A DNA stretch of 64,000 bases from NCBI GenBank assembly GCA_963575745.1, contig CAUYUJ010009391.1, forward strand, positions 327,142 through 391,141, written 5' to 3'. Shown piece after piece: positions 1 through 64,000 of the stretch. Source of the DNA: Prorocentrum cordatum (taxonomy: Eukaryota > Sar > Dinophyceae > Prorocentrales > Prorocentraceae). Both the position numbers and the translations under genes were made by a program. Numbering within the stretch: position 1 is the stretch's first letter; each line of letters opens with the position of its first letter. The notes beneath the pieces were generated by a model, which worked only from the letters and a program-made list of their open reading frames with translations, did no database searches and was not told the origin of the DNA.

Positions 1-120
1 AGGGCTTCTCACGTACAGTCAAACCTTTGAGGTGCTGGCACTTTTTCACTCGCTCGCTTTGCTCATTCCGACGGCCCATCTGGCATCATTGTTGCTCTGT
101 TGGCGTGCTCGTGGCGAGAG

Positions 121-275
121 AGAAATGAGGATGAAGATGATGACGATTTTGATGATGTTGATGTTGTTGATGATGAGGATGCTGATGATGTTGCTGTTGA
201 AGATGATGATGATTATGATGATGATGCTGATGATGATGAGGAGGAGGAGGAGGAAGAGAGGAGGAGGAATCATAA
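121..275. repeat. (GAT)n/(GAG)n trinucleotide tract
   Basis: Imperfect GAT/GAC triplets that grade into GAG triplets. Open frames on both strands encode only Asp/Glu, Met/Leu or His/Gln runs, so I treat them as products of the repeat and not as genes. Confidence 0.85.
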
Positions 276-960
276 GCCTCTCGATGGCCTCTTGAGGCAC
301 TCTTGGAGCCAACGTAAGTCGTGGAGAAGAGGCCTCCATGGGAGGCATCTTGGGATCTCATGGGAGGCCTCTTGGGGGTCACTTGGCAAAATGTTTGGGC
401 CTCCTTGGCCCTCTTGGGGGACTTTTGGGGGAGTATGTTGGGCGTCTGACATTGCTCGACATGACAGCACGGATTCCACCTCTAGGGTCTCTCTTGGGGG
501 CCTCTGTAGCCTTCTTGGGGGGCCTCTTGGACGACCTTAGGGCCCTCTTGGCCCTTCCTCGGGCCGTTCTTGGACGCTCTTGGGCTGTCTTGGGGCGATC
601 TTGGGGGCCTCTCGGGCTGTTTTTTTCGGAAGTCGGAAGCTCGAAAAGGCGGTGACGCCCAAGTCCTTCAAGCACCTAATGCAAATCAATAGGTTTTGGT
701 TCTTTGCGCTTTCTTTGGGGTCCTTTTGGCCGTTGGTGCGTTTTACGGTCCCCTTGGACTGTGAAGACACCATCCTGGACGTCTTGGAGCGCTCACGGAC
801 TGTCTCGAACCCCCTTGTGCTCTCCTGCAGGCTTCGATGAAGGCTCCTGGAGCGCCCTTGAGAACCCTCAGGGCGACGCCCAGAGGCAAAACATACACCC
901 CTGGGCCAGTGGTGGCCTGGCTGCGCCTGGAGTGCTTGTCGTCTGGGGCTCCCCAAGGGG
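276..960 (+). repeat. GGCCTCTTGGG dispersed repeat family, array 1
   Basis: Degenerate tandem words of the form GGCCTCTTGGGG and CCGTCTTGGG fill this stretch. A core of about 75 bp near 605-690 (TTTTTTCGGAAGTCGGAAGC, then an AT-richer part) matches cores at 35.45, 35.77 and 46.1 kb, and in reverse orientation at 58.9, 59.26, 61.7, 62.07 and 63.87 kb. Open frames here are rich in Gly, Leu, Ser and Trp and look like shadows of the repeat. Confidence 0.8.
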
Positions 961-1040
961 CCGCCACGCTCGCCGCGAACTAGAAACGCTGCAATCCTTT
1001 TAGCGGAGGTCTTTGCAAGCAGAGGTGGGCAGGGGAAGGG

Positions 1041-1145
1041 GCGGGGAGGCTTCTCAGAAGCACCCCTGCTTCTTAGAAGGCGCGGGCCTTCTCTGTAGAT
1101 GAAGGGCCGGCGCCTTCTCAGAAGCAGTCCCCTTCTAAGAAGCCT
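1041..1145. repeat. Clustered CTTCTCAGAAG palindromic motifs
   Basis: The motif CTTCTCAGAAG or a close variant (CTTCTTAGAAG, CTTCTAAGAAG) occurs about five times in 100 bp. The same word appears near 33,790 and 33,898. No gene is seen around it. Confidence 0.6.
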
Positions 1146-1359
1146 TACCCCCTCCCCCTACCCCCCGCCGACCGTTGGGCCAGCGAATTGATGAGCACTG
1201 TTAGCCGATGTAGACTCCGCACAGTGCGTTATTGCACTGTGGAGGGGAAAGTTCTGCGGTGTGGCGAGAGCTGTGCCGTATAAGATAATAGGTTGAGCCA
1301 TGGAGTTGATGCCTGATGCCGTGTCAGCTCTGTGGTGCAAGCTACGTCTGGGCGGTGTG

Positions 1360-1485
1360 ATCTGGAAGTGGAGGCTATGGGGTGCAAGCTATGTGATGTA
1401 AGCCATGCCGGGTAATACAGCAGCTATGTAGTGTAAGCTTTGTGGTGATAGCTATGTGGAGAAAGTTATGTCGTGTAAGCTCAGA
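1360..1485. repeat. Degenerate ~20-bp repeat (AGCTATGTGGTGTA)
   Basis: Variants of AAGCTATGTGGTGTAAGCT recur five to six times with substitutions and small indels. It is noncoding as far as I can see. Confidence 0.6.
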
Positions 1486-1486
1486 G

Positions 1487-1685
1487 CACGGGGTGCCCAC
1501 GAGACGCCCACGAGGCGCCACGGGCGGAAGCGTGCCATAACATCGGGACACCCATTCAGCGCACTTGGCGCCCTCGAGGCGCCCTCGAGGCGCCCTCGAG
1601 GCGGCAAGGGCGGCAACGTGACGAAACCTCGGCGTGCTCCCCAAGCGCGGGGCGTCCACGAGGCGCCCACGTGGCGAAACCCAAC
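1487..1685. repeat. GAGGCGCCCTC degenerate repeats
   Basis: Copies of GAGGCGCCC(T/A)C, three of them perfect in tandem near 1,572-1,604, plus diverged copies on both sides. Two short reading frames on opposite strands are by-products. Confidence 0.6.
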
Positions 1686-1690
1686 CCATT

Positions 1691-2257
1691 ACTTGAGCAG
1701 AAGAAGTTAAACACCCGACAAACACTGTTTGGGGAAGTCAAGCGGCTGCCCGAAGGGCCAGCCCCCCCCCCCCCCTCGCCACGGGCGGACAGGCCGTAGC
1801 TCACGTGCAACATTTTTTTGCGCGCGAGAGCCAGGCTGCGGGAGCGTCGGGGATGACCCCCCCCCCTCACCCCTTTGTCCCATTGCCCGTGCGATCCCCT
1901 GGGCGTTCGTGGAACCACGTTTCCTTAGGTCGCCGCCCGCCCGCCCCTCCCCTTCGGCGCAACAGTTTGCCAGCGAAATCTTGTCTGGCCATCGGGGCCA
2001 GTGTGAACTTGCGAGTCATCAGCGATGTGGGAATGAATCCTCCCTCCAAGCTCCCTCATCACAGGTTCTCACAATGGTGCACTTCCACAGAGGAAATTGC
2101 CTTGTTTTAAGTCGGACCTGTCCCTCTGGGGATTTCCGACGAAAACTAAAGATCCCCCCAAAATAGTCAAAAAAGTTACCCAAAGATAGTCTGGGGACTT
2201 TTTTTTGAGTATTGTTTGACCTTTTTGGGGTATGTTTGGAGTATGTTTTGGGGTATG
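1691..2257. other. No gene recognised
   Basis: Mixed sequence with C14 (about 1,763) and C/T homopolymers and a T/G-rich end (2,190-2,257) with repeated TTTGGGGTATG words. The short open frames have no recognisable protein features. Confidence 0.5.
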
Positions 2258-2303
2258 CTTAAGTCGGGCGTATCCCCCTGTAGGGGGACACGCCCGACTT
2301 AAG
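2258..2303. repeat. Near-perfect 21-bp stem hairpin with 4-base loop
   Basis: CTTAAGTCGGGCG...CGCCCGACTTAAG: two 21-base arms pair at 20 of 21 positions around a TGTA loop. There is no T-run after it and no adjacent gene, so a terminator role is not supported. It may be the end of, or a remnant from, a mobile element. Confidence 0.8.
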
Positions 2304-2352
2304 CCTTGTTGGAAGGCAGCCGTTTGAAGACCCTGAAGCGTGCGAAAACATG

Positions 2353-2502
2353 GTTCTCAGGATTCCAACGTCACGGATCAACCTGATTGTTGCGTCTTGA
2401 CGATCTGGATTCGTACCAGAACGCCATTCTTGGGATTTCAATTTCGCGAATCAACGTAACCGTTGCACCTTCAAAATCCGGAATTCTTCCAAAACAGCAT
2501 TT
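2353..2502 (+). repeat. 75-bp tandem duplication (two diverged copies)
   Basis: The segment beginning TTCTCAGGATTCCAACG at 2,353 is followed at 2,428 by a diverged copy beginning TTCTTGGGATTTCAATT. Both continue through GATCAAC or AATCAAC and end near ACCAGAACG or CCAAAACAG. Confidence 0.6.
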
Positions 2503-2532
2503 ATGGATCGTTGATCCTGGGGATCCGTGGGA

Positions 2533-2765
2533 CTCTTGCAAATATAAACAACGTATGTGCGCGGCGCTAAGACGAGAGCCACATGTTGAAAAGTAGCCGC
2601 CCTCAATCCGTGAAGCTCTTGCAAGTTTTAAGAACGAATGTGCACGGCGCTAAGGCAAGGGCCACATTTTGAAAAGGAGCTGCCCTCAATCCGTGAAGCT
2701 CTTGCAAATTTAAAATAGAGTGTGCGCGGCGCTAAGAGCCACATTTTGAAAACGACCCGCCCTTT
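2533..2765 (+). repeat. 83-bp tandem repeat, about 2.8 copies
   Basis: CTCTTGCAA recurs at 2,533, 2,616 and 2,699. Each unit carries GCGCGGCGCTAAG, GCCACATTTTGAAAA and CCGCCCTCAATCCGTGAAG. The last copy is truncated at about 2,765. Confidence 0.8.
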
Positions 2766-2936
2766 ATCTATGAAACTGTTGCTAATGATTAAGCTTCAGG
2801 GTCATACGTGATGAGGAAGTCTTGGCGAATTGCCCGGCCCGCCCTAAGAACTGGCCTCGTGGTGTGACAGGGAGGAGTTATCGTGTAGGCCTGACGGCCA
2901 GTGCCGCCGACCCTGAAAGACATCGACGACGGCCTG

Positions 2937-3384
2937 GAGGGGGAGGAGAAGGAGAAGGAGGAGGAGGAGGAGGAGGAGGAGGAGGAGGCCGAGATAAGGA
3001 GGAGGAGGAGAAGGAGGAGGTAAAGGACTCCTCCCTGGGACCCCCAACCCCTCCTGGGGATGAGGACCGGAGTAGGACCAGCGTGGGAGAGGGGAGGGGA
3101 GGGAGAGGAGGACCTCGATGGACGGATGCGTATCTGACTCCCCTCCCCCCCCCTGGGACTCCTCCCCACCCTGGGAGGAGGACCCGAGGAGGACCGGCGC
3201 GCTGGAGAAGGACTGGCGTCGGAAAGGAGGACCCCCAGAGGCGATGCGAATCTAACCCCCCCCTTCCCCAGGACCCCCCCCCCGCCGGGGAAGGGACCAA
3301 GGGAAGGGGCTTCCCTTTGACGGAATGAGGACGTGGATGGAATTCCCTCAAGCTGCGGACCCGTTCCCCGAACGAGGAAGGGTG

Positions 3385-3418
<34 letters not shown>

Positions 3419-3603
3419 TCTCCCCCAGCGGGAGAGGAGGATGGGAAGGAGGGGACGAAAGAAGGTTCCCCGTCGACGGGACCAGACAGACATCCCACAC
3501 ACGTCGACAGGGTCGGCGGATTTATCAGGAAAAGGACTGCAGGAGGAGGAGGAGGAGGACGAGGAGGAGGAAGAGGACGAGGACGAGGACGAGGAGGACA
3601 ATG
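2937..3603. repeat. (GGA)n blocks with a (CT)n block
   Basis: GGA triplets at about 2,937-3,020 and 3,541-3,603 and a CT dinucleotide run at 3,388-3,420. Poly-Glu, poly-Arg and poly-Ser frames here are repeat products. Confidence 0.8.
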
Positions 3604-3944
3604 CAGACGACGAGGGAGGATCCCGCCACGCCGAGCCGCCCACCGCCCGCGCCGCCCCCAGCGTCGTGGGCAAGACTGGCGGTCCGCTGCGGCCGGGCGG
3701 CAAGCCTGGCAAGAAGCCGGGCCAGGTGGTGGACGTGGAGGCCCCCCATCACTGTGCCGAGGGAGGGGCGGGATCGGCTGCGCGTAGGAGTGGCCTCTCG
3801 CCGGAGCGATCTTCCACCGGCACGATCGGCGTGGGTACATCAGGAGGGAACAGAACACACAGACACACTCAATCGCCAATTCCCCAGAAAATATGGGAAA
3901 ATATAGGAAGTGGGGGGGAAGACAGAAACCAAGAAAATATATGA
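3541..3944 (+). CDS. Candidate exon encoding an acidic then basic/Pro-rich segment (unrecognised)
   Basis: The open frame reads a Glu/Asp-rich stretch from the GGA repeat, then about 80 codons of more complex sequence (3,600-3,840) containing KTGGPLRPGGKPGKKPG and VVDVEAPHHC before a TGA at 3,942. The complex part has codon-like GC bias but no family I recognise. It could be the 3' exon of a host gene or chance openness in GC-rich DNA. No start codon with support is visible. Confidence 0.2.
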
Positions 3945-4968
3945 AATTATCGAGAATCCTGTTATTTGTGTGTATTTATTTGCGTGTCCCAGGGCCCCTT
4001 CAGTACAGAAAGACTGGGTACGATGCCCAGTAGCAGTTCTTGTTCATTCTGATCAGGATTCGCCGTCGGCGTCGCCGCGGTAATTGTCCACTGTGAAACA
4101 CAAGCTCGCCTGGGCAACAGCGGCCGCAGTCAGTTTTGGACAGCATTTCTTGCTGGGCATTCGTACGCAGTTTTTTCAGTCCCCATTCCAGGTGTCCAGA
4201 TTCCAGACGTCCATCGTATGGAACAGCACGACGGTGTTTTTGTTGCAGTTTTCGGTTTCCGGTGGACTTCGCCGGGCCCCAGAACTGCCAAACAACGATT
4301 CAGCCGGAACCAGGGATTGTGTCGAGAGCTCTGGGGGTCCATTTTGTTAACACAATCAAGGCGTCGGGGGCTTGCATTGGCAATGGGAGAGCTGATCTTG
4401 GCCTGAATTAAGTGGCCCACAAAAGCACGCCAAGACCTGGAGCAGCAGCGCCGATCCAAGAGCCATCAGGACACTCGCCGCCAGACCCGCTGTCCCTGCG
4501 TTCGTTCCTTCTCTCCCGCCTGTGCCCTGGGCTCCAGATATTCCATCGTTGCCGTACCGCTGGTCGGGGCTTCAGTCGAGGCCCTGGCGCCGCCTTGGCC
4601 CGCCCCCTCCAAGCCCGTTGCCCAGCATGCCATCTCTGTGCTTCCTCTCTTCATCGGGCCAGGGTCGATCAAATCATGTGCAGCATCGTTTTCAGGACCT
4701 CACGTCCCGTGTGCCGCACGGTGCGATCGCGCTCTGCATCGACATCATTCATCATGTTCAGTGTTGAAACTTGGCCTGAATCCTCGCGGTGCGGCTCCAC
4801 CGCACAGCTGATGGGTGCGTGCTCGCCATTGCTTGCTGGGGGCCCCCACCGTGAGGCCTTGATCCCCCCGACGGCTGCCGGGCTTGCCGTCCCTTGCGCT
4901 CCTCTCTTCGAGGCGGGAATTTATCCGTAACCACCGTCTGGGGGGTCGATCTTCGCGGACCTCCACAG
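3945..4968. other. No gene recognised
   Basis: Mixed-complexity DNA. A 172-codon plus-strand frame (4,412-4,930) and overlapping minus-strand frames have no conserved motif and compete with each other, so none is annotated. Confidence 0.5.
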
Positions 4969-5070
4969 GGTGGATATGGATATTTTCAGGCACCCAGGGG
5001 CCAACATATATCCATATCCACCGCCCGCCGGGGCACCAAGACGTCGGTTCCCAGGCGGTGGATATGGATA
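4969..5070. repeat. Inverted plus direct repeat of GGTGGATATGGATA
   Basis: GGTGGATATGGATAT at 4,969-4,983 faces its exact complement ATATCCATATCCACC at 5,008-5,022 (15-bp stem, 24-base loop). A third copy in direct orientation lies at 5,057-5,070. From 5,071 to 5,442 I see nothing recognisable. Confidence 0.75.
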
Positions 5071-5442
5071 CATTCCCGCCTCGCGCACTCAGCGTCTCCT
5101 CGGACCCCCCTCCTTCTTCATGCGCGAGTATCTCCAGCTCGACCTTGCCAACCGCCTTCTGCCTGCTGTGTTGCCTCATCTGCATCAGGCCTGGACATAC
5201 GGCATCCCTCGCACAATCGAACTCCCCACTCCCGATCCCACGAGTCCTCGATCACACGCAGCTGGATGCGGCCTGAGTTGCAGGCCTTTTCTCGGCAGCC
5301 TGGGGTCCAAATCATGGAGGTCGACCAGTGTCACTTCCTTAGCATCGCTCGAACGTGTGCATTTTTCCTCGGCGAGGACCATCGAGGAGCATCCTGAATC
5401 ATAGCCAAGTCAGCCAGGCAAAGGACCCAACCGTCTGCAGTT

Positions 5443-6625
5443 GTGAGTACCGCAGGTGTGGGTATCGTCATCGGTGGAGCTCCCTGTGGGCCACGACATG
5501 CTGTGCTGGGTGGGGGTGACGAACTGGGGCCTTCGGTGGAGCACCCTATAAGGCCACGAAGCGCTGCGATGGGTGGGGAAGACGCATGTGGACACCGTCA
5601 CCGGAGCCTTCTGTGGAGCTCCCTATGGGGCCTCAACACGTTGTCCTGGGTGGGGGAGACGCATGTGGAAACCGCCGCTGGGACATTTGGTGGAGCTCCC
5701 TATGGGGCCACGACACGCTGTGCTGGGTTGGAAAGGCGCACGTGGACACCGCCACTGGGGCCTTCGGTGGAGCTCCCGATGGGGCCACGAAGCGCTGCAC
5801 TGGGTGGGGGAGACGCATGTGGACACCGCCACTGGGGCCTTCGGTGGAGCTCCCTCTGGCGCCACGAAGCGCTGTGCTGGGGGGGGGAGGCGCAAGTGGA
5901 CACCGCCACTGGGGCATTCGGTAGAGCTCCCGATGGGGCCACGAAGCGCTGCACTGGGTGGGGGAGACGCATGTGGACACCGCCACTGGGGCCTTCGGTG
6001 GAGCTCCCTATGGGGCCACGGCACTTTGTGCTGGGTGGGGGAGACGCATGTGGACACCGCCATTGGGGCATTCGGTGGAGCTCCCTCTGGGACCACGAAA
6101 TGTTGTGCTGGTTGGGAGGGGGGGCGCATGTGGACACTGCCACTGGGGCCTTCGGTGGAGCTCCCTATGGGGCCACGGCACGTAGTGCTGGGTGGGGAGA
6201 CGCATGTGGACACCGCCACTGGGGCCTTCGGTTGAGCTCCCTGCGGGGTCACGAAGCGCTGTGCTTGGTGGGGGAGACGCATGTGGACGCCGCCACAGGG
6301 GCATTCGGTGGAGCTCCCGATGGGGCCACGAAGCGCTGTGCTTGGTGGGGGAGGCGCATGTGGAAACCGCCACTGGGGCATTCGGTGGAGCTCCCTATGT
6401 GGCCACGAAGCGCTGTGCTTGGTGGGGGAGGCGCATGTGGAAACCGCCACTGGGGCCTGGGTTGGGGGAGACGCATGTGGACACCGTCACTGTGGCCACG
6501 AAGCGCTGTGGTGTGTGGGGGAGGCGCATGTGGAAACCGCCACTGGGTCATTCGGTGAAGCTCCCTGTGCGGCCACGAGACGCTCTGCTGAGTTGAGGAG
6601 ACGCCACTGGGGCCTTCGGTGGAGC
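5443..6625 (+). repeat. 77-bp minisatellite, about 15 copies
   Basis: GGAGCTCCC recurs with 77-bp spacing (for example 5,692, 5,769, 5,846, 5,923). Each unit holds GGGGGAGACGCATGTGGACA, CCGCCACTGGGGCCTTCGGT and GGGGCCACGAAGCGCTG. Because 77 is not a multiple of three, successive units use different frames, yet a 371-codon plus-strand frame and a 275-codon minus-strand frame stay open throughout. Openness in several frames on both strands argues that no protein is being selected. Two diverged units occur at 34,385-34,530. Confidence 0.92.
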
Positions 6626-6662
6626 TCCCCATGGTGATGATGGTGACGACGATGACGAGGAC

Positions 6663-7412
6663 ATGCGCAGGACAGAGGCAGGGATGGGAGGAGGGAGGAG
6701 GGGGAGGAGGGTGGAAAGAAGGAAGGAGGGAGGGAGGGTAGGAGGGAACGCGGGGACCGTCTTGTCAAAACGAGGACCCAAAACCACAAGATGGCTGGGA
6801 AAACCACGCACGGCACCGAAACGTGCACGGGGAATGGACGTCCGAGCGACAGCGAGTTTCGGCTCTTTGCCTAAAGCCCCAAAGCCCACGCGTCTCCTTG
6901 CCTGCGGTGTGGCGCCCAAGCCTTGCGTGGCCTTGCCGCCGCCGTGTCCCGTCGGGGCCGCGGCGGAGGCGCTCCTGCGCACCGCACTCCCTCGTGGGCC
7001 CGCCTCGTCCAGGGAGGCGCGGGCGTATACCGCCGGTGCTGGGCGACAGGGCCCCGGTCTCTCCTCGCCTCTGCTCTTCGGAGGAGGAAAAGGCACCCAT
7101 ACCTTTACCCTTTCCTCTGTCTCCCTTTTTGGGGCCTCTTCGGAGGCCCTCGTCGCCACCGCTGGATCCGCCTCGGAACCCGGGTCAGAACGCACCCAGG
7201 GAGAGGTCCGAGGAGTAGCGGTATCGGTGCCTTTTGGGTTCCCCCGCTCTCTTCTGTGCCGCTGCCGTCGCTGTCGCGAATCGGGCTGTCTGCGAGTGGG
7301 CTTGTCGTTTCTTCGTGGCGCCGGCTCCTCATCATGGCTTCCGGCAGGGGTCACGCATGCGTGCTTCACGGCAGGGCGGTTGGGTGCTCGCCCCCTGCGT
7401 GTGGGGTGCTGA
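6663..7412 (+). CDS. Uncharacterised 249-codon ORF, doubtful
   Basis: ATG at 6,663 to TGA at 7,410-7,412. The first 30 codons come from a GA-rich repeat (Arg/Gly). Codons 60-200 are of higher complexity (Ala, Pro, Ser, Gly-rich) with no domain I recognise. Two other plus-strand frames and a minus-strand frame are also open over this GC-rich stretch, which weakens the case. The frame ends three bases before the TGACT duplication of the inverted-repeat element at 7,415. Confidence 0.15.
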   Translation: MRRTEAGMGGGRRGRRVERRKEGGRVGGNAGTVLSKRGPKTTRWLGKPRTAPKRARGMDVRATASFGSLPKAPKPTRLLACGVAPKPCVALPPPCPVGAAAEALLRTALPRGPASSREARAYTAGAGRQGPGLSSPLLFGGGKGTHTFTLSSVSLFGASSEALVATAGSASEPGSERTQGEVRGVAVSVPFGFPRSLLCRCRRCRESGCLRVGLSFLRGAGSSSWLPAGVTHACFTAGRLGARPLRVGC

Positions 7413-7414
7413 CT

Positions 7415-7620
7415 TAGGGGAACAAAAGTGACATAAACATAACACCTCCGAGCCTCGGAGGCCCGCGCGGATTTCTCGGATCGGCGCTGGACCCCCCTCC
7501 CTGGCGCGCGGAGCGTGCCAGGGGCGGCGCCGGAGGCGCCGCCGGGGGGCCCCAGCGCCGATCCGAGAAATCCGCGCGGACCTCCGAGTTTTTATGTTTA
7601 TGCCACTGTTTGTACCCCTA
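7415..7620. mobile_element. 206-bp MITE-like inverted-repeat element with 5-bp TSD
   Basis: The ends match in inverse orientation: TAGGGGAACAAAAGTG at 7,415 against the complement of CACTGTTTGTACCCCTA ending at 7,620. Pairing continues through CATAAACATAA and GCGCGGATTTCTCGGATCGG, giving arms of about 70 bp around a GC-rich loop that itself contains two smaller hairpins. TGACT lies immediately outside both ends (7,410-7,414 and 7,621-7,625), as expected for a 5-bp target-site duplication. There is no coding capacity, so it would depend on a transposase from elsewhere. Confidence 0.85.
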
Positions 7621-7760
7621 TGACTGGTTTGCAGGCTTCTCGCCCTCTCGCCTCTGCAAGCGCGTCCCTGTACACATATCGGCTTCGCCGTTGCACCGCG
7701 CCTCTCACTCTGCGTCCCCCTCCCCTATGTTGGCTGCGAATGTTTTGCCTAAGTCTAGGA

Positions 7761-8094
7761 TTAGGTTCGTGAATTGACTACAGGTGGTCCAGCGGAAATC
7801 CTGCCCAAATCTTCAAAACACCTTCGGCCGGAAACTCAAACTCCAAAAAAATGTTAAAGCATCTTGAATGGGAAACTCAAAATCCAAGACAACCTGAGAG
7901 AATCTCAAACACAAAACCTGGGGAAAACTCACCCACAGAAGAAACTACAGGAAATCTTGAAGCCGAAACCTGGGAAAAACTCAAACCTTAAAAACTTAGA
8001 AAAAACTTGAAGCGGAAACCCGGAAAAAAATCAAACCCGGAGGGTTTTTTAGATGTTTTTTAGTTTCTTCTCTAGAGTTTTTCCATAGTTTCTC

Positions 8095-8128
<34 letters not shown>

Positions 8129-8532
8129 GAGTTTTCAGTCGTTTAGAGTTTTTTTCCAGAGTTTTTCCAGAGTTTGTTTAGAGTTTTCAGTCGTTTAGAG
8201 TTTTTTCTAGAGTTTTTCCAAAATTTTGTTAGAGTTGTTTTAGAGTTGTTTCCAAAGTTGTTTCCACAGTTGTTCCACAGTTTTTCCCAGGTTTCGGCTT
8301 AGAGATTGTCTGGATTTTTTGTTTGGTTTGAATTTTTCCCAGGTTTGAGTTTCAGGTTTTTTCGAATGTTTTTGTGGGTTTGAGTTTTTCGCAGGTTCGG
8401 TGTTTGAGTTTTTTTCAGGATGTCGACCTCCCCAGGTTTGGGTTTCAAGATTTCCTGGTGTTTTTTTCTGGTTTGGGTTTTGTTGGCCCGAAGTGGTCTT
8501 GGACCGACTGTAGTCGCAATTCACGAACCTAA
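7761..8532. mobile_element. 772-bp foldback/MITE-like element with 33-bp terminal inverted repeats and 8-bp TSD
   Basis: The left end TTAGGTTCGTGAATTG... (7,761-7,791) matches the reverse complement of the right end (8,500-8,532) apart from a two-base indel and small changes. The octamer GTCTAGGA flanks both sides (7,753-7,760 and 8,533-8,540). The inside is itself a degenerate inverted structure: AAACTCAAACC/CTGGGAAAAACTC words on the left half, GAGTTTTTCCCAGG/GGTTTGAG words on the right half, with a 28-base T run near 8,101-8,128. No ORF is present. An 8-bp TSD fits hAT-like or similar cut-and-paste transposases, but the terminal bases do not identify a superfamily. Confidence 0.9.
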
Positions 8533-8540
8533 GTCTAGGA

Positions 8541-8757
8541 GGAACAGGAGGAGGAGGAGGAGGAGGAGGAGGAGGAAGGAGGAAGGGAGGAAGGAGGAGG
8601 AGGAGGAGGAGGGAGGAGGAGGAGGAGGAAAGGGAGGAGGAGAGGAGGAGGAGGAGAGAGGAGGAGGAGGAGGAAAGGGAGGAGGAGGAAAGGGAGGAGG
8701 AGGAGGAGGAGGACAGGAGGAGGAGGAGGAGGAGGAGGCGGAGGGGGAGGGGCGGAG
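8541..8757 (+). repeat. (GGA)n tract
   Basis: About 215 bp of GGA with AAGGGA interruptions, starting immediately after the target duplication of the foldback element. The open frames are Arg, Gly or Glu-rich shadows. Confidence 0.9.
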
Positions 8758-8959
8758 GACGGACTAGGTGCGCTCGCGTCTTATCTGACGTCCCACCCCT
8801 CCCTCCCATCCCTTACCATGGCTTAGATCTCCTCTCTATTCGCACAATCGGATGTCGTAGTATGGCATAGTTTTACATGGCCCAGCGTGGTGGTGAAGAT
8901 CAACGCGTAGCATGACATTGCATGGCGTGGCGACGCCCCAAAAGTGGGGGAGGGGGGGG

Positions 8960-9375
8960 GGTGCTTCTGCGGCTTAAAAAATCAACACATCGACACCGAA
9001 TGTGTATTCACTTCCGATGGTTTTTTCGGGCGGACTTTTTATAGATTTTGGGGCAGGTTTGGAAGGACCGAACAAGAACCCGTGGCATGGCACTGGAAAT
9101 AATGACGCCAGCGCTGCAGCGGGAGCACGATTCGGAACGAACGGAAGCGCGGAAATGATGTCAGCGCTGCAGCGGGAGCACGATTCGGAACGAGCGGAAG
9201 TCCGAAAATGAGGCCAGCGCCTCAGCGGGAGCAACATTTTGAACAACAGCCCAAGCGAAAACCCATTTCCCGGGATTGTTTAGTGTGTATAAAATCAGTA
9301 CGCGGAGGGGGGCCGGATATCTTCCGGACGTCATCAGGGGAGAGAGGAGAGTAGTATTCATATTGTGCAATTGTG
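8960..9375 (+). repeat. Dispersed repeat E (+ orientation) with ~53-bp subrepeats
   Basis: This stretch matches 36,556-37,010 in reverse orientation: shared parts include the AATCAACACATCGACACCGA region, two to four copies of CAGCGCTGCAGCGGGAGCAC (each about 53 bp apart), and the terminal block GGAGAGTAGTATTCATATTG at about 9,345-9,364. That terminal block also occurs at 38,951 (+), 37,380 (-) and 36,563 (-). There is no coding capacity. Confidence 0.75.
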
Positions 9376-9377
9376 AA

Positions 9378-9960
9378 GGGAGGAGGAGGAGGAGGAGGAG
9401 GAGGAGGAGGAGGAGGAGGAGGAGGAGGAGGAGGAGCAGGAGCAGGAGCAGGAGGAGCAGGAGGAGCAGGAGGAGCAGGAGGAGCAGGATGAAGAGGTGG
9501 AGGAGGCGGAGCGCGAGGGTGCACGCCTCTTTTGGGCGCTCCGCGCGGGCGCGCGCGCCAGGTCCTGTGATGTGCCTGGGGTGCGGACGCCCGAGCCGAC
9601 GCGCTCCTGGGCCCCAGCTGGGGGAGTGGGGCCCGCGCTGCTCCCCCTTCCGCCCCCTCTCCTCCATCCGCCCTCCCTTGCCTCGTCGCCCCTCCCTCCC
9701 CTTCTCATTCCTCCCCTCGCCCTGCACCTCCTCTGCCTTCTGCCGCCGCCGCCCACGCTCCTTCCACTACTCCTCCCCGCCGCCCTCTCCCCCCCCCACT
9801 TCCCCTCCCCTCACCCTCCTTCCCCTGCCCGGATCTCTCGCTCTCCTCTTTCATCTCCCCCCCAGCGTCCCCATCCTCCCCCCCCTGCGTCCTCGCTCCT
9901 CGTCGTCATCGTCGTCGTCTCCCTTCTCCTACTCACCTCCTCTTCCTAGCTGTTTTTCAT
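9378..9960. repeat. (GGA)n/(GCAGGA)n tract followed by CT-rich low-complexity DNA
   Basis: GGA triplets to about 9,440, GCAGGA hexamers to 9,490, then a short complex segment (9,490-9,562, frame reads DEEVEEAEREGARLFWALRA, a weak exon candidate ending at CAG|GTCC), then TCC/CCT-rich sequence to 9,960. The purine-rich to pyrimidine-rich order resembles the other intron-like stretches in this window. Confidence 0.6.
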
Positions 9961-10017
9961 CCGATCTCATATGGCTCCACTCTTCCCCCTCTCCGCCACC
10001 CCCTCTCCCTCCTCCTG

Positions 10018-10118
10018 GGGGTGCGTGCACGTGAAGGAGGGGGGGGCGGGTCCGCAACCATTGCGACTCAAGCCTCACTCGCCTCAGTACAGGCGCTCAT
10101 GCCCCGCCCCTGCGCGTG
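10018..10118 (+). repeat. A1 copy of the split direct repeat (element 5' end)
   Basis: GGGGTGCGTGCACGTGAAGG, a G-run, then CGGGTCCGCAACCATTGCGA and CTCACTCGCCTC. The matching A2 copy is at 32,337-32,438. Both include an ATGCC about 27 bases after the spliced-leader-like word. Confidence 0.8.
10052..10072 (+). other. Spliced-leader-like sequence in the retroelement A repeat
   Basis: The 21 bases ending ACCATTGCGACTCAAG match the DinoSL at 16 of 21 positions, including CCATT and ACTCAAG-type 3' end. The same word is at 32,374-32,394. The ATG of ORF1 follows 26 bases downstream. It may be an old leader captured when a trans-spliced transcript was reverse transcribed, but the match is weaker than at the other sites. 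Confidence 0.4.
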
Positions 10119-11783
10119 GGCCTTCCTCGCCGCGCCATATCTGGCGGGGCTTTGGATGCTGTTCTCAGAGCGGCCTGGCCTCGCTCTGGAGTGCTCGCTG
10201 TGGCTGGTGGAGTTCGCGCTAGACGCGGCGCGTGGGCGCTGGCCGCGGGCCCTGGAGCGAGACGCTGGCGGTGCAGCTGGCGCGGAGTGTGATTCGTCGG
10301 GAAGTGTATCGTGTACCCCTTGCCCGGCACCCGAGAGGTGCGAGGAGGAGTTGGTGAACCAGTCGGGCGTTTTCGATCTGTTCACGGACTGCCCAGCCGT
10401 CATCGACGAGCTGTGCGAGTGCGAGCCGTGCCCCGTCTGCCCAGCCCCCGCCGAGGTCCTGGAGGAGGTCCCCTCGGACTTCGAGTGCGATCAGTGTACC
10501 CCTTGTCCGGCGCCCGAGCGGTGCCCAGAGACTGAGGGGCTTCCCTCAGCGCAGGAGTGCGAGCCAGCGCCGGTGCTCGAGTACGAGTCGGCGCGGGCGA
10601 CGGCTTCGGTCAACGTGTTCCAGCTGGGTGTTCACGTCCTGTGGGTGTCGCTCGACTCCGTGGCAGTATGGCGATCGTCGAGCACACTGCGCCTTGGCCC
10701 AGGCACATTTTCGGGGGGTTGTTCGAGAGTAGTACGTGGGGCCACGAGCGGGTGCGAGCCTGGCCTTCGTCAGCCTCCTGCTGGTTGGTATACATAGCCA
10801 ACGGGGACGTTTATGGCGAGGATACCAGCCCATGCGAGAAGGTCGTCATGGTCAAGACGGCGGCTGCGCGGGCGCGGGCCGTGCCTGGTGGCGACCTCCG
10901 ACGCGACCCTCTTGCGGTGGCCCTCCATGCCGCCGAGGCTGCTGTTCCGCCTGCGGTGGCCTGGCGCGTGTCGGGGCCAGGGGTGGACTTCGGGAAGATA
11001 GGCACCAACGGCGAGCCGCGGATGCCTGCGAATGCGGGGCGCCCGTATGAGGTGGCAGCGACGGACGACGGGCAGGGAGTGCCAGTCATGGCCGTCGACC
11101 CGCAGCTCAGGTTCAAGGAATTCGAGGCCCAGAGGTGGGCTCAGCTCTCGCCGCCTACGCCGCGGGGGCCGCCCGAGCCCGCCCCCATGTCCGACGACGA
11201 CCCTGTCGCCGCTTCCTCTCGGGAGGCGGGGGGCCAGGACGCGGGCGCGGCAGGCTCCGGTTGCCCGCTGTCCCAGCGGCCCCCTGGCGATGGACCGCCC
11301 CTTCCGCCGCGGGCGGGGCCGCCGCCAGACGGTGGTGTGGTGTCCTTCGACGGGCGGGTGCTCAAGGTCGACTGGGACTCGCAGGGGGAGAGGCGCGCGC
11401 TGCGGGGGCAGGCCAAGAGTTTCGAGACGTTCGGGTGCTACGACCTAGCGTCCCTGCCGTGTCTGGCGGGGGCGGAGGTGCCGATGCGGAGGTGGCAGAC
11501 CATCGCGGAGGCCCGCGCGGCGCCGGGCGCAAAACTCAACTACCCCGCGGCCAAGGTGCACTCGGGCACCGCGATGCTGGAGAACGCGGCGGCGCCAGAC
11601 CCGTGGTGGTACGGCGCCAAGAAGTTCAAGGAGAAGATGATGGAGGGCAGCGTGCACCGGGGGGGCCTCTCCCTGAAACGCGTGGAGGACGGGGAGGACG
11701 ATGGCACAGGAGCGGCCGAGCCGGCCGCAGCCGCAGGCGGCAGCAGGGAGGCGGGGGTCGCAGAGCCGGCAGGGCGAAGATGA
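10099..11783 (+). pseudogene. YR retrotransposon ORF1 (Cys/Pro-rich N-terminus), one frameshift
   Basis: ATG at 10,099. The first part has a hydrophobic stretch (about residues 8-55), then repeated Cys motifs of the form CTPCPAPERC and CEPCPVCPAP, which recall the ORF1 of dinoflagellate YR elements. The frame changes near 10,680-10,740. The second part (to TGA at 11,781) has WLVYIANGDVYGED, then a Pro/Ala-rich linker and a C-terminal WWYGAKKFKEKMMEG segment. Function of this ORF1 class is not established; a nucleic-acid-binding or particle role would be the usual guess. The next ORF starts 37 bases after its stop. Confidence 0.65.
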
Positions 11784-11820
11784 ACGCCAGGGCCAGGCTC
11801 ACCGCGCCCCCGCCGCCTAA

Positions 11821-14068
11821 ATGAGCGAGGCGCGCGGCGGGGGACTTGGACCGGCCCCCGCCGCCTCTTTCAGGTCCTGCATGGGGGTGCATCGGCGCTT
11901 GCCGGCCTTCGACATCCCGGCCAGGCTGGGCGGTGCCTCTCGCCCGCCCCGACACCGACATGGGGGCGGCGTGGAGGTGCTGAGGCGCAAGAACGAGACC
12001 GTGGATGCGCTCCACTGGCGGTTGGGTGCGCGGACTTCGGCGTGCTCAGGCGCCTCTGAATTTGTGATGGAGGCCGTGGCTGCCCTTGTCGCCCCTGTCG
12101 TTGCGAAGCCAACGACGGCGCCTTCCCATGAAGAAACCGCTGGTGTGCTTCTCCGTGGTCACCTCAGCTACGGCGCCGAGGAGACCCATGCCACCGTCGT
12201 GCCCTGCGAGTTTGGTTCCGTCTCGCTCCCCGAGCACGTCCACGATGCAGCCGACGTGACGGCGGTGCTGGATGCTGAGGGCCGCCTGATCATCGAGGGT
12301 TGGCAACAGAGCATGATGCAGTCTCCTGATGAGCTGCGACAGCTCAACGAGAGGCTGGGTGATATCAAACCGTTCAGGGACAAGAAGCTGTCACGGAACC
12401 AGAAGGCCTACCGTCAGTTCATCCTTGACCTCGACCGGCGGGGCATGATCAAGTGGACCACTGATCCCATCGAGCATGCTGGCTTTTTCGTCGTCGGCAA
12501 GAAGGATGAGTCTCTGAGGCTCATCATCGACGCGAGAAGGGGGAATCGTCGTTTCAAGACTCCTCCGCACACCGATCTGATCACGAGCGAGGGTTTGTCC
12601 AGGATAGAGTGCGAGCCCGGGTTCGTGGGCGACCCGGAGTGCGGCTTCGCGCTGGGGGTGGGGGATGTCGAGAACTGCTTCCACCCGCTGCGGCTGCCCG
12701 ACGGTATTCATCGGTGCTTCGCTCTGCGGCCCATCCCCGCCAAGTGCACCGAGCTGCGGGGCACCGTGGGGCGGGGCGCCCCCATGTGCCCGTGCTCGGC
12801 TTCGTTCCCCACGGGGTTCACATGGTCCTTGTGGGTCGCCCAGCGCTGCAGCCAGCGAGGCGGCGCTGGACAGGGTCGCGCAGCTCGGGCCCAGCAGGGG
12901 GATCACGGACCACACCGAGCCGATCGTTCTGCGAAAGGGCGGGGAGGTGCAGTACGCCCTGTACGTCGACAACCTGGACGTGTTCGGAGGGGCCGAGCCT
13001 CCGGCACAGCTGGCGCTCGGCGCTGGCTGCGCGGCCTTGGGGGCGGTCGGGCTCAAGACGCACGAGCGCGAGCTGATGGCAGGGGCAGGCGAGACGCTGG
13101 GATGCCTGCTGGGCGGCCGGCAGCTCGAGACGCGGGTGACTGAGAAGCGAAGGTGGCGCATTGATGGTGCCTTCCGCTGGGCCCCTCGGCGCCGCCGCCT
13201 CAGTGGCAAGCAGCTGGAGAGGCTCGTCGGCCACGCCGCATTCGCGAGCCTGCTGGGCCGCACGGCGCGGAGCGTTTGCAACGCCTGCTACGCCTGAAGA
13301 CATCGGCATGGCGACAGCATGGCCGTCGTGTGGCCGACCGTGAGGCAGGAGCTCCAGGCGTTCATCGGGCTACTGCCGTTGGTTCGCGCACCGTGGGATT
13401 TGCCCTGGAGCGGGACGGTGGTGGCCACCGATGCCTCTCTCGAGGGATGGGGGCACTGCCGTTGTGTGCTGACGGCCGATGCTGTGGCTAGCGTCGCTCG
13501 CGTCCCAGAGGTTTCGCGTTTCCGTCGCACGCGTGGCCTTGGAGCTCGCGCCGCTGCAAGCGCAGCACTATATCCATTACGTGACGCTGACGAAACTCAT
13601 CATCCGCCGCCATTCATAGACACAGCCAACATCACCGACATCGGAGAGGCCTTGCCCATGTCGTCGGCGGAGGAGGAGTGGATGGTCGACAGCTCGTTCC
13701 TGGAGGTGCCCCTCGGTGAGGGGGGTCTCTTCTCAGCCCGGGACTACATCACTGAGGGCGATTTGATATCACCTTGGAGAGTTACTGGAAAGGGTGAGTG
13801 AAATTTCGGAGAACGCATTCTGGAGTTAGAAGCCCGAGCTCTGGTTCTGGGCCTGGAGAGCCGAATCGCCGAGGGAATCGCAAATAGTCATAACCTGTTC
13901 CTGGTGGACAATATGGCCATCGTTCTCTCGTTCGCTCGGGGTAGGTGCAAGAACTATGTGGTGCTGCAGCAGATCCGACGTTTTCGTGCTCTCTGTCTTA
14001 TTCACAACATCCGTCCACATTTCCGCTGGATCAAGTCTGAGTTCAACCCGGCGGACGCGCCTTCCAGA
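11821..14068 (+). pseudogene. Reverse transcriptase-RNase H of the YR retrotransposon
   Basis: ATG at 11,821. RT begins near residue 170: HAGFFVVGKKDESLRLIIDA (fingers), GVGDVENCFHPLRLPDGIHR, and after a frameshift near 12,850 the palm box ALYVDNLDVFG (VDN in place of the usual ADD) and GLKTHERE. A TGA at 13,295-13,297 breaks the frame before RNase H, whose first motif VVATDASLEGWG is at about 13,410-13,450. A second TGA (13,799-13,801) precedes LEARALVLGLES, LVDNMAIVLSFARGRCKNY and FRWIKSEFNPADAPSR, the DIRS-type RNase H end. The domain order and the TDAS..GWG and NPADxPSR signatures place it with DIRS/YR retroelements. Confidence 0.85.
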
Positions 14069-14312
14069 GATGGAGGCGAGCCGGGGCCGCAGCGCAGCCA
14101 CTGCCAGGTAGAGGGCCGCGGCCAAGCGGACCGCCCGCCTGGGGCCGCCCAGGCCAGCGGCGGCCGGGTCCGCGCCCACTCTGGAGTGGCTCCCGCCGAC
14201 GGCGAGCCGCCCGCGGAGGCGCGCGCAGCTGCGCCCTCCTGCGCACGGGCCGCCGCCTGCGGCTGGGCAGAGCCAGGCTGTCGGCCGGCGGGCGCTGGGC
14301 ATATCGGCTCCC

Positions 14313-15216
14313 ATGCTGCTGCGCCAGTGGCCGGTGCCGAAGCCGGGGAGCCTGTCGGTGGAGGTGGTCGTGACAGGGCCCCTGTTCGTCGCCGCGCGCG
14401 CGGAGGCCGGTGCCGGCCAGGACCGCGGCGAGGTGGCAGTGGCCGCGGAGAGCGCGGACAGCAACGACCTGGACGCCGTCGCGAGATGCGAGCGGGGGCG
14501 CTCCAAGTACCTGATGGACGCCCGGCGCGCCATGGGCCAGCTGGGCGCCCTGCGCGAGTTGGAGGTCGGGCAGCCGAAGACCAGGGAGTACTACTACCTC
14601 CCGGTCTCGAGGTTCGTATACTGGGCGAAGCAGAAGCGGCTGACCCCCCCCCGCCGAACCAGCTGGATGGGACGCTGTGCATCCTCAAGGCAGAGCTGTT
14701 CCTGTCCGAACAACCGGCGAATGTGGGAAGAGGCTGCTGGCTGGTGTCCCGCGCGTCCTTCTGGGGTCTGGGAAGGTTGGCCGGCTCTCGCTCCCGCGCC
14801 TCCTGTGCTACCTGGGGCCTTCCAAGCTGCTCGGCGTGAAGGGCGGGCACTTTGTGGCGTCGGTGGGGGGCGTGTCCCGCCACTGGAGCCGGCTGCTGGC
14901 GCCAGAGGAGCTGGGCATCCCGACCAAGGTGGGCGCGGTCAACGACGGCCTCCAGCTAGGCACGATGGAGCCGAAGTGGCTGGACGTGGTGTGGCGGGGG
15001 CTCAGCGCCGCGCCAGCGACGCAGCGGGTCTGCCCGTTCAGCTACCAGGACCTGTCGGCCGACGTGCAGACTGTCAGTGTCACGCGGGGCTGGAGGCTAG
15101 TTCCCTACCAGCATCGTCACGACAAAGCTTCGCACGACAGGCAGCGGCAGCTACGGGGCCTCCCAGAGGTGATGATGCGGGACCAAGGGCGGAAGTTCAA
15201 GTCGGTCACCAGGTAC
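14313..15216 (+). pseudogene. Tyrosine recombinase of the YR retrotransposon, N-terminal and catalytic part
   Basis: An N-terminal helical region (LMDARRAMGQLGALRELEVG, EYYYLPVSRFVYWAKQKRL) is followed by a frameshift in a C-run near 14,645, then LDGTLCILKAELFL, a second shift near 14,765, and the catalytic region RLLCYLGPSKLLGVK, GIPTKVGAVNDGLQL and PYQHRHDKASHDR. The frame reaches SVTRY at 15,216, where the nucleophile Tyr is the last codon before the 16.1-kb insert. In relatives the first catalytic Arg lies in an LRPxE-type box; here that position reads LGPSK, so Arg is lost. The remainder (EKHARV...) is at 31,324-31,431. Confidence 0.75.
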
Positions 15217-15360
15217 CCTGAGGTTCTTTTTTTCTATTTTTAAGAAAAACCTGAAAACGCCCGCGGGAAATAGAAACAAAAAAATCACAGAAAAGTTATT
15301 GACAGAAATTAGGAAAACATTCTAGATTTTCTATTTTCCAATTGGCCAAACCGTCCGTCA
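15217..15360 (+). repeat. Left terminal inverted repeat of the 16.1-kb element
   Basis: Blocks in order: CTGAGGTTCTTTTTTTC, CTGAAAACGCCCGCGGG, AAATAGAAAC and TTTTCCAATTGGCCAAAC. All four recur in the same order in the reverse complement of 31,175-31,318. Confidence 0.75.
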
Positions 15361-15760
15361 CCCGAGTTACCTGAATCCGCGCGTGCGAAGCTGTGCGAAG
15401 CTGGCTGTTGCATGGAGAGGAGGAGTGGAGGAGGTGGAGGAGGAGGAGAAGGGAGAGGAGGAGGAGGAGGAGGAGGGATAGGGGAAGGGATGGAACGAGG
15501 TTGCCTCTGTGTTGTTCTCCCGCCTTTGCCCGCTCCGAGTCGCGTGGTTCGAGCGGGGCCATCAGGTCGGGCGAGGGCTCGCGGCGATGGCGAGCGAGAC
15601 GCGGCAGCCGCGGCAGGCTCGACTGGGGAACGACAAGGGAGAAGGACGTAGGAGGAGGACGCAGGAGGAGGAGGAGGAGGAGGAGGAGGACAAGGAAAAA
15701 CGGGAGGAGTAGAAGCAACATCAGCAGCGGGAGCAGCAACAGGAGCAGCAACTGTTAACT
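15361..15760. repeat. (GGA)n tracts flanking a weak exon candidate
   Basis: GGA triplets at 15,418-15,480 and 15,657-15,715. Between them, after ATCAG|G at 15,566, the frame VGRGLAAMASETRQPRQARL runs to about 15,647 before a GT. It may be a short exon but is too small to judge. Confidence 0.45.
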
Positions 15761-16047
15761 CCCTTCCTCCTCGCCGTTGTCCTCCCCTTCATCCGTTGTC
15801 GCCGCCTCCTGCTCCTCCTCATCCCCGTGGTTCTCATCTTCCTCCTATCCAATTCCAAAAAATCCTCACGTCCCTCCTCGCCAATACTGTTGCTGTTCAC
15901 CCTCCTGCTCCTTCATTCCCTATAAAACTCATCCGACTCCTCCTTCTTCCGCCTACTCCTCCTCATCATCCTCCTCTTCCTCGTTCCCACGTCCACCGCT
16001 CCCACGTTTCTGGGCCTTCGCCTTTATCTATCCCCCCCTCGGCCCAG

Positions 16048-17370
16048 GTGCGCAGCGCCGCGAGGCCCAACGACGCGATCGACGCGGTTGGCGCTGACGC
16101 GTGGGCGGTTCCCGCGGAGAGGAGGGAGGAGGGAGGAGGGGCGACTTTGGAGAGACGAGGGGCGAGGGAGGGTAGACGAGAGAAGCGAGAGGATAGAAGG
16201 AATATGAGGAGAGAGGATGGAGGGCAGAGGAGAGAGGAGACACAATGTATGCGAGAGGAGAGGGAGGATGAGCGGGAGACGGAGAAAGCGATGAGAGCAT
16301 GAGGAAGACGATGAGTCTGGAAGATCGAGCAGGATGACGAGGGAGACCCGACGGGCCAGCCAGGTTCGCGAGCTGCCCCCCATCCAGCTGGACACGCCGC
16401 TGCGCGAGGCTGAGGACACGCCTCGTCCCTCCTCCATTCCTATCCTCCTCCTTCTCCCCCTCCTCTCCCCCTCCTCTCCTCCTCCCTCCTCCTCCGCCTC
16501 CTCCTCCCTCCTCCTCCTCCTCCTCCTCCTCCTCCTCCTCCTCCTCCTCAGCTGCTGCTTTCGCCTTGCCCCGCTCCCCAGGGCGGCAGCCAGCTGGCCC
16601 CTGCCGCCCCCGGATCGCCCGCGCCCTCGGAGGCGGAGACGGTCACAGCGAGCACTGGAGCTCTGGCCGAGGCTGGGATAGGGGGGTGATCAGGATCATG
16701 AGGGTAAAAACTAAGAGGAACGACGGTGGAACGGAGGAGGATGAGGTGAGGATGGTAATGACAGGACTTGCTAGGACTACGATGGTTTCGACGATGTCGA
16801 GGCTGGCTTATGATGGTGACGATGGTGACGATGATGTTGATGGCGTCGGCGATGGTGATGGTGGTGGTGGTGGTTATTATGACCATGATGATGGTGGCAA
16901 TGGTAAAGTGGATGATGATGGGAAGGAGGAGGAGGAGGAGGAGGAGGAGGAGAGGAGGAGGAGGAGGAGGAGGAGGAGGAGGAGGAGGAGGAGGGGAGAG
17001 GGGAATGAGGACAGGGCAATAACGAGGAGCAGCAGCAGGAGGGAGGACAAGCGGAAATACGAGGGTATGTATCAGCCTCGAGTGGGAGTTCTGCAGGCTC
17101 ACCCTTTCCACATCCTATACCGCATTGTCCAGAGATCACCCGTTCCCTTCCAACTGAATCCCCTCGCCAATCTCTGCTCCCCTTCCAACTGAATCCCCCG
17201 TCTGCTAATTCTCAATCCCCTCGCTTCCTTCTCACGCTCCACGCCCATCCGCCCGCGCCGCCCCCTTCCCAGGCGGCGGCGGCTGAAGCGCCCGTCGATG
17301 AAGATGCCGAGTTTGCGAACAAGTTCCAGGCCCGAGCCGCAACGGCAGGAGACAGTGGCCAAGGAGTGCG
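16048..17370 (+). CDS. Four candidate exons of an unrecognised gene, embedded in purine/pyrimidine-rich introns
   Basis: Each island begins right after CAG with a G and is clearly less repetitive than its surroundings. Islands: 16,048-16,119 (VRSAARPNDAIDAVGADAWA...), 16,364-16,417 (VRELPPIQLDTPLREAED), 16,582-16,674 (GGSQLAPAAPGSPAPSEAET...) and 17,272-17,370 (AAAAEAPVDEDAEFANKFQA...). The AG|G acceptor is the known dinoflagellate preference. Intervening DNA is GA-rich early and TC-rich late (for example GGA repeats at 16,925-17,000 after a GAT-rich part; TCC repeats 16,440-16,550). Donor sites are not clear GT, which dinoflagellates tolerate (GC and GA donors). Exon joins are inferred; the protein family is unknown. 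Confidence 0.35.
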
Positions 17371-18014
17371 AGGGAAAGGAGTAGGATGAATGAGAGGCGG
17401 GGGGAGAATGTGAGCGGCCAGGGGGACAAGGAGATGCAGGGATGAGGGTGAGGATGGTCGTAAAAAACAGTGAAGACGATCAGCAACTAATCAAGATCGC
17501 GACGACGATGACGTAGAGGGGGAGGGAAGGACTAGCAGGAGGGAAGGAAACGAAACGATGGAGAGGAAAGCGGGACCACCTTGGAAGGTCGGCTGGAGAG
17601 CAGGCTGGATTCTCAACGACAATACCTAGACGGGAACTTCTGAGATGCGGCCCTGACCCTTGTTCATCCCCGAAATGATCCCCCTCCCCCCCTTCTTCCG
17701 TCATGCCTTTGCCCTCCTCCTCTGCCTCTCCTCATTCCCTACCTCCTCATCCAGCTGCTGCCCCATCTCCACCCCATGCCCCCCCTCCTCTTGCTCGGAG
17801 TTGGCCCGTGTCACACCCCTGGCCTATTTCACAGTTTAGGCACATGCTCTGTATGGTTAATGTTTCGCGTGGTCTGAGTATGGGTGAGAACGAGTATGAG
17901 TCGGTCTCTTAGTGAGTATTCAGAGTTTGCGTGAGTCTGAGCGTGAGTGAGGCAGACCATGAGTGGTGATTACGGGCGAACTTGGCCCTAGCACGAATCG
18001 CAGCTCTCGTTCGA
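17371..18014. other. No gene recognised
   Basis: GA-rich then CT-rich low-complexity sequence and a GAGTATGAGT-rich stretch (17,870-17,950). No supported exon. Confidence 0.5.
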
Positions 18015-18036
18015 TCCGTAGAAATTTTGGCTCGAG
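18015..18036 (+). other. Relic dinoflagellate spliced leader
   Basis: TCCGTAG, then two changed bases, then ATTTTGGCTC-G-AG: 19 of 22 positions match the DinoSL. It lies 57 bases upstream of the ATG of the 571-codon ORF. A genomic leader upstream of an intronless ORF is the accepted hallmark of a reverse-transcribed, reinserted dinoflagellate mRNA. Confidence 0.85.
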
Positions 18037-18093
18037 CCTAAATTCAGGCTTGCAGCGCTAGCCTCCATTCGTTCGCACCCGCGGCGAGGTTCA

Positions 18094-19809
18094 ATGGCTG
18101 ATGGTGGTGACGACACTAAGAACATCGCGAATGCGCTCGACCCACACATCCAGAAGGTCAATTCCATCACCTACAAGATCGAAGGTGGCATGAACAGGGC
18201 GCTCATGACGTCCCACAAGGACATAGTCAAGGACCTCATCGCCGTACGGTCCAATCTGAGCTTCAAGAAGATAGAGATGCAGCATGCCTTCAAGCACGTG
18301 GCGCAGCGCTTCGCCTCCAGGACCTCGCACGAGAAGACTGACTGGCGCGAGACCATGGCCGCCCGCGCGCGGGCGCTGTGCAGGCATGCGGCCCAATACA
18401 GGTGCAAGAAGACGGGCGCGCCGAGATGGTTCAGGAGTTTAGGCCTGGCTGATGGTGGCGATGATAGCGCTGGCGAGGACGGAGCGACTGGCTCCGCTCC
18501 CAGCGGCGGTGAGAGCCAAGGCAGCGCTGGGTCAGGGAGAGGAGGGACGGGCCGCCGCCCTTCGAAGCCACCAGCTTCCAAGGCCGAGGAGGAGGCCGCA
18601 CGCAGTCAAGAGGGCGAAGAAGAGGAGGAGGCGGAGGACGAGTTCGACGAAGATGAGGAGGACGAAGAAGAGGAGGAAGAGGAGGCAGTGGAGGATGAGG
18701 AAGAGGCCGACGCTGCTACATATGATTCGAAAGGAAAGGCGGCATCGGCTGGGACGGGGCCCAAGATGAAGAAAGCACTCGATCAAGGAACCGGGGGGCA
18801 GCCAGTGAAGAAGAAGCCTGCAGGAGCCGCGCTGGGTTACGAGGACTACACGTTCTCCTACGACCCCGAGACGCGCCTTGCCAGTCGGCGCCCGAGGGGG
18901 AGTAAGAGGAGCACTCACGACGAAGACTGCGTACGAATGGAACCGCCCGAGAACGGGTGCCCCACAGACCCCGTGAATGCAGTCTTCGGAGACGGCATGG
19001 TCCACAAAGTTGCGGAGACCACAGTCGCAAGTTATACAGCATCAGCTGCGGCCTGCAAGCCTCCGTCGAAGAAGACCAGTGGGCACGAGAAGTACGAGTT
19101 CAGCGGCGACCACCCTGAAGGAGGCCACCTCAGCACCAGCCTTCGGTGGAACAACGTCAGAGACAAGCCCGAGCAGCGCTTGATCAGCTTCAAGCACTCT
19201 GGGTGGCAGATCTTGCAGATCGACGTCCTCCATTTCAGGGCCGACGGCAATGAGGACAGGAACATCGACGAGGTAAACGAGCTCCCAGTGTTGGAGAAGG
19301 CGGGCCTCCAGTGGGCGTACCCCATTGCAGAGCGCATGAGCAAAGGTGAGATCGACCTTGAAGAGGCCAAGCGGCTGAAAGCGGATAAGATCAAGGAGCA
19401 CGAGGCCATCGTAAAGAAAGCAAAAGGGGAGGGCAGCGAGAACAACCCCACTGGCAAGGCTAGAGGGAAAAGAATCAAGATGAAGCGCCCTGCGGCGGCA
19501 GAGACACAGCCAGAGACCGTTCCCGAGACACCATCAGGCTACGAGTCCGACCCCAAGAAGCACAGCCACGACGAGTCTTCCCAGATTGCAGCTGAGGAGG
19601 ATATCAACCAGCACGATGGCAACATGGCGGTGATGCACGGGGTGACCGACGCCACAGTTTCAGGAGATGACGCTGTCATCTCGACGGGCTCGGCTGCTTC
19701 GGCCGCGACAGGTGGCTCGGAGCAGCAGAGCGTGACGCCATCAACGAAGCCTAGGATCAGCCCGCCCGTGTCTAGGATCAGCCCGCCACCAAACAGCGAT
19801 TCCGAGTAA
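18094..19809 (+). CDS. Intronless 571-aa ORF of unknown function, acidic middle and Lys-rich parts, preceded by relic spliced leader
   Basis: ATG at 18,094, TAA at 19,807. Residues 1-110 are non-repetitive and look helical (LDPHIQKVNSITYKIEGG, MQHAFKHVAQRFAS, a CRHAAQYRCKKTG segment). About 120-165 is Gly/Ser-rich and 165-210 is an almost pure Glu/Asp run. About 330-430 is again globular (HEKYEFSGDHPEGGHLS, RLISFKHSGWQILQIDVL, LEKAGLQWAYPIAERM), then a Lys-rich helix (residues 430-470, EEAKRLKADKIKEHEAIVKK) and a Ser/Pro-rich tail. The acid and Lys blocks suggest a nuclear or nucleic-acid-associated protein, an inference only. No signal peptide or membrane segment. The frame is intact for 1.7 kb, unlike its neighbours, so it may be recently inserted or functional. 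It lies between candidate exons on both sides, possibly inside an intron. Confidence 0.6.
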   Translation: MADGGDDTKNIANALDPHIQKVNSITYKIEGGMNRALMTSHKDIVKDLIAVRSNLSFKKIEMQHAFKHVAQRFASRTSHEKTDWRETMAARARALCRHAAQYRCKKTGAPRWFRSLGLADGGDDSAGEDGATGSAPSGGESQGSAGSGRGGTGRRPSKPPASKAEEEAARSQEGEEEEEAEDEFDEDEEDEEEEEEEAVEDEEEADAATYDSKGKAASAGTGPKMKKALDQGTGGQPVKKKPAGAALGYEDYTFSYDPETRLASRRPRGSKRSTHDEDCVRMEPPENGCPTDPVNAVFGDGMVHKVAETTVASYTASAAACKPPSKKTSGHEKYEFSGDHPEGGHLSTSLRWNNVRDKPEQRLISFKHSGWQILQIDVLHFRADGNEDRNIDEVNELPVLEKAGLQWAYPIAERMSKGEIDLEEAKRLKADKIKEHEAIVKKAKGEGSENNPTGKARGKRIKMKRPAAAETQPETVPETPSGYESDPKKHSHDESSQIAAEEDINQHDGNMAVMHGVTDATVSGDDAVISTGSAASAATGGSEQQSVTPSTKPRISPPVSRISPPPNSDSE

Positions 19810-20315
19810 GGCGCTGCCCGAGACTCGTGCACTAGGCTGTAGCGGTGCGAAGTCCATAGGCATAGCGACGACGACGGAGAGCGTTGTCAAAGATGACGTT
19901 GATGTTGAAGATGATGACGACGGAGATGACGATAACGCGAAACGAAGTGTAGGCATCTTGCGATGCTATAGTTAGTGTATTTCTCCACCGCCTCTTCCTC
20001 CTCCGCACCCCTCTTTCTCCATCTCCTTCTCCTCATCCTATTCATCCTTATCCTCGCCCGTCCAGGCCGCGACGCACTTGCGCCAGGATGAGACCAGGAG
20101 CGCCGAGCGTGCTGACATCGTCGCAAATCAATCCGACATCTGAGTCCCGACACTCTCATCCCTCCTGTCCTCATACCCTTTCCTTCGCCTCCCCATCGCC
20201 TCCGATTCCCTCCCCCCATCAACCCTCCGAGCCGATCTCGATATGTGCCCGCATGCCTCTGCGAATGCATTCGCCGTGCCAGCGCCCCGCTCTTTGCGCT
20301 CATGCTACCCCCCAG
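19810..20315. other. 3' flank of the 571-aa ORF; low-complexity
   Basis: GATGAC-rich stretch (19,870-19,940), then CT-rich sequence leading to the CAG acceptor at 20,313-20,315. No poly(A) run or target duplication for the upstream ORF is obvious. Confidence 0.4.
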
Positions 20316-22697
20316 GCCGAGCTCGAGATGGTGAACGAGAACCTCATTGATATCAAGAAAGGCATCACCGCCACCATCGACCCGAAGCAGACCCCCAGGA
20401 CTCGTCTAACTGTTGTTTGGCAGTCGCCGTTCCACCCTCCTGTGTTCCAATGAGCAATTCGTCATTGCCCCTATCCTCCCTCTCCGCCCTCCTCACCTCC
20501 AGGCTCCTTTCATTCCCCCCTGCCAGGTCATCCCCATTCCCTGCCTTTCCACTCGCCCTCCACCTCCATTGCACTCGCATCGAATGGCCCACTTTTAGAT
20601 CGACGAACTTCTGCCCTCACAGTCCCCCTGCCCGTCTCCCCTCACTAGCCGCGCCAACGCTCACAATGAATGTCCCTTGCGTGTGGTTCCCGTAGATGAG
20701 GCCCCGAGCTAATTATGGGCAGTTGTGAGAGCATTGATGGGATAGAATCGAATGAACGAGGGATGCTTTTGACGTGGCCTGTTAGGGCCAACAGTTCGAA
20801 GAGCAGCTCATGATGGCATTCGTGGAGTCGGGGAAGGCCAAGCTCGGCGAGGATTCGGAACCTGAGGACGAGATGGCCGAAGAGGGGAAGGCCGCGAAGG
20901 CGCTCCTCGATGAGGAGAGGGATGAGTTCCTCGAATGGGCAGCCACAGAAGGGTTCCACAAGATCGGATCTCAAGACGCTTTGGGGCGCAGGTACTGGCG
21001 CTGGCTTCAGCCCAGCGGTCAGATATATGAAAAAAAGAAGTACGACGCCGCGGGGCAGACGGAGAAAAGAAAACATGCGGGCCCAATGGTGCAAGGGCGA
21101 GTACGAGGCGTACAAGGACGACCGCTTTTGCACTTGACCCCAGACTTGTGAGAACGGGCGGAATGCATAAGCAGATTGGATATAATATACGTCCAACGCT
21201 CTTGCATAACCAACTTAACCTATAGATGGTATCGCCCTCTCTCCTCCAACGTTCGCAACCACCCCGCTCTCCCGACAGCAGCGCAACCCCTGTCCTCTCT
21301 AGCTGCGCACCTCCCCGCAGTCCGAGCCTACACATAGCGAGCTCATTATGGATTGTCTACGAGGTGCGTGCTACCATCAACATCCTCCACATTCCCTGAG
21401 GCATCCTGATACCAACTACGAGCACTCACATAGATATCGGGAGAGAGACATATAGAGCAATGGGCATGCGATGAATTAATGGCGGTCGGGAAGGAACGGG
21501 TAGATGTTGGTGCACGGATGGATAGGGTGAGGGAGGTCTGTGCATACATTGATGTGGATGTCTACCCAATGCCGCACATATACACAATTTTATGTAATTG
21601 TTTACCCGAACGTGTGGGTCACTATATGGGTGGCACGTGCATGCGCACATACGCACTTATATACATACATGGTGCAGCATGGTGCACACATGTCGGTACA
21701 CACATACATGCATATATATAAATATATGTGTATGCATACATATATAGATGTATGTCTTGATAATAAAAAAGCTAGCGCGCTCGTGACAGGAGTCCCGCAC
21801 CAAGCTGGAGGAAACGGCGAGGGCTAGCACCCAGATCTACACCTACCTCACGTTCGACGGGATGGCGACGGCGCAGATGGGTGGCGGTGGGGGGGCGCCA
21901 ACCCAAGCCGCCATCCGAGGCGCGGTCAACGAGTGCTTGGATTGTATCAAACGGGGATACGTGAAGCTGAACAAGAGATCCAAGAGGCTGACCTTTCGCA
22001 GCGTTCTCGAACAGGAGGTCAGAACAAACCGCGAGTCATGGCAGAGGCGCCGCGAGGAGTTCACCTCGTCATCGAGCCTGGGCGCGGATGCGTCCTCGAG
22101 CGCTGTCACCCCGCAGGCGAAGGCCAAGGCGGCGCCGATCATCACACCCGCGAAGGAGCCCGAACCGATCGAGGCCGACGACGAGAAAATGGAGGCGGCA
22201 ACCGTGAGCAAAGCCCAGATGGCATCCTCTGGCCAGCAGGGCAAGGGCAAAGGCAAGAGGGCACTGGCAAGTCGAAGGGCAAGGCCAGCAAGGGGAAGGC
22301 GAAATCGAAAGCAAAAGCGAAGGGCAAGGCTGCTAAGGCTGATCCCGAAAAGGCTAACCCCAAGAAAGCGAAGGACTTGACCCTCAAGTACGGCTCCACC
22401 TTGCAGCAAGCAGAGGCCATGGTGTCCTCGATTGAACTACCCAATGGAGAGTACGCCTGGGCCAAGCAGGATAGGTTCCTGGGCAAGCTGAAGCGGTCCG
22501 TCGATCGCGTGAAGGCGCATGTCAAGAACTCCACGGACATGCACGCGATGCTCACGCTGGGCGAGGAGTACTACCCGACGAAGAGCCCTCAGGATGAGTC
22601 GCAGCTCATGGACGAGATCGAAGAGATGCTTGACGCGGTGGCTTCGACCACCAAGCGGATCCGCACGATCCACGCCGACGACGAGCCCTCGCAGTAG
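20316..22697 (+). CDS. Three-exon gene fragment encoding a Lys/Ala-rich helical protein, one frameshift
   Basis: Exon 1: 20,316-20,390 (AELEMVNENLIDIKKGITAT...). Exon 2: 20,795 to about 21,060 (FEEQLMMAFVESGKAKLGED..., GRRYWRWLQPSGQIYEKKKY), possibly continuing in another frame to 21,137 (RAQWCKGEYEAYKDDR). Exon 3: 21,790-22,697, starting ESRTKLEETARASTQIYTYL, then a Gln/Ala region, a KGK-rich linker with a one-base frame change near 22,255-22,265, and a C-terminal part (AWAKQDRFLGKLKRSVDRVK..., ESQLMDEIEEMLDAVASTTK) to a TAG. All three exons begin after CAG or ACAG. The pattern of charged helices suggests coiled-coil content. I do not recognise the family. Introns hold CT-rich DNA and a TACA/CATA repeat. 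Confidence 0.5.
21540..21760. repeat. AT-rich CATA/TACA repeats in the intron
   Basis: ACATACATGG and ATATATATAAATATATGTG-type sequence, markedly AT-rich against the GC-rich background. Confidence 0.7.
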
Positions 22698-22744
22698 GAG
22701 AGGCGCTCGGAGCTTTTGAGCTCTTCGGGTCGGGTTCTGTCGCA

Positions 22745-22955
22745 GGGGTGGGGGAGAGACGGCTAAACACGCACAGGCACGCACGCACACACATCTAAAT
22801 ATACCATGATACATAGACATGTCACTCATTTACACATGCATTCTGGCATAGAGATCGATACACCACAATCATATTGAGCCATGCATCCATGTCGATTGTA
22901 TGCATACGCATAAATATACAGAGTGAGTGAGGGAGGGAGGGAGGGAGGGAGAAGC
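22745..22955. repeat. CACA/CATA and GGGA simple repeats
   Basis: GCACGCACGCACACACAT, then ATACATAGACATG words and GGGAGGGAGGGAGGGAG at about 22,930-22,950. Confidence 0.6.
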
Positions 22956-23194
22956 TTTGCGTCACGCTCGTGCCCAGTCATTGTTGCCACAGCCGCGCGG
23001 GCTTCAATGCATGCAGGATCGCATCCGTGGGAAGGGTGTGCACTTGCTTACGGCTGTTGAACAATAAAATGTGTCAGAGTCTCGTCGGCACTTGGTGTGC
23101 CGAATGCTGTTGAGATGCCACCGATATCTGAAATCCTGGCGGTGGGAACCTCTCTGCACTGCGTTTTCAATCGATCGATCTGTCCCAGGAGAAT

Positions 23195-23335
23195 GCGGGT
23201 AAACTTCGGGTAAACTTCGGGTACACCCGGGTAGATGCGGGTAAACTGCGCTCCCGCTCGATACATCCCCACAACTCTGAGCGGGTAAACTTCGGGTAAA
23301 CTCCGGGTAAACCCGGGTAGATGCGGGTAACTTTG
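23195..23335. repeat. 12-bp minisatellite CGGGTAAACTTC
   Basis: CGGGTAAACTTC and CGGGTAGATG variants repeat at about 23,195-23,260 and again 23,281-23,335, separated by a unique 20-bp stretch. Confidence 0.8.
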
Positions 23336-24875
23336 AGTTGGAAGGTTTGGTAGCCTCCGAAGCGCGTGGATCGACGACTCCGCGCCTTGCGGACCGTGAG
23401 AGAGGGAGGCAGAGGATGAGCGAAAAGGAGTGAGAGGCATAGGATGAGGATAACAATGGGATGACGATGTACATAAGTAGAAGGAGGATGGCACTGAGGA
23501 GGAACATACATAGGGCGAGGAGCCAGTTGAAGGAACAAGAGCGCCCTCAGCAGAAGAGCAGGTGAGATGGGCACTGTAGCGAGGGGAAGCTTCTATCCTC
23601 TCCGCCCCATCCCATCCTCTTTACCTCGCCCCCCCCAGCGTCTCCCCTCCCATCCACCTCTCTCCAACCCCTTCCCGTCTCACTATGGTCCGTTCCCACC
23701 CAGTCACTCCCATCTCCTCCGCGCCCGCCCACTCCGAATCAGGCGCTTGCATCCACGCCACTCGAATCAACTTGCTAGTCCCCCGTCATCTACTATGTTC
23801 CTTCATCTCCAATCGCTTCCATTCCACCCGATCCACCCTCCATCCCCCCCCCGCTCCAACCTACTTGCGCGCGCTCGGGGCCCGCCGCGGGCATCGACTA
23901 CGTGAACGGCGGCCGAGGACAGGGCGGCTGAGACGAGGAGGCAAATGAAGGGATGATGAAATGGAGGGTGGGGAGTGGAGGGAACTAGATGGAATGGAGA
24001 ACAGCATGTGTGGGAAGATGTAAGAACAATGCCAGGGAACATCGTAATCACGAGCTGCCGCGCTCTGCCCCTACCCATTGATAGATCAAGTGCCCCCAAC
24101 GGGACCCCATATCGTTTGATCACGAGGTGCCACTACAAATGATCGGGTATAGGCCCCGTGATTGACCAAGTATACATATTTAAACAAATAAGTAGAACGA
24201 TTAGGAGGATGCGGAGGATTGGGATGAGGAGCGTCAGCATCGGCAACACTTATAGAGGATGTGCTACCCCTGCAGACCGACAGCAAATTTGCCCTGGCGG
24301 TGCCGCGCCCATCTCTTATTCCAGACCGTGGATGCATCACCGTTGTAGCTCCATGGGGAGAAACGAAAGGGGGGTAGATGTCCGCCGTCGAGCGCGCTCC
24401 ACCTCTCCATCTAATTCCCCCCCTCTCCTCGACCTCCTCCTCCACTCCGTTCTCGTGGGGGGTCAGTCTGGAAGCGCCACCGAGGGTCTAGGGTTGGCAG
24501 CGGGGCTGAGGGCACCCCCATAAAACTTCAGCTGCCCTAAGGCCAGAATAACTTGCTACCGTGGTCTTGTCGCGCGCTGCCAGGTCTCTCCCCTTCGTCC
24601 CTCCTACCCCGCTCCTACCTCGTTATCTCCCTGCATCTTTCCCACTGCGTCCAGCCCCCAACCTACCTCCACCCACGCTCCATGGAATTTGCTGCGCCCG
24701 ACAATTGTCTGAACGGGGCTTTTTGGATATCGGCGTCTGGTGGCGGAGTTTTGGATGTCGATTACGTGTGGCGTTTCGTATGCTGCATCCTCACACTGAG
24801 CCCATTGCATTCAGCTCAGTTCACTCTCGTTCATTCCTGTAGATCATCGATCATAACATGTTGCCGCTGTCGTGA
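23336..24875. other. No gene recognised
   Basis: Alternating GA-rich and CT-rich sequence with some mixed stretches. Open frames up to about 120 codons (for example 24,158-24,523) lack motifs and overlap frames on the other strand. Confidence 0.45.
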
Positions 24876-24897
24876 TCCGTAACCATGTTTGCTCAAG
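24876..24897 (+). other. Relic dinoflagellate spliced leader
   Basis: TCCGTA-A-CCAT-G-TT-T-GCTCAAG: 19 of 22 positions match the DinoSL, with the whole 3' end GCTCAAG intact. The first ATG of the downstream ORF is 29 bases further on, a typical 5' UTR length after a leader. Confidence 0.85.
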
Positions 24898-24926
24898 CTG
24901 TATAAGAAACATCGCATTTGCTTCGC

Positions 24927-27102
24927 ATGTCCCGACCGAAGAAGGCTCGCTGGGATTCTCCAGTGCGCAGGCACAGCTGGGAAGATCTCGATCAGGACAC
25001 AGGCTGGGGCGATGCCGAGCATGCGAGGCGAGCAGACCAAGAGGAGTCTGCACGTGAGCTCGAAGAGCACTTTCTTCGCCAGTACGCCTCAGGGAAGATG
25101 GACGTGACGGCCCTGTGTCTGGCGTGCCACTGGGCTGCTGCAGCTGGCGTCACTAGCACCAGAATTTCTAGATGCGCGGTTCCCCCAGGAAAACAATCAG
25201 GCGCTTATTCGAGACATTTGTTAAGAGTACTTCCGCTGCAGGAGTCGGCACCCGAGTTCAATGCGCTTTCTCTCCCCGTCAACGGGAAGGGCAGGAGGGG
25301 CAAGAAAGACGTGGTAGTGACACCTGCACACGAAGTCCTTGATGCCGAGCTCAAGGTCTTGAGCGCCTCTGGGCATCCTCTAGCGGAGCCGTCGGAGGCA
25401 GATTGGGTGCCGGCCTTCAACGAGCACGTGTACAGGAGTATTCCAGGCGACGACCGACAAGTTTTCCCAGTGGCCGTCTACGTGGACGGGATAAAGTACA
25501 CACGGGCAATAGGACCAGGCAGAGCTGACAATGTTGTTGCATTTACATGTTATAACTTATGTACTCAGAGGAGACACTTGCTTGCAGTCCTCTCGAAAAA
25601 CGAAGTTTGCAAATGTGGGTGCGGAGGGTGGGATACGTACTGGGGCGTGCTGGACCACATAAGATGGTCGATCGCCGCGGCGACCCGAGGGGGGCGCCCT
25701 GCAGTCCAAGTGGACGGGGCCCCTTGGCCCGAGGGCTCGCCATACGCCGACGCGGCCCCGCTCTTGGCAAGGTTCCTTCTTGTACAAGTCAAAGCAGATT
25801 GGGCTGAATTCTGTCATACGCTGGGGATGCCTCAATGGTCAAGCCATCACGCCCCGTGCTTCCTGTGCTCCTGCGATGCAGCAAACATGTACAACTTCCA
25901 CGGCATCTCATTGGACGATGACGGTTGGGGGGGCACGTCCTAATACGTACGAAGGTGAATGCACACGTTGTGAGCACCGCATCCGGATAGACACGGAAGC
26001 AGTGAGGCAGCAAGTGATCTTGGAAGGGCTCCTGCATTACGACAGGGCCAAAAAGGTTGGGCGCATGTTGGGGGCGGCCGTCCCCGCGCTCGGCTTGCAA
26101 CGTGGAGATCGGTTGGGGCCGTCTTCAGAATTGCGCAACCCCGCGGACTTCGAGACGGCCCCTCTTGGATTCACGTGTATCTTCTGGAGGAGTCACAAAG
26201 ATGACAAAAATCGGAAAATGGATTGGACCAACCGCCGTTGCCCACTTTTTTCCCACGAGCTTGGGACGAGTCCTGCTATTGTGTTGCATATAGACACACT
26301 CCATGCATTATACCTCGGAGTATTCTCTCGTTTTGTTTATGCCGTTCTGTGGCTGAAATCAAACCCGTGGGGAATCGACGCACCACAGGCAGCGTTGTGG
26401 GCAGCTGGATTGAAACGGTTATTCAACGACTATAAAGTTTGGTGCACGCGTGAGAGTATTGATTTGTCGTACCAACTTTCGACGCGAAGTTTGTCTATGA
26501 TCGGGGCGTCTGGAAGCATGAAAGGTTTAAAAGCAAAGGCTGCAGAAACTGGAGTTCTCGTCAGATGGGTTGTAGATTACCTCCGTAGGGAGCAGGGCAG
26601 ATTCCAACGCGGAGCTAGGCTGCTCGCCGCTGGCGAGGCCGTGCTGGAATACATCAAAATATTGAAAGAGTCAGAGTTTCGAGTCCCGTTAATGACTCGC
26701 GAGCGTTTACTGTTTCTTTGCAAGCGCCACCTTTTCTTGATGGGCGAGGCGGGTGAGGATTTTCAGCCCAAGTCACACATGTTCGTCCATCTTACACTTA
26801 ATATCCCCAACCAAGGGAATCCTAGATGTTACAGCACATTCTTGGACGAGAGCCTTAATTTAATAATAGCAGGGGTCGCCGCTGTCGCTCGCAAATCAAA
26901 TTGGGAACGCACGATTTTCAACAGGCTCAGACTCCTCCCGTATGTATCAAAGAACTGTGCTTTGCAACGGCGTAACAGGTCGCTGCGATGGTATATGCAA
27001 AAGGAGAAGAAGGAAACGGATGAGAAGGATGAGGAGGGTAATGATAATGAGACTGCGCACCACCAACAGCAGCAGAAACGACTGGAGCCGAGCGAAACCT
27101 GA
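24927..27102 (+). pseudogene. Possible transposase-like dinoflagellate protein, broken by one frameshift in a G7 run
   Basis: ATG at 24,927; the frame runs to 25,943 and continues in the +1 frame from about 25,934 to TGA at 27,100. The junction is a run of seven G (25,927-25,933), so a single-base indel, real or from assembly, explains it. Combined length is about 725 codons. Visible features: VFPVAVYVDGIKYTRAIG, a CKCGCGGWDTYW segment, HAPCFLCSC, a CTRC motif, VLHIDTLHALYLGVFSRFV, PKSHMFVHL and NPRCYSTFLDESLN, then a Lys/Glu and poly-Gln tail. The spaced D and H motifs with Cys pairs recall Tnp2/CACTA-type transposases, but I am not sure; it belongs to a kind of protein that is widely multiplied in dinoflagellates. 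Relic leader 29 bases upstream and no introns indicate retroposition. It could be the mobility gene of the 16.1-kb element. Confidence 0.55.
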
Positions 27103-27711
27103 CCAGACAGCAAGGGTTGCGGCCATTATCATTTTTGCCGCAATTGGCAGGAGGGGCAGAGCAGAACAGCAAGAGGAGAAGAAGGAGGAGGAAGATACGA
27201 AGACGGGTGATGAGGCCGACGACGACCATGAGAAGTATCAGAGCATGGGAAACACACATAAGAAATGTCTGGGCGGGAACGCGGCCACGACGGGGGCAAA
27301 GCGGATCCGACCGCTCCCTACTCGGCTCCCGTATCCTCTGCTCCCCGCCTCTCCTATTACGTCCTCGCGTTTCTCTCGTCGTGCTCTCGCCTCATCCTCC
27401 TCAACTTTCCTACCGCTTCTGCTCAGCCATCCGCCGCCTCTCAGGCGTGGCTTTCCCAATGGATCGACAAGAGGTCCCGGAGGCCATATCCTAGGACGGA
27501 GGTCGATAGGCCGCATCCACAGTTGAAGCTCGCAAAGGCTATACCCTGAAGTGAGACAGCGAATGAAACGGCGAGTGAGGGCAGGTGGAAAGGGACGGGC
27601 CCTAGACGAGCCCGCCTCCGCGCGAGGATGGACGGCGCCAGGGCGCTGGCTGGCCGACGCGCGGGCCACGAGTCACGCGAGTGACAGGACTCGCGCCGCT
27701 TGCTCCTACAC
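27103..27711. other. No gene recognised
   Basis: Mixed and GA-rich sequence. A segment near 27,590-27,690 (GC-rich, frames open both ways) has no support as an exon. Confidence 0.45.
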
Positions 27712-27800
27712 CTCCTCCTCCTCCTCCTCCTCCTCCTCCTCCTCCCTGTTATCCCCCTCCTCCTCCTTGTTCTCTTCCTCCGCATCTTCCTCCTTTCCCC
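27712..27800. repeat. (TCC)n tract
   Basis: About 80 bp of TCC/CTC triplets with small interruptions. Confidence 0.8.
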
Positions 27801-27897
27801 CTCGCATGTTCTAAACTGTGGTTGGGAATGTGGGGCGGGGGCGACCTGGTTGATGACAGCGTCGCTCCACCTTTCCTCATCCTTCCCCTGTGTAGGC

Positions 27898-28495
27898 GTA
27901 TGTTCAAGTTGACTGTCAGACTTATGTTCAAGTTTGTGGTTCGACTCCTGTTTGAGTTTCTGATTAGACGTCTGGTCAAGGTTATTGTTCGACTTATGTT
28001 CGAGTTTCTGGTTAGGCTTCTAGTGAAGCGTCTGGCTGGAAGTCTGTTAAAATTCATGATTAGACGTGTGTTCAAGTTTCTGGTTAGACGCCCGTTCAAG
28101 TGCATGATTAGGCCGTTGGTTAAAGTTCTTGGTTGACGTCTGGTCGAGTGTCTGGTTAGACTACTGTCGACGTGTCGGGTTAGACGTATTCCCAACTTTC
28201 TGGTTTCTGGTCAAGTTTCTGATACGACGTATGTCAAATGTTATGGTTGATTTTCTGGCCAGGTTTATTGTTAGACTTATGTTCGAGATTATGGTTAGAC
28301 TGATATTCAAATTAAGTGTTGTATTTCTGTTCGGGTTGCTGGTTACACGTATGATCAAGTTTACGGTTAGACTAGTGTTCAAGTTTCAGGTTAGACTTCG
28401 GTTTCGGTTTCTGGTTAGATTTATGCTCGCACTTCTGGTTAGACTGCTGTTCAAGTGCCTTGTTACACGTCTGTTCAAGTTCACGGTTAGACCAC
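27898..28495 (+). repeat. 24-bp minisatellite encoding an 8-residue FKFLVRRL-like repeat, about 25 copies
   Basis: Variants of TGTTCAAGTTTCTGGTTAGA repeat every 24 bp. As 24 is a multiple of three the frame reads FKFLVRRLMFEFLVRLL-like octads with two breaks (TGA near 28,133 and a short irregular part 28,190-28,215). The octad alternates basic and hydrophobic residues. There is no start codon context or SL relic, so translation is unproven. Confidence 0.8.
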
Positions 28496-28890
28496 GACGG
28501 AGACCACGACCACGAAAACGACGGCGACCACGACGACCCTCCACCTCGGTCGATACGACCAAAACAGCGACAACGACGACTACCATGACGGCAGCAATGG
28601 CGACCGCGACGGCGACCACGACGACGACGACGACGATCGCCACGACGACGGCCACGACGACGAGGAGGACTCCTCCTCCTCCTCATCATCATCAACATCC
28701 ATTCCATCATCAGGATCATCACGTTCCTCCTCCTCCTCCTCCTCCTCCTCCTCCTCGTCTTCAACCTGGCCCTCCTCCTCCCCCTCGCCCTCATTGTGTT
28801 CTCGTACTCATCGTCTTCATCATCTTCATCCGCCTCGCCCTCCTCCTCCTCCTCGGCATCTTCCCCTCCTCCTCCTCCTCCTCCGCAGCC
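28496..28890. repeat. CACGAC/ACGACG repeats then (TCC)n
   Basis: CACGACGGAGACCACGACC-like words to about 28,665, a CATCAT stretch to 28,720, then CTC/TCC triplets up to the exon candidate at 28,912. Confidence 0.7.
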
Positions 28891-28911
28891 GCCTCGCCCC
28901 CTCGCTCTCAG

Positions 28912-29893
28912 GCCGCGGGCTGGGCGGGCTGGCAGCTGGCCGACTACGCAGCGATCGAGGAGGACCCCGCGTTTCGACTGGAGAGGAGGCTTGGGCAAGA
29001 GAGCGATTGGAACAATGAGGAGGGGCATGGGGCGTGGGTGGGAAGGCGGAGGAAGAGGGGGCGCGAGTGGGAAGGGGGAGGAAAAGGCAGAATATGACTA
29101 CGGCAAGGCACGGAGGGGAAGTATCAACACGAGCAGGGATCACGATACTGAAGATGAACGGGGATGGAGGTGGTTGGATGCGGAGGCGTGGGAGGAGGTG
29201 GACGGACGATGAGGCGTAGGAGGGTGGGGGATGACGGGGAGGATCAGCATTGCCAATATTCGATCTACAGCTCAGAGCTTGAACGGCGTCGGACGGCATC
29301 CACGACAGTGGATCGGGAGCAGCCGCCCCGCCCCGCCCCCCGACCAGGGATACGAGGAGGTACGAGGACAAGGATAGAGGAGGGAGAGCGTGGAAAGCAA
29401 GGGAGGCGGGAGGAGGGGGAGGAGCGACGAGGAACGGGGACGGCGGCGACGACGACGACGACGACGATGAGGACGACGAGGACGATGAGGACGATGCCAA
29501 CGACGAATGCGGCGACGACGGCGACGACGACGACGACGATGAGGACGACAGAACGGATCCTGGCGCGGAGCGAGCGGTCGGCGCGAGCCATCTTCCGCCG
29601 CCTCTCTGTCCTCCCCCGTCTTAGGGATCCCTTCCTTCTTCCCCCACTCATGCTCCCCAGTCTCCTCGTCCTACTCTGTTGCTTTTTAATGCTTCTCATC
29701 CTGCTACTCCGTATCGTTCTCCTCGTCCTCCCGACCTTTCCTCCTCCCCCCCCGTGCCCCTGATTCTCCTCGAATCCCCGTCCTCGCCTGCCCTTCCGCT
29801 ACCCCCTCCTCCTCCTCTTCCTGCTCCTGCGCGCCCGCAACCCCGTCCCAGGTGGACCTCGCGGCCGCGAACTCCAATCTGATCGTGCACTGA
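28912..29893 (+). CDS. Two candidate exons, the second terminal
   Basis: After CTCTCAG, 28,912-29,004 encodes AAGWAGWQLADYAAIEEDPA plus FRLERRLGQES, a non-repetitive segment amid simple repeats. After CCCAG, 29,852-29,893 encodes VDLAAANSNLIVH and ends in TGA. The DNA between (29,005-29,851) is GA-rich, then GACGAC-rich, then CT-rich. Joining them is inference. No family is recognised. Confidence 0.35.
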
Positions 29894-29931
29894 GCCTCTG
29901 CTCTGTGCCCTGAACCGTTGCTCGCTAGCTA

Positions 29932-30405
29932 ATTTCTCAACCACGCCCAAAAACGGGTTATGTTTTCAACCACGCCCAAAAAAGGGTTCCTTGCCATACG
30001 CCCTAAAGCGGGATCCTTGCTCAGTTTCACAGGGGTTCTTGCTGTTCCGAAGGGGGGAACCCATTGCGCGAGGCCACCTTTCCTAATTGAGGGGTGTGCA
30101 GGGGTCGGGCGCCTCCGTGGACCGCGTCGCTGTTGCAGAGAACATGCGACACAACCATTTCCGTCTCTCTCTCTCTGTCTCTTCCTTTTTCCCCCTACAT
30201 GCATGCATGCATGCATGCGCACGCAACTATGTACATACATCCTTACATAGATATATAGGTATGTGTACACATATATGCATGCAAATATACATACATACAT
30301 GCATGCATGCATGCATGCATACATACATATATATACACATGTGTGTACACCTGCATACGTACATCCATACATACGTACATACATACATATATACATACAC
30401 GAAGG
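29932..30405. repeat. 30-bp duplication and CATG/TACA simple repeats
   Basis: TTTTCAACCACGCCCAAAAA occurs twice near 29,934-29,990. From 30,187 to 30,405 GCATGCATGCATGC, TACATACATA and ATATATACAC words dominate. Confidence 0.65.
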
Positions 30406-30417
30406 CGTGGCAGAACA

Positions 30418-30715
30418 GGAGGAGGAGGAGGAGAAGGAGTAGGAGGAGGCGGAGGAGGAAAAGGAAGAGGAGGACGAGGCGGAGGAGGAGGAAGAGGAGG
30501 ACCCGCCGCCATCATCAAACCGCAAGGCTTGCGAGTGCGACTGAGATGAAGCAGCGCGGGGGGAACGCTACCGTAGATGCGGGGGGAAAGGAAAACGAGG
30601 AATAGGAGGAGGAGGGGGAGGAGGGGGAGGAGGAGGAGGAGGAGGAGGGGGAGGAGGAGGAGGAGCAGGAGGAAGAGGAGGAGGAGGAGGAGGAGGAGGA
30701 GGAGCGGGACGGAGG
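30418..30715 (+). repeat. (GGA)n tracts
   Basis: Two GGA blocks (30,418-30,505 and 30,605-30,707) with a short mixed segment between. Confidence 0.85.
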
Positions 30716-31174
30716 GGGCGTGGAATATGTGGAAGGACACGCCCAGGCACGCGGAGGTATCGACTGATATCTTGCACGGGCATTGGTCTCGCGATACTTG
30801 CCACGACGACGGGAAAAAAAACAACGGGGGAGGGCGCGCCAGCAGCCCGCTCGTGCGGGGGCCGTCGGGCGCAGATTGCGTGGGAATAAAAAAACGCACC
30901 AGTAGCTTATAAGCGGGAGGAAAGGCCACGTGGGTGAGGAGGGCAAGGATAGGAGGACGAGTAGGAGAAGGAAGGAGGAGGATCCGTTTGAATCCATGCG
31001 CGGCGAGCACTTCTATGAAAGATGTCGGCCGTGGATTACGGACAATTTGCCTGACTTGACCTACCTTTCGACGCGCATCGCATTCGCTTGTTTCGGAAAT
31101 AGCGGCGGCGCGAGAGGCAAGGTGAAAGGAGTAAGAGAACTGCCCATTTTCTGTAACAAAAACATAAGTTCGTG
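30716..31174. other. No firm gene; a weak exon-like frame near the right end of the 16.1-kb element
   Basis: The plus-strand frame 30,985-31,178 (FESMRGEHFYERCRPWITDN..., TYLSTRIAFACFGNSGGARG) is more complex than its surroundings but has no acceptor or domain I can identify. Confidence 0.3.
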
Positions 31175-31318
31175 TTGACCGATTGGAAAGTGTTGTCTGC
31201 TGGACATTTGTCGGGCCATTTACTGTTGTTTCTATTTTTTTGCCGGGCGCCCGCGGGCGTTTTCAGAAAATTTTGAAAATGAATCCTTTTCTAATTAAAA
31301 GGAAAAAAAGCACCTCTG
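31175..31318 (-). repeat. Right terminal inverted repeat of the 16.1-kb element
   Basis: Its reverse complement reads CAGAGGTGCTTTTTTTCC, CTGAAAACGCCCGCGGG, AAATAGAAAC and TTTCCAATCGGTCAAC in the same order as the left end at 15,217. Confidence 0.75.
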
Positions 31319-31320
31319 GG

Positions 31321-31431
31321 TACGAGAAGCACGCGCGAGTGAGGCCGGAGTTCGGCGAGCAGGACGCCCGCGCGCGAAGCCACTGCGTATGCTGCGAGTC
31401 ACTGCGCGCGGGCGTGTGCCCCGGCAGGTGA
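31321..31431 (+). pseudogene. C-terminal tail of the YR retrotransposon recombinase, resumed after the insert
   Basis: TAC GAG AAG CAC GCG CGA GTG in frame 1, the same frame as the upstream YR at 15,216, encodes YEKHARVRPEFGEQDARARS and a CVCCE motif, ending at TGA 31,429. A frameshift near here precedes the methyltransferase-like part. Confidence 0.75.
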
Positions 31432-31439
31432 AGCTCGCT

Positions 31440-32145
31440 CAACCTCGGTCCCCAGCATGTGTGAGTATGACATATGTAGCATATTGTTTTTCGGGCTGCG
31501 GGGTGGTGAGCAAGAAAATTCGGTTGGCCGGTTTCAGAGCTCGGGAGTGGGACGTCCGAAAACCCATAAAGCAAGACCTCGCCAACGGCCGATGTATTGG
31601 CCTAGTGCTTGCCCCCCCCTGCAGCTCGTGGTCGGCTGCTCGAGATCGTACATGTCCAATTCGGTCTAGGAAGTTTATCAGGGGGATCCGGGTCTAAAGG
31701 CCAGCGATGTGGCCAAGGTCGCTGTCGGTATTGCCACGCTGAACGCTGCTCTTGACCTGGCCCGTGCTGCCCAATCCGCCGGGGTCCCCTGGGTTTGGAG
31801 AACCCGCATACATCTAAGATGTGGCACGACCACAAGCTCAAAATTCTTGTTGCACGAAGTGGGGCCGCTCAAATTATAATTGATTTCTGTCAATGGGGGA
31901 AACCGTGGCGAAAGAGGATTCGTTTTTTGGTCGGTAATGTTTGCCCCGACGACCCTGTAAAGCTTAATCGGGTCTGCTCTGGGCGTGGAGTCTGCAGCCG
32001 CACGGGACGCCCACACCAGCACCTGGAAGGCGGGGGGCCTAAAGGAATTCGCTGGACGGTGCTGGCAATGCCGTGCCCCGCTCGCCTGGCCCACGTGCTG
32101 GCATCCGTCTTGGTCTCGAAAGCCCGCAGTGAGTATAGCATTTGA
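31440..32145 (+). pseudogene. Cytosine-C5 methyltransferase-like domain of the YR retrotransposon
   Basis: Motif I-like YCFSGCGVVSK (31,475-31,510), motif IV-like LVLAPPCSSWSAARDRT with the PPC catalytic-loop signature (31,600-31,650), motif VI-like ENPHTSKMWH (31,798-31,827) and a motif VIII-like IDFCQWGKPWRKRIRFLVG (31,880-31,940). The frame changes near 31,665-31,690 and 31,790-31,797. The final part (VCSGRGVCSRTG..., GIRWTVLAMPCPARLAHVLA) ends at TGA 32,143. DNA methyltransferase domains inside retrotransposons are known from Symbiodinium, and DIRS elements carry a different (adenine-type) one. The target-recognition part is not visible. Confidence 0.65.
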
Positions 32146-32178
32146 TAACTTCACTCTACCTTCGGATCGGGAGGTTTG

Positions 32179-32597
32179 GGGTGCTTCTTTTCATAATGTT
32201 TTTCGCTCGCTCACTCTATGTTTATATTTTCTGGGCTCTCGTTCCCTCGTCCGCTCGCTCCCAGACGTCGCGGCGATGGCACAAAATGGCTAGTTGACAA
32301 AACACATCGTGTAGAGCGGCCTGTCATCCCCTCCTGGGGGTGCGTGCGCGTGAAGGAGGGGGGGGGGGCGGGTCCGCAACCATTGCGACTCAAGCTTCAC
32401 TCGCCTCCCTGCGCCAGCCCAATGCCTCGGCTCCTGAAGGGTGCTTGTTTTCACAATGTTCTTCGTTCGCTCACTCTATGTTTATCTTTTCGGGGCTCTC
32501 GTGCCCTCGTCCGCTCGCTCCCAGACGTCGCGGCGATGGCACAATATGGCTAGTTGACAAAACACATCGTGTAGAGCGGCCCTGCCATCCCCTCCTG
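32179..32597 (+). repeat. B1-A2-B2 split direct repeats (element 3' end)
   Basis: B1 (32,179-32,336) and B2 (32,439-32,597) are about 158 bp each and nearly identical: GGTGCTTSTTTTCAYAATGT, ...CCCAGACGTCGCGGCGATGG, ...AACACATCGTGTAGAGCGGC, ending CCCCTCCTG. A2 (32,337-32,438) between them repeats the element 5' end, including the SL-like word (32,374-32,394). Confidence 0.85.
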
Positions 32598-32749
32598 CCC
32601 CTGTTTTCTTCCCCAGTGTTCCCCTCCATCCCTCTCCTGCCTCCCTTCCTTCCCTCTTCCCTTTCCTCCTCTAACCTGCCCGCCGTGCGGGTGCACTCTC
32701 GTGGCAGTCTAGCGTAGTCCTAGCCCGCATCTTCCGCCCCTTGGATCCT

Positions 32750-33168
32750 AAGAGGAGGAAGAGGAGGAGCAGGAGCAGGAGAAGGAGGAGGATGAGGAGG
32801 AGGAGGAAGAGGTGGAGGAGGAGGAGGGAGGGGGAGGAGGAGGGGGAGGGGGAGGAGGAGGAGGAAGCGGAGGAGGAGAGAGGAGGAGGAGGAAAAGGAG
32901 GAGGAGGAGGAGGAGGAGGAAAAGGGGAGGAGGAGGACGGATGAGGAGGTGGAGGAGGAGGAAGGAGGGAGGAGAGGAGGGAGGAGGGAGGAGGAGGAGG
33001 AGGAGGGAGAGGAGGAGAGGAGGAGGAGAGAGAGGAGGAGAGAGAGGAGGAGGAGGGAGAGGAGGAGGAGGAGGGGAGGAGGAGGAGGGAGGAGGAGGGA
33101 GGGGAGGAGGGAGGAAAAGGAGGAGGAGGAGGAGAGGAGGAGGAGGAGGAGGAGGAGGGAGGTCAGCC
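32750..33168 (+). repeat. Long (GGA)n tract
   Basis: About 420 bp of GGA/GAG triplets with AAGGA and GGGA interruptions. All open frames here are shadows. Confidence 0.9.
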
Positions 33169-33289
33169 CAGGAGAGCCCCTCCCCCGCCCGCGCCTCCTC
33201 CCACCGCCCCGCGCCCCCCACCGCTCCGCGCCTCCGCTCCCTGCTGCCCTGCCGCTCCTGTCGGGGCCGCGGCGCTCCGCGATTTTTTG

Positions 33290-33545
33290 AAACCGTGGAT
33301 GGGGTGGACTGCGGTGGGGGGTGGGTGGACCGGCGGCGAGGGATGGGGGAGAAGTTCGGTGGACGGGGTGGATGGAGCGGATTGCGTGGGGGGATTGCGT
33401 GGATGGGGTGGATGGGGTGAACTGCGTGTGTGGATTGCGTTGGGGGATGGGGTGGATGGGGTGGATGGGGTGGGGTTTGTTGAAACCGTGGATGGGGTGG
33501 ATTGCGTGGAGGGAGGGTGGACTTGCGGCGAGCGACGGGGGAGAA
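33290..33545 (+). repeat. GGATGGGGTGGAT repeats
   Basis: GTGGATGGGGTGGATTGCGT-like words repeat irregularly; AAACCGTGGATGGGGTGGA occurs twice (33,289 and 33,482), suggesting a longer unit of about 193 bp. Confidence 0.7.
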
Positions 33546-33596
33546 ATTGGGGGGCCTTGAGACGGGGGTCCATGCAAACGGGGGTCAGCCAGAGCG

Positions 33597-33760
33597 CTGG
33601 AGCTTGCAGGATCTTGCAGGGCCAGGGTTGCACTGACCCGGGTTAGCGTGCAGAATCCTGGAGGATCCTGTAGGATCTTGCAGGATCTTGCAGGATCTTG
33701 CAGGATCCTGCAGGGCCTGACAGATCCGGGTTTGGATTGACCCGGGTCAGTAGGTCCCTG
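33597..33760 (+). repeat. 10-bp repeat CTTGCAGGAT with palindromic junctions
   Basis: CTTGCAGGAT repeats in tandem near 33,668-33,710, with GGATCCTG variants; GACCCGGGT appears on both sides (33,637 and 33,739). Confidence 0.75.
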
Positions 33761-34204
33761 AGGAAATGAGAGTGAGGAGGCCCTCTCAGGAGGCGGCGGG
33801 GCTTCTCAGAAACCCTCGCGCCCTCTGTGGTTTTCGTTATGCGTCGTCGGGAAAGGGCCTCGAGAATTTGTCAGAAGGCCAGGGGTCTTCCGAGTCTTCT
33901 CAGAAGGCCTTTTTCTTCTCCCTCCCTCCCATGGTTCGCCGCCGAGTGAACCCAGACATCACCTAGGCGTCCTCGGCGACTACAAAGGGTGTGGTTACGC
34001 TGAGGTGTGGTCTGCGATCGGCGCACGACGCTGTCATCGTCGGGCCTCCTCGGGGTGCGGCTGAGAACCCTATGGAGGTCCTCGCCGGCCCCCCAGGTGC
34101 CCCCCAGGGTGCCAGTCGCAAACCACACCCTTTGCAGACCACACACTTCGGGGCCGCCGACATACAATGTGCTGAAGCCATCGTGGCGAAGGGCCCGACC
34201 ATCT

Positions 34205-34330
34205 GAACGACGCCAGAACACAGTAAGCTGCCCGCGGGAGGTCGCGCGTGAGCACCCTCGTTCTTCGCACGGCATGCCGCGCTGGCGGCCCGCGCAAGCC
34301 ACCGCGGAAGGTCGCTGGGTCATCTCGCGT
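34205..34330 (+). repeat. Dispersed repeat shared with 39,805-39,930
   Basis: GTAAGCTGCCCGCG..AGGTCGC and AAGCCACCGCGKAAGGTCGCT occur in the same order at both places with intervening substitutions. Confidence 0.65.
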
Positions 34331-34384
34331 AAGGCCCGTGCATTTTCGTCGCTTCTGTGCAGTTAGGAGTGATGCAGGTATGCG

Positions 34385-34530
34385 CAGCGTCTCCAGTGGA
34401 GCTTCCCACGGGGCCACGAAGCGTGCGAGGGGTGCGCCGTAGTGGGCGAGATGGACGCATGTGAGCATCGCCACCGGGCCCTTCGATGGAGCTCCCTATG
34501 GGGCCACGAAGCGTGCGAGGGGTGTGACAT
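34385..34530 (+). repeat. Two diverged units of the 77-bp minisatellite
   Basis: GTGGAGCTTCCCACGGGGCC, then ATGGACGCATGTGAGCATCG, CCACCGGGCCCTTCGATGGA and GCTCCCTATGGGGCCACGAA match the 5.44-6.63 kb array. Sequence 34,531-34,845 has no gene I can support. Confidence 0.75.
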
Positions 34531-34849
34531 CCAAAGCGTCGAGCAAAAAGCAGTACGGTTTTTTTCGTCGTTTCAGTCTCTGGGGGCCCTGGCTGGGCCA
34601 GGCCCCGGGGCCGTCAAAAAAGTGGACGATGAAAAAGCAGTCCTTGCAGAAGGGGTCGGGATTCGGGCGTTGCTTGAGGGAGTCCACGTCCAGAAGTGAC
34701 GTTCTGAGCGGTAGCGTTTTTCTGCGGAGGCGATAATGCAACGTATCCAAATTATCCCATCGTTGTAGACTCGCCACATTTATTGCATTGTTTTACATCA
34801 CTATGCCCCCCCAACCCTCCCTTGGAGTCGCGCCACTCCGCCGACCCAA

Positions 34850-35090
34850 GATGGATGCCCCCCTTTTCGGGCTCTCGAAACCATGAAAAACCACAGGACA
34901 TCGACGATTTGGGCCTCTGGGGTCTTTTGGGACTCCAAGAGGGCCTCAAGATGGCCCAAGATGGCCCCAAGACGGCCCAAGACGGCCCCAAGACGGCCCT
35001 AGAGGTCCCAAGAGGGCCGGTGAGGCCCCCAAGACGGCTCAAGGGGGCCCCAAGAGGACTCGAAAGAGCGCCTCCAGGAGCCAAAATCAT
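34850..35090 (-). repeat. GGCCTCTTGGG family, reverse orientation
   Basis: CCCAAGACGGCCCCAAGAGG-type words: the family seen in forward orientation at 35.36 kb, so the two face each other across a short complex segment. Confidence 0.75.
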
Positions 35091-35211
35091 TGATTGTAGT
35101 GGCCTCTGGCCAGTGCCGCCGATCTGGGGCGCTCCGACTGATGTGATCCTCCTTCGCCCTCGTCCCTCCTCTCTTTTTTCCTCCCTCTTCTTCTCACTCT
35201 GCATTTATCGA

Positions 35212-35350
35212 AGACGCCTACGGCGAATCACCGCCGCCCCCTGCCTTTGTGGAAGCGCCTATGTGGCCGAACGTTGAGGCCAGACCTGCCAAGCCATCGG
35301 ACCATGTGTTCCCCGAATCGGTTTGGAAAGCCTTCGGGGAACACGTGGGC
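35212..35350 (+). CDS. Candidate exon, unrecognised
   Basis: After a pyrimidine tract, the frame (E)DAYGESPPPPAFVEAP, MWPNVEARPAKPSDHVFPES, VWKAFGEHVG is more complex than the arrays on both sides. Acceptor and donor are not certain. No family recognised. Confidence 0.3.
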
Positions 35351-35354
35351 GTCT

Positions 35355-36420
35355 TGATGGTCATCGTCGCCGTCTTGGAGGCCTCTTGGGCGATCTTTCG
35401 GCGATCTTTGGGGGCTCTTGGGCCGTCTCGGGCCGTCGGAAGGCCGAAAGAAGGGAAACTGCCCAAATCCATCAAAAACCTTGGGAAAATCAGTGATTTT
35501 GGCATCTTTTGGCCTTCCTGGAGGCCCTCTTGGGGGCCTCTTGGGCCCTTTTGGGCCAGCTTCGAGCCAACTTCGGCCATCTTGGTGGGTTCCTGGCACG
35601 TCTGACGCCGTCGGGAGCCGTTTTGGGGGCCTTTCTGGGCAACGGGGGACCCTTGGGCCCTCTTGGGGCCCTCTAGGGGCCATCTTGGAGGCCACTTGGG
35701 CCATCAGGGGGCTCTCTTGGGGGCCTCTTGGGCGATCTTGGGGGCTTCTTGGGCCGTCTTGAGCCGTCGGAGAGCCGAAAAGGCGCAAATGCCAAAATCC
35801 TTCAAAAACCAAGGGAAAATCAATGATTTTGGCCTCTTCGGACTCTCCTGGAGGACCTCTTGGAGGCCTCTTGGGCCGTCTGGGAGGCCTCTGGGGGGCC
35901 TCTTGGGCCGTCTTGGGCCGTCTTGGACTCTCTTGGGCCGTTTGGAGGCCGTCTTGGACCATCTCGGGCGCACTTGGAGGCCATCTTGGGCCATCTTCGC
36001 GATTTTTTGAGGATGTCCCGAGCGAAACGGCCGTTTTTGGGCACGGTGGCGGGACGGGCCGGAGCCCACTGGGGAGTTCTTTTGGAAAAAGAACCAAAAC
36101 CAAAACCTGAAACATCCAGCACGCCGTGCACCCCTGCAAGCAGGGGGCGGCGGATCTAGTGGCCTTCGGCCTATCCCACCACCGTGCCTGGGTGGTGGGT
36201 CAGAGGCCTCATGGATGTTGGTTGGGATCTCGTGGTTGGCCTCTTCGGAGCCTCTGGGAGGCAGTTTTGAGGCCCCCCCGGGCCTCTTGGGCAGTTGCGG
36301 GGCTTGTTGGGGCCTCTTTGGGGCCTCTCGGGGGCCTCGTTGGGGCCTGTTGGAGCTGTTTGGGGGCCTCTTGGGAGCTTCTTGGGGCCTCTTGGGAGCT
36401 TCTTGGAGCTTCTTGAGGCG
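35355..36420 (+). repeat. GGCCTCTTGGG family, forward array with two core blocks
   Basis: Repeated GGCCTCTTGGGCCGTCTTGG words. Cores of about 75 bp at 35,440-35,515 and 35,755-35,832 share GCCGAAA, CAAAATCCTTCAAAAACC-like and GGGAAAATCAATGATTTTGG. Confidence 0.85.
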
Positions 36421-36555
36421 GGAGGGGGGGGGTACTCGAGTTCGGGACCCCCTCGGAGGCCACGATCCTTGTGAGGGGTGTCAAAACATGCCCTCCCCAG
36501 AGACACGCGGGTAGCCGCGGAGCCCTCCCGGAAAGCGGAGCACAACTCGTTCCAC

Positions 36556-37010
36556 AATTACACAATATGAATACTACTCTCCCACTTCCCCTGATGGCGT
36601 CCGGAAGATGTTCGGCACCCCCCCGCGTACTGTTTTTTTACACACAGGATTCCCCAGAGTTGGGTTTTCGCTTGTGTTTTTTTTGTTTTTTGTTTTTCTG
36701 AAATGCTGCTCTCGCTGAGGCGCTGGCCTAATTTTCGGGCTCCCGCTCCTTCCGAATCGTGTTCCCGCTGCAGCGCTGGCCTCATTTCCGCGCTCCCGCT
36801 CGTTCCGAATCGTGCTCCCGCTGCAGCGCTGGCCCAATTTCTGCGCCTCTCGTTGTTCCAAAACGTGCTCCCGCTGCAGCGCCGACGTTTTCGATCCTTT
36901 TTAAGAAGCCCCAAATCTAGAAAATGATCCCCGGCAAAAACATTGGAGGTGATTACACATCCGGTGTCGATTCGTTGATTTTTGGGGCCGCAGAAAGCCC
37001 CCCCCCCCCC
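36556..37010 (-). repeat. Dispersed repeat E (- orientation)
   Basis: Reverse copy of 8,960-9,375, beginning CACAATATGAATACTACTCTCC and carrying four ~53-bp subrepeats with GCTCCCGCTGCAGCGCTGGC. A C12 run ends it near 37,000. Confidence 0.75.
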
Positions 37011-37207
37011 TTTTGGGCGGCGTCCTTTTCCGCGCAGGATTTGGCCTAGTTTGGACCACGCCGCTCCGACTGGACCCCGTGAGGGGTCCACGGGCCCAGT
37101 GTGAGCCGACTGTCCAGGGAAGCCAGACCATCGAGCCTGGCAGCCCTCCATCCTCTTCTCTGACATCTGTCCTCGCCCGCTGCCGCTTCCCTCGCCGCCG
37201 CCGCCGT

Positions 37208-37347
37208 CGTCGTCTGCGTCTTTGTCGCGATTGGCAATTTCTACCTCTACCATTACTCAATATGAATGCACCTGCATCGTCGTCTGCGTCTTTGTCGCGA
37301 TTGGCAATTTCTACCTCTACCATTACTCAATATGAATGCACTTGCAC
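37208..37347 (+). repeat. 70-bp tandem duplication
   Basis: CGTCGTCTGCGTCTTTGTCG to CAATATGAATGCAC repeats at 37,208 and 37,278 almost without change, so it is recent. Confidence 0.85.
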
Positions 37348-37413
37348 AACTCTGACATCGGACCCACTCTACCATTACCCAATATGAATGCTACTCTCCT
37401 TTCACCCCTGCAG

Positions 37414-37698
37414 AAATTTGAGATCCGGGTGGGGGACGCGCGTAACGGCAGCGGGCAGCTGGCGCGGGTGCCGCTCCGGCGCGGTCGCGTCGTCGTCGTC
37501 GTCGTCTTCGTCGCCGGTCGTCCTCATCGTCGTCGTCGTCGTCGTCGCCGCCGTCGTCGTCGTCGTCGTGGTTGTCGTCGTCGTCGTCGTCTTCGTCGTC
37601 GTCGTCTTCGTTTTCATCGCGCCGTCGTCCTCCTCCTTTCCCTCTTAGGTAACAGGGTCAGATGCGAAGCCCGATTCGGTGAGAGGACAATGAAGTAG
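37414..37698 (+). CDS. Two candidate exons around a 165-bp (CGT)n intron
   Basis: After TTTCACCCCTGCAG, 37,414-37,483 encodes KFEIRVGDARNGSGQLARVP then LRR. A GT donor opens a (CGT)n-rich stretch ending CTCTTAG at 37,648. The next exon gives GNRVRCEARFGERTMK and TAG (37,696-37,698) if the donor leaves one base. This is the clearest GT-AG pair in the window, but the protein is not recognised. Confidence 0.35.
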   Translation, partial: KFEIRVGDARNGSGQLARVPLRRGRVVVVVVFVAGRPHRRRRRRRRRRRRRRGCRRRRRLRRRRLRFHRAVVLLLSLLGNRVRCEARFGERTMK

Positions 37699-37949
37699 CT
37701 CAATGGGAAGGGATGGGAGGGAGGGGTAGGATGTCAGATGTTGACGCGAGCGCACCTAGCTTGCCCCCCCCTCCCCCCCTTCCCCGGCAGAGCTCCCCCG
37801 GCCCCCCCCCCAGCAGAGCTGAAGCTCAGGTTGTAGGCTGTAGGCTGTAGCTGAGGCTCTTTCAAACTCACACGCCGGATCGGCGGATTTTCCTTTGGTT
37901 TTTGAACGATTTTAGCGTTCTCCCCTTTTTCAACTTTCAGAGGACCATG

Positions 37950-38620
37950 ACGGCCCAAGCAGCCTCCAAGAAGCCCTCAAGACGGCCAACGAGGCCCCCA
38001 CAGGGGCCACAGGATTGCTCGAGAGGGCCCTAAGGCGGCCAAAAGGCTCTTAAGACGGTCCAAGGGGCCCCCAAGACGGCCCAAGAGGACTCCAAGAGAG
38101 CCCTAAGGCGGCCGCGAGAGGCCTCCAAGATGGCCCCCGAAGGGGCCAGACGGCGCAAGAGCGCCCCAAGCCGGCGCAAGACGTCAACAAGCAGCCCCAA
38201 AAGGCCCCAAAGCGGCCCCAAAGACGCTCCAAGAAGCCCACACGAGGCTTTCAAGAGGCTCCCAAGAGCTCCCCATGAGGCCGCACAGAAGCCCTGGGGA
38301 TTGCAGGACGGAGCGGCACGCACGCGCGGCAGCCGAGCAGGTCACGCCAACCAACGCCCACACTGTGGCCCACACCTTTCACATTTGAGCACTTTCCACA
38401 GCGGCGATTACGGCCGCGAGAGGCCCCAGACCGGCCTCGAGAGACCGCCCTCCGAATGGGCAACACGCCGCAAGAGCGTCCCAAGACGGCCCAAGACGCC
38501 CCCAAGAGGCCCCAAGAGGCGCCAAATAAGCCCAGTGCAGAAGAGGCCCCAAGAAGCCCCCAAGACACCTCCAAGAGGCCACAAACAAGCTCCCAAGAGG
38601 CCCCGCAACGACTGGACTGT
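37950..38620 (-). repeat. GGCCTCTTGGG family, reverse array
   Basis: CCAAGAGGCCCCAAGACGG-type words at 37,950-38,290 and 38,400-38,610, with a core relative at 37,880-37,945 (GGATTTTCCTTTGGTTTTTG). Confidence 0.8.
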
Positions 38621-38976
38621 ACGTGCTCTGGACGTGCACCCCGCGAAGCGAGAGGAATCCCCAGACCCATCGCCCCGAGTGCATTTTGACAGAAAGGTGA
38701 CCCGCACCTCAGAGTTTCACCCTCTCGTACAGCAGTGCCGCAGCATTTGAGGCCAGAGCCCGCGCCCTTGTCGTACAGCAGTGCCGTAGCATGTGAGATT
38801 AGATCCCTTGCCAATCAGCGGTGTCGCTGATTTTTCGGCGCGGCCCTCTCAATACAGCTCTCTCGTTCGCCGTCCTCCCCGACTGAAGGACACACAAGCT
38901 TTTGAAATCGTCTGGGGCGGGCCACTCCGAAGCCATTTCCGGGCGAGAGAGGAGAGTAGTCTTCATATTGTGTTTT

Positions 38977-39535
38977 CATGAGGAGAAGGGGGAGGAGGAG
39001 GAGGAGGAGGAGGAGGAGGAGGAGGAGGAGGAGGAGGAGGAAGAGGAGGACCACTGACCAAACAGCCAGGTCAGCGAGCGGGCCGCCATTGAGCAGTCCC
39101 TCGTGGCCGTTGAGAGGAGGAGGGAGGAGGAGGAGGAGGAGGAGGAGGAGGAGGAGGAGGAGGAGGAGGAGGAGGAGGAGGAGGAGGCGAGGAGGAGGAG
39201 GAGGAGGAGGAGGAGGAGGGGGAGGAGGGAGAGGAGGAGGAGGTGGTGGAGGAGGGAGAGGAGGAGGAGGGAGGAGGAGGAGGAGGGAGGGAGGAGGAGG
39301 GAGGGAGGAGGAGGAGGAGGAGGAGGAGGAGGAGGAGGAGGAGGAGCAGGGAGGAGGAGCAGGGAGGAGATATGGGAGGATAAGAGAAGGATGGGGAGGA
39401 AGAGTAGGAGGAGGAGGAGGAGGAGGAGGAGGAGGAGGAGGAGGAGGAGCAGAGAGGAGATATGGGAGGATAAGAGGAGGATGGGGAGGAGGAGTAGGAG
39501 GAGGAGGAGGAGGAGGAGGAAGAAGAGCATCGAGG
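38977..39535 (+). repeat. Long (GGA)n tract with one embedded exon-like segment
   Basis: GGA triplets fill most of 560 bp. At 39,070-39,120, right after AGCCAG, a frame VSERAAIEQSLVAVERR breaks the repeat and could be a short exon. The unit AGGAGATATGGGAGGATAAG is duplicated near 39,364 and 39,454. Confidence 0.85.
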
Positions 39536-40735
39536 AAAGGAGGCGGAGTGGGGGGAGTGTGAAGACCTCGATCCTCGAACCTGCCTCCCCCCCTTTCTCC
39601 GACCTCTTCCTCTGAACCCCCTTCCTGGCGACGCCGCCTGGCGGCCCCGATACCATGGCGGTGTGTCCACACGAGCGGGGCGAGAAAGGGCGCGCGCGTC
39701 AGTCTTCATCGCAGCCTCGTGACTATGCATCCCAGCAGCCCCAGGCAAGCCTATTTCCAGGGGGCATAATGTGAGCGACGCAGGATTGCGGGCCCGCCTG
39801 CGCAGACATTCTCGTGTAAGCTGCCCGCGCAAGGTCGCAAGCAAGCGCTCTCGTTTCCAGGGTAGCGTGCGGCGGTGGCGAAACGCGTAAGCCACCGCGT
39901 AAGGTCGCTATGCTTTCACGTGTATCACCCCTTTCTTTGTGTCGCTCATGTGTCGCCGAGGGCAAGGGTATCCACGGCAAGGGTTGTACCATCCAGCCAC
40001 TTCCCACGAGGTACAGCATTCGCGGAAGGACCATCAGTTTGTTTGCAGCCATCCAGCCCGATCTTGGGAGGGTACATGATTCGCGCAAAGGCTTCAGTAT
40101 TGTCTGAGGTGATCGATGGGATGGCGCACAGGCGCAGTATTTAGAGACAGCTCACACGTCGTACGGCAGGAAAGAGTCGGGACCGCCGAATCGGGCCCGT
40201 CCCCCTCGTCCTTCTGCTGCAGATCGAAGCGGATGATGAGATCCGACGTTGTAAACACACATACATCATCGTAAACAATCACAGCTGGAGCCCTAGACCC
40301 CCCATCTTTGTTTGGGGGGCGCGTAATGGGGGGGGGCGATAAATGGGGGGGCAGCGAGGCCTGTAGAAAAGGGCCCCCCTCGGGCCCCTAGGGCGGTGCT
40401 TCAGGGCCGCAGCGGCCCGAGAAGGATATTTTTCTTCCCCCCATTTGTCGCCCACCATTAACTCTGGCCCAATGTCTGAAGACGTTTCCCTCCCTACTGA
40501 GCCCAATGTACATGTCACAGAGTCTGTGCGGCAACTTTTTGTCATAATAATTTTCGGTGCAGCTATCTGAATGGTCCGAGAGAGGTAAAAAGTATTCATG
40601 GTAGCGGATCGGGTCGTCCCCAAGACTCGCTCCATCCCCGCGCGCATCCGCGGGATGGGAGCTTGCGCTTGAGGTGCGTGAGCTTGGAGGTGAGGCTTCG
40701 GAATCGAGCCTTGCGCCTTCGTTCGTCGAGGCGGC
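39536..40735. other. No gene; dispersed repeat copy at 39,805-39,930
   Basis: Besides the repeat shared with 34,205-34,330 there is a G/C homopolymer region (40,300-40,440) and the presumed 5' leader of the gag pseudogene. Confidence 0.45.
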
Positions 40736-41905
40736 ATGAACGAATAGCAGTTGCTCGCCGCCTTCACGCAGATGAGCGATACGCTCAGGCAACAGCAAGT
40801 TGTCATGACAGCAGCCCAGCAGTGCCCTGACGACGCCATGGCCAGACTGGCCAGGCAGCTGCAGGAGTAGAGCACTGTACAGCAGGCAGCGGTGCAGCAG
40901 AACGCGGAGTTCTTGAAGGCCGAGAGTTTTTCCAAGAACCGCGAAGGCATGGTCGACAGCAGGGCCGTGCAGAAACTGGCAACCTTCAGCGGGAAGGAGA
41001 GCGATTGGGCAGGCTGGGCGTACAAGTTCGTGACGTGGTTGGCCTCTCAGTACGAGCATGCCGAGGAGGTGCTGGACTGGGCGGCCGGCGAGGGCGTGGT
41101 TATTGTGGACCAGAAGGTCAACGATATCGCGGACAAGTGCCCCAAAACCACGGGGCCCAACAGGGCGCTGCACGCGATCTTGACGTCTTTGATGACGACT
41201 GGCACGACGGCTTTCGACAGCATCAAGAAAACCCGCAAGACATCCAGATTGGATGGTTGGCGGAAGCTAGGCAAAATATACGACCCCAGGGATCCAACCG
41301 CTAACCTTCGGAAGCTCTGGAAGATTTTGCGCCCAGCGCAGGTCTCCACGGACTAGCTGGTCAGCGCCATCGAGCAGTGGGAGCAGGACTACATGTCATA
41401 CAAGGAGCGCACCAATGAGGAGTTCAACGCTGAGCAACCAGCTGTACCTCAACGGGCGCCGCCTGCGGACCCACGGGTGCTCAAGCAGGAGACTGAGCGT
41501 TACGTGGGGCAGACTGTCGCCAGGAATTGGCCGGCACTGACGGAAATCGGCAGCTTTGGGTCGACAGGGACGCCCAAGGGCAAAGGAGCAGGCAAAGGCG
41601 AGGACGACAGCGAAGGCAAAGGCAAGGACGGCGGTAAAGGGAAAGACGGCGGCGGCAGCGGCGGCGGCCAGGGAGCTGGGCGCGGACAGCAGCAATTCCA
41701 AGGATCTTGCGGCCGGCGTTGGCGCTGGGGTCACAAACGCGCCGACTGCTACAGCAGGACCGACGCCGACGGCCAGCAGCTCCCGCCCAGGGGGCCTGCC
41801 GCCAAGAGCGACTCCAAGGGCGGCAAGCCTTGTGAAAGTCGCGGCTCTCCGAGGCCGACCCGCAGGGGGGCGCGACGGCCGTTGGGGGCGAGATGGGTTC
41901 GCTGA
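40736..41905 (+). pseudogene. Copia-like gag polyprotein with three in-frame TAG codons
   Basis: ATG at 40,736; the same frame runs to TGA 41,903 (389 codons) with TAG at 40,745, 40,868 and 41,354 and no other stop. Sequence features: Gln-rich N-terminus, a gag-like core (KLATFSGKESDWAGWAYKFV, LDGWRKLGKIYDPRDPTANL), a Gly/Lys-rich linker, and a zinc-knuckle relic CGRRWRWGHKRADC in which the second Cys of CX2CX4HX4C is Arg. Each TAG sits where Gln (CAG) would read naturally (E-Q-Q, E-Q-S, D-Q-L). No protease, integrase or RT frame follows, and I see no LTR pair. Gag normally packages the element RNA. Confidence 0.7.
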
Positions 41906-43589
41906 TCGTGCTGGAGAGCGACCCTGGGCAGCAGGCCAGTTGGTCGTCAACGTCGTTGTCCCGGTCGTCTCCAGGGGCGTCGACCAGGAGCGCGTCGCCA
42001 ACGCCGCCCCCATGCTGCCCTCTGCGCAAGGGGGAAGCTTGGGCAGGCATCGCCGACGAAGTTCGAGCGCTGACCCCGCCGAGAGTAGCCCCCAGAAGGA
42101 GAGAACAGAGGAGCAAGAAGGACGAGGCGAAGGAGGGCGAGGAAGACGAGCAGAAGAGGATTCGCCGGAAGCACGAGGAGGATAACGAGCAGAAGAGGAG
42201 TCGCGGGACGCGCGAGGACGAGGGCGAAAAGGATAAGGATGCTCCCGCCGAGGACGCGACTGCGAAATCGGGCCGGCGACCCCCGCGGGCGGCGCTAGCC
42301 AGAGGGCGGCCGCCGCGGTTTCGGCATCGAGCTGGCGGCGCGCGAGCCCTCGCGACATGCGCGCGGCTTCGGTTTCGAGCCGCCGCGCGGCTGACGACGC
42401 CGCCCCCGGCGACGCCGCCAGAGAATGGACGCGCAGAGGATGACCGGCGAGGGGGCAGAGGGGGGGGGGCATGACCAGAGGAGAGACAGATGAGAAGAGA
42501 GAAGAGGATGAGCATGCGCAGACGAAGTGCAGAGGCAGAGGAGGAGCAGAGTCAGCGCAGAAAGGCAGGGGGGCCAGAAGACGAGCAGTAGGACTACTCG
42601 GAGGGGCACTGGGAGTGCCAGGAGCAGGTCCACTCGCACAAGGGGGGCAAGAGGAAGGAGCACAGCAGGAGGCGCACAGAACTGAAAGCTCAGCGTGGGA
42701 ACGACCGGGACGAGCGCAACTGTGGCGTCGCGCGGGCGCCCGCCCAACGATGGCGCGACTCAGCTCCCTGGGCGACTCCGCGCAGTTCATGGCGAGACAA
42801 GACCCAGCGCCCTGGGCGACCCCGGGCCGCTCTCTTCGGGGCGCATCTTGGCGGAGCCCGCCGCGGGAGTTTAAGAAATGGAGGCCCTGGTGGAGTGCGG
42901 CTTCGGAATCGAGCCGCGGCGCTGGCGTGGGGCCCCTGAGGGAGTTGCGCGCGCGGGGCGCCTCTCTGGTCCCCCCCCCGCGCCCTGGGGTGCCCTGGCG
43001 GAAGTGGCAGCGCGAGGGGCGCGAGGGGGTCGGCATCGCAAAGGGCTCGGGCGCATCGACGAGCATGCCCCCGCGAAGCGTGACCAAATATCACTCCTGG
43101 AAGAGGGGCGATGTTCCTCGATATTGCAAGACCTTGTCCAAGCACGCAGTGCAGAAGTACGGCGAGAAAGATTTGGCGCGTGGCTGCATGTCTGCGAACG
43201 TCATGATAACCAGCTGGATGGTTGGAGACGCCCGCCGCCCCCTGAGCTCTGCATCCAATATGGTCAACCAACTCGAGTTCCCGCACTCCGAGTCGTACGG
43301 CTTTCCGATCAGAATCCAGCGTTGGGGTCGTCACGTTACGAATTTGACGTACAGCAGGGGCCCATGCCAAGAAACACCCTGCTTGCCTCCAGGGTACACT
43401 GGGTTTCTTGGGTTTCGATGGTTTTGCTATGGTTTTGCAATGGAAAGCGTGACGTTCTTCCCACACGGGAAACCAATAAACGTCCTGGGGTCTCAGGTTT
43501 AGGTTTCTCGTGGAAGGTTTCTTGTGGTCGGGCCCCTATTGTACACGCGCGGTCTGTGGGTTAACCAGAACATGTAGCAGTCCAGCCAG
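41906..43589. other. GC-rich region downstream of gag, no supported gene
   Basis: Overlapping long open frames on both strands (for example 42,471-43,502 plus and 41,396-43,087 minus) consist of Arg/Glu/Gly or Pro/Ser-rich residues expected from GA-rich, GC-rich DNA. GCTTCGGAATCGAGC occurs at 40,697 and 42,901, hinting at internal duplication. Copia pol motifs are absent. Confidence 0.45.
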
Positions 43590-43681
43590 GATCCAGCCGT
43601 GGTTGCCAGGACCTCCCAGGAGGCCCCAAACGCCGACCGCGAGGGAAAGGGCAGCGGTCCCGGTACTTTTGCTTCCTCCAG
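43590..43681 (+). CDS. Candidate exon, unrecognised
   Basis: After CCAGCCAG the frame DPAVVARTSQEAPNADREGK, GSGPGTFASS ends at CAG|GTCTCAGG, so both an AG|G acceptor and GT donor are present. A downstream plus-strand frame (44,160-44,329, ELVQTGLAPAGGASQALVRA..., stop TGA) could be a later exon of the same gene. Confidence 0.35.
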
Positions 43682-44170
43682 GTCTCAGGCTGCGCTCGCC
43701 GCCGCTCGTGCTGCCGCCGCAGTCGCCGCCAGCGCCACAGCCCGCCGCTGCCGCCGCTTCTGCCTCTGCGGTGGTCAACCCGTGGCCTGCCGCCGCCGCC
43801 GTAGCAGTCGCCGTTGCCGTCCCTGCAGCCGCCGCAGCCGTCGCCGTCGCCACCAGCGCCGCCGCCGCGCCACGCGTCGTCGTCGTCGTCGTCGTCGCCC
43901 TCTTCGGCCCTCGCCGCCGGCTCGCAGCCCGCGGCGGAGCCGCCCGCGCGGCGCCCTGGCGCGCGCGCGCGCCGCGGCCCCTTGGGCCGATGGCGGATTT
44001 GCGTCTGGAGCGGCAGGCGAGGACGCCGTCGCCGAAGTCTTCGTCGCCGAAGTCATCGTCGTTGTTGTCGGCGTCGTCGTCGAGAGAGTGAGAAAGAGAG
44101 AGAGAGAGAGAGAAAGAAAGAAAGAAAGAGAAATGGAGAGAGGGAGAGAGGGAGAGAGGGAGAGGAGCTC
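43682..44170. repeat. GCC/CGT-rich low-complexity and (GA)n
   Basis: GCCGCC and CGTCGTC runs to 43,910, mixed GC-rich DNA, GTCGTC to 44,085, then GAGAGAGA/GAAAGAAAG at 44,090-44,165. Confidence 0.75.
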
Positions 44171-44465
44171 GTCCAGACGGGGCTGGCGCCTGCTGGCGGT
44201 GCTTCACAGGCGCTGGTCCGGGCCCGCCGCGTGGCGCTGGCGACGGGGCTCTGGGTCGTGTTCTCCCGCGGCCCCGCCGCGGCCGATTTGGCTCCGCTGG
44301 GTCGCCTGCTGTTGGGGGCTGGGACATGACCGCCACCGCAACCGCCATCGCTCAATGTGCAGTGGGCATCCTTCGGAGTAGGTTCGCGGGCCCGAAGCGT
44401 TCAACATAGTACGCACACTGCTTCGGGTGACCGCCCGCATACCTAGATTGCAGCCGCAGGATCTG

Positions 44466-44748
44466 ACAATACCACCGATACACCGAAAAACCGATCACCT
44501 ATTTCGGTTGATCGGTTGATCGGTTTATCAACCGATAAACCGATATGATTATATTGGCTTATCGGTTGATAAACCGATCAGCCGATCAACCGATAAATTG
44601 ACTCATCGCAAGCGTGTCCAAATCTCAGTGCAGTATGACTCTATCGGTTTATCGGTTTATCGGTGTGCGTCTCCGTTTACCAGTGTATCGGCCTGTCGGT
44701 TTACCAGTTTATCGGTTGATCGGTTTATCGGGTTATCGGTTTATCGGC
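44466..44748. repeat. Octamer repeats CGGTTTAT/CGGTTGAT in both orientations
   Basis: ATCGGTTGATCGGTTTATC and its complement AACCGATAAACCGAT alternate. The left part (to 44,600) mixes both orientations; after a unique 40-bp spacer the right part (44,641-44,748) is mostly CGGTTTATCGG. The whole can fold back on itself. Confidence 0.85.
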
Positions 44749-44829
44749 TCGGAGTTGTCGTAGTTGCCTGAGTGGTAATCCGTCGAACTCTTTCTGCGGA
44801 ATCCTGGAGAATCATTTGGACCGCTCCGA

Positions 44830-45290
44830 GTGGTAATCCTTCTGAATCTTTCTGATGATTCGTTTGTCCTGAAGAACTCTCGGGGATCCCAAGAAATCCT
44901 TACAATAACTATTACTACTACATCCACAACCATAACAGCTAGTACTACTACTCATGTGTTACTACCGTTTCCGCTGCTGTCACCAGTGTTACAAAAAATA
45001 CGATTCCCATGTGTTACTATCGTTACTGCTCTTGTTACGGGTGCTGATACAACAACAGTTGCAATCACTCATACGCTCAGCATTAGCACATCCACACATA
45101 CTTTTGTTACTGGTTCAACTACTAATGCAGCTTCAACTACTATTGCGATCACAACTCCAACCACACTTATTCTTGAGGCTATCGCAACTATGCGCATGCT
45201 TTAAACGATCGTTGCGGTTATGGCTATTTCTAATAGTACAAATGCTAAACGTACGACTACGGCACCAGCAAACATTATCTAATCGCTTCG
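44830..45290. other. AT-richer island, no gene
   Basis: ACTACTACATCCACAACC-like sequence with Thr-rich frames. It contrasts with the GC-rich surroundings but shows no motif. Confidence 0.4.
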
Positions 45291-45544
45291 CTCATTCCGC
45301 CGGCCCATGTCACCTCCCTCATCTCTACCGTTTGCCCGAGGGATCGTTGTCAATGCGGCGCTGCTGGGGTATCTCGGCAGTCGTTTCGGGAGTCTCTTGG
45401 AGGCAGTTTTGAAGCCTCTTGTGGTTTCTTGGGGGCCGTTTCGTGCCCTGGGGGGTTATTCAATCGTTTTGCTCACTCCGTTGGCCCGTATTGTATGATT
45501 GCTACTGTTTCCGCGCGGGCTCGGGGCCATTTCGGCGCCGCCGG

Positions 45545-46345
45545 AAGAAGGAAGATGAGGATGGGGTGGGGGAGGGGAGGAGGAGGGGAGGAGGAGAAGG
45601 AACGGAGGAGGATGAAGATAACTATGAGGAGGAGGAGGAGGAGGAGGAAGCGAACAGGGCGGAGGAGGAAGCCTCTCGATGGCATCTTGCGGCGCTCGTG
45701 GGGCCAAACAGGGCCGTCGTCCAGATGCTTCGTTGGGAGGCCCTGGGGTCTGTTGAGAGGCCGTTCGGGGGCGCCTGGGAGACATTGTTGAAGCCTTGTA
45801 GGGCCTCTTTTGAGCCTCCTTGGAGCCTCCTGGGGTCTCTTGGGGGCCTCTTGGCGGCATCTTGGGCCATCTTGGGGGCCTCTCGCGGCCTCCTGGGGCC
45901 CTCTTGGGGCGGAAGGCTTGAGGTTTCGGTTCGTGGTCCCCATCTTGGGCCCCTCTTGGGGCCGTCTTGGGGCTCTCTTGGGCCGTCTTGGGCGTCTCTA
46001 GGGCCGTCTCGGGGCTCGTTTGGGCTCTCTGGGGGCTTTCTTGGGAGCCTCTTGAGTCGTCTTCGTGCGCTCTTGGGGGCCTCTTGGGCCGTCTTGGAGC
46101 ATCGGAAAGCCGAAAATGCGACAAGGCCAAAATCCTCCCAAAACCATCGTAAAATTGATGATTGTGGCCTCTCGAGGCGCTCTTGTGAGGCCTCTTGGAG
46201 GCCACTTGGAGCGTCTTGGCGGCTTCTTGGGCCGTCTTGAGATCATCTTCGGCGTCTTGGAGCGTCCTTTGGGCGTCTCGTGGGCCTCTTGGGCAGTCTT
46301 GGGGGCCTCTTGGGGCCCTCTTGGCGCGCTCTGGGGGGCCTGAGA
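45545..46345 (+). repeat. (GGA)n followed by GGCCTCTTGGG family, forward array
   Basis: GGA triplets at 45,570-45,665, then GGCCTCTTGGGG words from 45,690. A core block at 46,090-46,165 (CCAAAATCCTCCCAAAACC, AAAATTGATGATTGTGGCCT). Confidence 0.8.
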
Positions 46346-46589
46346 GGCCGCACCCAGGAGGAAAACCATCTCTGAGTAGACCTTCCCGGGACCTTCCCGG
46401 GACCTTCCCGGGCTGCGGTCGGGGTACTTTTCGCCGGGGGACCCCCAGGGGCCGCCCCGCGCGCCCGAACTAGAAGAATTGTGAACCAGTTACCACAGAT
46501 CTGAGCACGCCTCTGGCCCGTTCGGCCGGCGAATTGTGGCTACCGTTGCGATGCACATGTGTTGTTCTCGTGGTTGCTATTGTTATTCG

Positions 46590-46885
<296 letters not shown>

Positions 46886-47039
46886 TTGATATCGCTACCA
46901 CAACTATTTCTATGGGTATTTGTAAAGCTACAACGAGGATGCGGATGCTGATGATACTACTGCTGCTGCTGATGATGAGGATGATGAGGATAAACATGAT
47001 GATGAAACAAGATGATGAGCATTATGAACATGATACTGA

Positions 47040-47660
47040 AGGGGTGGAGGAGGGGAGGAGGAAGACGAGCAGGAGGAGGGGGTGAGGCGGAGGGAAGAGG
47101 AAGAGGGGGAGGATAAAGGAAGAGGAGGAGGAGGGAAGAGGACAACGAGGAGCGGGAGGAGGAGGCCTTCGGCGGCTGTCTGAGACTCGGTCACCCCAGG
47201 GGCGCGCAGAGAATCTTGCTTCGCGCGTCGCGGCCTGGGCTAGAGAGCTGGCATCCTTCAAGGTGGCCTCGCGATGGCCTCGCGAGGGCGCGAAGATGTC
47301 CGTGCGTCGCGCTGCCGCCGTCGCCGGTGCCGCCGCTGTCGCCGCCGCCGTCGCCGCCGTCGCTGCGCCTGCGCGCGCGCCCACGCCCGCGCGTGGCTGG
47401 GAGGATGATGGCGAGGATGGTGAGGAGGAAAAGGGGGAGGAGGAGCAGGAGGAGGATGAGGAGCGTGCGGAGAGGAGTAGGAGTAGGATGAGGAGGACGA
47501 GGAGGACGAGGAGGACGAGGAGAAGGAAGAGGAGGAGGAGGAGGAGGAGGAGGAAGAGGAGGACGAGGAGGAGGAGGAGGAGGTGGAGGAGGAGGAGGAG
47601 GAGGGGGGGAGGAGTGGGAGGAGGATGACGAGGAGGAGGAGGATGACGAGGAGGGGGAAG
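47040..47660. repeat. (GGA)n tracts on both sides of a duplicated segment
   Basis: GGA at 47,040-47,165 and 47,440-47,660. The segment 47,168-47,310 recurs diverged at 47,672-47,800, sharing GGTCACCCC(C)AGGGGCGCG, ATGGCCTCGCGATGG and TCGCGAGGGCGCGAAGAT. Confidence 0.8.
47200..47262 (+). CDS. Candidate short exon
   Basis: After GGTCACCCCAG the frame GRAENLASRVAAWARELASF-K ends at AAG|GTGGCC, giving an AG|G acceptor and GT donor. In the duplicate at 47,704 the frame is broken. Unrecognised. Confidence 0.35.
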
Positions 47661-47959
47661 AGGAAGGTTTTGGCGACTGTCGGGGACCCGGTCACCCCCA
47701 GGGGCGCGAAGATAATCGTGCTTCGCACGTCTACCCTCTGAGATGGCCTCGCGATGGCGTCGCGAGGGCGCGAAGATAACTGTGCGTCGCTCTTCCTTCC
47801 TCTCCCCTTTTGTCGTCGCCGTCGCCTTGTCGCCGTCGCCGTCGCCGCTGCCGTCGCTGGGCCGCCGCTGTCGCCGCCGTCGCTTTGACGGCGACGGGGG
47901 GGTATTTGATGTCAAAGCCAGGGTTCAAGCAGCGGCGAAGCGCCTTGGCTCGCCTATAG

Positions 47960-48500
47960 CCCTACCGAAATGTTAGAAGAACCTTTTGTGGTTCCCACGA
48001 AATGTTTTTGGAACACTTATGGCTGGGAGTGTCTTGTTTTTAACACATCGGGTTTATGTTTTAAGAACAGTGTTTGTGTTCGTAGAACAATTTGGGGTTC
48101 TAAGAACATGTCGTGGTAGGACTATAGGAATGCCGGGACGGTCGGTCCCTGCTCAAAGGGTACGGCGGTGGGCATGTGGTGTGACAGCTAGGGTACGTGG
48201 GCCCGCCCCCCCCCTCATCTCCCCCCTCCCCTCTCCCATCGTATTGGGGAAGATCGCATGTGCTCTCTCCTCCTCCTCCTCCCCCTCCTCTTCCTCCTGG
48301 TCTTCCCCCGCCTCCTCCCTCTTCCCTGGGTCTTAGCCGTGTCAGGTCTTAGCGTTATATTGGCAAAGAATGTTATGTCCGACCCTTCGGGATTGAGGAC
48401 TGAGGTTCGGAAGATCCAGCAAGGGAGCTGGTGACAGTACAATTCGCGCCCGAGGGCGCGGTGGCGGATAAGGGGGCCGGTACCGCGCCTCCCGGCTTCC
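47960..48500. other. No gene; AT-richer stretch with TTCTAAGAAC-like palindromes
   Basis: Words such as GTTCTAAGAACA, TTTTAAGAACA and GTTCGTAGAACA between 47,968 and 48,112; then CT-rich DNA. Confidence 0.4.
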
Positions 48501-48690
48501 CGTGGGGCCCCGAAGACGCCCAAGGACAGCCCAAGACGACCACAAGGAGCCCCCAGAACGTAAAGAACGGCCCAACACGCTCCCGCGCAGCCCGAGACAT
48601 CCTTCCGACGGCTCTCCAGGCCTCCAGGAGGCCTCCAGAACCTCCAGGGGGTCCGGAAGATCCCAACTCCCTAAGGGGCCTGGCTGACAG
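48500..48690 (-). repeat. GGCCTCTTGGG family, short reverse fragment
   Basis: CCCCGAAGACGCCCAAGGAC and CTCCAGGAGGCCTCCAGAAC words, diverged. Confidence 0.5.
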
Positions 48691-48922
48691 CGCCGAACAG
48701 CGCGGAGGACTTGGAACAAAAATAGACATCCCACAATTACATTTTTTTTTCCAAGTTTGGCCCCGGGTCTACTCTTGACCCCCCTCAACTCCCCGTTGAA
48801 TACCTACAAGAAATTAATAATTTCTGCGTTTCCGCACTCCCCCTTCTATACGATTCCGAGGCTTGCGCAGGGCCTCCAAGGGAGTCCCTGGACGCAAGCC
48901 TATCAAGCCTAGCTAGAACTTG

Positions 48923-48985
48923 AGCGCGCGCGAAGCGCGCGCTGTTTTTTGTTTGTTTGCTTGTGTATATATATATATATGTATA

Positions 48986-49024
<39 letters not shown>
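48923..49024. repeat. GC hairpin followed by T-rich and (AT)n tract
   Basis: AGCGCGCGC-GAA-GCGCGCGCT can form a 9-bp stem; TTTTTTGTTTGTTTGCTTG and about 65 bp of TA follow. The next bases (49,024-49,066) are the inverse of 58,548-58,585. Confidence 0.8.
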
Positions 49025-49026
<2 letters not shown>

Positions 49027-49141
49027 GCGCTGGCGTATTCCCCCCCTGCTGAAATCGACCGTTCCGTTCCCAACGAAATTGACGATGTTGCATGATGTCA
49101 ACCAAGCAATGCTCACCACCCCGTCTAGACCGCCGCGGCTG

Positions 49142-49636
49142 CTAGTCAGAGCAGCCTGTTCTGCCACGGGCCCCGTTGGCACACGAGAGGCCCATGCTCT
49201 CAACAGTGCCGCCCACGTTCACGTAGAACACGCACTCCTCCATCTCCAGCGCGTCCAGCTGCAACTGGCCGTAGCGCTGGCGGTTCCACCCTTTCAGCCG
49301 AGAGTTTTCAGACTCGGCGTCGTTGGTGTGGAAGCCAGTGGCGGGGTCGCGGTAGTTCTCCTCGTGAACGACGGGCGGGGCGCTCTTGTAGCCCAGGGCC
49401 TTCACGGCAGCGGTGGAGGACGTCCAGCCGTCGTGGACCAGGAAAGTGCCCGTCTTGATCTCCCCCAGGCCACGCGGCGCGCCGTGCTGCGCACCTGCCG
49501 CCCGCGGAAGAAGTCGATAAGCAATCATCTTGTTCTGCTTCTCGTGCGTGCACACGGTCTTCCCGAGCCCGACGCGGATCGCCAGCCACAGCCACCGCCC
49601 AGCATTCTTCAGGTTTGCCGCGGGCTTCTTCGCCAC
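49142..49636 (-). CDS. IS1595/ISXO2-like DDE transposase, C-terminal fragment
   Basis: The 165-codon frame opens at GTG 49,636 without a convincing start. IKTGTFLVHDGWTSSTAAVK holds the expected second Asp region, VVHEENYRDPATGFHTNDAE the conserved Asp-Pro and HTN(D/x)xE block, and SRLKGWNRQRYGQ follows, in the order seen in DDE_Tnp_IS1595 proteins. The N-terminal zinc ribbon and first Asp are missing. Such transposases are common in dinoflagellate genomes, so bacterial contamination is not needed to explain it. It ends about 120 bp before an AT-repeat that may be the element's end. Confidence 0.6.
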   Translation of the reverse strand: MAKKPAANLKNAGRWLWLAIRVGLGKTVCTHEKQNKMIAYRLLPRAAGAQHGAPRGLGEIKTGTFLVHDGWTSSTAAVKALGYKSAPPVVHEENYRDPATGFHTNDAESENSRLKGWNRQRYGQLQLDALEMEECVFYVNVGGTVESMGLSCANGARGRTGCSD

Positions 49637-49819
49637 CCTCGCAGCCGCGCTTGCAGCTTGCTACCCGCGTGGATTGAGTTCAAAGCGCTGCAGACACCTG
49701 AGGGCGACAGCACTGGCAAAAGGTGATTGGTAATAGTAGTAGTAGCGGTGGTGGTGGTGGTGGTGGTTCGTTCCTGATGGCCCTGGTGGGCTCCCCCCCA
49801 CCAGAGTTTCTTGGTTGGG

Positions 49820-50253
49820 TCTCCTACAAGATGCTGCCGATGACGATGGTGATGACGAGTATAGTAGTCAAGATGCTGTCGATGACGTTGCTGATGACAT
49901 GCACCAGCCTGAAGATAGTATCGATTATGATGACGAGTATTACTCTCAAGAAGCTGTCGATGACAATGGTGGTGACGAGCATGTGTTTCACGACAGTGCC
50001 GATGACGACGGTGATGACGAGTGTTGTAGCCACGATGTTGTCGATGACGATGTTGATGACATGCATCAGCCTGACGATAGTATCGATGACGATGCTGATG
50101 ACGAGTATGACTGTCAAGATTCTGTCGGTAACACTGGCGGTAAAGAGCATGTGTTTCAAGACAGTGCCGATGACGATGGTGATGACGAGTATGGTAGTCA
50201 AGATGCTGTCGATGACGATGCTGATGAAATGCATCAGCCTGAAGATCGTATCG
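49820..50253 (+). repeat. 168-bp Asp-rich repeat array, left half
   Basis: CAGCCTGA recurs at 49,905, 50,067 and 50,235. Units are about 162-168 bp and encode MHQPEDSIDDDADDEYYSQE, AVDDNGGDEHVFQDSADDDG and DDEYGSQDAVDDDADD in one frame. Other frames are also open. The array stops at GCCTGAAGATCGTATCG, where the LINE begins, and continues at 57,251. Confidence 0.85.
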
Positions 50254-50284
50254 TTGGCTCAAGGTATCCTGAGGCTCAAGAGCC
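50254..50284 (+). other. Truncated spliced leader at the LINE 5' end, possibly doubled
   Basis: TTGGCTCAAG (50,254-50,263) is followed by GTATCCTGA and a second GGCTCAAG (50,273-50,280). Nested leader relics are expected when a retroposed copy is transcribed, trans-spliced and retroposed again. The SL 5' half is missing, as with 5' truncation. Confidence 0.8.
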
Positions 50285-50391
50285 AGCGACTCAGAGCAAG
50301 CGACGCCACCGCCTACCTACCGCCAGGGCCCATCGGCACCCCAAAGTGCTGGCCCCCTGGCAGCATTCTTCTCTCGCTGCATCTGCGCGCG

Positions 50392-50484
50392 ATGCCTTTC
50401 TGCCAGGTGTGCTCGAGCAGTGGCGTTGCGGGTGACGCGATCCCGGGATCGGCCTTCTGCGCTGCTCACGGGGCTCAGTCATGA
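50392..50484 (+). CDS. 30-aa leader ORF with CxxC...CxxH, overlapping ORF1 by ATGA
   Basis: MPFCQVCSSS...SAFCAAHGAQS, then TGA. The stop overlaps the ORF1 start as ATGA (50,481-50,484). CxxC with CxxH could bind zinc. An overlapping stop/start suggests coupled termination-reinitiation, known for some LINEs, or an in-frame N-terminus of ORF1 separated by a frameshift. Confidence 0.45.
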   Translation: MPFCQVCSSSGVAGDAIPGSAFCAAHGAQS

Positions 50485-52297
50485 ACTCGGATACTCAGGG
50501 ACTCCATGTGACTATGCCGGCGGCGTATGCGGACTTACTGGTCTTGCTGAACAAGCTCGGGTACAAATTTGAACAGAATGACCATTGGACCTCACTCGGC
50601 TTCGCTAGACTGGAGGGGCCTGACCCGACGGCCGTCGACATTATCGCTCGTGGCCGGGCAGCGCTGACCTTGGTATCTCTTGCTGCTTCCCCGGTTTGGC
50701 TCCCAGCGGACGTCCAGAAGGCCTATGCCTTGCGCGTCCAGGTGACGGCCGCAGTCCATCGCTGCGAGACAGAACTGACAGCTGTTCTATCCGAGTGGCG
50801 TCGTGTCAAGGCGAGCAAGCTGCCGGTGTACAGGGAACTCGGGCTCGAGGCGTTGCGGGCCATCCAGGGGTGCGTGAACTTCCCCAACGTGAGCATCTAC
50901 ACGCAGCTCTCCGATGTGCTTCGGGCGAGGAACCCTATGGTTAAGGACAAGACGGTCGCCAGGGCTGCTGCCGCTCTCGCGGAGAAAGGCAACGACACTT
51001 TGTTGGATCAGCTGATCGGCCAGACCGCCGTCATGTGGACTCCCAGCGACCACAACGCCCTTACCCGCCTTTTTGGTCTTTCTTCCGCCGCTCCTCTCAC
51101 ACGCAATGCCCAGATTCGCTCGTCATGGTCTCCACGGTCCCCGTCACGAGCGGCCTCACCACCGTCACGAACATCACCGACCTCTGCTTCTTCCCCCTGC
51201 TGTCCGAGACGTGGCTGCCTATTGTCAAGGACGTTGTCTTCATCTCTTTCCCCTTCGAAATGGTGCTCCCTACGGTGTCGGGTTTCCCACGAGTTGGGCG
51301 ACAGGGACTGGCCCTCTTTTTCCTCCAGCAGGGCGGCCACCGGAGCATCCCCCGCATGCTTGACACGACTCCGTTGTTCCAAGTGGACGAAGTCAAGGCG
51401 TTCACGTTCGATCTGTTGGCGGACTCCTTGCATCAGTTCTTGGCGCTCACCGCTCTACCCCTGCTTGCGGGTGTGCAGTTCCGATGCCACCGGCGGAGCC
51501 CTCTGAGCACGGCGGAAATGCCCCGTGTGGCTATCGACATGGTCTTCCCAGGCTTTTTCACGGACTTCGATCTCACCACTTGCGTACAGACGCTCCGTCG
51601 CGTCCACCTGCCGACCTCGACATTCTTCGGCCCCAAGGGCCTTGCTGCAGATGCCGATTCCTTCATCTTGGAGTGCAACGGCGAAGGCGTCTTCCACCAT
51701 TACTGGACGCTGTGCAGCCAGATGTCCGTGCTCTCCAAAACGAGGTTCCTGGTCATCTCCGAGGCTTCGGCGGAGACGTGGACCTCAGCGATGGACAACG
51801 TCTACCAGCAGGATCCTGGCAACGCCGCGTCCCGCCTCAAGCATCGCCCCTCGCGATTCGGCGGCCGGGTGATTGCGTCCCCAGCTGCGCTTGCCCCCCG
51901 GGTTGCTGCGGCAAAACGCCGTGCGGCCAAGGGCTCCTCCCTCGCCGACTACACCGCTGAGGTCACAGTCAGGGGGGAGTTGGGCCTTCAAGACGCCGCG
52001 GTTCTGCACCGATTGATGGACCATGCTTGCGAGGCGTCTGGCCTTTCACTTATGCGAGCTGCGGACGCGGAGAATCCCCGCCCAGGGGAATATTACCACG
52101 CCGCTTCCCGAGATCCTTCGGCACCAGCCGGCGTGGTCAAGGTCATTGCCAAGAGCAGGGAGGACGTTTGCAAGCTCTACACGGCTCTGCACAATCAGGC
52201 GATCCAGGTCGGCCAGGACATGGTGGGATCCCAGGTGGCTAATGACTTCATCGACCTTGCAGTGGAGTCGGGAAACGACCCGAGGGCGCGGGCCTAG
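50481..52297 (+). pseudogene. LINE ORF1, one frameshift
   Basis: ATG 50,481 (MNSDTQGLHVTMPAAYADLL...) to a frame change near 51,110, then to TAG at 52,295. Two parts: a helical N-terminal region (LRVQVTAAVHRCETELTAVL) and a longer C-terminal region (LFFLQQGGHRSIPRMLDTTP, FFGPKGLAADADSFILECNG, FGGRVIASPAALAPRVAAAK, ...) ending in a segment resembling an RNA-binding fold (GVVKVIAKSREDVCKLYTAL). ORF1 of LINEs usually binds element RNA; this clade is not one I can name. Confidence 0.65.
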
Positions 52298-52772
52298 GTG
52301 CCCCCCGCGCTCGCCGAGGGCATGGGCACCTTGCTACAGGGGCGAGGTCGGTGGCCGACCTCGGAATTCAGTGCATCGATTCGCTGGGCTTCTTGGGCTT
52401 CGTTGTGCTGGTCGTCTTCAGTTCAGCGCCCACGTGGGCCGTCCTGGACCGTCCACGCCGTCGCGCGAGGGCCGCCGGACTGCTTCGCTCACGTCCCGCT
52501 GCTGCTCTTCCTTGCCATGTCGTTCTTCGCCCTACTCCCAGAGCGCCCGCATTCGTTCTGCCAGTTGTCTTCCTGCTCTGCTCTTCGCTGCCGACGAGCT
52601 CCTTCCCGACGGGGACCCCTTCGGCGCCTCGCACGACGTCCCGATCGATTTCTACCGTCGCCAACGAGTCCTCCGTGCCATCGGCGCCATTCCGTCCGAC
52701 AGGATCCTCCCGCCCCCGCTGTCTCCGGGGCGCCCGCCGCCACCCCCAGCTGGTGCGAGACGTGGCCAGTTT

Positions 52773-55700
52773 ATGGGCGACGTGGCTGTCACCGCTTGGA
52801 ATGCGCAGGCCCTCTTCGCTACCGACGTATTCCGCTTCGCGGCAAAATCTTCGTACGCGGGCCAGCTCATGCGCAAATCCGACATCTGCTTGATCACAGA
52901 GGCGCGCGGCTCGGAAACGGGCAACGGTACGTGGAGGCCTCCGGATGGTACCACTTGCTGGTGGTCTACGAGCTCCCCTCCTGGAATGGCCGGCGTTGGC
53001 GCGGTGGTCAAGGGCGATTTCCTCCGCCAGTTCTCTGCGCGCCCCAAGTGGGTGCATATTTGGCGCGGCCGGGCGGCCAAGCTATGTCTCCGTGGTCCTC
53101 TCGGCCCCCTCGACATAGTCGTTATCTACGGCCATGCGGGCAACCATCGTGGTCCTGAGGGCGCTGACCTCGACGGCGCCCCGCGGGCTCGGCGGCGCGC
53201 GGTTCACTCCTATTTCGATTTACGGGGCCTTCTCCGCGACAAGATCGGCTCCAGTCTAGCTCCGCCCGACGACTGCCTCGCCATCTTGGGCGGTGATTTC
53301 AACTGCGCCGTGGATTCTTAAGGACAGAGTCTCTCTCGGCATGGCGGAGTGCACAGGCCGTCGGGACCAGCGGGGCGAACAGCATTTCCAGACAGTCATC
53401 GGCAAAAGATTTGGCATGGTGGACATGTGCCAGGGCGAATCCACGCACGCCTCGGCCCCCCCCCCGCTCCCGCCTCGACCGCATATACGCCAACTACCAT
53501 CTGGCTGAGCAGCTGGATCGACACATCCGCTGCACGGCACTAGAGTGGCGCCACGATCTCTCGCATCACCGGGCCGTCTACTTCGCCAGGCGCCCCCCGC
53601 AGCCAGTTGATGACGCGGGCAGGCCTGTGTCCTCAGGGGCTCTCTCAGATCCTTCCTCCCCGCGCCGGGTGGCGCTCGCTTGCCAGGAGGCTCGCCGGGG
53701 GCATCCCGATGCCACCGCACTGGAGCGCCTCAAATTGTTCAAGACGGTCCTGAGACTGGTCGCGACCCGCCTGAACAGGGAGCGTGGTGCGCCCCCTCCT
53801 GCGGCAAGCCTTGAAGACCGCCTTGGTTGCACGTTGAAGTTCATCCGCGCCGCTGAGGCTCGCCACATTGAACAAATCTCTACGTGTCTCCTTCGCTATC
53901 CTGACCTGTGCGGCGTGGTGGACAACCCTTATCGTGTCGACGGTAACATGACGAGGCATCTCCGTGGCGCTCGACTCCACGCTGTGCAACTTGCCCGTGA
54001 GCACGCCATCGACGAGCTTGGTCACTCGCACCCAGACCTCAAAAGCCAGGACACTTTCCGCGCCGCCCAGGCGCGCCAACGGAATACTAGGCTCATCTAC
54101 CGCCTCGCCCCTGGGCGCGCGGGCGGTGTTTCGGCGATGCAGAAGCCCAGCGGGGAGGTTGTCGCCCAGCCCGATGCGAAGGCCGCCGCCTCACGACCCC
54201 ACTGGGTCGAGGTCTTCCGGGCGAGAGGCGTCAACATTTCAAAGCTGGATCAGTGGACTGCCGAGGATATCGACACCCGCCCCCTCTCAGACACGGCGCC
54301 GCTGCGCCCGTCGACATTCCGAGTTGCCCGTCGACAGATCAGACGTGTTATTTTGACAGCAAATAACTTTTCACCAGGGCCGGACGGCATCCCTTTCCAG
54401 GCATGGAGGTGCGTTGTGGGGCTTTCGGTTGATATCCTTTGCGACGCTTTCCAGGCGCTCGCGCAGGACGACGGCCGGGACCTCATGAGCGAGTCCTTGG
54501 GCGACTTCAACGCTAGCCTCCTTTTCTTCCTCCCCAAGAAACCTTCGGGGATCGCGCCCGCAGGGGAAGGGTGCTACGAACCAGCCAGCGCGAGGCCCCT
54601 GAACGTCACACATACTGACGATAGGTTGTTGGCGAGCGCGGTCCGAGCCCTTATTGAACCCAAGCTCGGTGACAGAGTCTCCAGCATCCAACGCGGGTTC
54701 ATCGGCGGCCGTTCCATGTTGTCGAATCTCATTGACATCGAGGAGGCCTCCGTCCACGCTGCGTGCGCCTCGGACTCGGGCGGCGCAGTCTTCTTCGACT
54801 TCGCGGCTGCATTCCCCTCGGTGGAGAGGCCGTTCCTCACGGCTGTCTTCAGGTCGCTGGGGTGGCCAAGTTGGCTTTTAGATTTCATCGAGGTGTTATA
54901 TAATAACAACTACTGCGACATGGTTATCGATGGAGCCCGTTATCGCGGCTCCGGCATCGACCGGGGCATTCGCCAAGGGCGCCCCTTCTCTCCGTTTTTA
55001 GTCGCCGTGGCTTCCGGCCTCTTGCTGCGCAAGCTGGTGCGCGACCTCCCCTCTGGCACCACCCGCGCCTACGCCGACGACGCCGCGCACGTGGACCCCA
55101 TGCTTCTCGACCATCTCGGCGCCCTCGAGACGATCTTCAGCGAGTGCGCGGAGATTTCTGGTTTAATGCTGAATTTGGGAAAATCGGTTCTCGCCCCCCT
55201 CGGGGGGCTATCGCGCCAGCAAATGCGAGAGCAGTTGCGGGAGAAGGCGCCGCTATGGGGTGCCATGGAGATCGCCGACGCCGCCAAGTACCTCGGCTGG
55301 GTCCCGGGCGGGGTCGCAAATCTTGGGAAGGGGCGTTGAGGAAGATGGAGGACAGGGCTGCAGTCTGGGGCAAGATGGGCGCAGGCATGTTGCATACTAT
55401 TGAGGCCTACCGCGTCTTCATCATCTCCGTTACCTCCTTCGTCGCACAGCTGGACCCCCTCCCGGAGTCGTTCCCGGAGGTGGAAAAACGAGTTGTTCAG
55501 AAGTTGTTCCCTGGCCCGGCGAACTGGTTTCACGCAGACTTTTTGAAGGTATTGCAGAATTTCGGCATGCCGCGGAACTTCTCCGACGCGCAGGCCATCG
55601 CCCACGTTGCGAAAGTTCGCGTTGCACTCCACGAGGCGCGCTGCAGCGGAGGACTTCGTATTCCAGCCCGCGCGGCGTCGCTCCGCGCGGTGCTCTCCGA

Positions 55701-56445
55701 CTTGGACAACGTGCAGCGGCTGGGATCCCGGTTAGCTTGGGCTTCGTCTAATTTTCTTTTCTCTCTCGATGCCGCTCTTCGGAAGTTCACCGGCATGGGG
55801 GCCAAGACGGCGGAGCTCTTGGACACGTCATCCAAGGAGGGCCACCCCGGCGGGTGGCAGGCCAGGGCTTTGACCGCAACGCAGCCTTCTTTCGTCGCGG
55901 CGTCGTTGACAGCCATGCGGCGCTCCCTGGACAAATGGCAAATCCCCGCACTCCCTGGACACCGATGCCTTCGTCTCCAGCGCTCCTTGCAGGTCATCGC
56001 GAAGCTGATGCCCCCACGAGTTCTCGCCGCAGTTCTTCGGGCCATTTTAAACGGGTGGATGACTGCCCGTCGGTTTCAGCAGTAGGGCCGGTGCTTGCTC
56101 GGATGCCAGAGGCTCGAGGACTCCGTGACGCACTACGGGAGGTGCGCATGTTACCATTCCTTTTGCGGACGCTTCCTGAACTTGGCGAGACCACCAGCGG
56201 GCCACGAATTGGAGGAGTTCTTGCTCCTGGGCGGGGAGAGCAGTACAAAGGGAAGCGGGCGCGCCAAGGCTCTGAGGGCGCTGAGCGTTTATGCTTTGTA
56301 TCGCACGCACAATGCGGTGCGGTGCGCCGGCTCTTCTGGCCCATGTGCGGATCTCTTGCGAGGCTATGTGCGTGAAGGAGTGCGGGGCCACGCGAAGGCA
56401 TCGTCGCTGCTGCAGGCGGCGTTCAAGCGCCCGCGCCCGGAGTGA
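52773..56445 (+). pseudogene. LINE ORF2: endonuclease, reverse transcriptase, C-terminal zinc knuckle
   Basis: Endonuclease from 52,773 (VAVTAWNAQALFATDVF, ICLITEARGSETGN, LAILGGDFNCAVD), shifting frame near 53,317 and again in a C-run near 53,456, then RLDRIYANYHLAEQ and LSHHRAV, where the usual Asp of S-D-H is His. RT (54,320-55,310): ANNFSPGPDGIPFQAW, RPLNVTHTDDRLLA, GAVFFDFAAAFPSV, GIRQGRPFSPFL, RAYADDAAHV with the YADD catalytic box, and LMLNLGKSVLAPLG. A shift near 55,315 leads to a helical C-terminal region, a TAG at 56,083-56,085, and CLLGCQRLEDSVTHYGRC, a CX3CX8HX3C knuckle. The preceding 52,298-52,772 segment is open in more than one frame and unassigned. Confidence 0.85.
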
Positions 56446-57250
56446 GGCGCCGTCTCCTCCCCTGGTCCTCCCTCCTCCTCCTTGCCCCTCCCTCTGGCTT
56501 CTCGCTCCCTCGCGCGATGATCCGCGGGCCGCGACGGCGGAAGGGGTTAGGTTTCACGTCGGCTCCCGCCCGTTTCTTAGTCCTGGTTTAACGCGCGTGC
56601 TCGCCTACTGCAGGTTGGCGCGTGCGTCGTCCCGATTTTTGTTGGCAGATCTTTTGATTTTGTGGGTGCCTGTCCTCTCCTCTCGTCGTCGTCGTCCTCC
56701 TCCTCTTCCTCTTGTCAGCAAAATCTCCACTCGGGCTGGGGAGCTTGTGTTGATGACTTTGTTTCGGTTGCGCGCGCTATCTCGCTTTATTGCATCATTT
56801 TGCCGGCTATTTTGCCTCTGCTTGGGCGTGTCAGGGTCTACACGCGTCGGCGAGCTGTGAGAGCCGCTCTCGGCTAATACGCTGGCCTCTCCTCTTTTCC
56901 TCCTGCCTTTCCCCTCTTGTCTTTCCTCCTCCTCTCCCCGGTGGCGCTGATACGTTTTAGGTTGAATTCGTATCGCCGCATGCGTCTTCCCCACACTTCG
57001 GGGCCGCAATTCGTGACACGGCTGGCCGCCCAGGGACGTTTCAGTTTCAACCCTCCGCGGGGCGTGATGCTATCTCTCTCGTCGCCCGCTTTCCCTGCTC
57101 GCCTTCCTCCCCAAACGCTCGCCCGGGCAATAATTGTCACCGGTTGCTCTTTTAATTGGCCGTTGTCTGTCTAGGGGGGGCATGATTTGTCCGCTCCAGC
57201 CGCGTGGTGTACAGTTTCGCTGTCCGCTCCCATCTTTTCCCTCAAAAAAA
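56446..57250 (+). other. LINE 3' untranslated region and poly(A)
   Basis: CT-rich stretches with GTCGTCGTCCTCCTCCTC, no ORF of note, ending TTTTCCCTC and seven A before the target duplication. Confidence 0.75.
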
Positions 57251-57835
57251 GCCTGAAAATAGTATCGATGACGATGCGGATGACGAGTCCTACTCTCGAG
57301 GTGCTGTCGATGACAATGGTGGTGACGAGCATGTGTTTCAAGACGGTGCCGATGATGATGGTGATGACGAGAATGGTAGTCACGATGTTGTCGATGACGA
57401 TGCTGGTGACATGCATCAGCCTGACGATAGTATCGATGACGATGCAGATGACGAGTCCTACTCTCGAGGTGCTGTCGATGACAATGGTGGTGACGAGCAT
57501 ATGTTTCAAGACAGTGCCGATGATGCGCATGACAAGTATGGTAGTCAAGATGCTGTCGATGACGATGCTGATGACATGCACCAGTCTGAAGATAGTATCG
57601 ATGATGATGCTGATGACGAGTATTACTCCCAAGAAGCTGTCGATGTCAATGGTGGTGACGAGCATGTGCTTCAAGACAGTGCCGATGACGATGGTGATGA
57701 CGAGAATGGTAGTCACGATGTTGTCGATGACGATGCTGGTGACATGCATCAGCCTGAAGGCAGTATCGATGACGATGCGGATGACGAGTCCTACTCTCGA
57801 GGTGCTGTTGATGACAATGGTGGTGACGAGCATGT
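57251..57835 (+). repeat. 168-bp Asp-rich repeat array, right half
   Basis: CAGCCTGA or CAGTCTGA at 57,418, 57,582 and 57,750 (spacing 164-168). Encodes SIDDDADDESYSRGAVDDNG-type units in the same frame that the left half would use if the LINE and one target copy were removed. After 57,835 the sequence changes to TGGAATGCAACG and then GA-rich DNA. Confidence 0.85.
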
Positions 57836-57944
57836 GAACCATCATCCTCCCACCTTCCTTCCTCCCTCATTGGAATGCAACGCACTGCGATGGCAACGCA
57901 ATGCAATTGCAATACGACCGATTGCAATGCAATGGAAAGCAATG

Positions 57945-58258
57945 CTAAGGAGGGAGGAAGATGAGGAGTGAGGAGGGAGGGGGAGGGATGAGGAGTGAAG
58001 GGGGAGGGGGAGGGATGAGGGGAGGGGGAGTGAAAGGGAGGAGGGGGACGAGGAGGGATGAGGGAGGATAGTGGAAGGGATGAGGGGAGGGGGAGTGGAA
58101 GGGGAGGGAGGGGTAGGGATGAGGGGAGGGATGAGGGGAGGGGGGGGGGATGAGGGGAGGGATGATGGGAGAGGGAAGGGTGAGGGGAGAGATGAGGGGA
58201 GGGGAGGTGGAAGGAGGGAGGGGGAGGGGGAGTGGAAGGGGGGAGGGGAGGGGAGCGG
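57945..58258 (+). repeat. GGGATGAGGGGAGGGGGAGTG repeats
   Basis: Irregular repeats of GGGATGAGGGGAGGGG and AGTGGAAGGG. A short relative, GGGAGGGGAGGGGAGCGGAC, precedes the second flank copy at 63,190. Confidence 0.8.
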
Positions 58259-59425
58259 ACAAACTAAATTAAACAAAAATATGAAATATAATGATTTCGG
58301 GATAAGTTCTGAGGGAGGGATGCTCGAGTTTGTCCGAAATCATGTTTGTTTTTTGTTTCCCCCCCGTTTTTTGTTTTTTCCTGCGGTTTTGCTTGATTCC
58401 GCCCCCGATGAGGGAATCTGATTGGAAGGAGGAGGAGAAGGAGGAGGATAAGGAGGAATGGGAAGGGGAGGAAGAGGAGTGGAGAAGAGACGTATCGATG
58501 CCCTTCGAAAACCGTTTCAAAGACGTCGGAACCACAAAATGCAACCGTCGATTTCAGCAGGGGGGAATACGCCAGGACCTATATATATATATATATAATA
58601 CCCCGTGCACGAGGCCCGGGCGCCCGGGGCCCGGAGCCCGAACGCGAATGGCAGGACCAGGGTTTCCCAGACCGCTCCCAGAGCACCCCGGAGCGGCCCT
58701 GGAGCTCCCAGACTGCCCCAGAGAGCTCCCAGAAACCCTCGAGGACTTGGACAAGCCCCTCCAAGACAGCCCAGATAGCCCCAACGTGGCCCCATATGAG
58801 TTCGAGACGGCAAATCAACAGCCCAAGAGGCCTCCAAGGGGCCTCAAGAGAGCTCCGAGAACATTCCGAGAGAGCCCGAAGAGGCCCAAATCGTTGATTT
58901 CCATTGGTTTTTATGTTTTTCGGTGTCTCGCGTTTCCGACCTTCCGACGCTCCACGACGGCCCACGACGCCCCCAAGACCGCCCCAAGACCGCCGAAGAG
59001 GCACCCAAAAGAGCCCCAAGACGGCCCCAGGGAGCCAAACATTGTCTTGGAGGAGCCTCAGACGGCCCAAAAAGAGCCCCAGGACAGGCCCAAGCTGGGC
59101 CACAGAGCGGGAGCGGGAGGCGCCAAGGCGCTCCAAGACGGCCCAGATGGCCCCAACGTGGCCTCGGATGGGCCCAACACGGCCAATTCACAGCCCAAGA
59201 GGCCTCCAAGAGGCCTCAAGAGAGCTCCGAGAGGCGTCCCGAGAGAGCCCGAAGAGGCCCAAATCCTTGATTTCCATGATTTGTTTTTCACTGTGTTTTT
59301 CGGTGTCTCGCGTTTTCGACCTTCGACGCTCCACGACGGCCCACGACGCCCCCAAGACCGCCCCAAGACCACCGCAGAGGCCCCCAAAAGAGCCCCAGGA
59401 CGGCCCCAGGGAGCCCGAGGACAGG
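58259..59425 (-). repeat. FKBP upstream flank: duplicated segment and ~350-bp repeat units
   Basis: 58,259-58,620 and 63,215-63,600 share ATGATTTCGGGATAA, GAGGGAGGGATGCTCGA and CTTCGAAA(A)CCGTTTCAAAG. From 58,600 the GGCCTCTTGGG family in reverse orientation forms units of about 350-375 bp containing GAGCGGGAGCGGGAGGC and a TTGATTTCCATTGGTTTTTA core (58,888; 59,265). A (TA)n of 22 bp is at 58,580. Confidence 0.8.
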
Positions 59426-59429
59426 TTTT

Positions 59430-59441
59430 TTTCGGCTCAAG
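59430..59441 (+). other. Possible truncated spliced leader upstream of the FKBP gene
   Basis: TTTCGGCTCAAG matches 11 of the last 12 DinoSL bases and follows a T-run directly abutting the repeat array. It could instead be a polypyrimidine tract plus AG used as the trans-splice acceptor for the gene. Distance to ATG is 69 bases. Confidence 0.5.
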
Positions 59442-59510
59442 GTATTCTGGTGGGCGGGGCAGATACTCGGGTGAGGCGCGAGAGGGGCGGCGCGCCATCC
59501 CTGCCCGGCG

Positions 59511-61142
59511 ATGTCTGACGACGACCTCATGTCGCCGCCCGGCGGCCCTGCGGAGGACGACTCCGACTACGGGGACCTTCCCCAGGACACGGGGCTGCCC
59601 GGGGGCTCAGAGCTCCCAGATGGAATTCAGAAGGAGATCATCAACGAGGCGGATCCCGACGATTGGAAGAGGCCGAAGTCTGGCGACGAGGTGACGGTCC
59701 ACTACGTCGGCAAATTGGCGTCCGACGGATCGGTGTTTGACTCGTCGAGAGACAGGCAGACGCCCTTCGTCTTCACCCTTGGCAAGGGCGACGTGATCGC
59801 AGGCTGGGACAAGGGCGTCGCCACGATGAAGAAGGGCGAGCTCGCCACGTTCACGATTTCCCCAGAGTTCGCCTACGGGGCCACAGGCCAGCCGCCCAAG
59901 ATCCCGGAGGACGCCACGCTAATCTTTGAGATCGAGCTGCTGTCCTTCGTCGCCAAGGACGACCTCTTCGGGGATGGCTGCGTGATCAAGACGGTGTTAG
60001 CGGAGGGCACCGGGTGGACGAAGCCTAAGCTCGACGATGAGGTGTTCATTGATGTGCGGGCCACCGCGGCGGCGGGGGGGCCCGCGAAGGATTGGGCCGG
60101 CCTGGAGTACAGGCTGGGCTCCAGCGCCCTCGGGCCGCTGGGCAGGGCCTGCGACGCCGCCCTGAAGGGCATGAAGAAGGGCGAGGAGGCCCTGCTGCGG
60201 TGTACCAAAGATTATTCATGCGAAGATTGGTCCGATGGCGTGGAGGTGACCATCAAGCTGCAGGAGATCTTCGAGACGCGCGACATCTCCTTCAGGAAAG
60301 ACGGTGCCGTCCTCAAGAAGAGAACTCGAGAAGGCGAGGGTCATGCCACACCGACGGAGGCTTCGAAGGTGACACTCAGTGTGGAGGACGCGCGGCAAGC
60401 TGACGCGCTGGTCCCGGGCTTTGCGAGCCAGGTGCTGGAGTTCACCCTCGGCAGCGGGGAGGTGTGCGACGCGCTCGAGTGCGCGGCCGCGCACATGAAG
60501 AGGCTCGAGCGGGCGACGCTGACCGTGGCGCGCCCAGCGCTGGCCGCGGAGGCCAGACTGGGCCTGAGGGACGTTGGCGCTGGTGGCGAGTCGATCGTCC
60601 TCAAGCTCGAGATGAAGGAGTTCGAGAATGGTAAGGAGCAGTGGAACATGTCGGACGAGGAGAAGCTGAAGTTCTGCGACGAGCGCAAGGCCCTGGGGAA
60701 CTCGCTCTTCAAGGCGGGCAGACTGGACCTGGCCCTCGGGCGCTACAAGAAGGTCGGTGATGTACTCTCATACATCGACAATTTCCCTGAAGACGCCAGG
60801 GCGAAGGCACGGGAATTGAAGCAGGCATGCGAGCTGAATATGGCCATGTGTTATCTGAGAAGGAACGACTATGACGAGGCCAAGGCTGCTTGCAACAAGG
60901 TGTTGAACGACGACAGAGGCAACGTGAAGGCCCTCTACCGGCGGGCCCAGTGCGAGCACGCGCTCCGCAATTTCGAGGAGTGCATCAGGGACTGCAAGCG
61001 CGTGGCCGAGGGGGACCCGCAGAACCGGGAAGTCCGGGCCCTGCTGAAGCAGGCCATGGAGGGCCAGAAGGAGGTGAACAGACAGGCGAAGGGGATGTAC
61101 GCGAACATGATGAGTGGTTTGGGCAAGTCCGCGGGAGCGTGA
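59511..61142 (+). CDS. FKBP-type peptidyl-prolyl isomerase with three FKBP modules and TPR domain
   Basis: 543 aa, ATG 59,511 to TGA 61,140, no intron. Residues 1-45 are acidic and disordered. FKBP module 1 (about 52-148) keeps the pocket residues seen in FKBP12: Y65, F76, D77, F88, V95, I96, W99, Y122 and F139, so isomerase activity is likely. Module 2 (about 152-260) and module 3 (about 262-375) are diverged and lack most of them, as in large plant and animal FKBPs where they are structural. The TPR part (about 385-515) has the Hsp90/Hsp70 carboxylate-clamp residues in ERKALGNSLF, CELNMAMCYL and VKALYRRAQ. Expected role: cytosolic or nuclear co-chaperone of the FKBP52/ROF1 type. Length and order match that family (about 460-580 aa). 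Single-exon structure, a leader-like word upstream and flanking arrays of one repeat type suggest a retroposed copy; the frame is fully intact. Confidence 0.93.
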   Translation: MSDDDLMSPPGGPAEDDSDYGDLPQDTGLPGGSELPDGIQKEIINEADPDDWKRPKSGDEVTVHYVGKLASDGSVFDSSRDRQTPFVFTLGKGDVIAGWDKGVATMKKGELATFTISPEFAYGATGQPPKIPEDATLIFEIELLSFVAKDDLFGDGCVIKTVLAEGTGWTKPKLDDEVFIDVRATAAAGGPAKDWAGLEYRLGSSALGPLGRACDAALKGMKKGEEALLRCTKDYSCEDWSDGVEVTIKLQEIFETRDISFRKDGAVLKKRTREGEGHATPTEASKVTLSVEDARQADALVPGFASQVLEFTLGSGEVCDALECAAAHMKRLERATLTVARPALAAEARLGLRDVGAGGESIVLKLEMKEFENGKEQWNMSDEEKLKFCDERKALGNSLFKAGRLDLALGRYKKVGDVLSYIDNFPEDARAKARELKQACELNMAMCYLRRNDYDEAKAACNKVLNDDRGNVKALYRRAQCEHALRNFEECIRDCKRVAEGDPQNREVRALLKQAMEGQKEVNRQAKGMYANMMSGLGKSAGA

Positions 61143-61508
61143 CGGCAGCTGTTTCTGAGGCCGCCTTCGTGGGCGCGCGCAAGCAACGCCCGCGCATCAG
61201 ATGTGTATTTCCGCCGCCCTCGTCTCTGGCGGTCATGGTACTTGGATGTATCGGCCAGCCCACGGTACGGGCAGGGAGCACCGGATCCACGCTGGCCAAG
61301 GCCTGAGGTCCACCGTGCACGCCGCTGTACAGGATGATGTTTGCATCTCGCGATTTTTGTTGTTTTTGAGCATATCTACCCGGTGTCGCATTTGAAGTGC
61401 GAGGTATAGTCGGCTTCTCGGCCTGTGAGCTTGCGCGCCAGCGGCTAGGATGCTTAACATACCAAATACCAGGATCGCAGCTCCTCGCCTGAGCGAAAAG
61501 AAAAAGAG
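61143..61508 (+). other. FKBP 3' untranslated region with A-rich end
   Basis: Non-repetitive DNA to about 61,490, then GCGAAAAGAAAAAGAGAGCC where the ~350-bp array resumes. The A-rich junction could be the remnant of a poly(A) tail. Confidence 0.5.
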
Positions 61509-62305
61509 AGCCCCAGGGCAGGCCCAAGCTGGGCCACAGAGCGGGAGCGGGAGGCCCCAAGGCGCTCCAAGACAGGCCAGATGGCCCCAACGTGACCCCA
61601 GATGGGCCCAACACGGCCAATACACAGCCCAAGAGCTCTCCAAGAGGCCCCAAGAGAGCTCCGAGAGGCGTCCCGAGAGAGCCCGAAGAGGCCCAAATCC
61701 TTGATTTCCGGTAGGTTCTCTATGTTGTTCGCTTTCTCGCGTTCTCGACCTTCCAACGCTCCAAGACGGCCGAAGACGCCCCGAAGATCGCCTCAACCGA
61801 AGAGGCCCCCAAAAGAACCCCAAGACGGCCCCGGAGAGCCTGAAGATTGCCCAAGAGCAGCAGCCCAAGACTGCCCAAGAGAATCCCAGGAGAGGCACAA
61901 GATGGGCCTCAGAGCGGGAGCGGGAGGCCCCAAGGCGCTCCAGGACGGCCCAGCCCACTTGATCCCAACGTGGCCCAAGAGGAGCTCAAGACGTCAAACA
62001 CACAGCCCAAGAGGCCTTCAAGAGGGCCCAATAGAGCTCCGAGAGACGTCCCGAGTGAGCCCAAAGAGGCCAACATTATTGTTTTCGTTTTCTCGCGTTC
62101 TCGAACTTCAATGCCCGAAGACGCCCCCAAGACCGCCCCAAGACCGCCGAAGAGGCACCCAAAAGAGCCCCAAGACGGCCCCAGGGAGCCCGAAAATTGC
62201 CCAGGAGGAGCCCCAGACGGCCCAAGAGAGCCCCAGGACAGGCCCGAGCTTGGGGCACAGAGCGGCAGCGGGAGGCACCAAGGCGCTCCAAGACGGCCCA
62301 GATGG
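61509..62305 (-). repeat. ~350-bp repeat units downstream of FKBP
   Basis: GAGCGGGAGCGGGAGGCCCC-like words at 61,540, 61,916 and 62,263 (spacing 376 and 347) and cores at 61,699 and 62,070. Same family and orientation as upstream of the gene. Confidence 0.85.
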
Positions 62306-63189
62306 CCCGGGCTTCTCTCCTCCGTCCCTCCTTCCTCCCGCCCCCTTCCCTTGCCTCCATTCCCTCCTCTCTGCTCTTCCTCCGCTCACCCCTCAGCTTT
62401 CGTGCTCCCCCCTCCTCTCCTGGGACGGCCCCGCCACATCGCCAGACAGGCCCCGCCAGAGCCAACGGGGCATCGCTAAATCCTATCATTTCACAAGTTG
62501 TTGTGCCCCTCCCACCCCTCTAGGGCGGCCCCGGCAGAGCGAGAGGGGTGTTGCTATACCATATGCAGTCCCTGTTTTGTCTTGCTGTTCCCACCGCGCC
62601 CGAGGTAGCCCCGTCAGAGTGCACGTGCTTTTCCTTCTCCTCCTGGGCAAGCCCCGCCAGAGCGCCAGGGACCCCCCCGCCAGAGAGAGCAGGGCATCCC
62701 TACACCCGGGCGAGCGGGGTGTGGTTATACTATACAATTTGTCAGGTTTCGTGTCAGGTTTCGTGCCCTTCCCTCACCTCCTGAAGGGCCTCGCCAGAGC
62801 GCCAAAAAGGCGTCGCCAGAGGCCCCGTCAGAGCTCCAGGCAACCCCAGACATGGGACTTGCCCAGCAAATCAGTGAGCATCCACCGTGGGCCCGAATCT
62901 TTTGATCCCACGGGTGCGATTATCGCCAGCATGAGGTTTGGTGTTCAGCACAAAGAAGCTTCCCCACTCCCGTGGGCGGATTCGACAACAATTGATTGCA
63001 GAGAAGGGCGCCGATGACCGGGACATCTGCGCGCGCACTCTGCAGACATCCGACAGCTGAACGACCGCTGAAAACGAGAAACCTGGAACACAAGGGAGGG
63101 GGCGAAGAACAACGCGCCCCCACGCGCGCGCAACGAGGCCCCGAGCCAATCCCAACCTCAGGAGCCGGCGGATGTCTGCGTGATCGGGC
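62306..63189. repeat. CT-rich DNA and CCCCGCCAGAGCG repeats, no gene
   Basis: CGGCCCCGCCAGAG, AGCCCCGCCAGAGCG and GGCCTCGCCAGAGCG recur irregularly from 62,420 to 62,850; a 471-codon open frame across 61,602-63,017 is composed of repeat translations. Sequence 62,850-63,189 shows no feature I recognise. Confidence 0.6.
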
Positions 63190-64000
63190 ATGGGAGGGGA
63201 GGGGAGCGGACAAACCAAACAAAACAAAGCTATACATAACAATGATTTCGGGATAACTTTTGAGGGAGGGATGCTCGAATTTGCCCGAAACCATTTTTTA
63301 TTCGTTTTTGCTCCCCCGTATGATTTTGCTGGATTCCGCCCCCGAGGAGGGAATCTGATTGGAAGGAGGAGGAAATGGAGGAGGAAAAGGAGGAATGGGA
63401 AGAGGAGGAAGAGGAGTGGAGAAGACACGTATCGATGCCCTTCGAAACCGTTTCAAAGACGTCGGAACCACAAAAGCAACCGTCGATAACAATAATTAAT
63501 CATAACAATACTAATAATAGTCATAATGGATAATAATAAGAATGCGAATGCGAATAATAAGGATAATCATATGAATATAATGATATCCCCGTGCACGAGG
63601 CCCGGGCGCCCGGGGCCCGGGGCCCGAACGCGAATGGCAAGCCCAGGGTTTCCCAGACCGCTCCCAAAGCACCCCGGAGCGGCCCTGGAGCTCCCAGACT
63701 GCCCCAGAGAGCTCCCAGAAACCCTCGAGGACTTGGACAAGCCCCTCCAAGACAGCCCAGATAGCCCCAACGTTGCCCCATATGAGTTCGAGACGGCAAA
63801 TCAACAGCCCAAGAGGCCTCCAAGGGGCCTCAAGAGAGCTCCGAGAACATTCCGAGAGAGCCCGAAGAGGCCCAAATGGTTGATTTCCATTGGTTTTTAT
63901 GTTTTTCGGTGTCTCGCGTTTTCGACCTTCCGACGTTCCACGACGGCCCACGACGCCCCCAAGACCGCCCCAAGACCGCCGAAGAGGCCCCCAACAGAGC
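63190..64000 (-). repeat. Second copy of the FKBP upstream flank, cut by the window end
   Basis: Matches 58,240-59,020 at an offset of about 4,951-4,986 bases with few differences; the copy has an AATAATAA-rich insert (63,486-63,580) where the first has a (TA)n. It ends inside the ~350-bp unit. Confidence 0.85.

Follow-up and report, generated by a model that had tools for sequence, protein, structure and literature searches.

A nested 16-kb cut-and-paste transposon with leader-tagged genes in Prorocentrum cordatum, very probably a member of the CMCT clade

The window, a 64,000-nucleotide stretch of one Prorocentrum cordatum contig, contains a 16-kb segment that is very probably an inserted copy of a low-copy family of cut-and-paste transposons of this size, with leader-tagged genes, that forms part of a large CMCT lineage in dinoflagellates. 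The family has defined ends, 2-bp target duplications, empty sites and several copies, and the transposases share a conserved triad pattern. The initial annotation had proposed that a large DNA transposon of the cut-and-paste type lies within a tyrosine-recombinase retrotransposon, and the inverted ends, the short duplication and the matching empty site bear this out.

Ends, insertion site and other copies

The span first given for the element, 15217..31318, needed only a refinement of its ends, to 15216-31320. The features of the ends and of the host retrotransposon are:

15216..31320, + strand: whole transposon, 16,105 bp, defined by the inverted ends, the other copies and the empty site
15216..15348, + strand: left inverted end, 5'-CCCTGAGGT..., containing the block TGAAAACGCCCGCGGG at 15252-15267
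31175..31320, - strand: right inverted end, reading inward 5'-CCCAGAGGT..., containing the block at 31250-31265
15214..15215, no strand: TA, left 2-bp target duplication, as judged from copies B, C and D
31321..31322, no strand: TA, right 2-bp target duplication, as judged from copies B, C and D
10011..10085, + strand: host retrotransposon repeat A1
10536..15213, + strand: interrupted part of the host tyrosine-recombinase retrotransposon, with internal ORFs
31323..32597, + strand: remainder of the host retrotransposon, the end of the recombinase frame followed by repeats
32179-32336, 32330-32407 and 32439-32597, + strand: host repeats B1, A2 and B2

The two ends had been described as inversely related, in ordered blocks that span about 140 bp. 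The alignment of the left end with the inverted right end scores 96.5, compared with a top score of 54 among somewhat under 1,000 random 220-bp segments of the window, i.e. the terminal inverted repeats are well beyond chance. The GGTAC reported at both junctions is literally present (15212-15216 and 31319-31323), but the true duplication is the inner TA, because the other copies are flanked by AA/AA (copy B), AG/AG (copy D) and AG/AA (copy C). These junctions rule out a 5-bp duplication, GGTAC being a chance extension of TA. The duplication is exact (TA, AA, AG) in three of the four two-ended copies, with one mismatch in copy C. The termini are CCC..GGG, with T as the first base in copy D. 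The left flank of copy A, CAGGTA, is the same as that of the window while those of B, C and D differ, which is either a coincidence or a target preference not common to these three.

Both ends recur about 16 kb apart in copies B and D, and they also co-occur in copy C, where roughly 20 kb of additional DNA lies between them. Copy B is 97.1% identical to the window copy across 15215-31320, copy D 93.1% up to 30182 and 91.7% at the right end, copy C 95.9% up to 30276, with its right end lying further on, and copy A 97-98% up to 22985. The CCTCTGGG terminus of the right end also closes a different family, for which no complete left end was seen.

With the insert removed, the flanks rejoin in frame as ...SVTRYEKHARV..., and the host element regains its terminal repeats as split direct repeats, 10011-10085 against 32330-32407 (93.6%) and 32179-32336 against 32439-32597 (93.7%). 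The genome contains 13 other matches to the left flank, and all five paralogous elements fetched from these run unbroken across the insertion point. It is highly improbable that the segment is an assembly artefact joining unrelated sequences. One related copy does stop at a gap in its contig, but both junctions match those of other copies that lie in unrelated flanks, and there is an exact empty site.

The host element shares its split repeats and the RY recombinase motif with Ngaro/PAT-type tyrosine-recombinase retrotransposons, the order A1 - B1 A2 B2 being the layout of that type; the element differs in being a family of the P. cordatum genome, that of the 13 other left-flank matches. The RT- and YR-like motifs of its internal ORFs were identified by eye, and these ORFs gave no Pfam match above the cut-off. 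The window copy would have inserted within the codon for the presumed catalytic tyrosine of the host recombinase, and the recombinase frame is therefore broken.

Coding content of the element

Three genes are found within the element:

18094..19809, + strand: ORF1, 571 codons
21859..22697, + strand: ORF2, accessory gene
24927..27102, + strand: transposase gene of about 725 codons, containing a single frame change
Transposase motifs: D codons near 25485 and 25797, CxxC at 25857-25868, HxxxH at 26776-26790, E at 26848

ORF1 is fully open in the window copy and copy D, and interrupted in A, B and C. Among 5.8 billion proteins, 7,991 candidates were scored against it, none at E 0.001. Copies A, B and D have ORF2 as a single frame of 279 codons, whereas the window copy has a frame break there. 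In another family, which ends in the same right terminus, an ORF matches it (32% identity, E 2e-32).

The ORFs had been regarded as gene-like cargo. Each is present wherever a close copy extends over it, and for ORF2 captured cargo is largely excluded by its occurrence in the other family: at least this ORF, found in the close copies and also in a second family belonging to the group, is the element's own gene. A composite, in which a captured host segment lies between transposon ends with the ORFs as its cargo, would be compatible with the long simple repeats within the segment and with the failure to find relatives of ORF1 in the searched database. This is nevertheless very unlikely, as copies B, C and D, at 93-97% identity to the window copy, hold all three ORFs in unchanged order, copy A holds ORF1 and ORF2 ahead of its gap, and ORF2 recurs outside the family.

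The frame change in the transposase gene falls at a G-run, which copies B, C and D do not have at that position, and none of the close copies has an uninterrupted transposase frame. Homologues were found for both halves of the protein, with E-values down to 4e-84 (first half) and 1e-92 (second half). The spacing between the two D residues is 99-108 (seven proteins), and 20 residues separate the second D from the first C, as well as the last H from the E (five proteins with both found by pattern). Nine relatives whose frames are long and open were aligned: all have D, D, CxxC and E, and eight have HxxxH; the homologue P0011 has no second C and the relative L165 no second H. A stop-free frame of 686-974 codons is found in 43 of the 121 listed rows of relatives, counted by hand, and in the alignment of relatives divergence is highest at third codon positions. 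Candidate loci number 4,699 genome-wide. Inside the close family dN/dS is 0.57-1.13 (transposase and ORF1), near neutral and the same as the non-coding control (median 0.79, n=101). We therefore rejected it as evidence of selection, which is seen only across families.

Relation to known transposon groups

The initial annotation recognised no described superfamily in this set of features. They do fit the CMCT clade of DDE/D transposases, though as a lineage with no Pfam match. According to the portion of PMC12730594 available, this clade comprises EnSpm/CACTA, Mirage, Chapaev, Transib/RAG1, Plavaka, ESTA and Lanisha, and is defined by an acidic triad whose second D and last E enclose C(2)C and H(3-4)H, by target duplications of 2-5 bp and, in most cases, by 5'-CA..TG-3' termini. 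Judged by motif, the transposase has the triad, C(2)C and H(3-4)H, with P0011 and L165 as exceptions among its relatives, and the duplication of 2 bp lies within the range. The termini are CCC..GGG and not the usual CA..TG, which is not an absolute criterion, as the same portion of PMC12730594 says 'in most cases'. The element further differs from the clade in its 16-kb length, three ORFs, lack of a Pfam match, dinoflagellate host and DNA-encoded spliced-leader-like sequences. With Pfam, only a LINE reverse transcriptase and an FKBP-TPR gene scored above the cut-off among the ORFs and homologues tested.

The transposase is an apparent RAG1 relative, a resemblance seen through the structure model of P0010, a relative that is 31-33% identical (pLDDT 74.3). 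This moderate-confidence model aligns best with RAG1 at Z 12.9 (402 aligned residues, rmsd 6.9), followed by BbRAGL (Z 11.3) and Transib (Z 8.4), and most of the length of the predicted fold can be aligned with these three representatives of the Transib/RAG1 group, which includes ProtoRAG. Foldseek with the same model gave nothing below E 0.001, the best hit being Transib at E 0.082, and a sequence search of the PDB gave no match. The CxxC and HxxxH presumably sit as the zinc residues of RAG1 do. Transib/RAG1 elements have 5-bp target duplications and CACAGTG/CACAATG termini, whereas here the duplication is 2 bp and the termini lack these sequences. No RAG2-like protein was recognised among the ORFs tested.

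ESTA, a fungal EnSpm-like group with TA duplications, is similar in its 2-bp duplication and in its resemblance to RAG1. Unlike ESTA, the element is not TA-specific, since its duplications are TA, AA and AG, and Pfam recognised no TET/JBP gene in the ORFs tested. A plant/fungal-type EnSpm/CACTA member in the narrow sense would agree with the accessory ORF, the long element and the CxxC/HxxxH motifs. This assignment is unlikely, given termini that are neither CACTA nor CAC, a duplication of 2 bp compared with 3 bp for CACTA (PMC4158355, in the part available) and no match to a Pfam transposase model.

The plan of the protein would be that of RAG1/Transib, in which a long helical insert with CxxC...HxxxH interrupts the RNase-H-like DDE/D core. 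Probably together with the ORF1 and ORF2 proteins, the transposase would bind the A/T-rich, CCC..GGG-ended inverted repeats, excise the element and reinsert it with a 2-bp stagger.

In viral contigs, a 14-base pattern scan gave at least 120 stretches, taken as chance, and a protein-pattern scan gave 35 stretches and no relative. In the open-licence literature we found no paper on CACTA in dinoflagellate genomes, and for new DNA-transposon superfamilies in dinoflagellates only Merlin, as judged by the listing. Among the matches listed there, no title dealt with RAG1/Transib in protists.

Spliced-leader-like sequences

Two of the genes are preceded by sequences similar to the dinoflagellate spliced leader (DinoSL):

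18016..18036, + strand: DinoSL-like sequence, 3/21 mismatches, 57 bp upstream of the ORF1 start codon
24877..24897, + strand: DinoSL-like sequence, 3/21 mismatches, 29 bp upstream of the transposase start codon

These are the only two matches with at most three mismatches, compared with none in 100 shuffles. The first is kept with small changes in copies A-D and the second is identical in copies B, C and D. Among 34 sampled 5' regions, which are not independent families, 21 score above all 100 shuffled leaders and 13 fail to do so, compared with 0/34 on the opposite strand. In families with strongly diverged coding DNA the leader-like copy lies on the same strand and, where a start codon can be placed, 0 to about 57 bp upstream of it. 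The leader sequence itself is confirmed in the part of PMC6050394 available.

A leader copy or relict in the DNA upstream of the start codon is the accepted criterion for a DinoSL retrogene, and by it these genes would have passed through a trans-spliced mRNA and been copied back to DNA. As in DinoSL-tagged retrogenes of dinoflagellates, the leader copy precedes a gene with one long open frame. Here, instead, the leader tags the genes of a DNA transposase and its partner, which travel as DNA and are common to the copies. The transposase gene and ORF1 would each have gained the leader on this route, and the leader would then have spread with the element by DNA transposition.

It is possible, if rather doubtful, that the leader-like sequence is a functional DNA-encoded spliced leader, the transposon's own copy, with which the transcript starts or by which it is initiated. 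Its strand and rough position are constant across families with strongly diverged coding DNA, and variation is highest at the 3' edge: among 13 distinct matches, 9-13 agree with the leader at positions 4-18, compared with 9, 8 and 6 at the final three positions, although these matches were chosen for few mismatches, which itself inflates the conservation. A promoter role of retained DinoSL relicts is proposed in the available part of PMC6050394, but the field takes DinoSL in DNA as a mark of retroposition. That diverged families have the leader points either to recopying on several occasions or to its retention as promoter or leader.

Among the matches listed in the open-licence literature, no title treated a dinoflagellate transposase together with a spliced leader or retrogene. 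The available text of PMC7789003 (Amoebophrya) mentions both DinoSL and transposase, handles trans-splicing and introners separately, and does not describe a leader before a transposase. The word 'Transposase' does not occur in the available text of PMC12014239, PMC6050394 or PMC11453091.

From the sequences, we tentatively propose, at somewhat less than even confidence, a very large, partly intact dinoflagellate group of RAG1-like transposons, in which host-leader copies before the transposase genes would be kept by selection. If true, either the transposase of these elements is renewed again and again by way of mRNA, or the leader is built into their DNA as promoter or mRNA leader and frees them from dependence on trans-splicing. 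RAG1 derives from the wider CMCT transposase group, according to the part of PMC12730594 available. An abundant, diverse and partly intact dinoflagellate branch would broaden the known range of the RAG1-type fold and would yield candidates for active elements. The encoded leaders link DNA transposition with mRNA recycling, and let one ask if dinoflagellate transposons regain their transposase from mRNA and if a DNA-fixed leader is a working promoter, with a bearing on how retrogenes survive in dinoflagellate genomes.

Ends, limits and copies of the transposon

To compare the two ends of W, the 16-kb transposon in the window, the left end was aligned with the inverted right end. The alignment, in ordered blocks, scores 96.5, against a maximum of 54 among slightly fewer than 1,000 segments of 220 bp drawn at random from the window; this bears out the inverse relationship proposed in the initial annotation. 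The central end block, TGAAAACGCCCGCGGG, is found exactly at both ends and nowhere else in the window with up to 3 mismatches allowed.

Further copies were sought by DNA searches of the genome (4.13 Gb, 21,875 contigs; the window is G000:C9391:327142-391141), with the transposase and each of the two ends as queries. Such a search scores its best candidates only, and the number of copies is therefore a minimum. Using the two ends to find other copies, as had been suggested, recovered B, C and D with both ends.

Copies of the transposon (contig, identity to W, window coordinates)
Copy A, C13889: 97.3% and 97.9% in two pieces, 15210 to 22985, then a contig gap
Copy B, C3993: 97.1% over 15215-31320
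Copy C, C18620: 95.9% to 30276, right end about 20 kb beyond that point
Copy D, C21346: 93.1% to 30182, right end at 91.7%
Copy E, C21346: partial tandem duplicate of D including its right flank (98%), without a left end

The divergence among W, B, C and D is 1.7-4.8%. Of 14,750 sites, 108 carry a substitution private to W, 84 of them transitions. At about 12.6-49.8 kb, C21346 contains a tandem segmental duplication, 98% identical, of most of one transposon copy and its right flank. In C18620 (about 101-122 kb) roughly 20 kb of extra DNA lies inside copy C, beside a TA-rich repeat.

The left/right flanks are TA/TA (W), AA/AA (B), AG/AG (D) and AG/AA (C). The target duplication is therefore 2 bp, and these four copies set the limits of the element.

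15216-31320: whole transposon W

The GGTAC noted earlier at both junctions thus contains the duplication, TA, but is not itself a 5-bp duplication: the neighbouring bases agree by chance, and the flanks of B and D show 2 bp. The left flank of copy A (L122), whose right end is not seen, reads CAGGTA as in W, which may reflect chance or a target preference. The left terminus is CCCTGAGGT in W, A, B and C, and TCCTGAGGT in D; the right terminus is CCTCTGGG in W, B, C, D and E, E not being independent of D. W is a genuine transposon of unusually large size; its broad kind is known, and no Pfam model covers its lineage. The chemistry of its excision and insertion we infer. It also contains a decayed 24-bp tandem array (window 27893-28492).

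The empty site and the host retrotransposon

The left flank (14900-15216) has 14 matches in the genome, the window included. In each of the five other matches that were fetched the sequence is continuous across the insertion point (79.6-93.3% identical for about 1,250 bp), i.e. the empty sites expected in paralogous elements exist. The codon interrupted by W is the Y of SVTRYEKHARV, which we take to be the catalytic tyrosine. No Pfam model scored above the cut-off for the host-element ORFs, and the host carries split direct repeats, the layout of Ngaro/PAT elements.

Split direct repeats of the host (93.6-93.7%)
10011-10085: A1, pairs with A2
32330-32407: A2, pairs with A1
32179-32336: B1, pairs with B2
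32439-32597: B2, pairs with B1

The repeats are about 6% apart, more than W and B, which fits a later insertion of W. Elsewhere in the window there is a LINE-like element (50436-56085; RVT_1 reverse transcriptase at E 2e-16, plus an endonuclease match that is weak and falls short of the cut-off) and an FKBP-TPR protein gene in a single long open frame (59475-61142).

Genes of the transposon

ORF1 (571 codons) is open in W and D and broken in A, B and C; no relatives were found in the protein database search. In A, B and D, ORF2 is a single frame of 279 codons. It matches an ORF of a different family (C2054, C20844), 32% over its length with E 2e-32, and ORF1 has no match in the same C2054-family element. 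This family also terminates in CCTCTGGG. Pfam gave nothing above the cut-off for ORF1 or ORF2, the full-length scan of ORF2 being that of its C2054 relative. By analogy with the second ORF of CACTA, as treated in PMC4158355, ORF1 and ORF2 may be accessory transposition proteins. Two short exon-like stretches lie between them (20303-20400 and 20789-21040), and codon use in the second is coding-like.

With the first half of the transposase as query, a protein search gave at least 121 matches (120 scored of 4,699 candidates). Among the matches listed, relatives outside the close family (W and its close copies) are 38-53% identical, and a hand count finds an open frame of 686-974 codons, with no stop within the match, in 43 of the 121. 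Nine long-frame relatives were aligned; compared with locus L154, they differ most at codon position 3 (0.64-0.69; position 2, 0.36-0.44), which indicates constraint on the protein across families. The acidic triad pattern is conserved in the group. Inside the close family, by contrast, dN/dS is almost neutral. The close family is therefore a minor branch within a large group, and its copies are worn.

Spliced-leader-like sequences

The window holds two sequences that match the dinoflagellate spliced leader (DinoSL) with 3 or fewer mismatches in 21 positions, each of them ahead of a gene of W.

18016-18036: DinoSL-like, 57 bp upstream of the ORF1 start
24877-24897: DinoSL-like, 29 bp upstream of the transposase start

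No match at this threshold occurs in 100 shuffles, and the best of 60 permuted leaders has 5 mismatches in the window. B, C and D carry the second leader unchanged. Such leader-like sequences, along with the genome size, indicate a dinoflagellate. Both host A repeats also contain a DinoSL-like sequence with 5 mismatches (10052-10072 and 32374-32394), weak when taken alone as 5 of the 60 permuted leaders reach the same level.

We then scored the 5' regions of 32 relatives, hand-picked among the matches listed for N-terminal coverage and spread. The picks preceded knowledge of their own leader scores, with 20 added after the first 12 were scored. Under gapped scoring the leader beats all 100 shuffled versions in 21 of 34 regions (the relatives and two of W), or in 19 of 32 for the relatives alone; several regions come from one family, so the independent cases are fewer. 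The starts of L156 and L159, both among the first 12, are poorly placed, and these two are counted as misses. On the opposite strand no region (0/34) exceeds its shuffle maximum, all scores being 9.5 or lower. A set chosen for low numbers of mismatches contains 13 distinct leader sequences.

According to PMC6050394, a DinoSL copy in DNA is the accepted sign that a gene was retroposed from mRNA. The leader-bearing genes would then have been retroposed and later spread by DNA transposition, the most likely origin. The main rival is that the leaders are kept for function, and a promoter role for retained DinoSL relicts has been put forward (PMC6050394). What is new, with no description found in the portion of the literature surveyed, is an encoded spliced leader before a DNA transposase, across many families.
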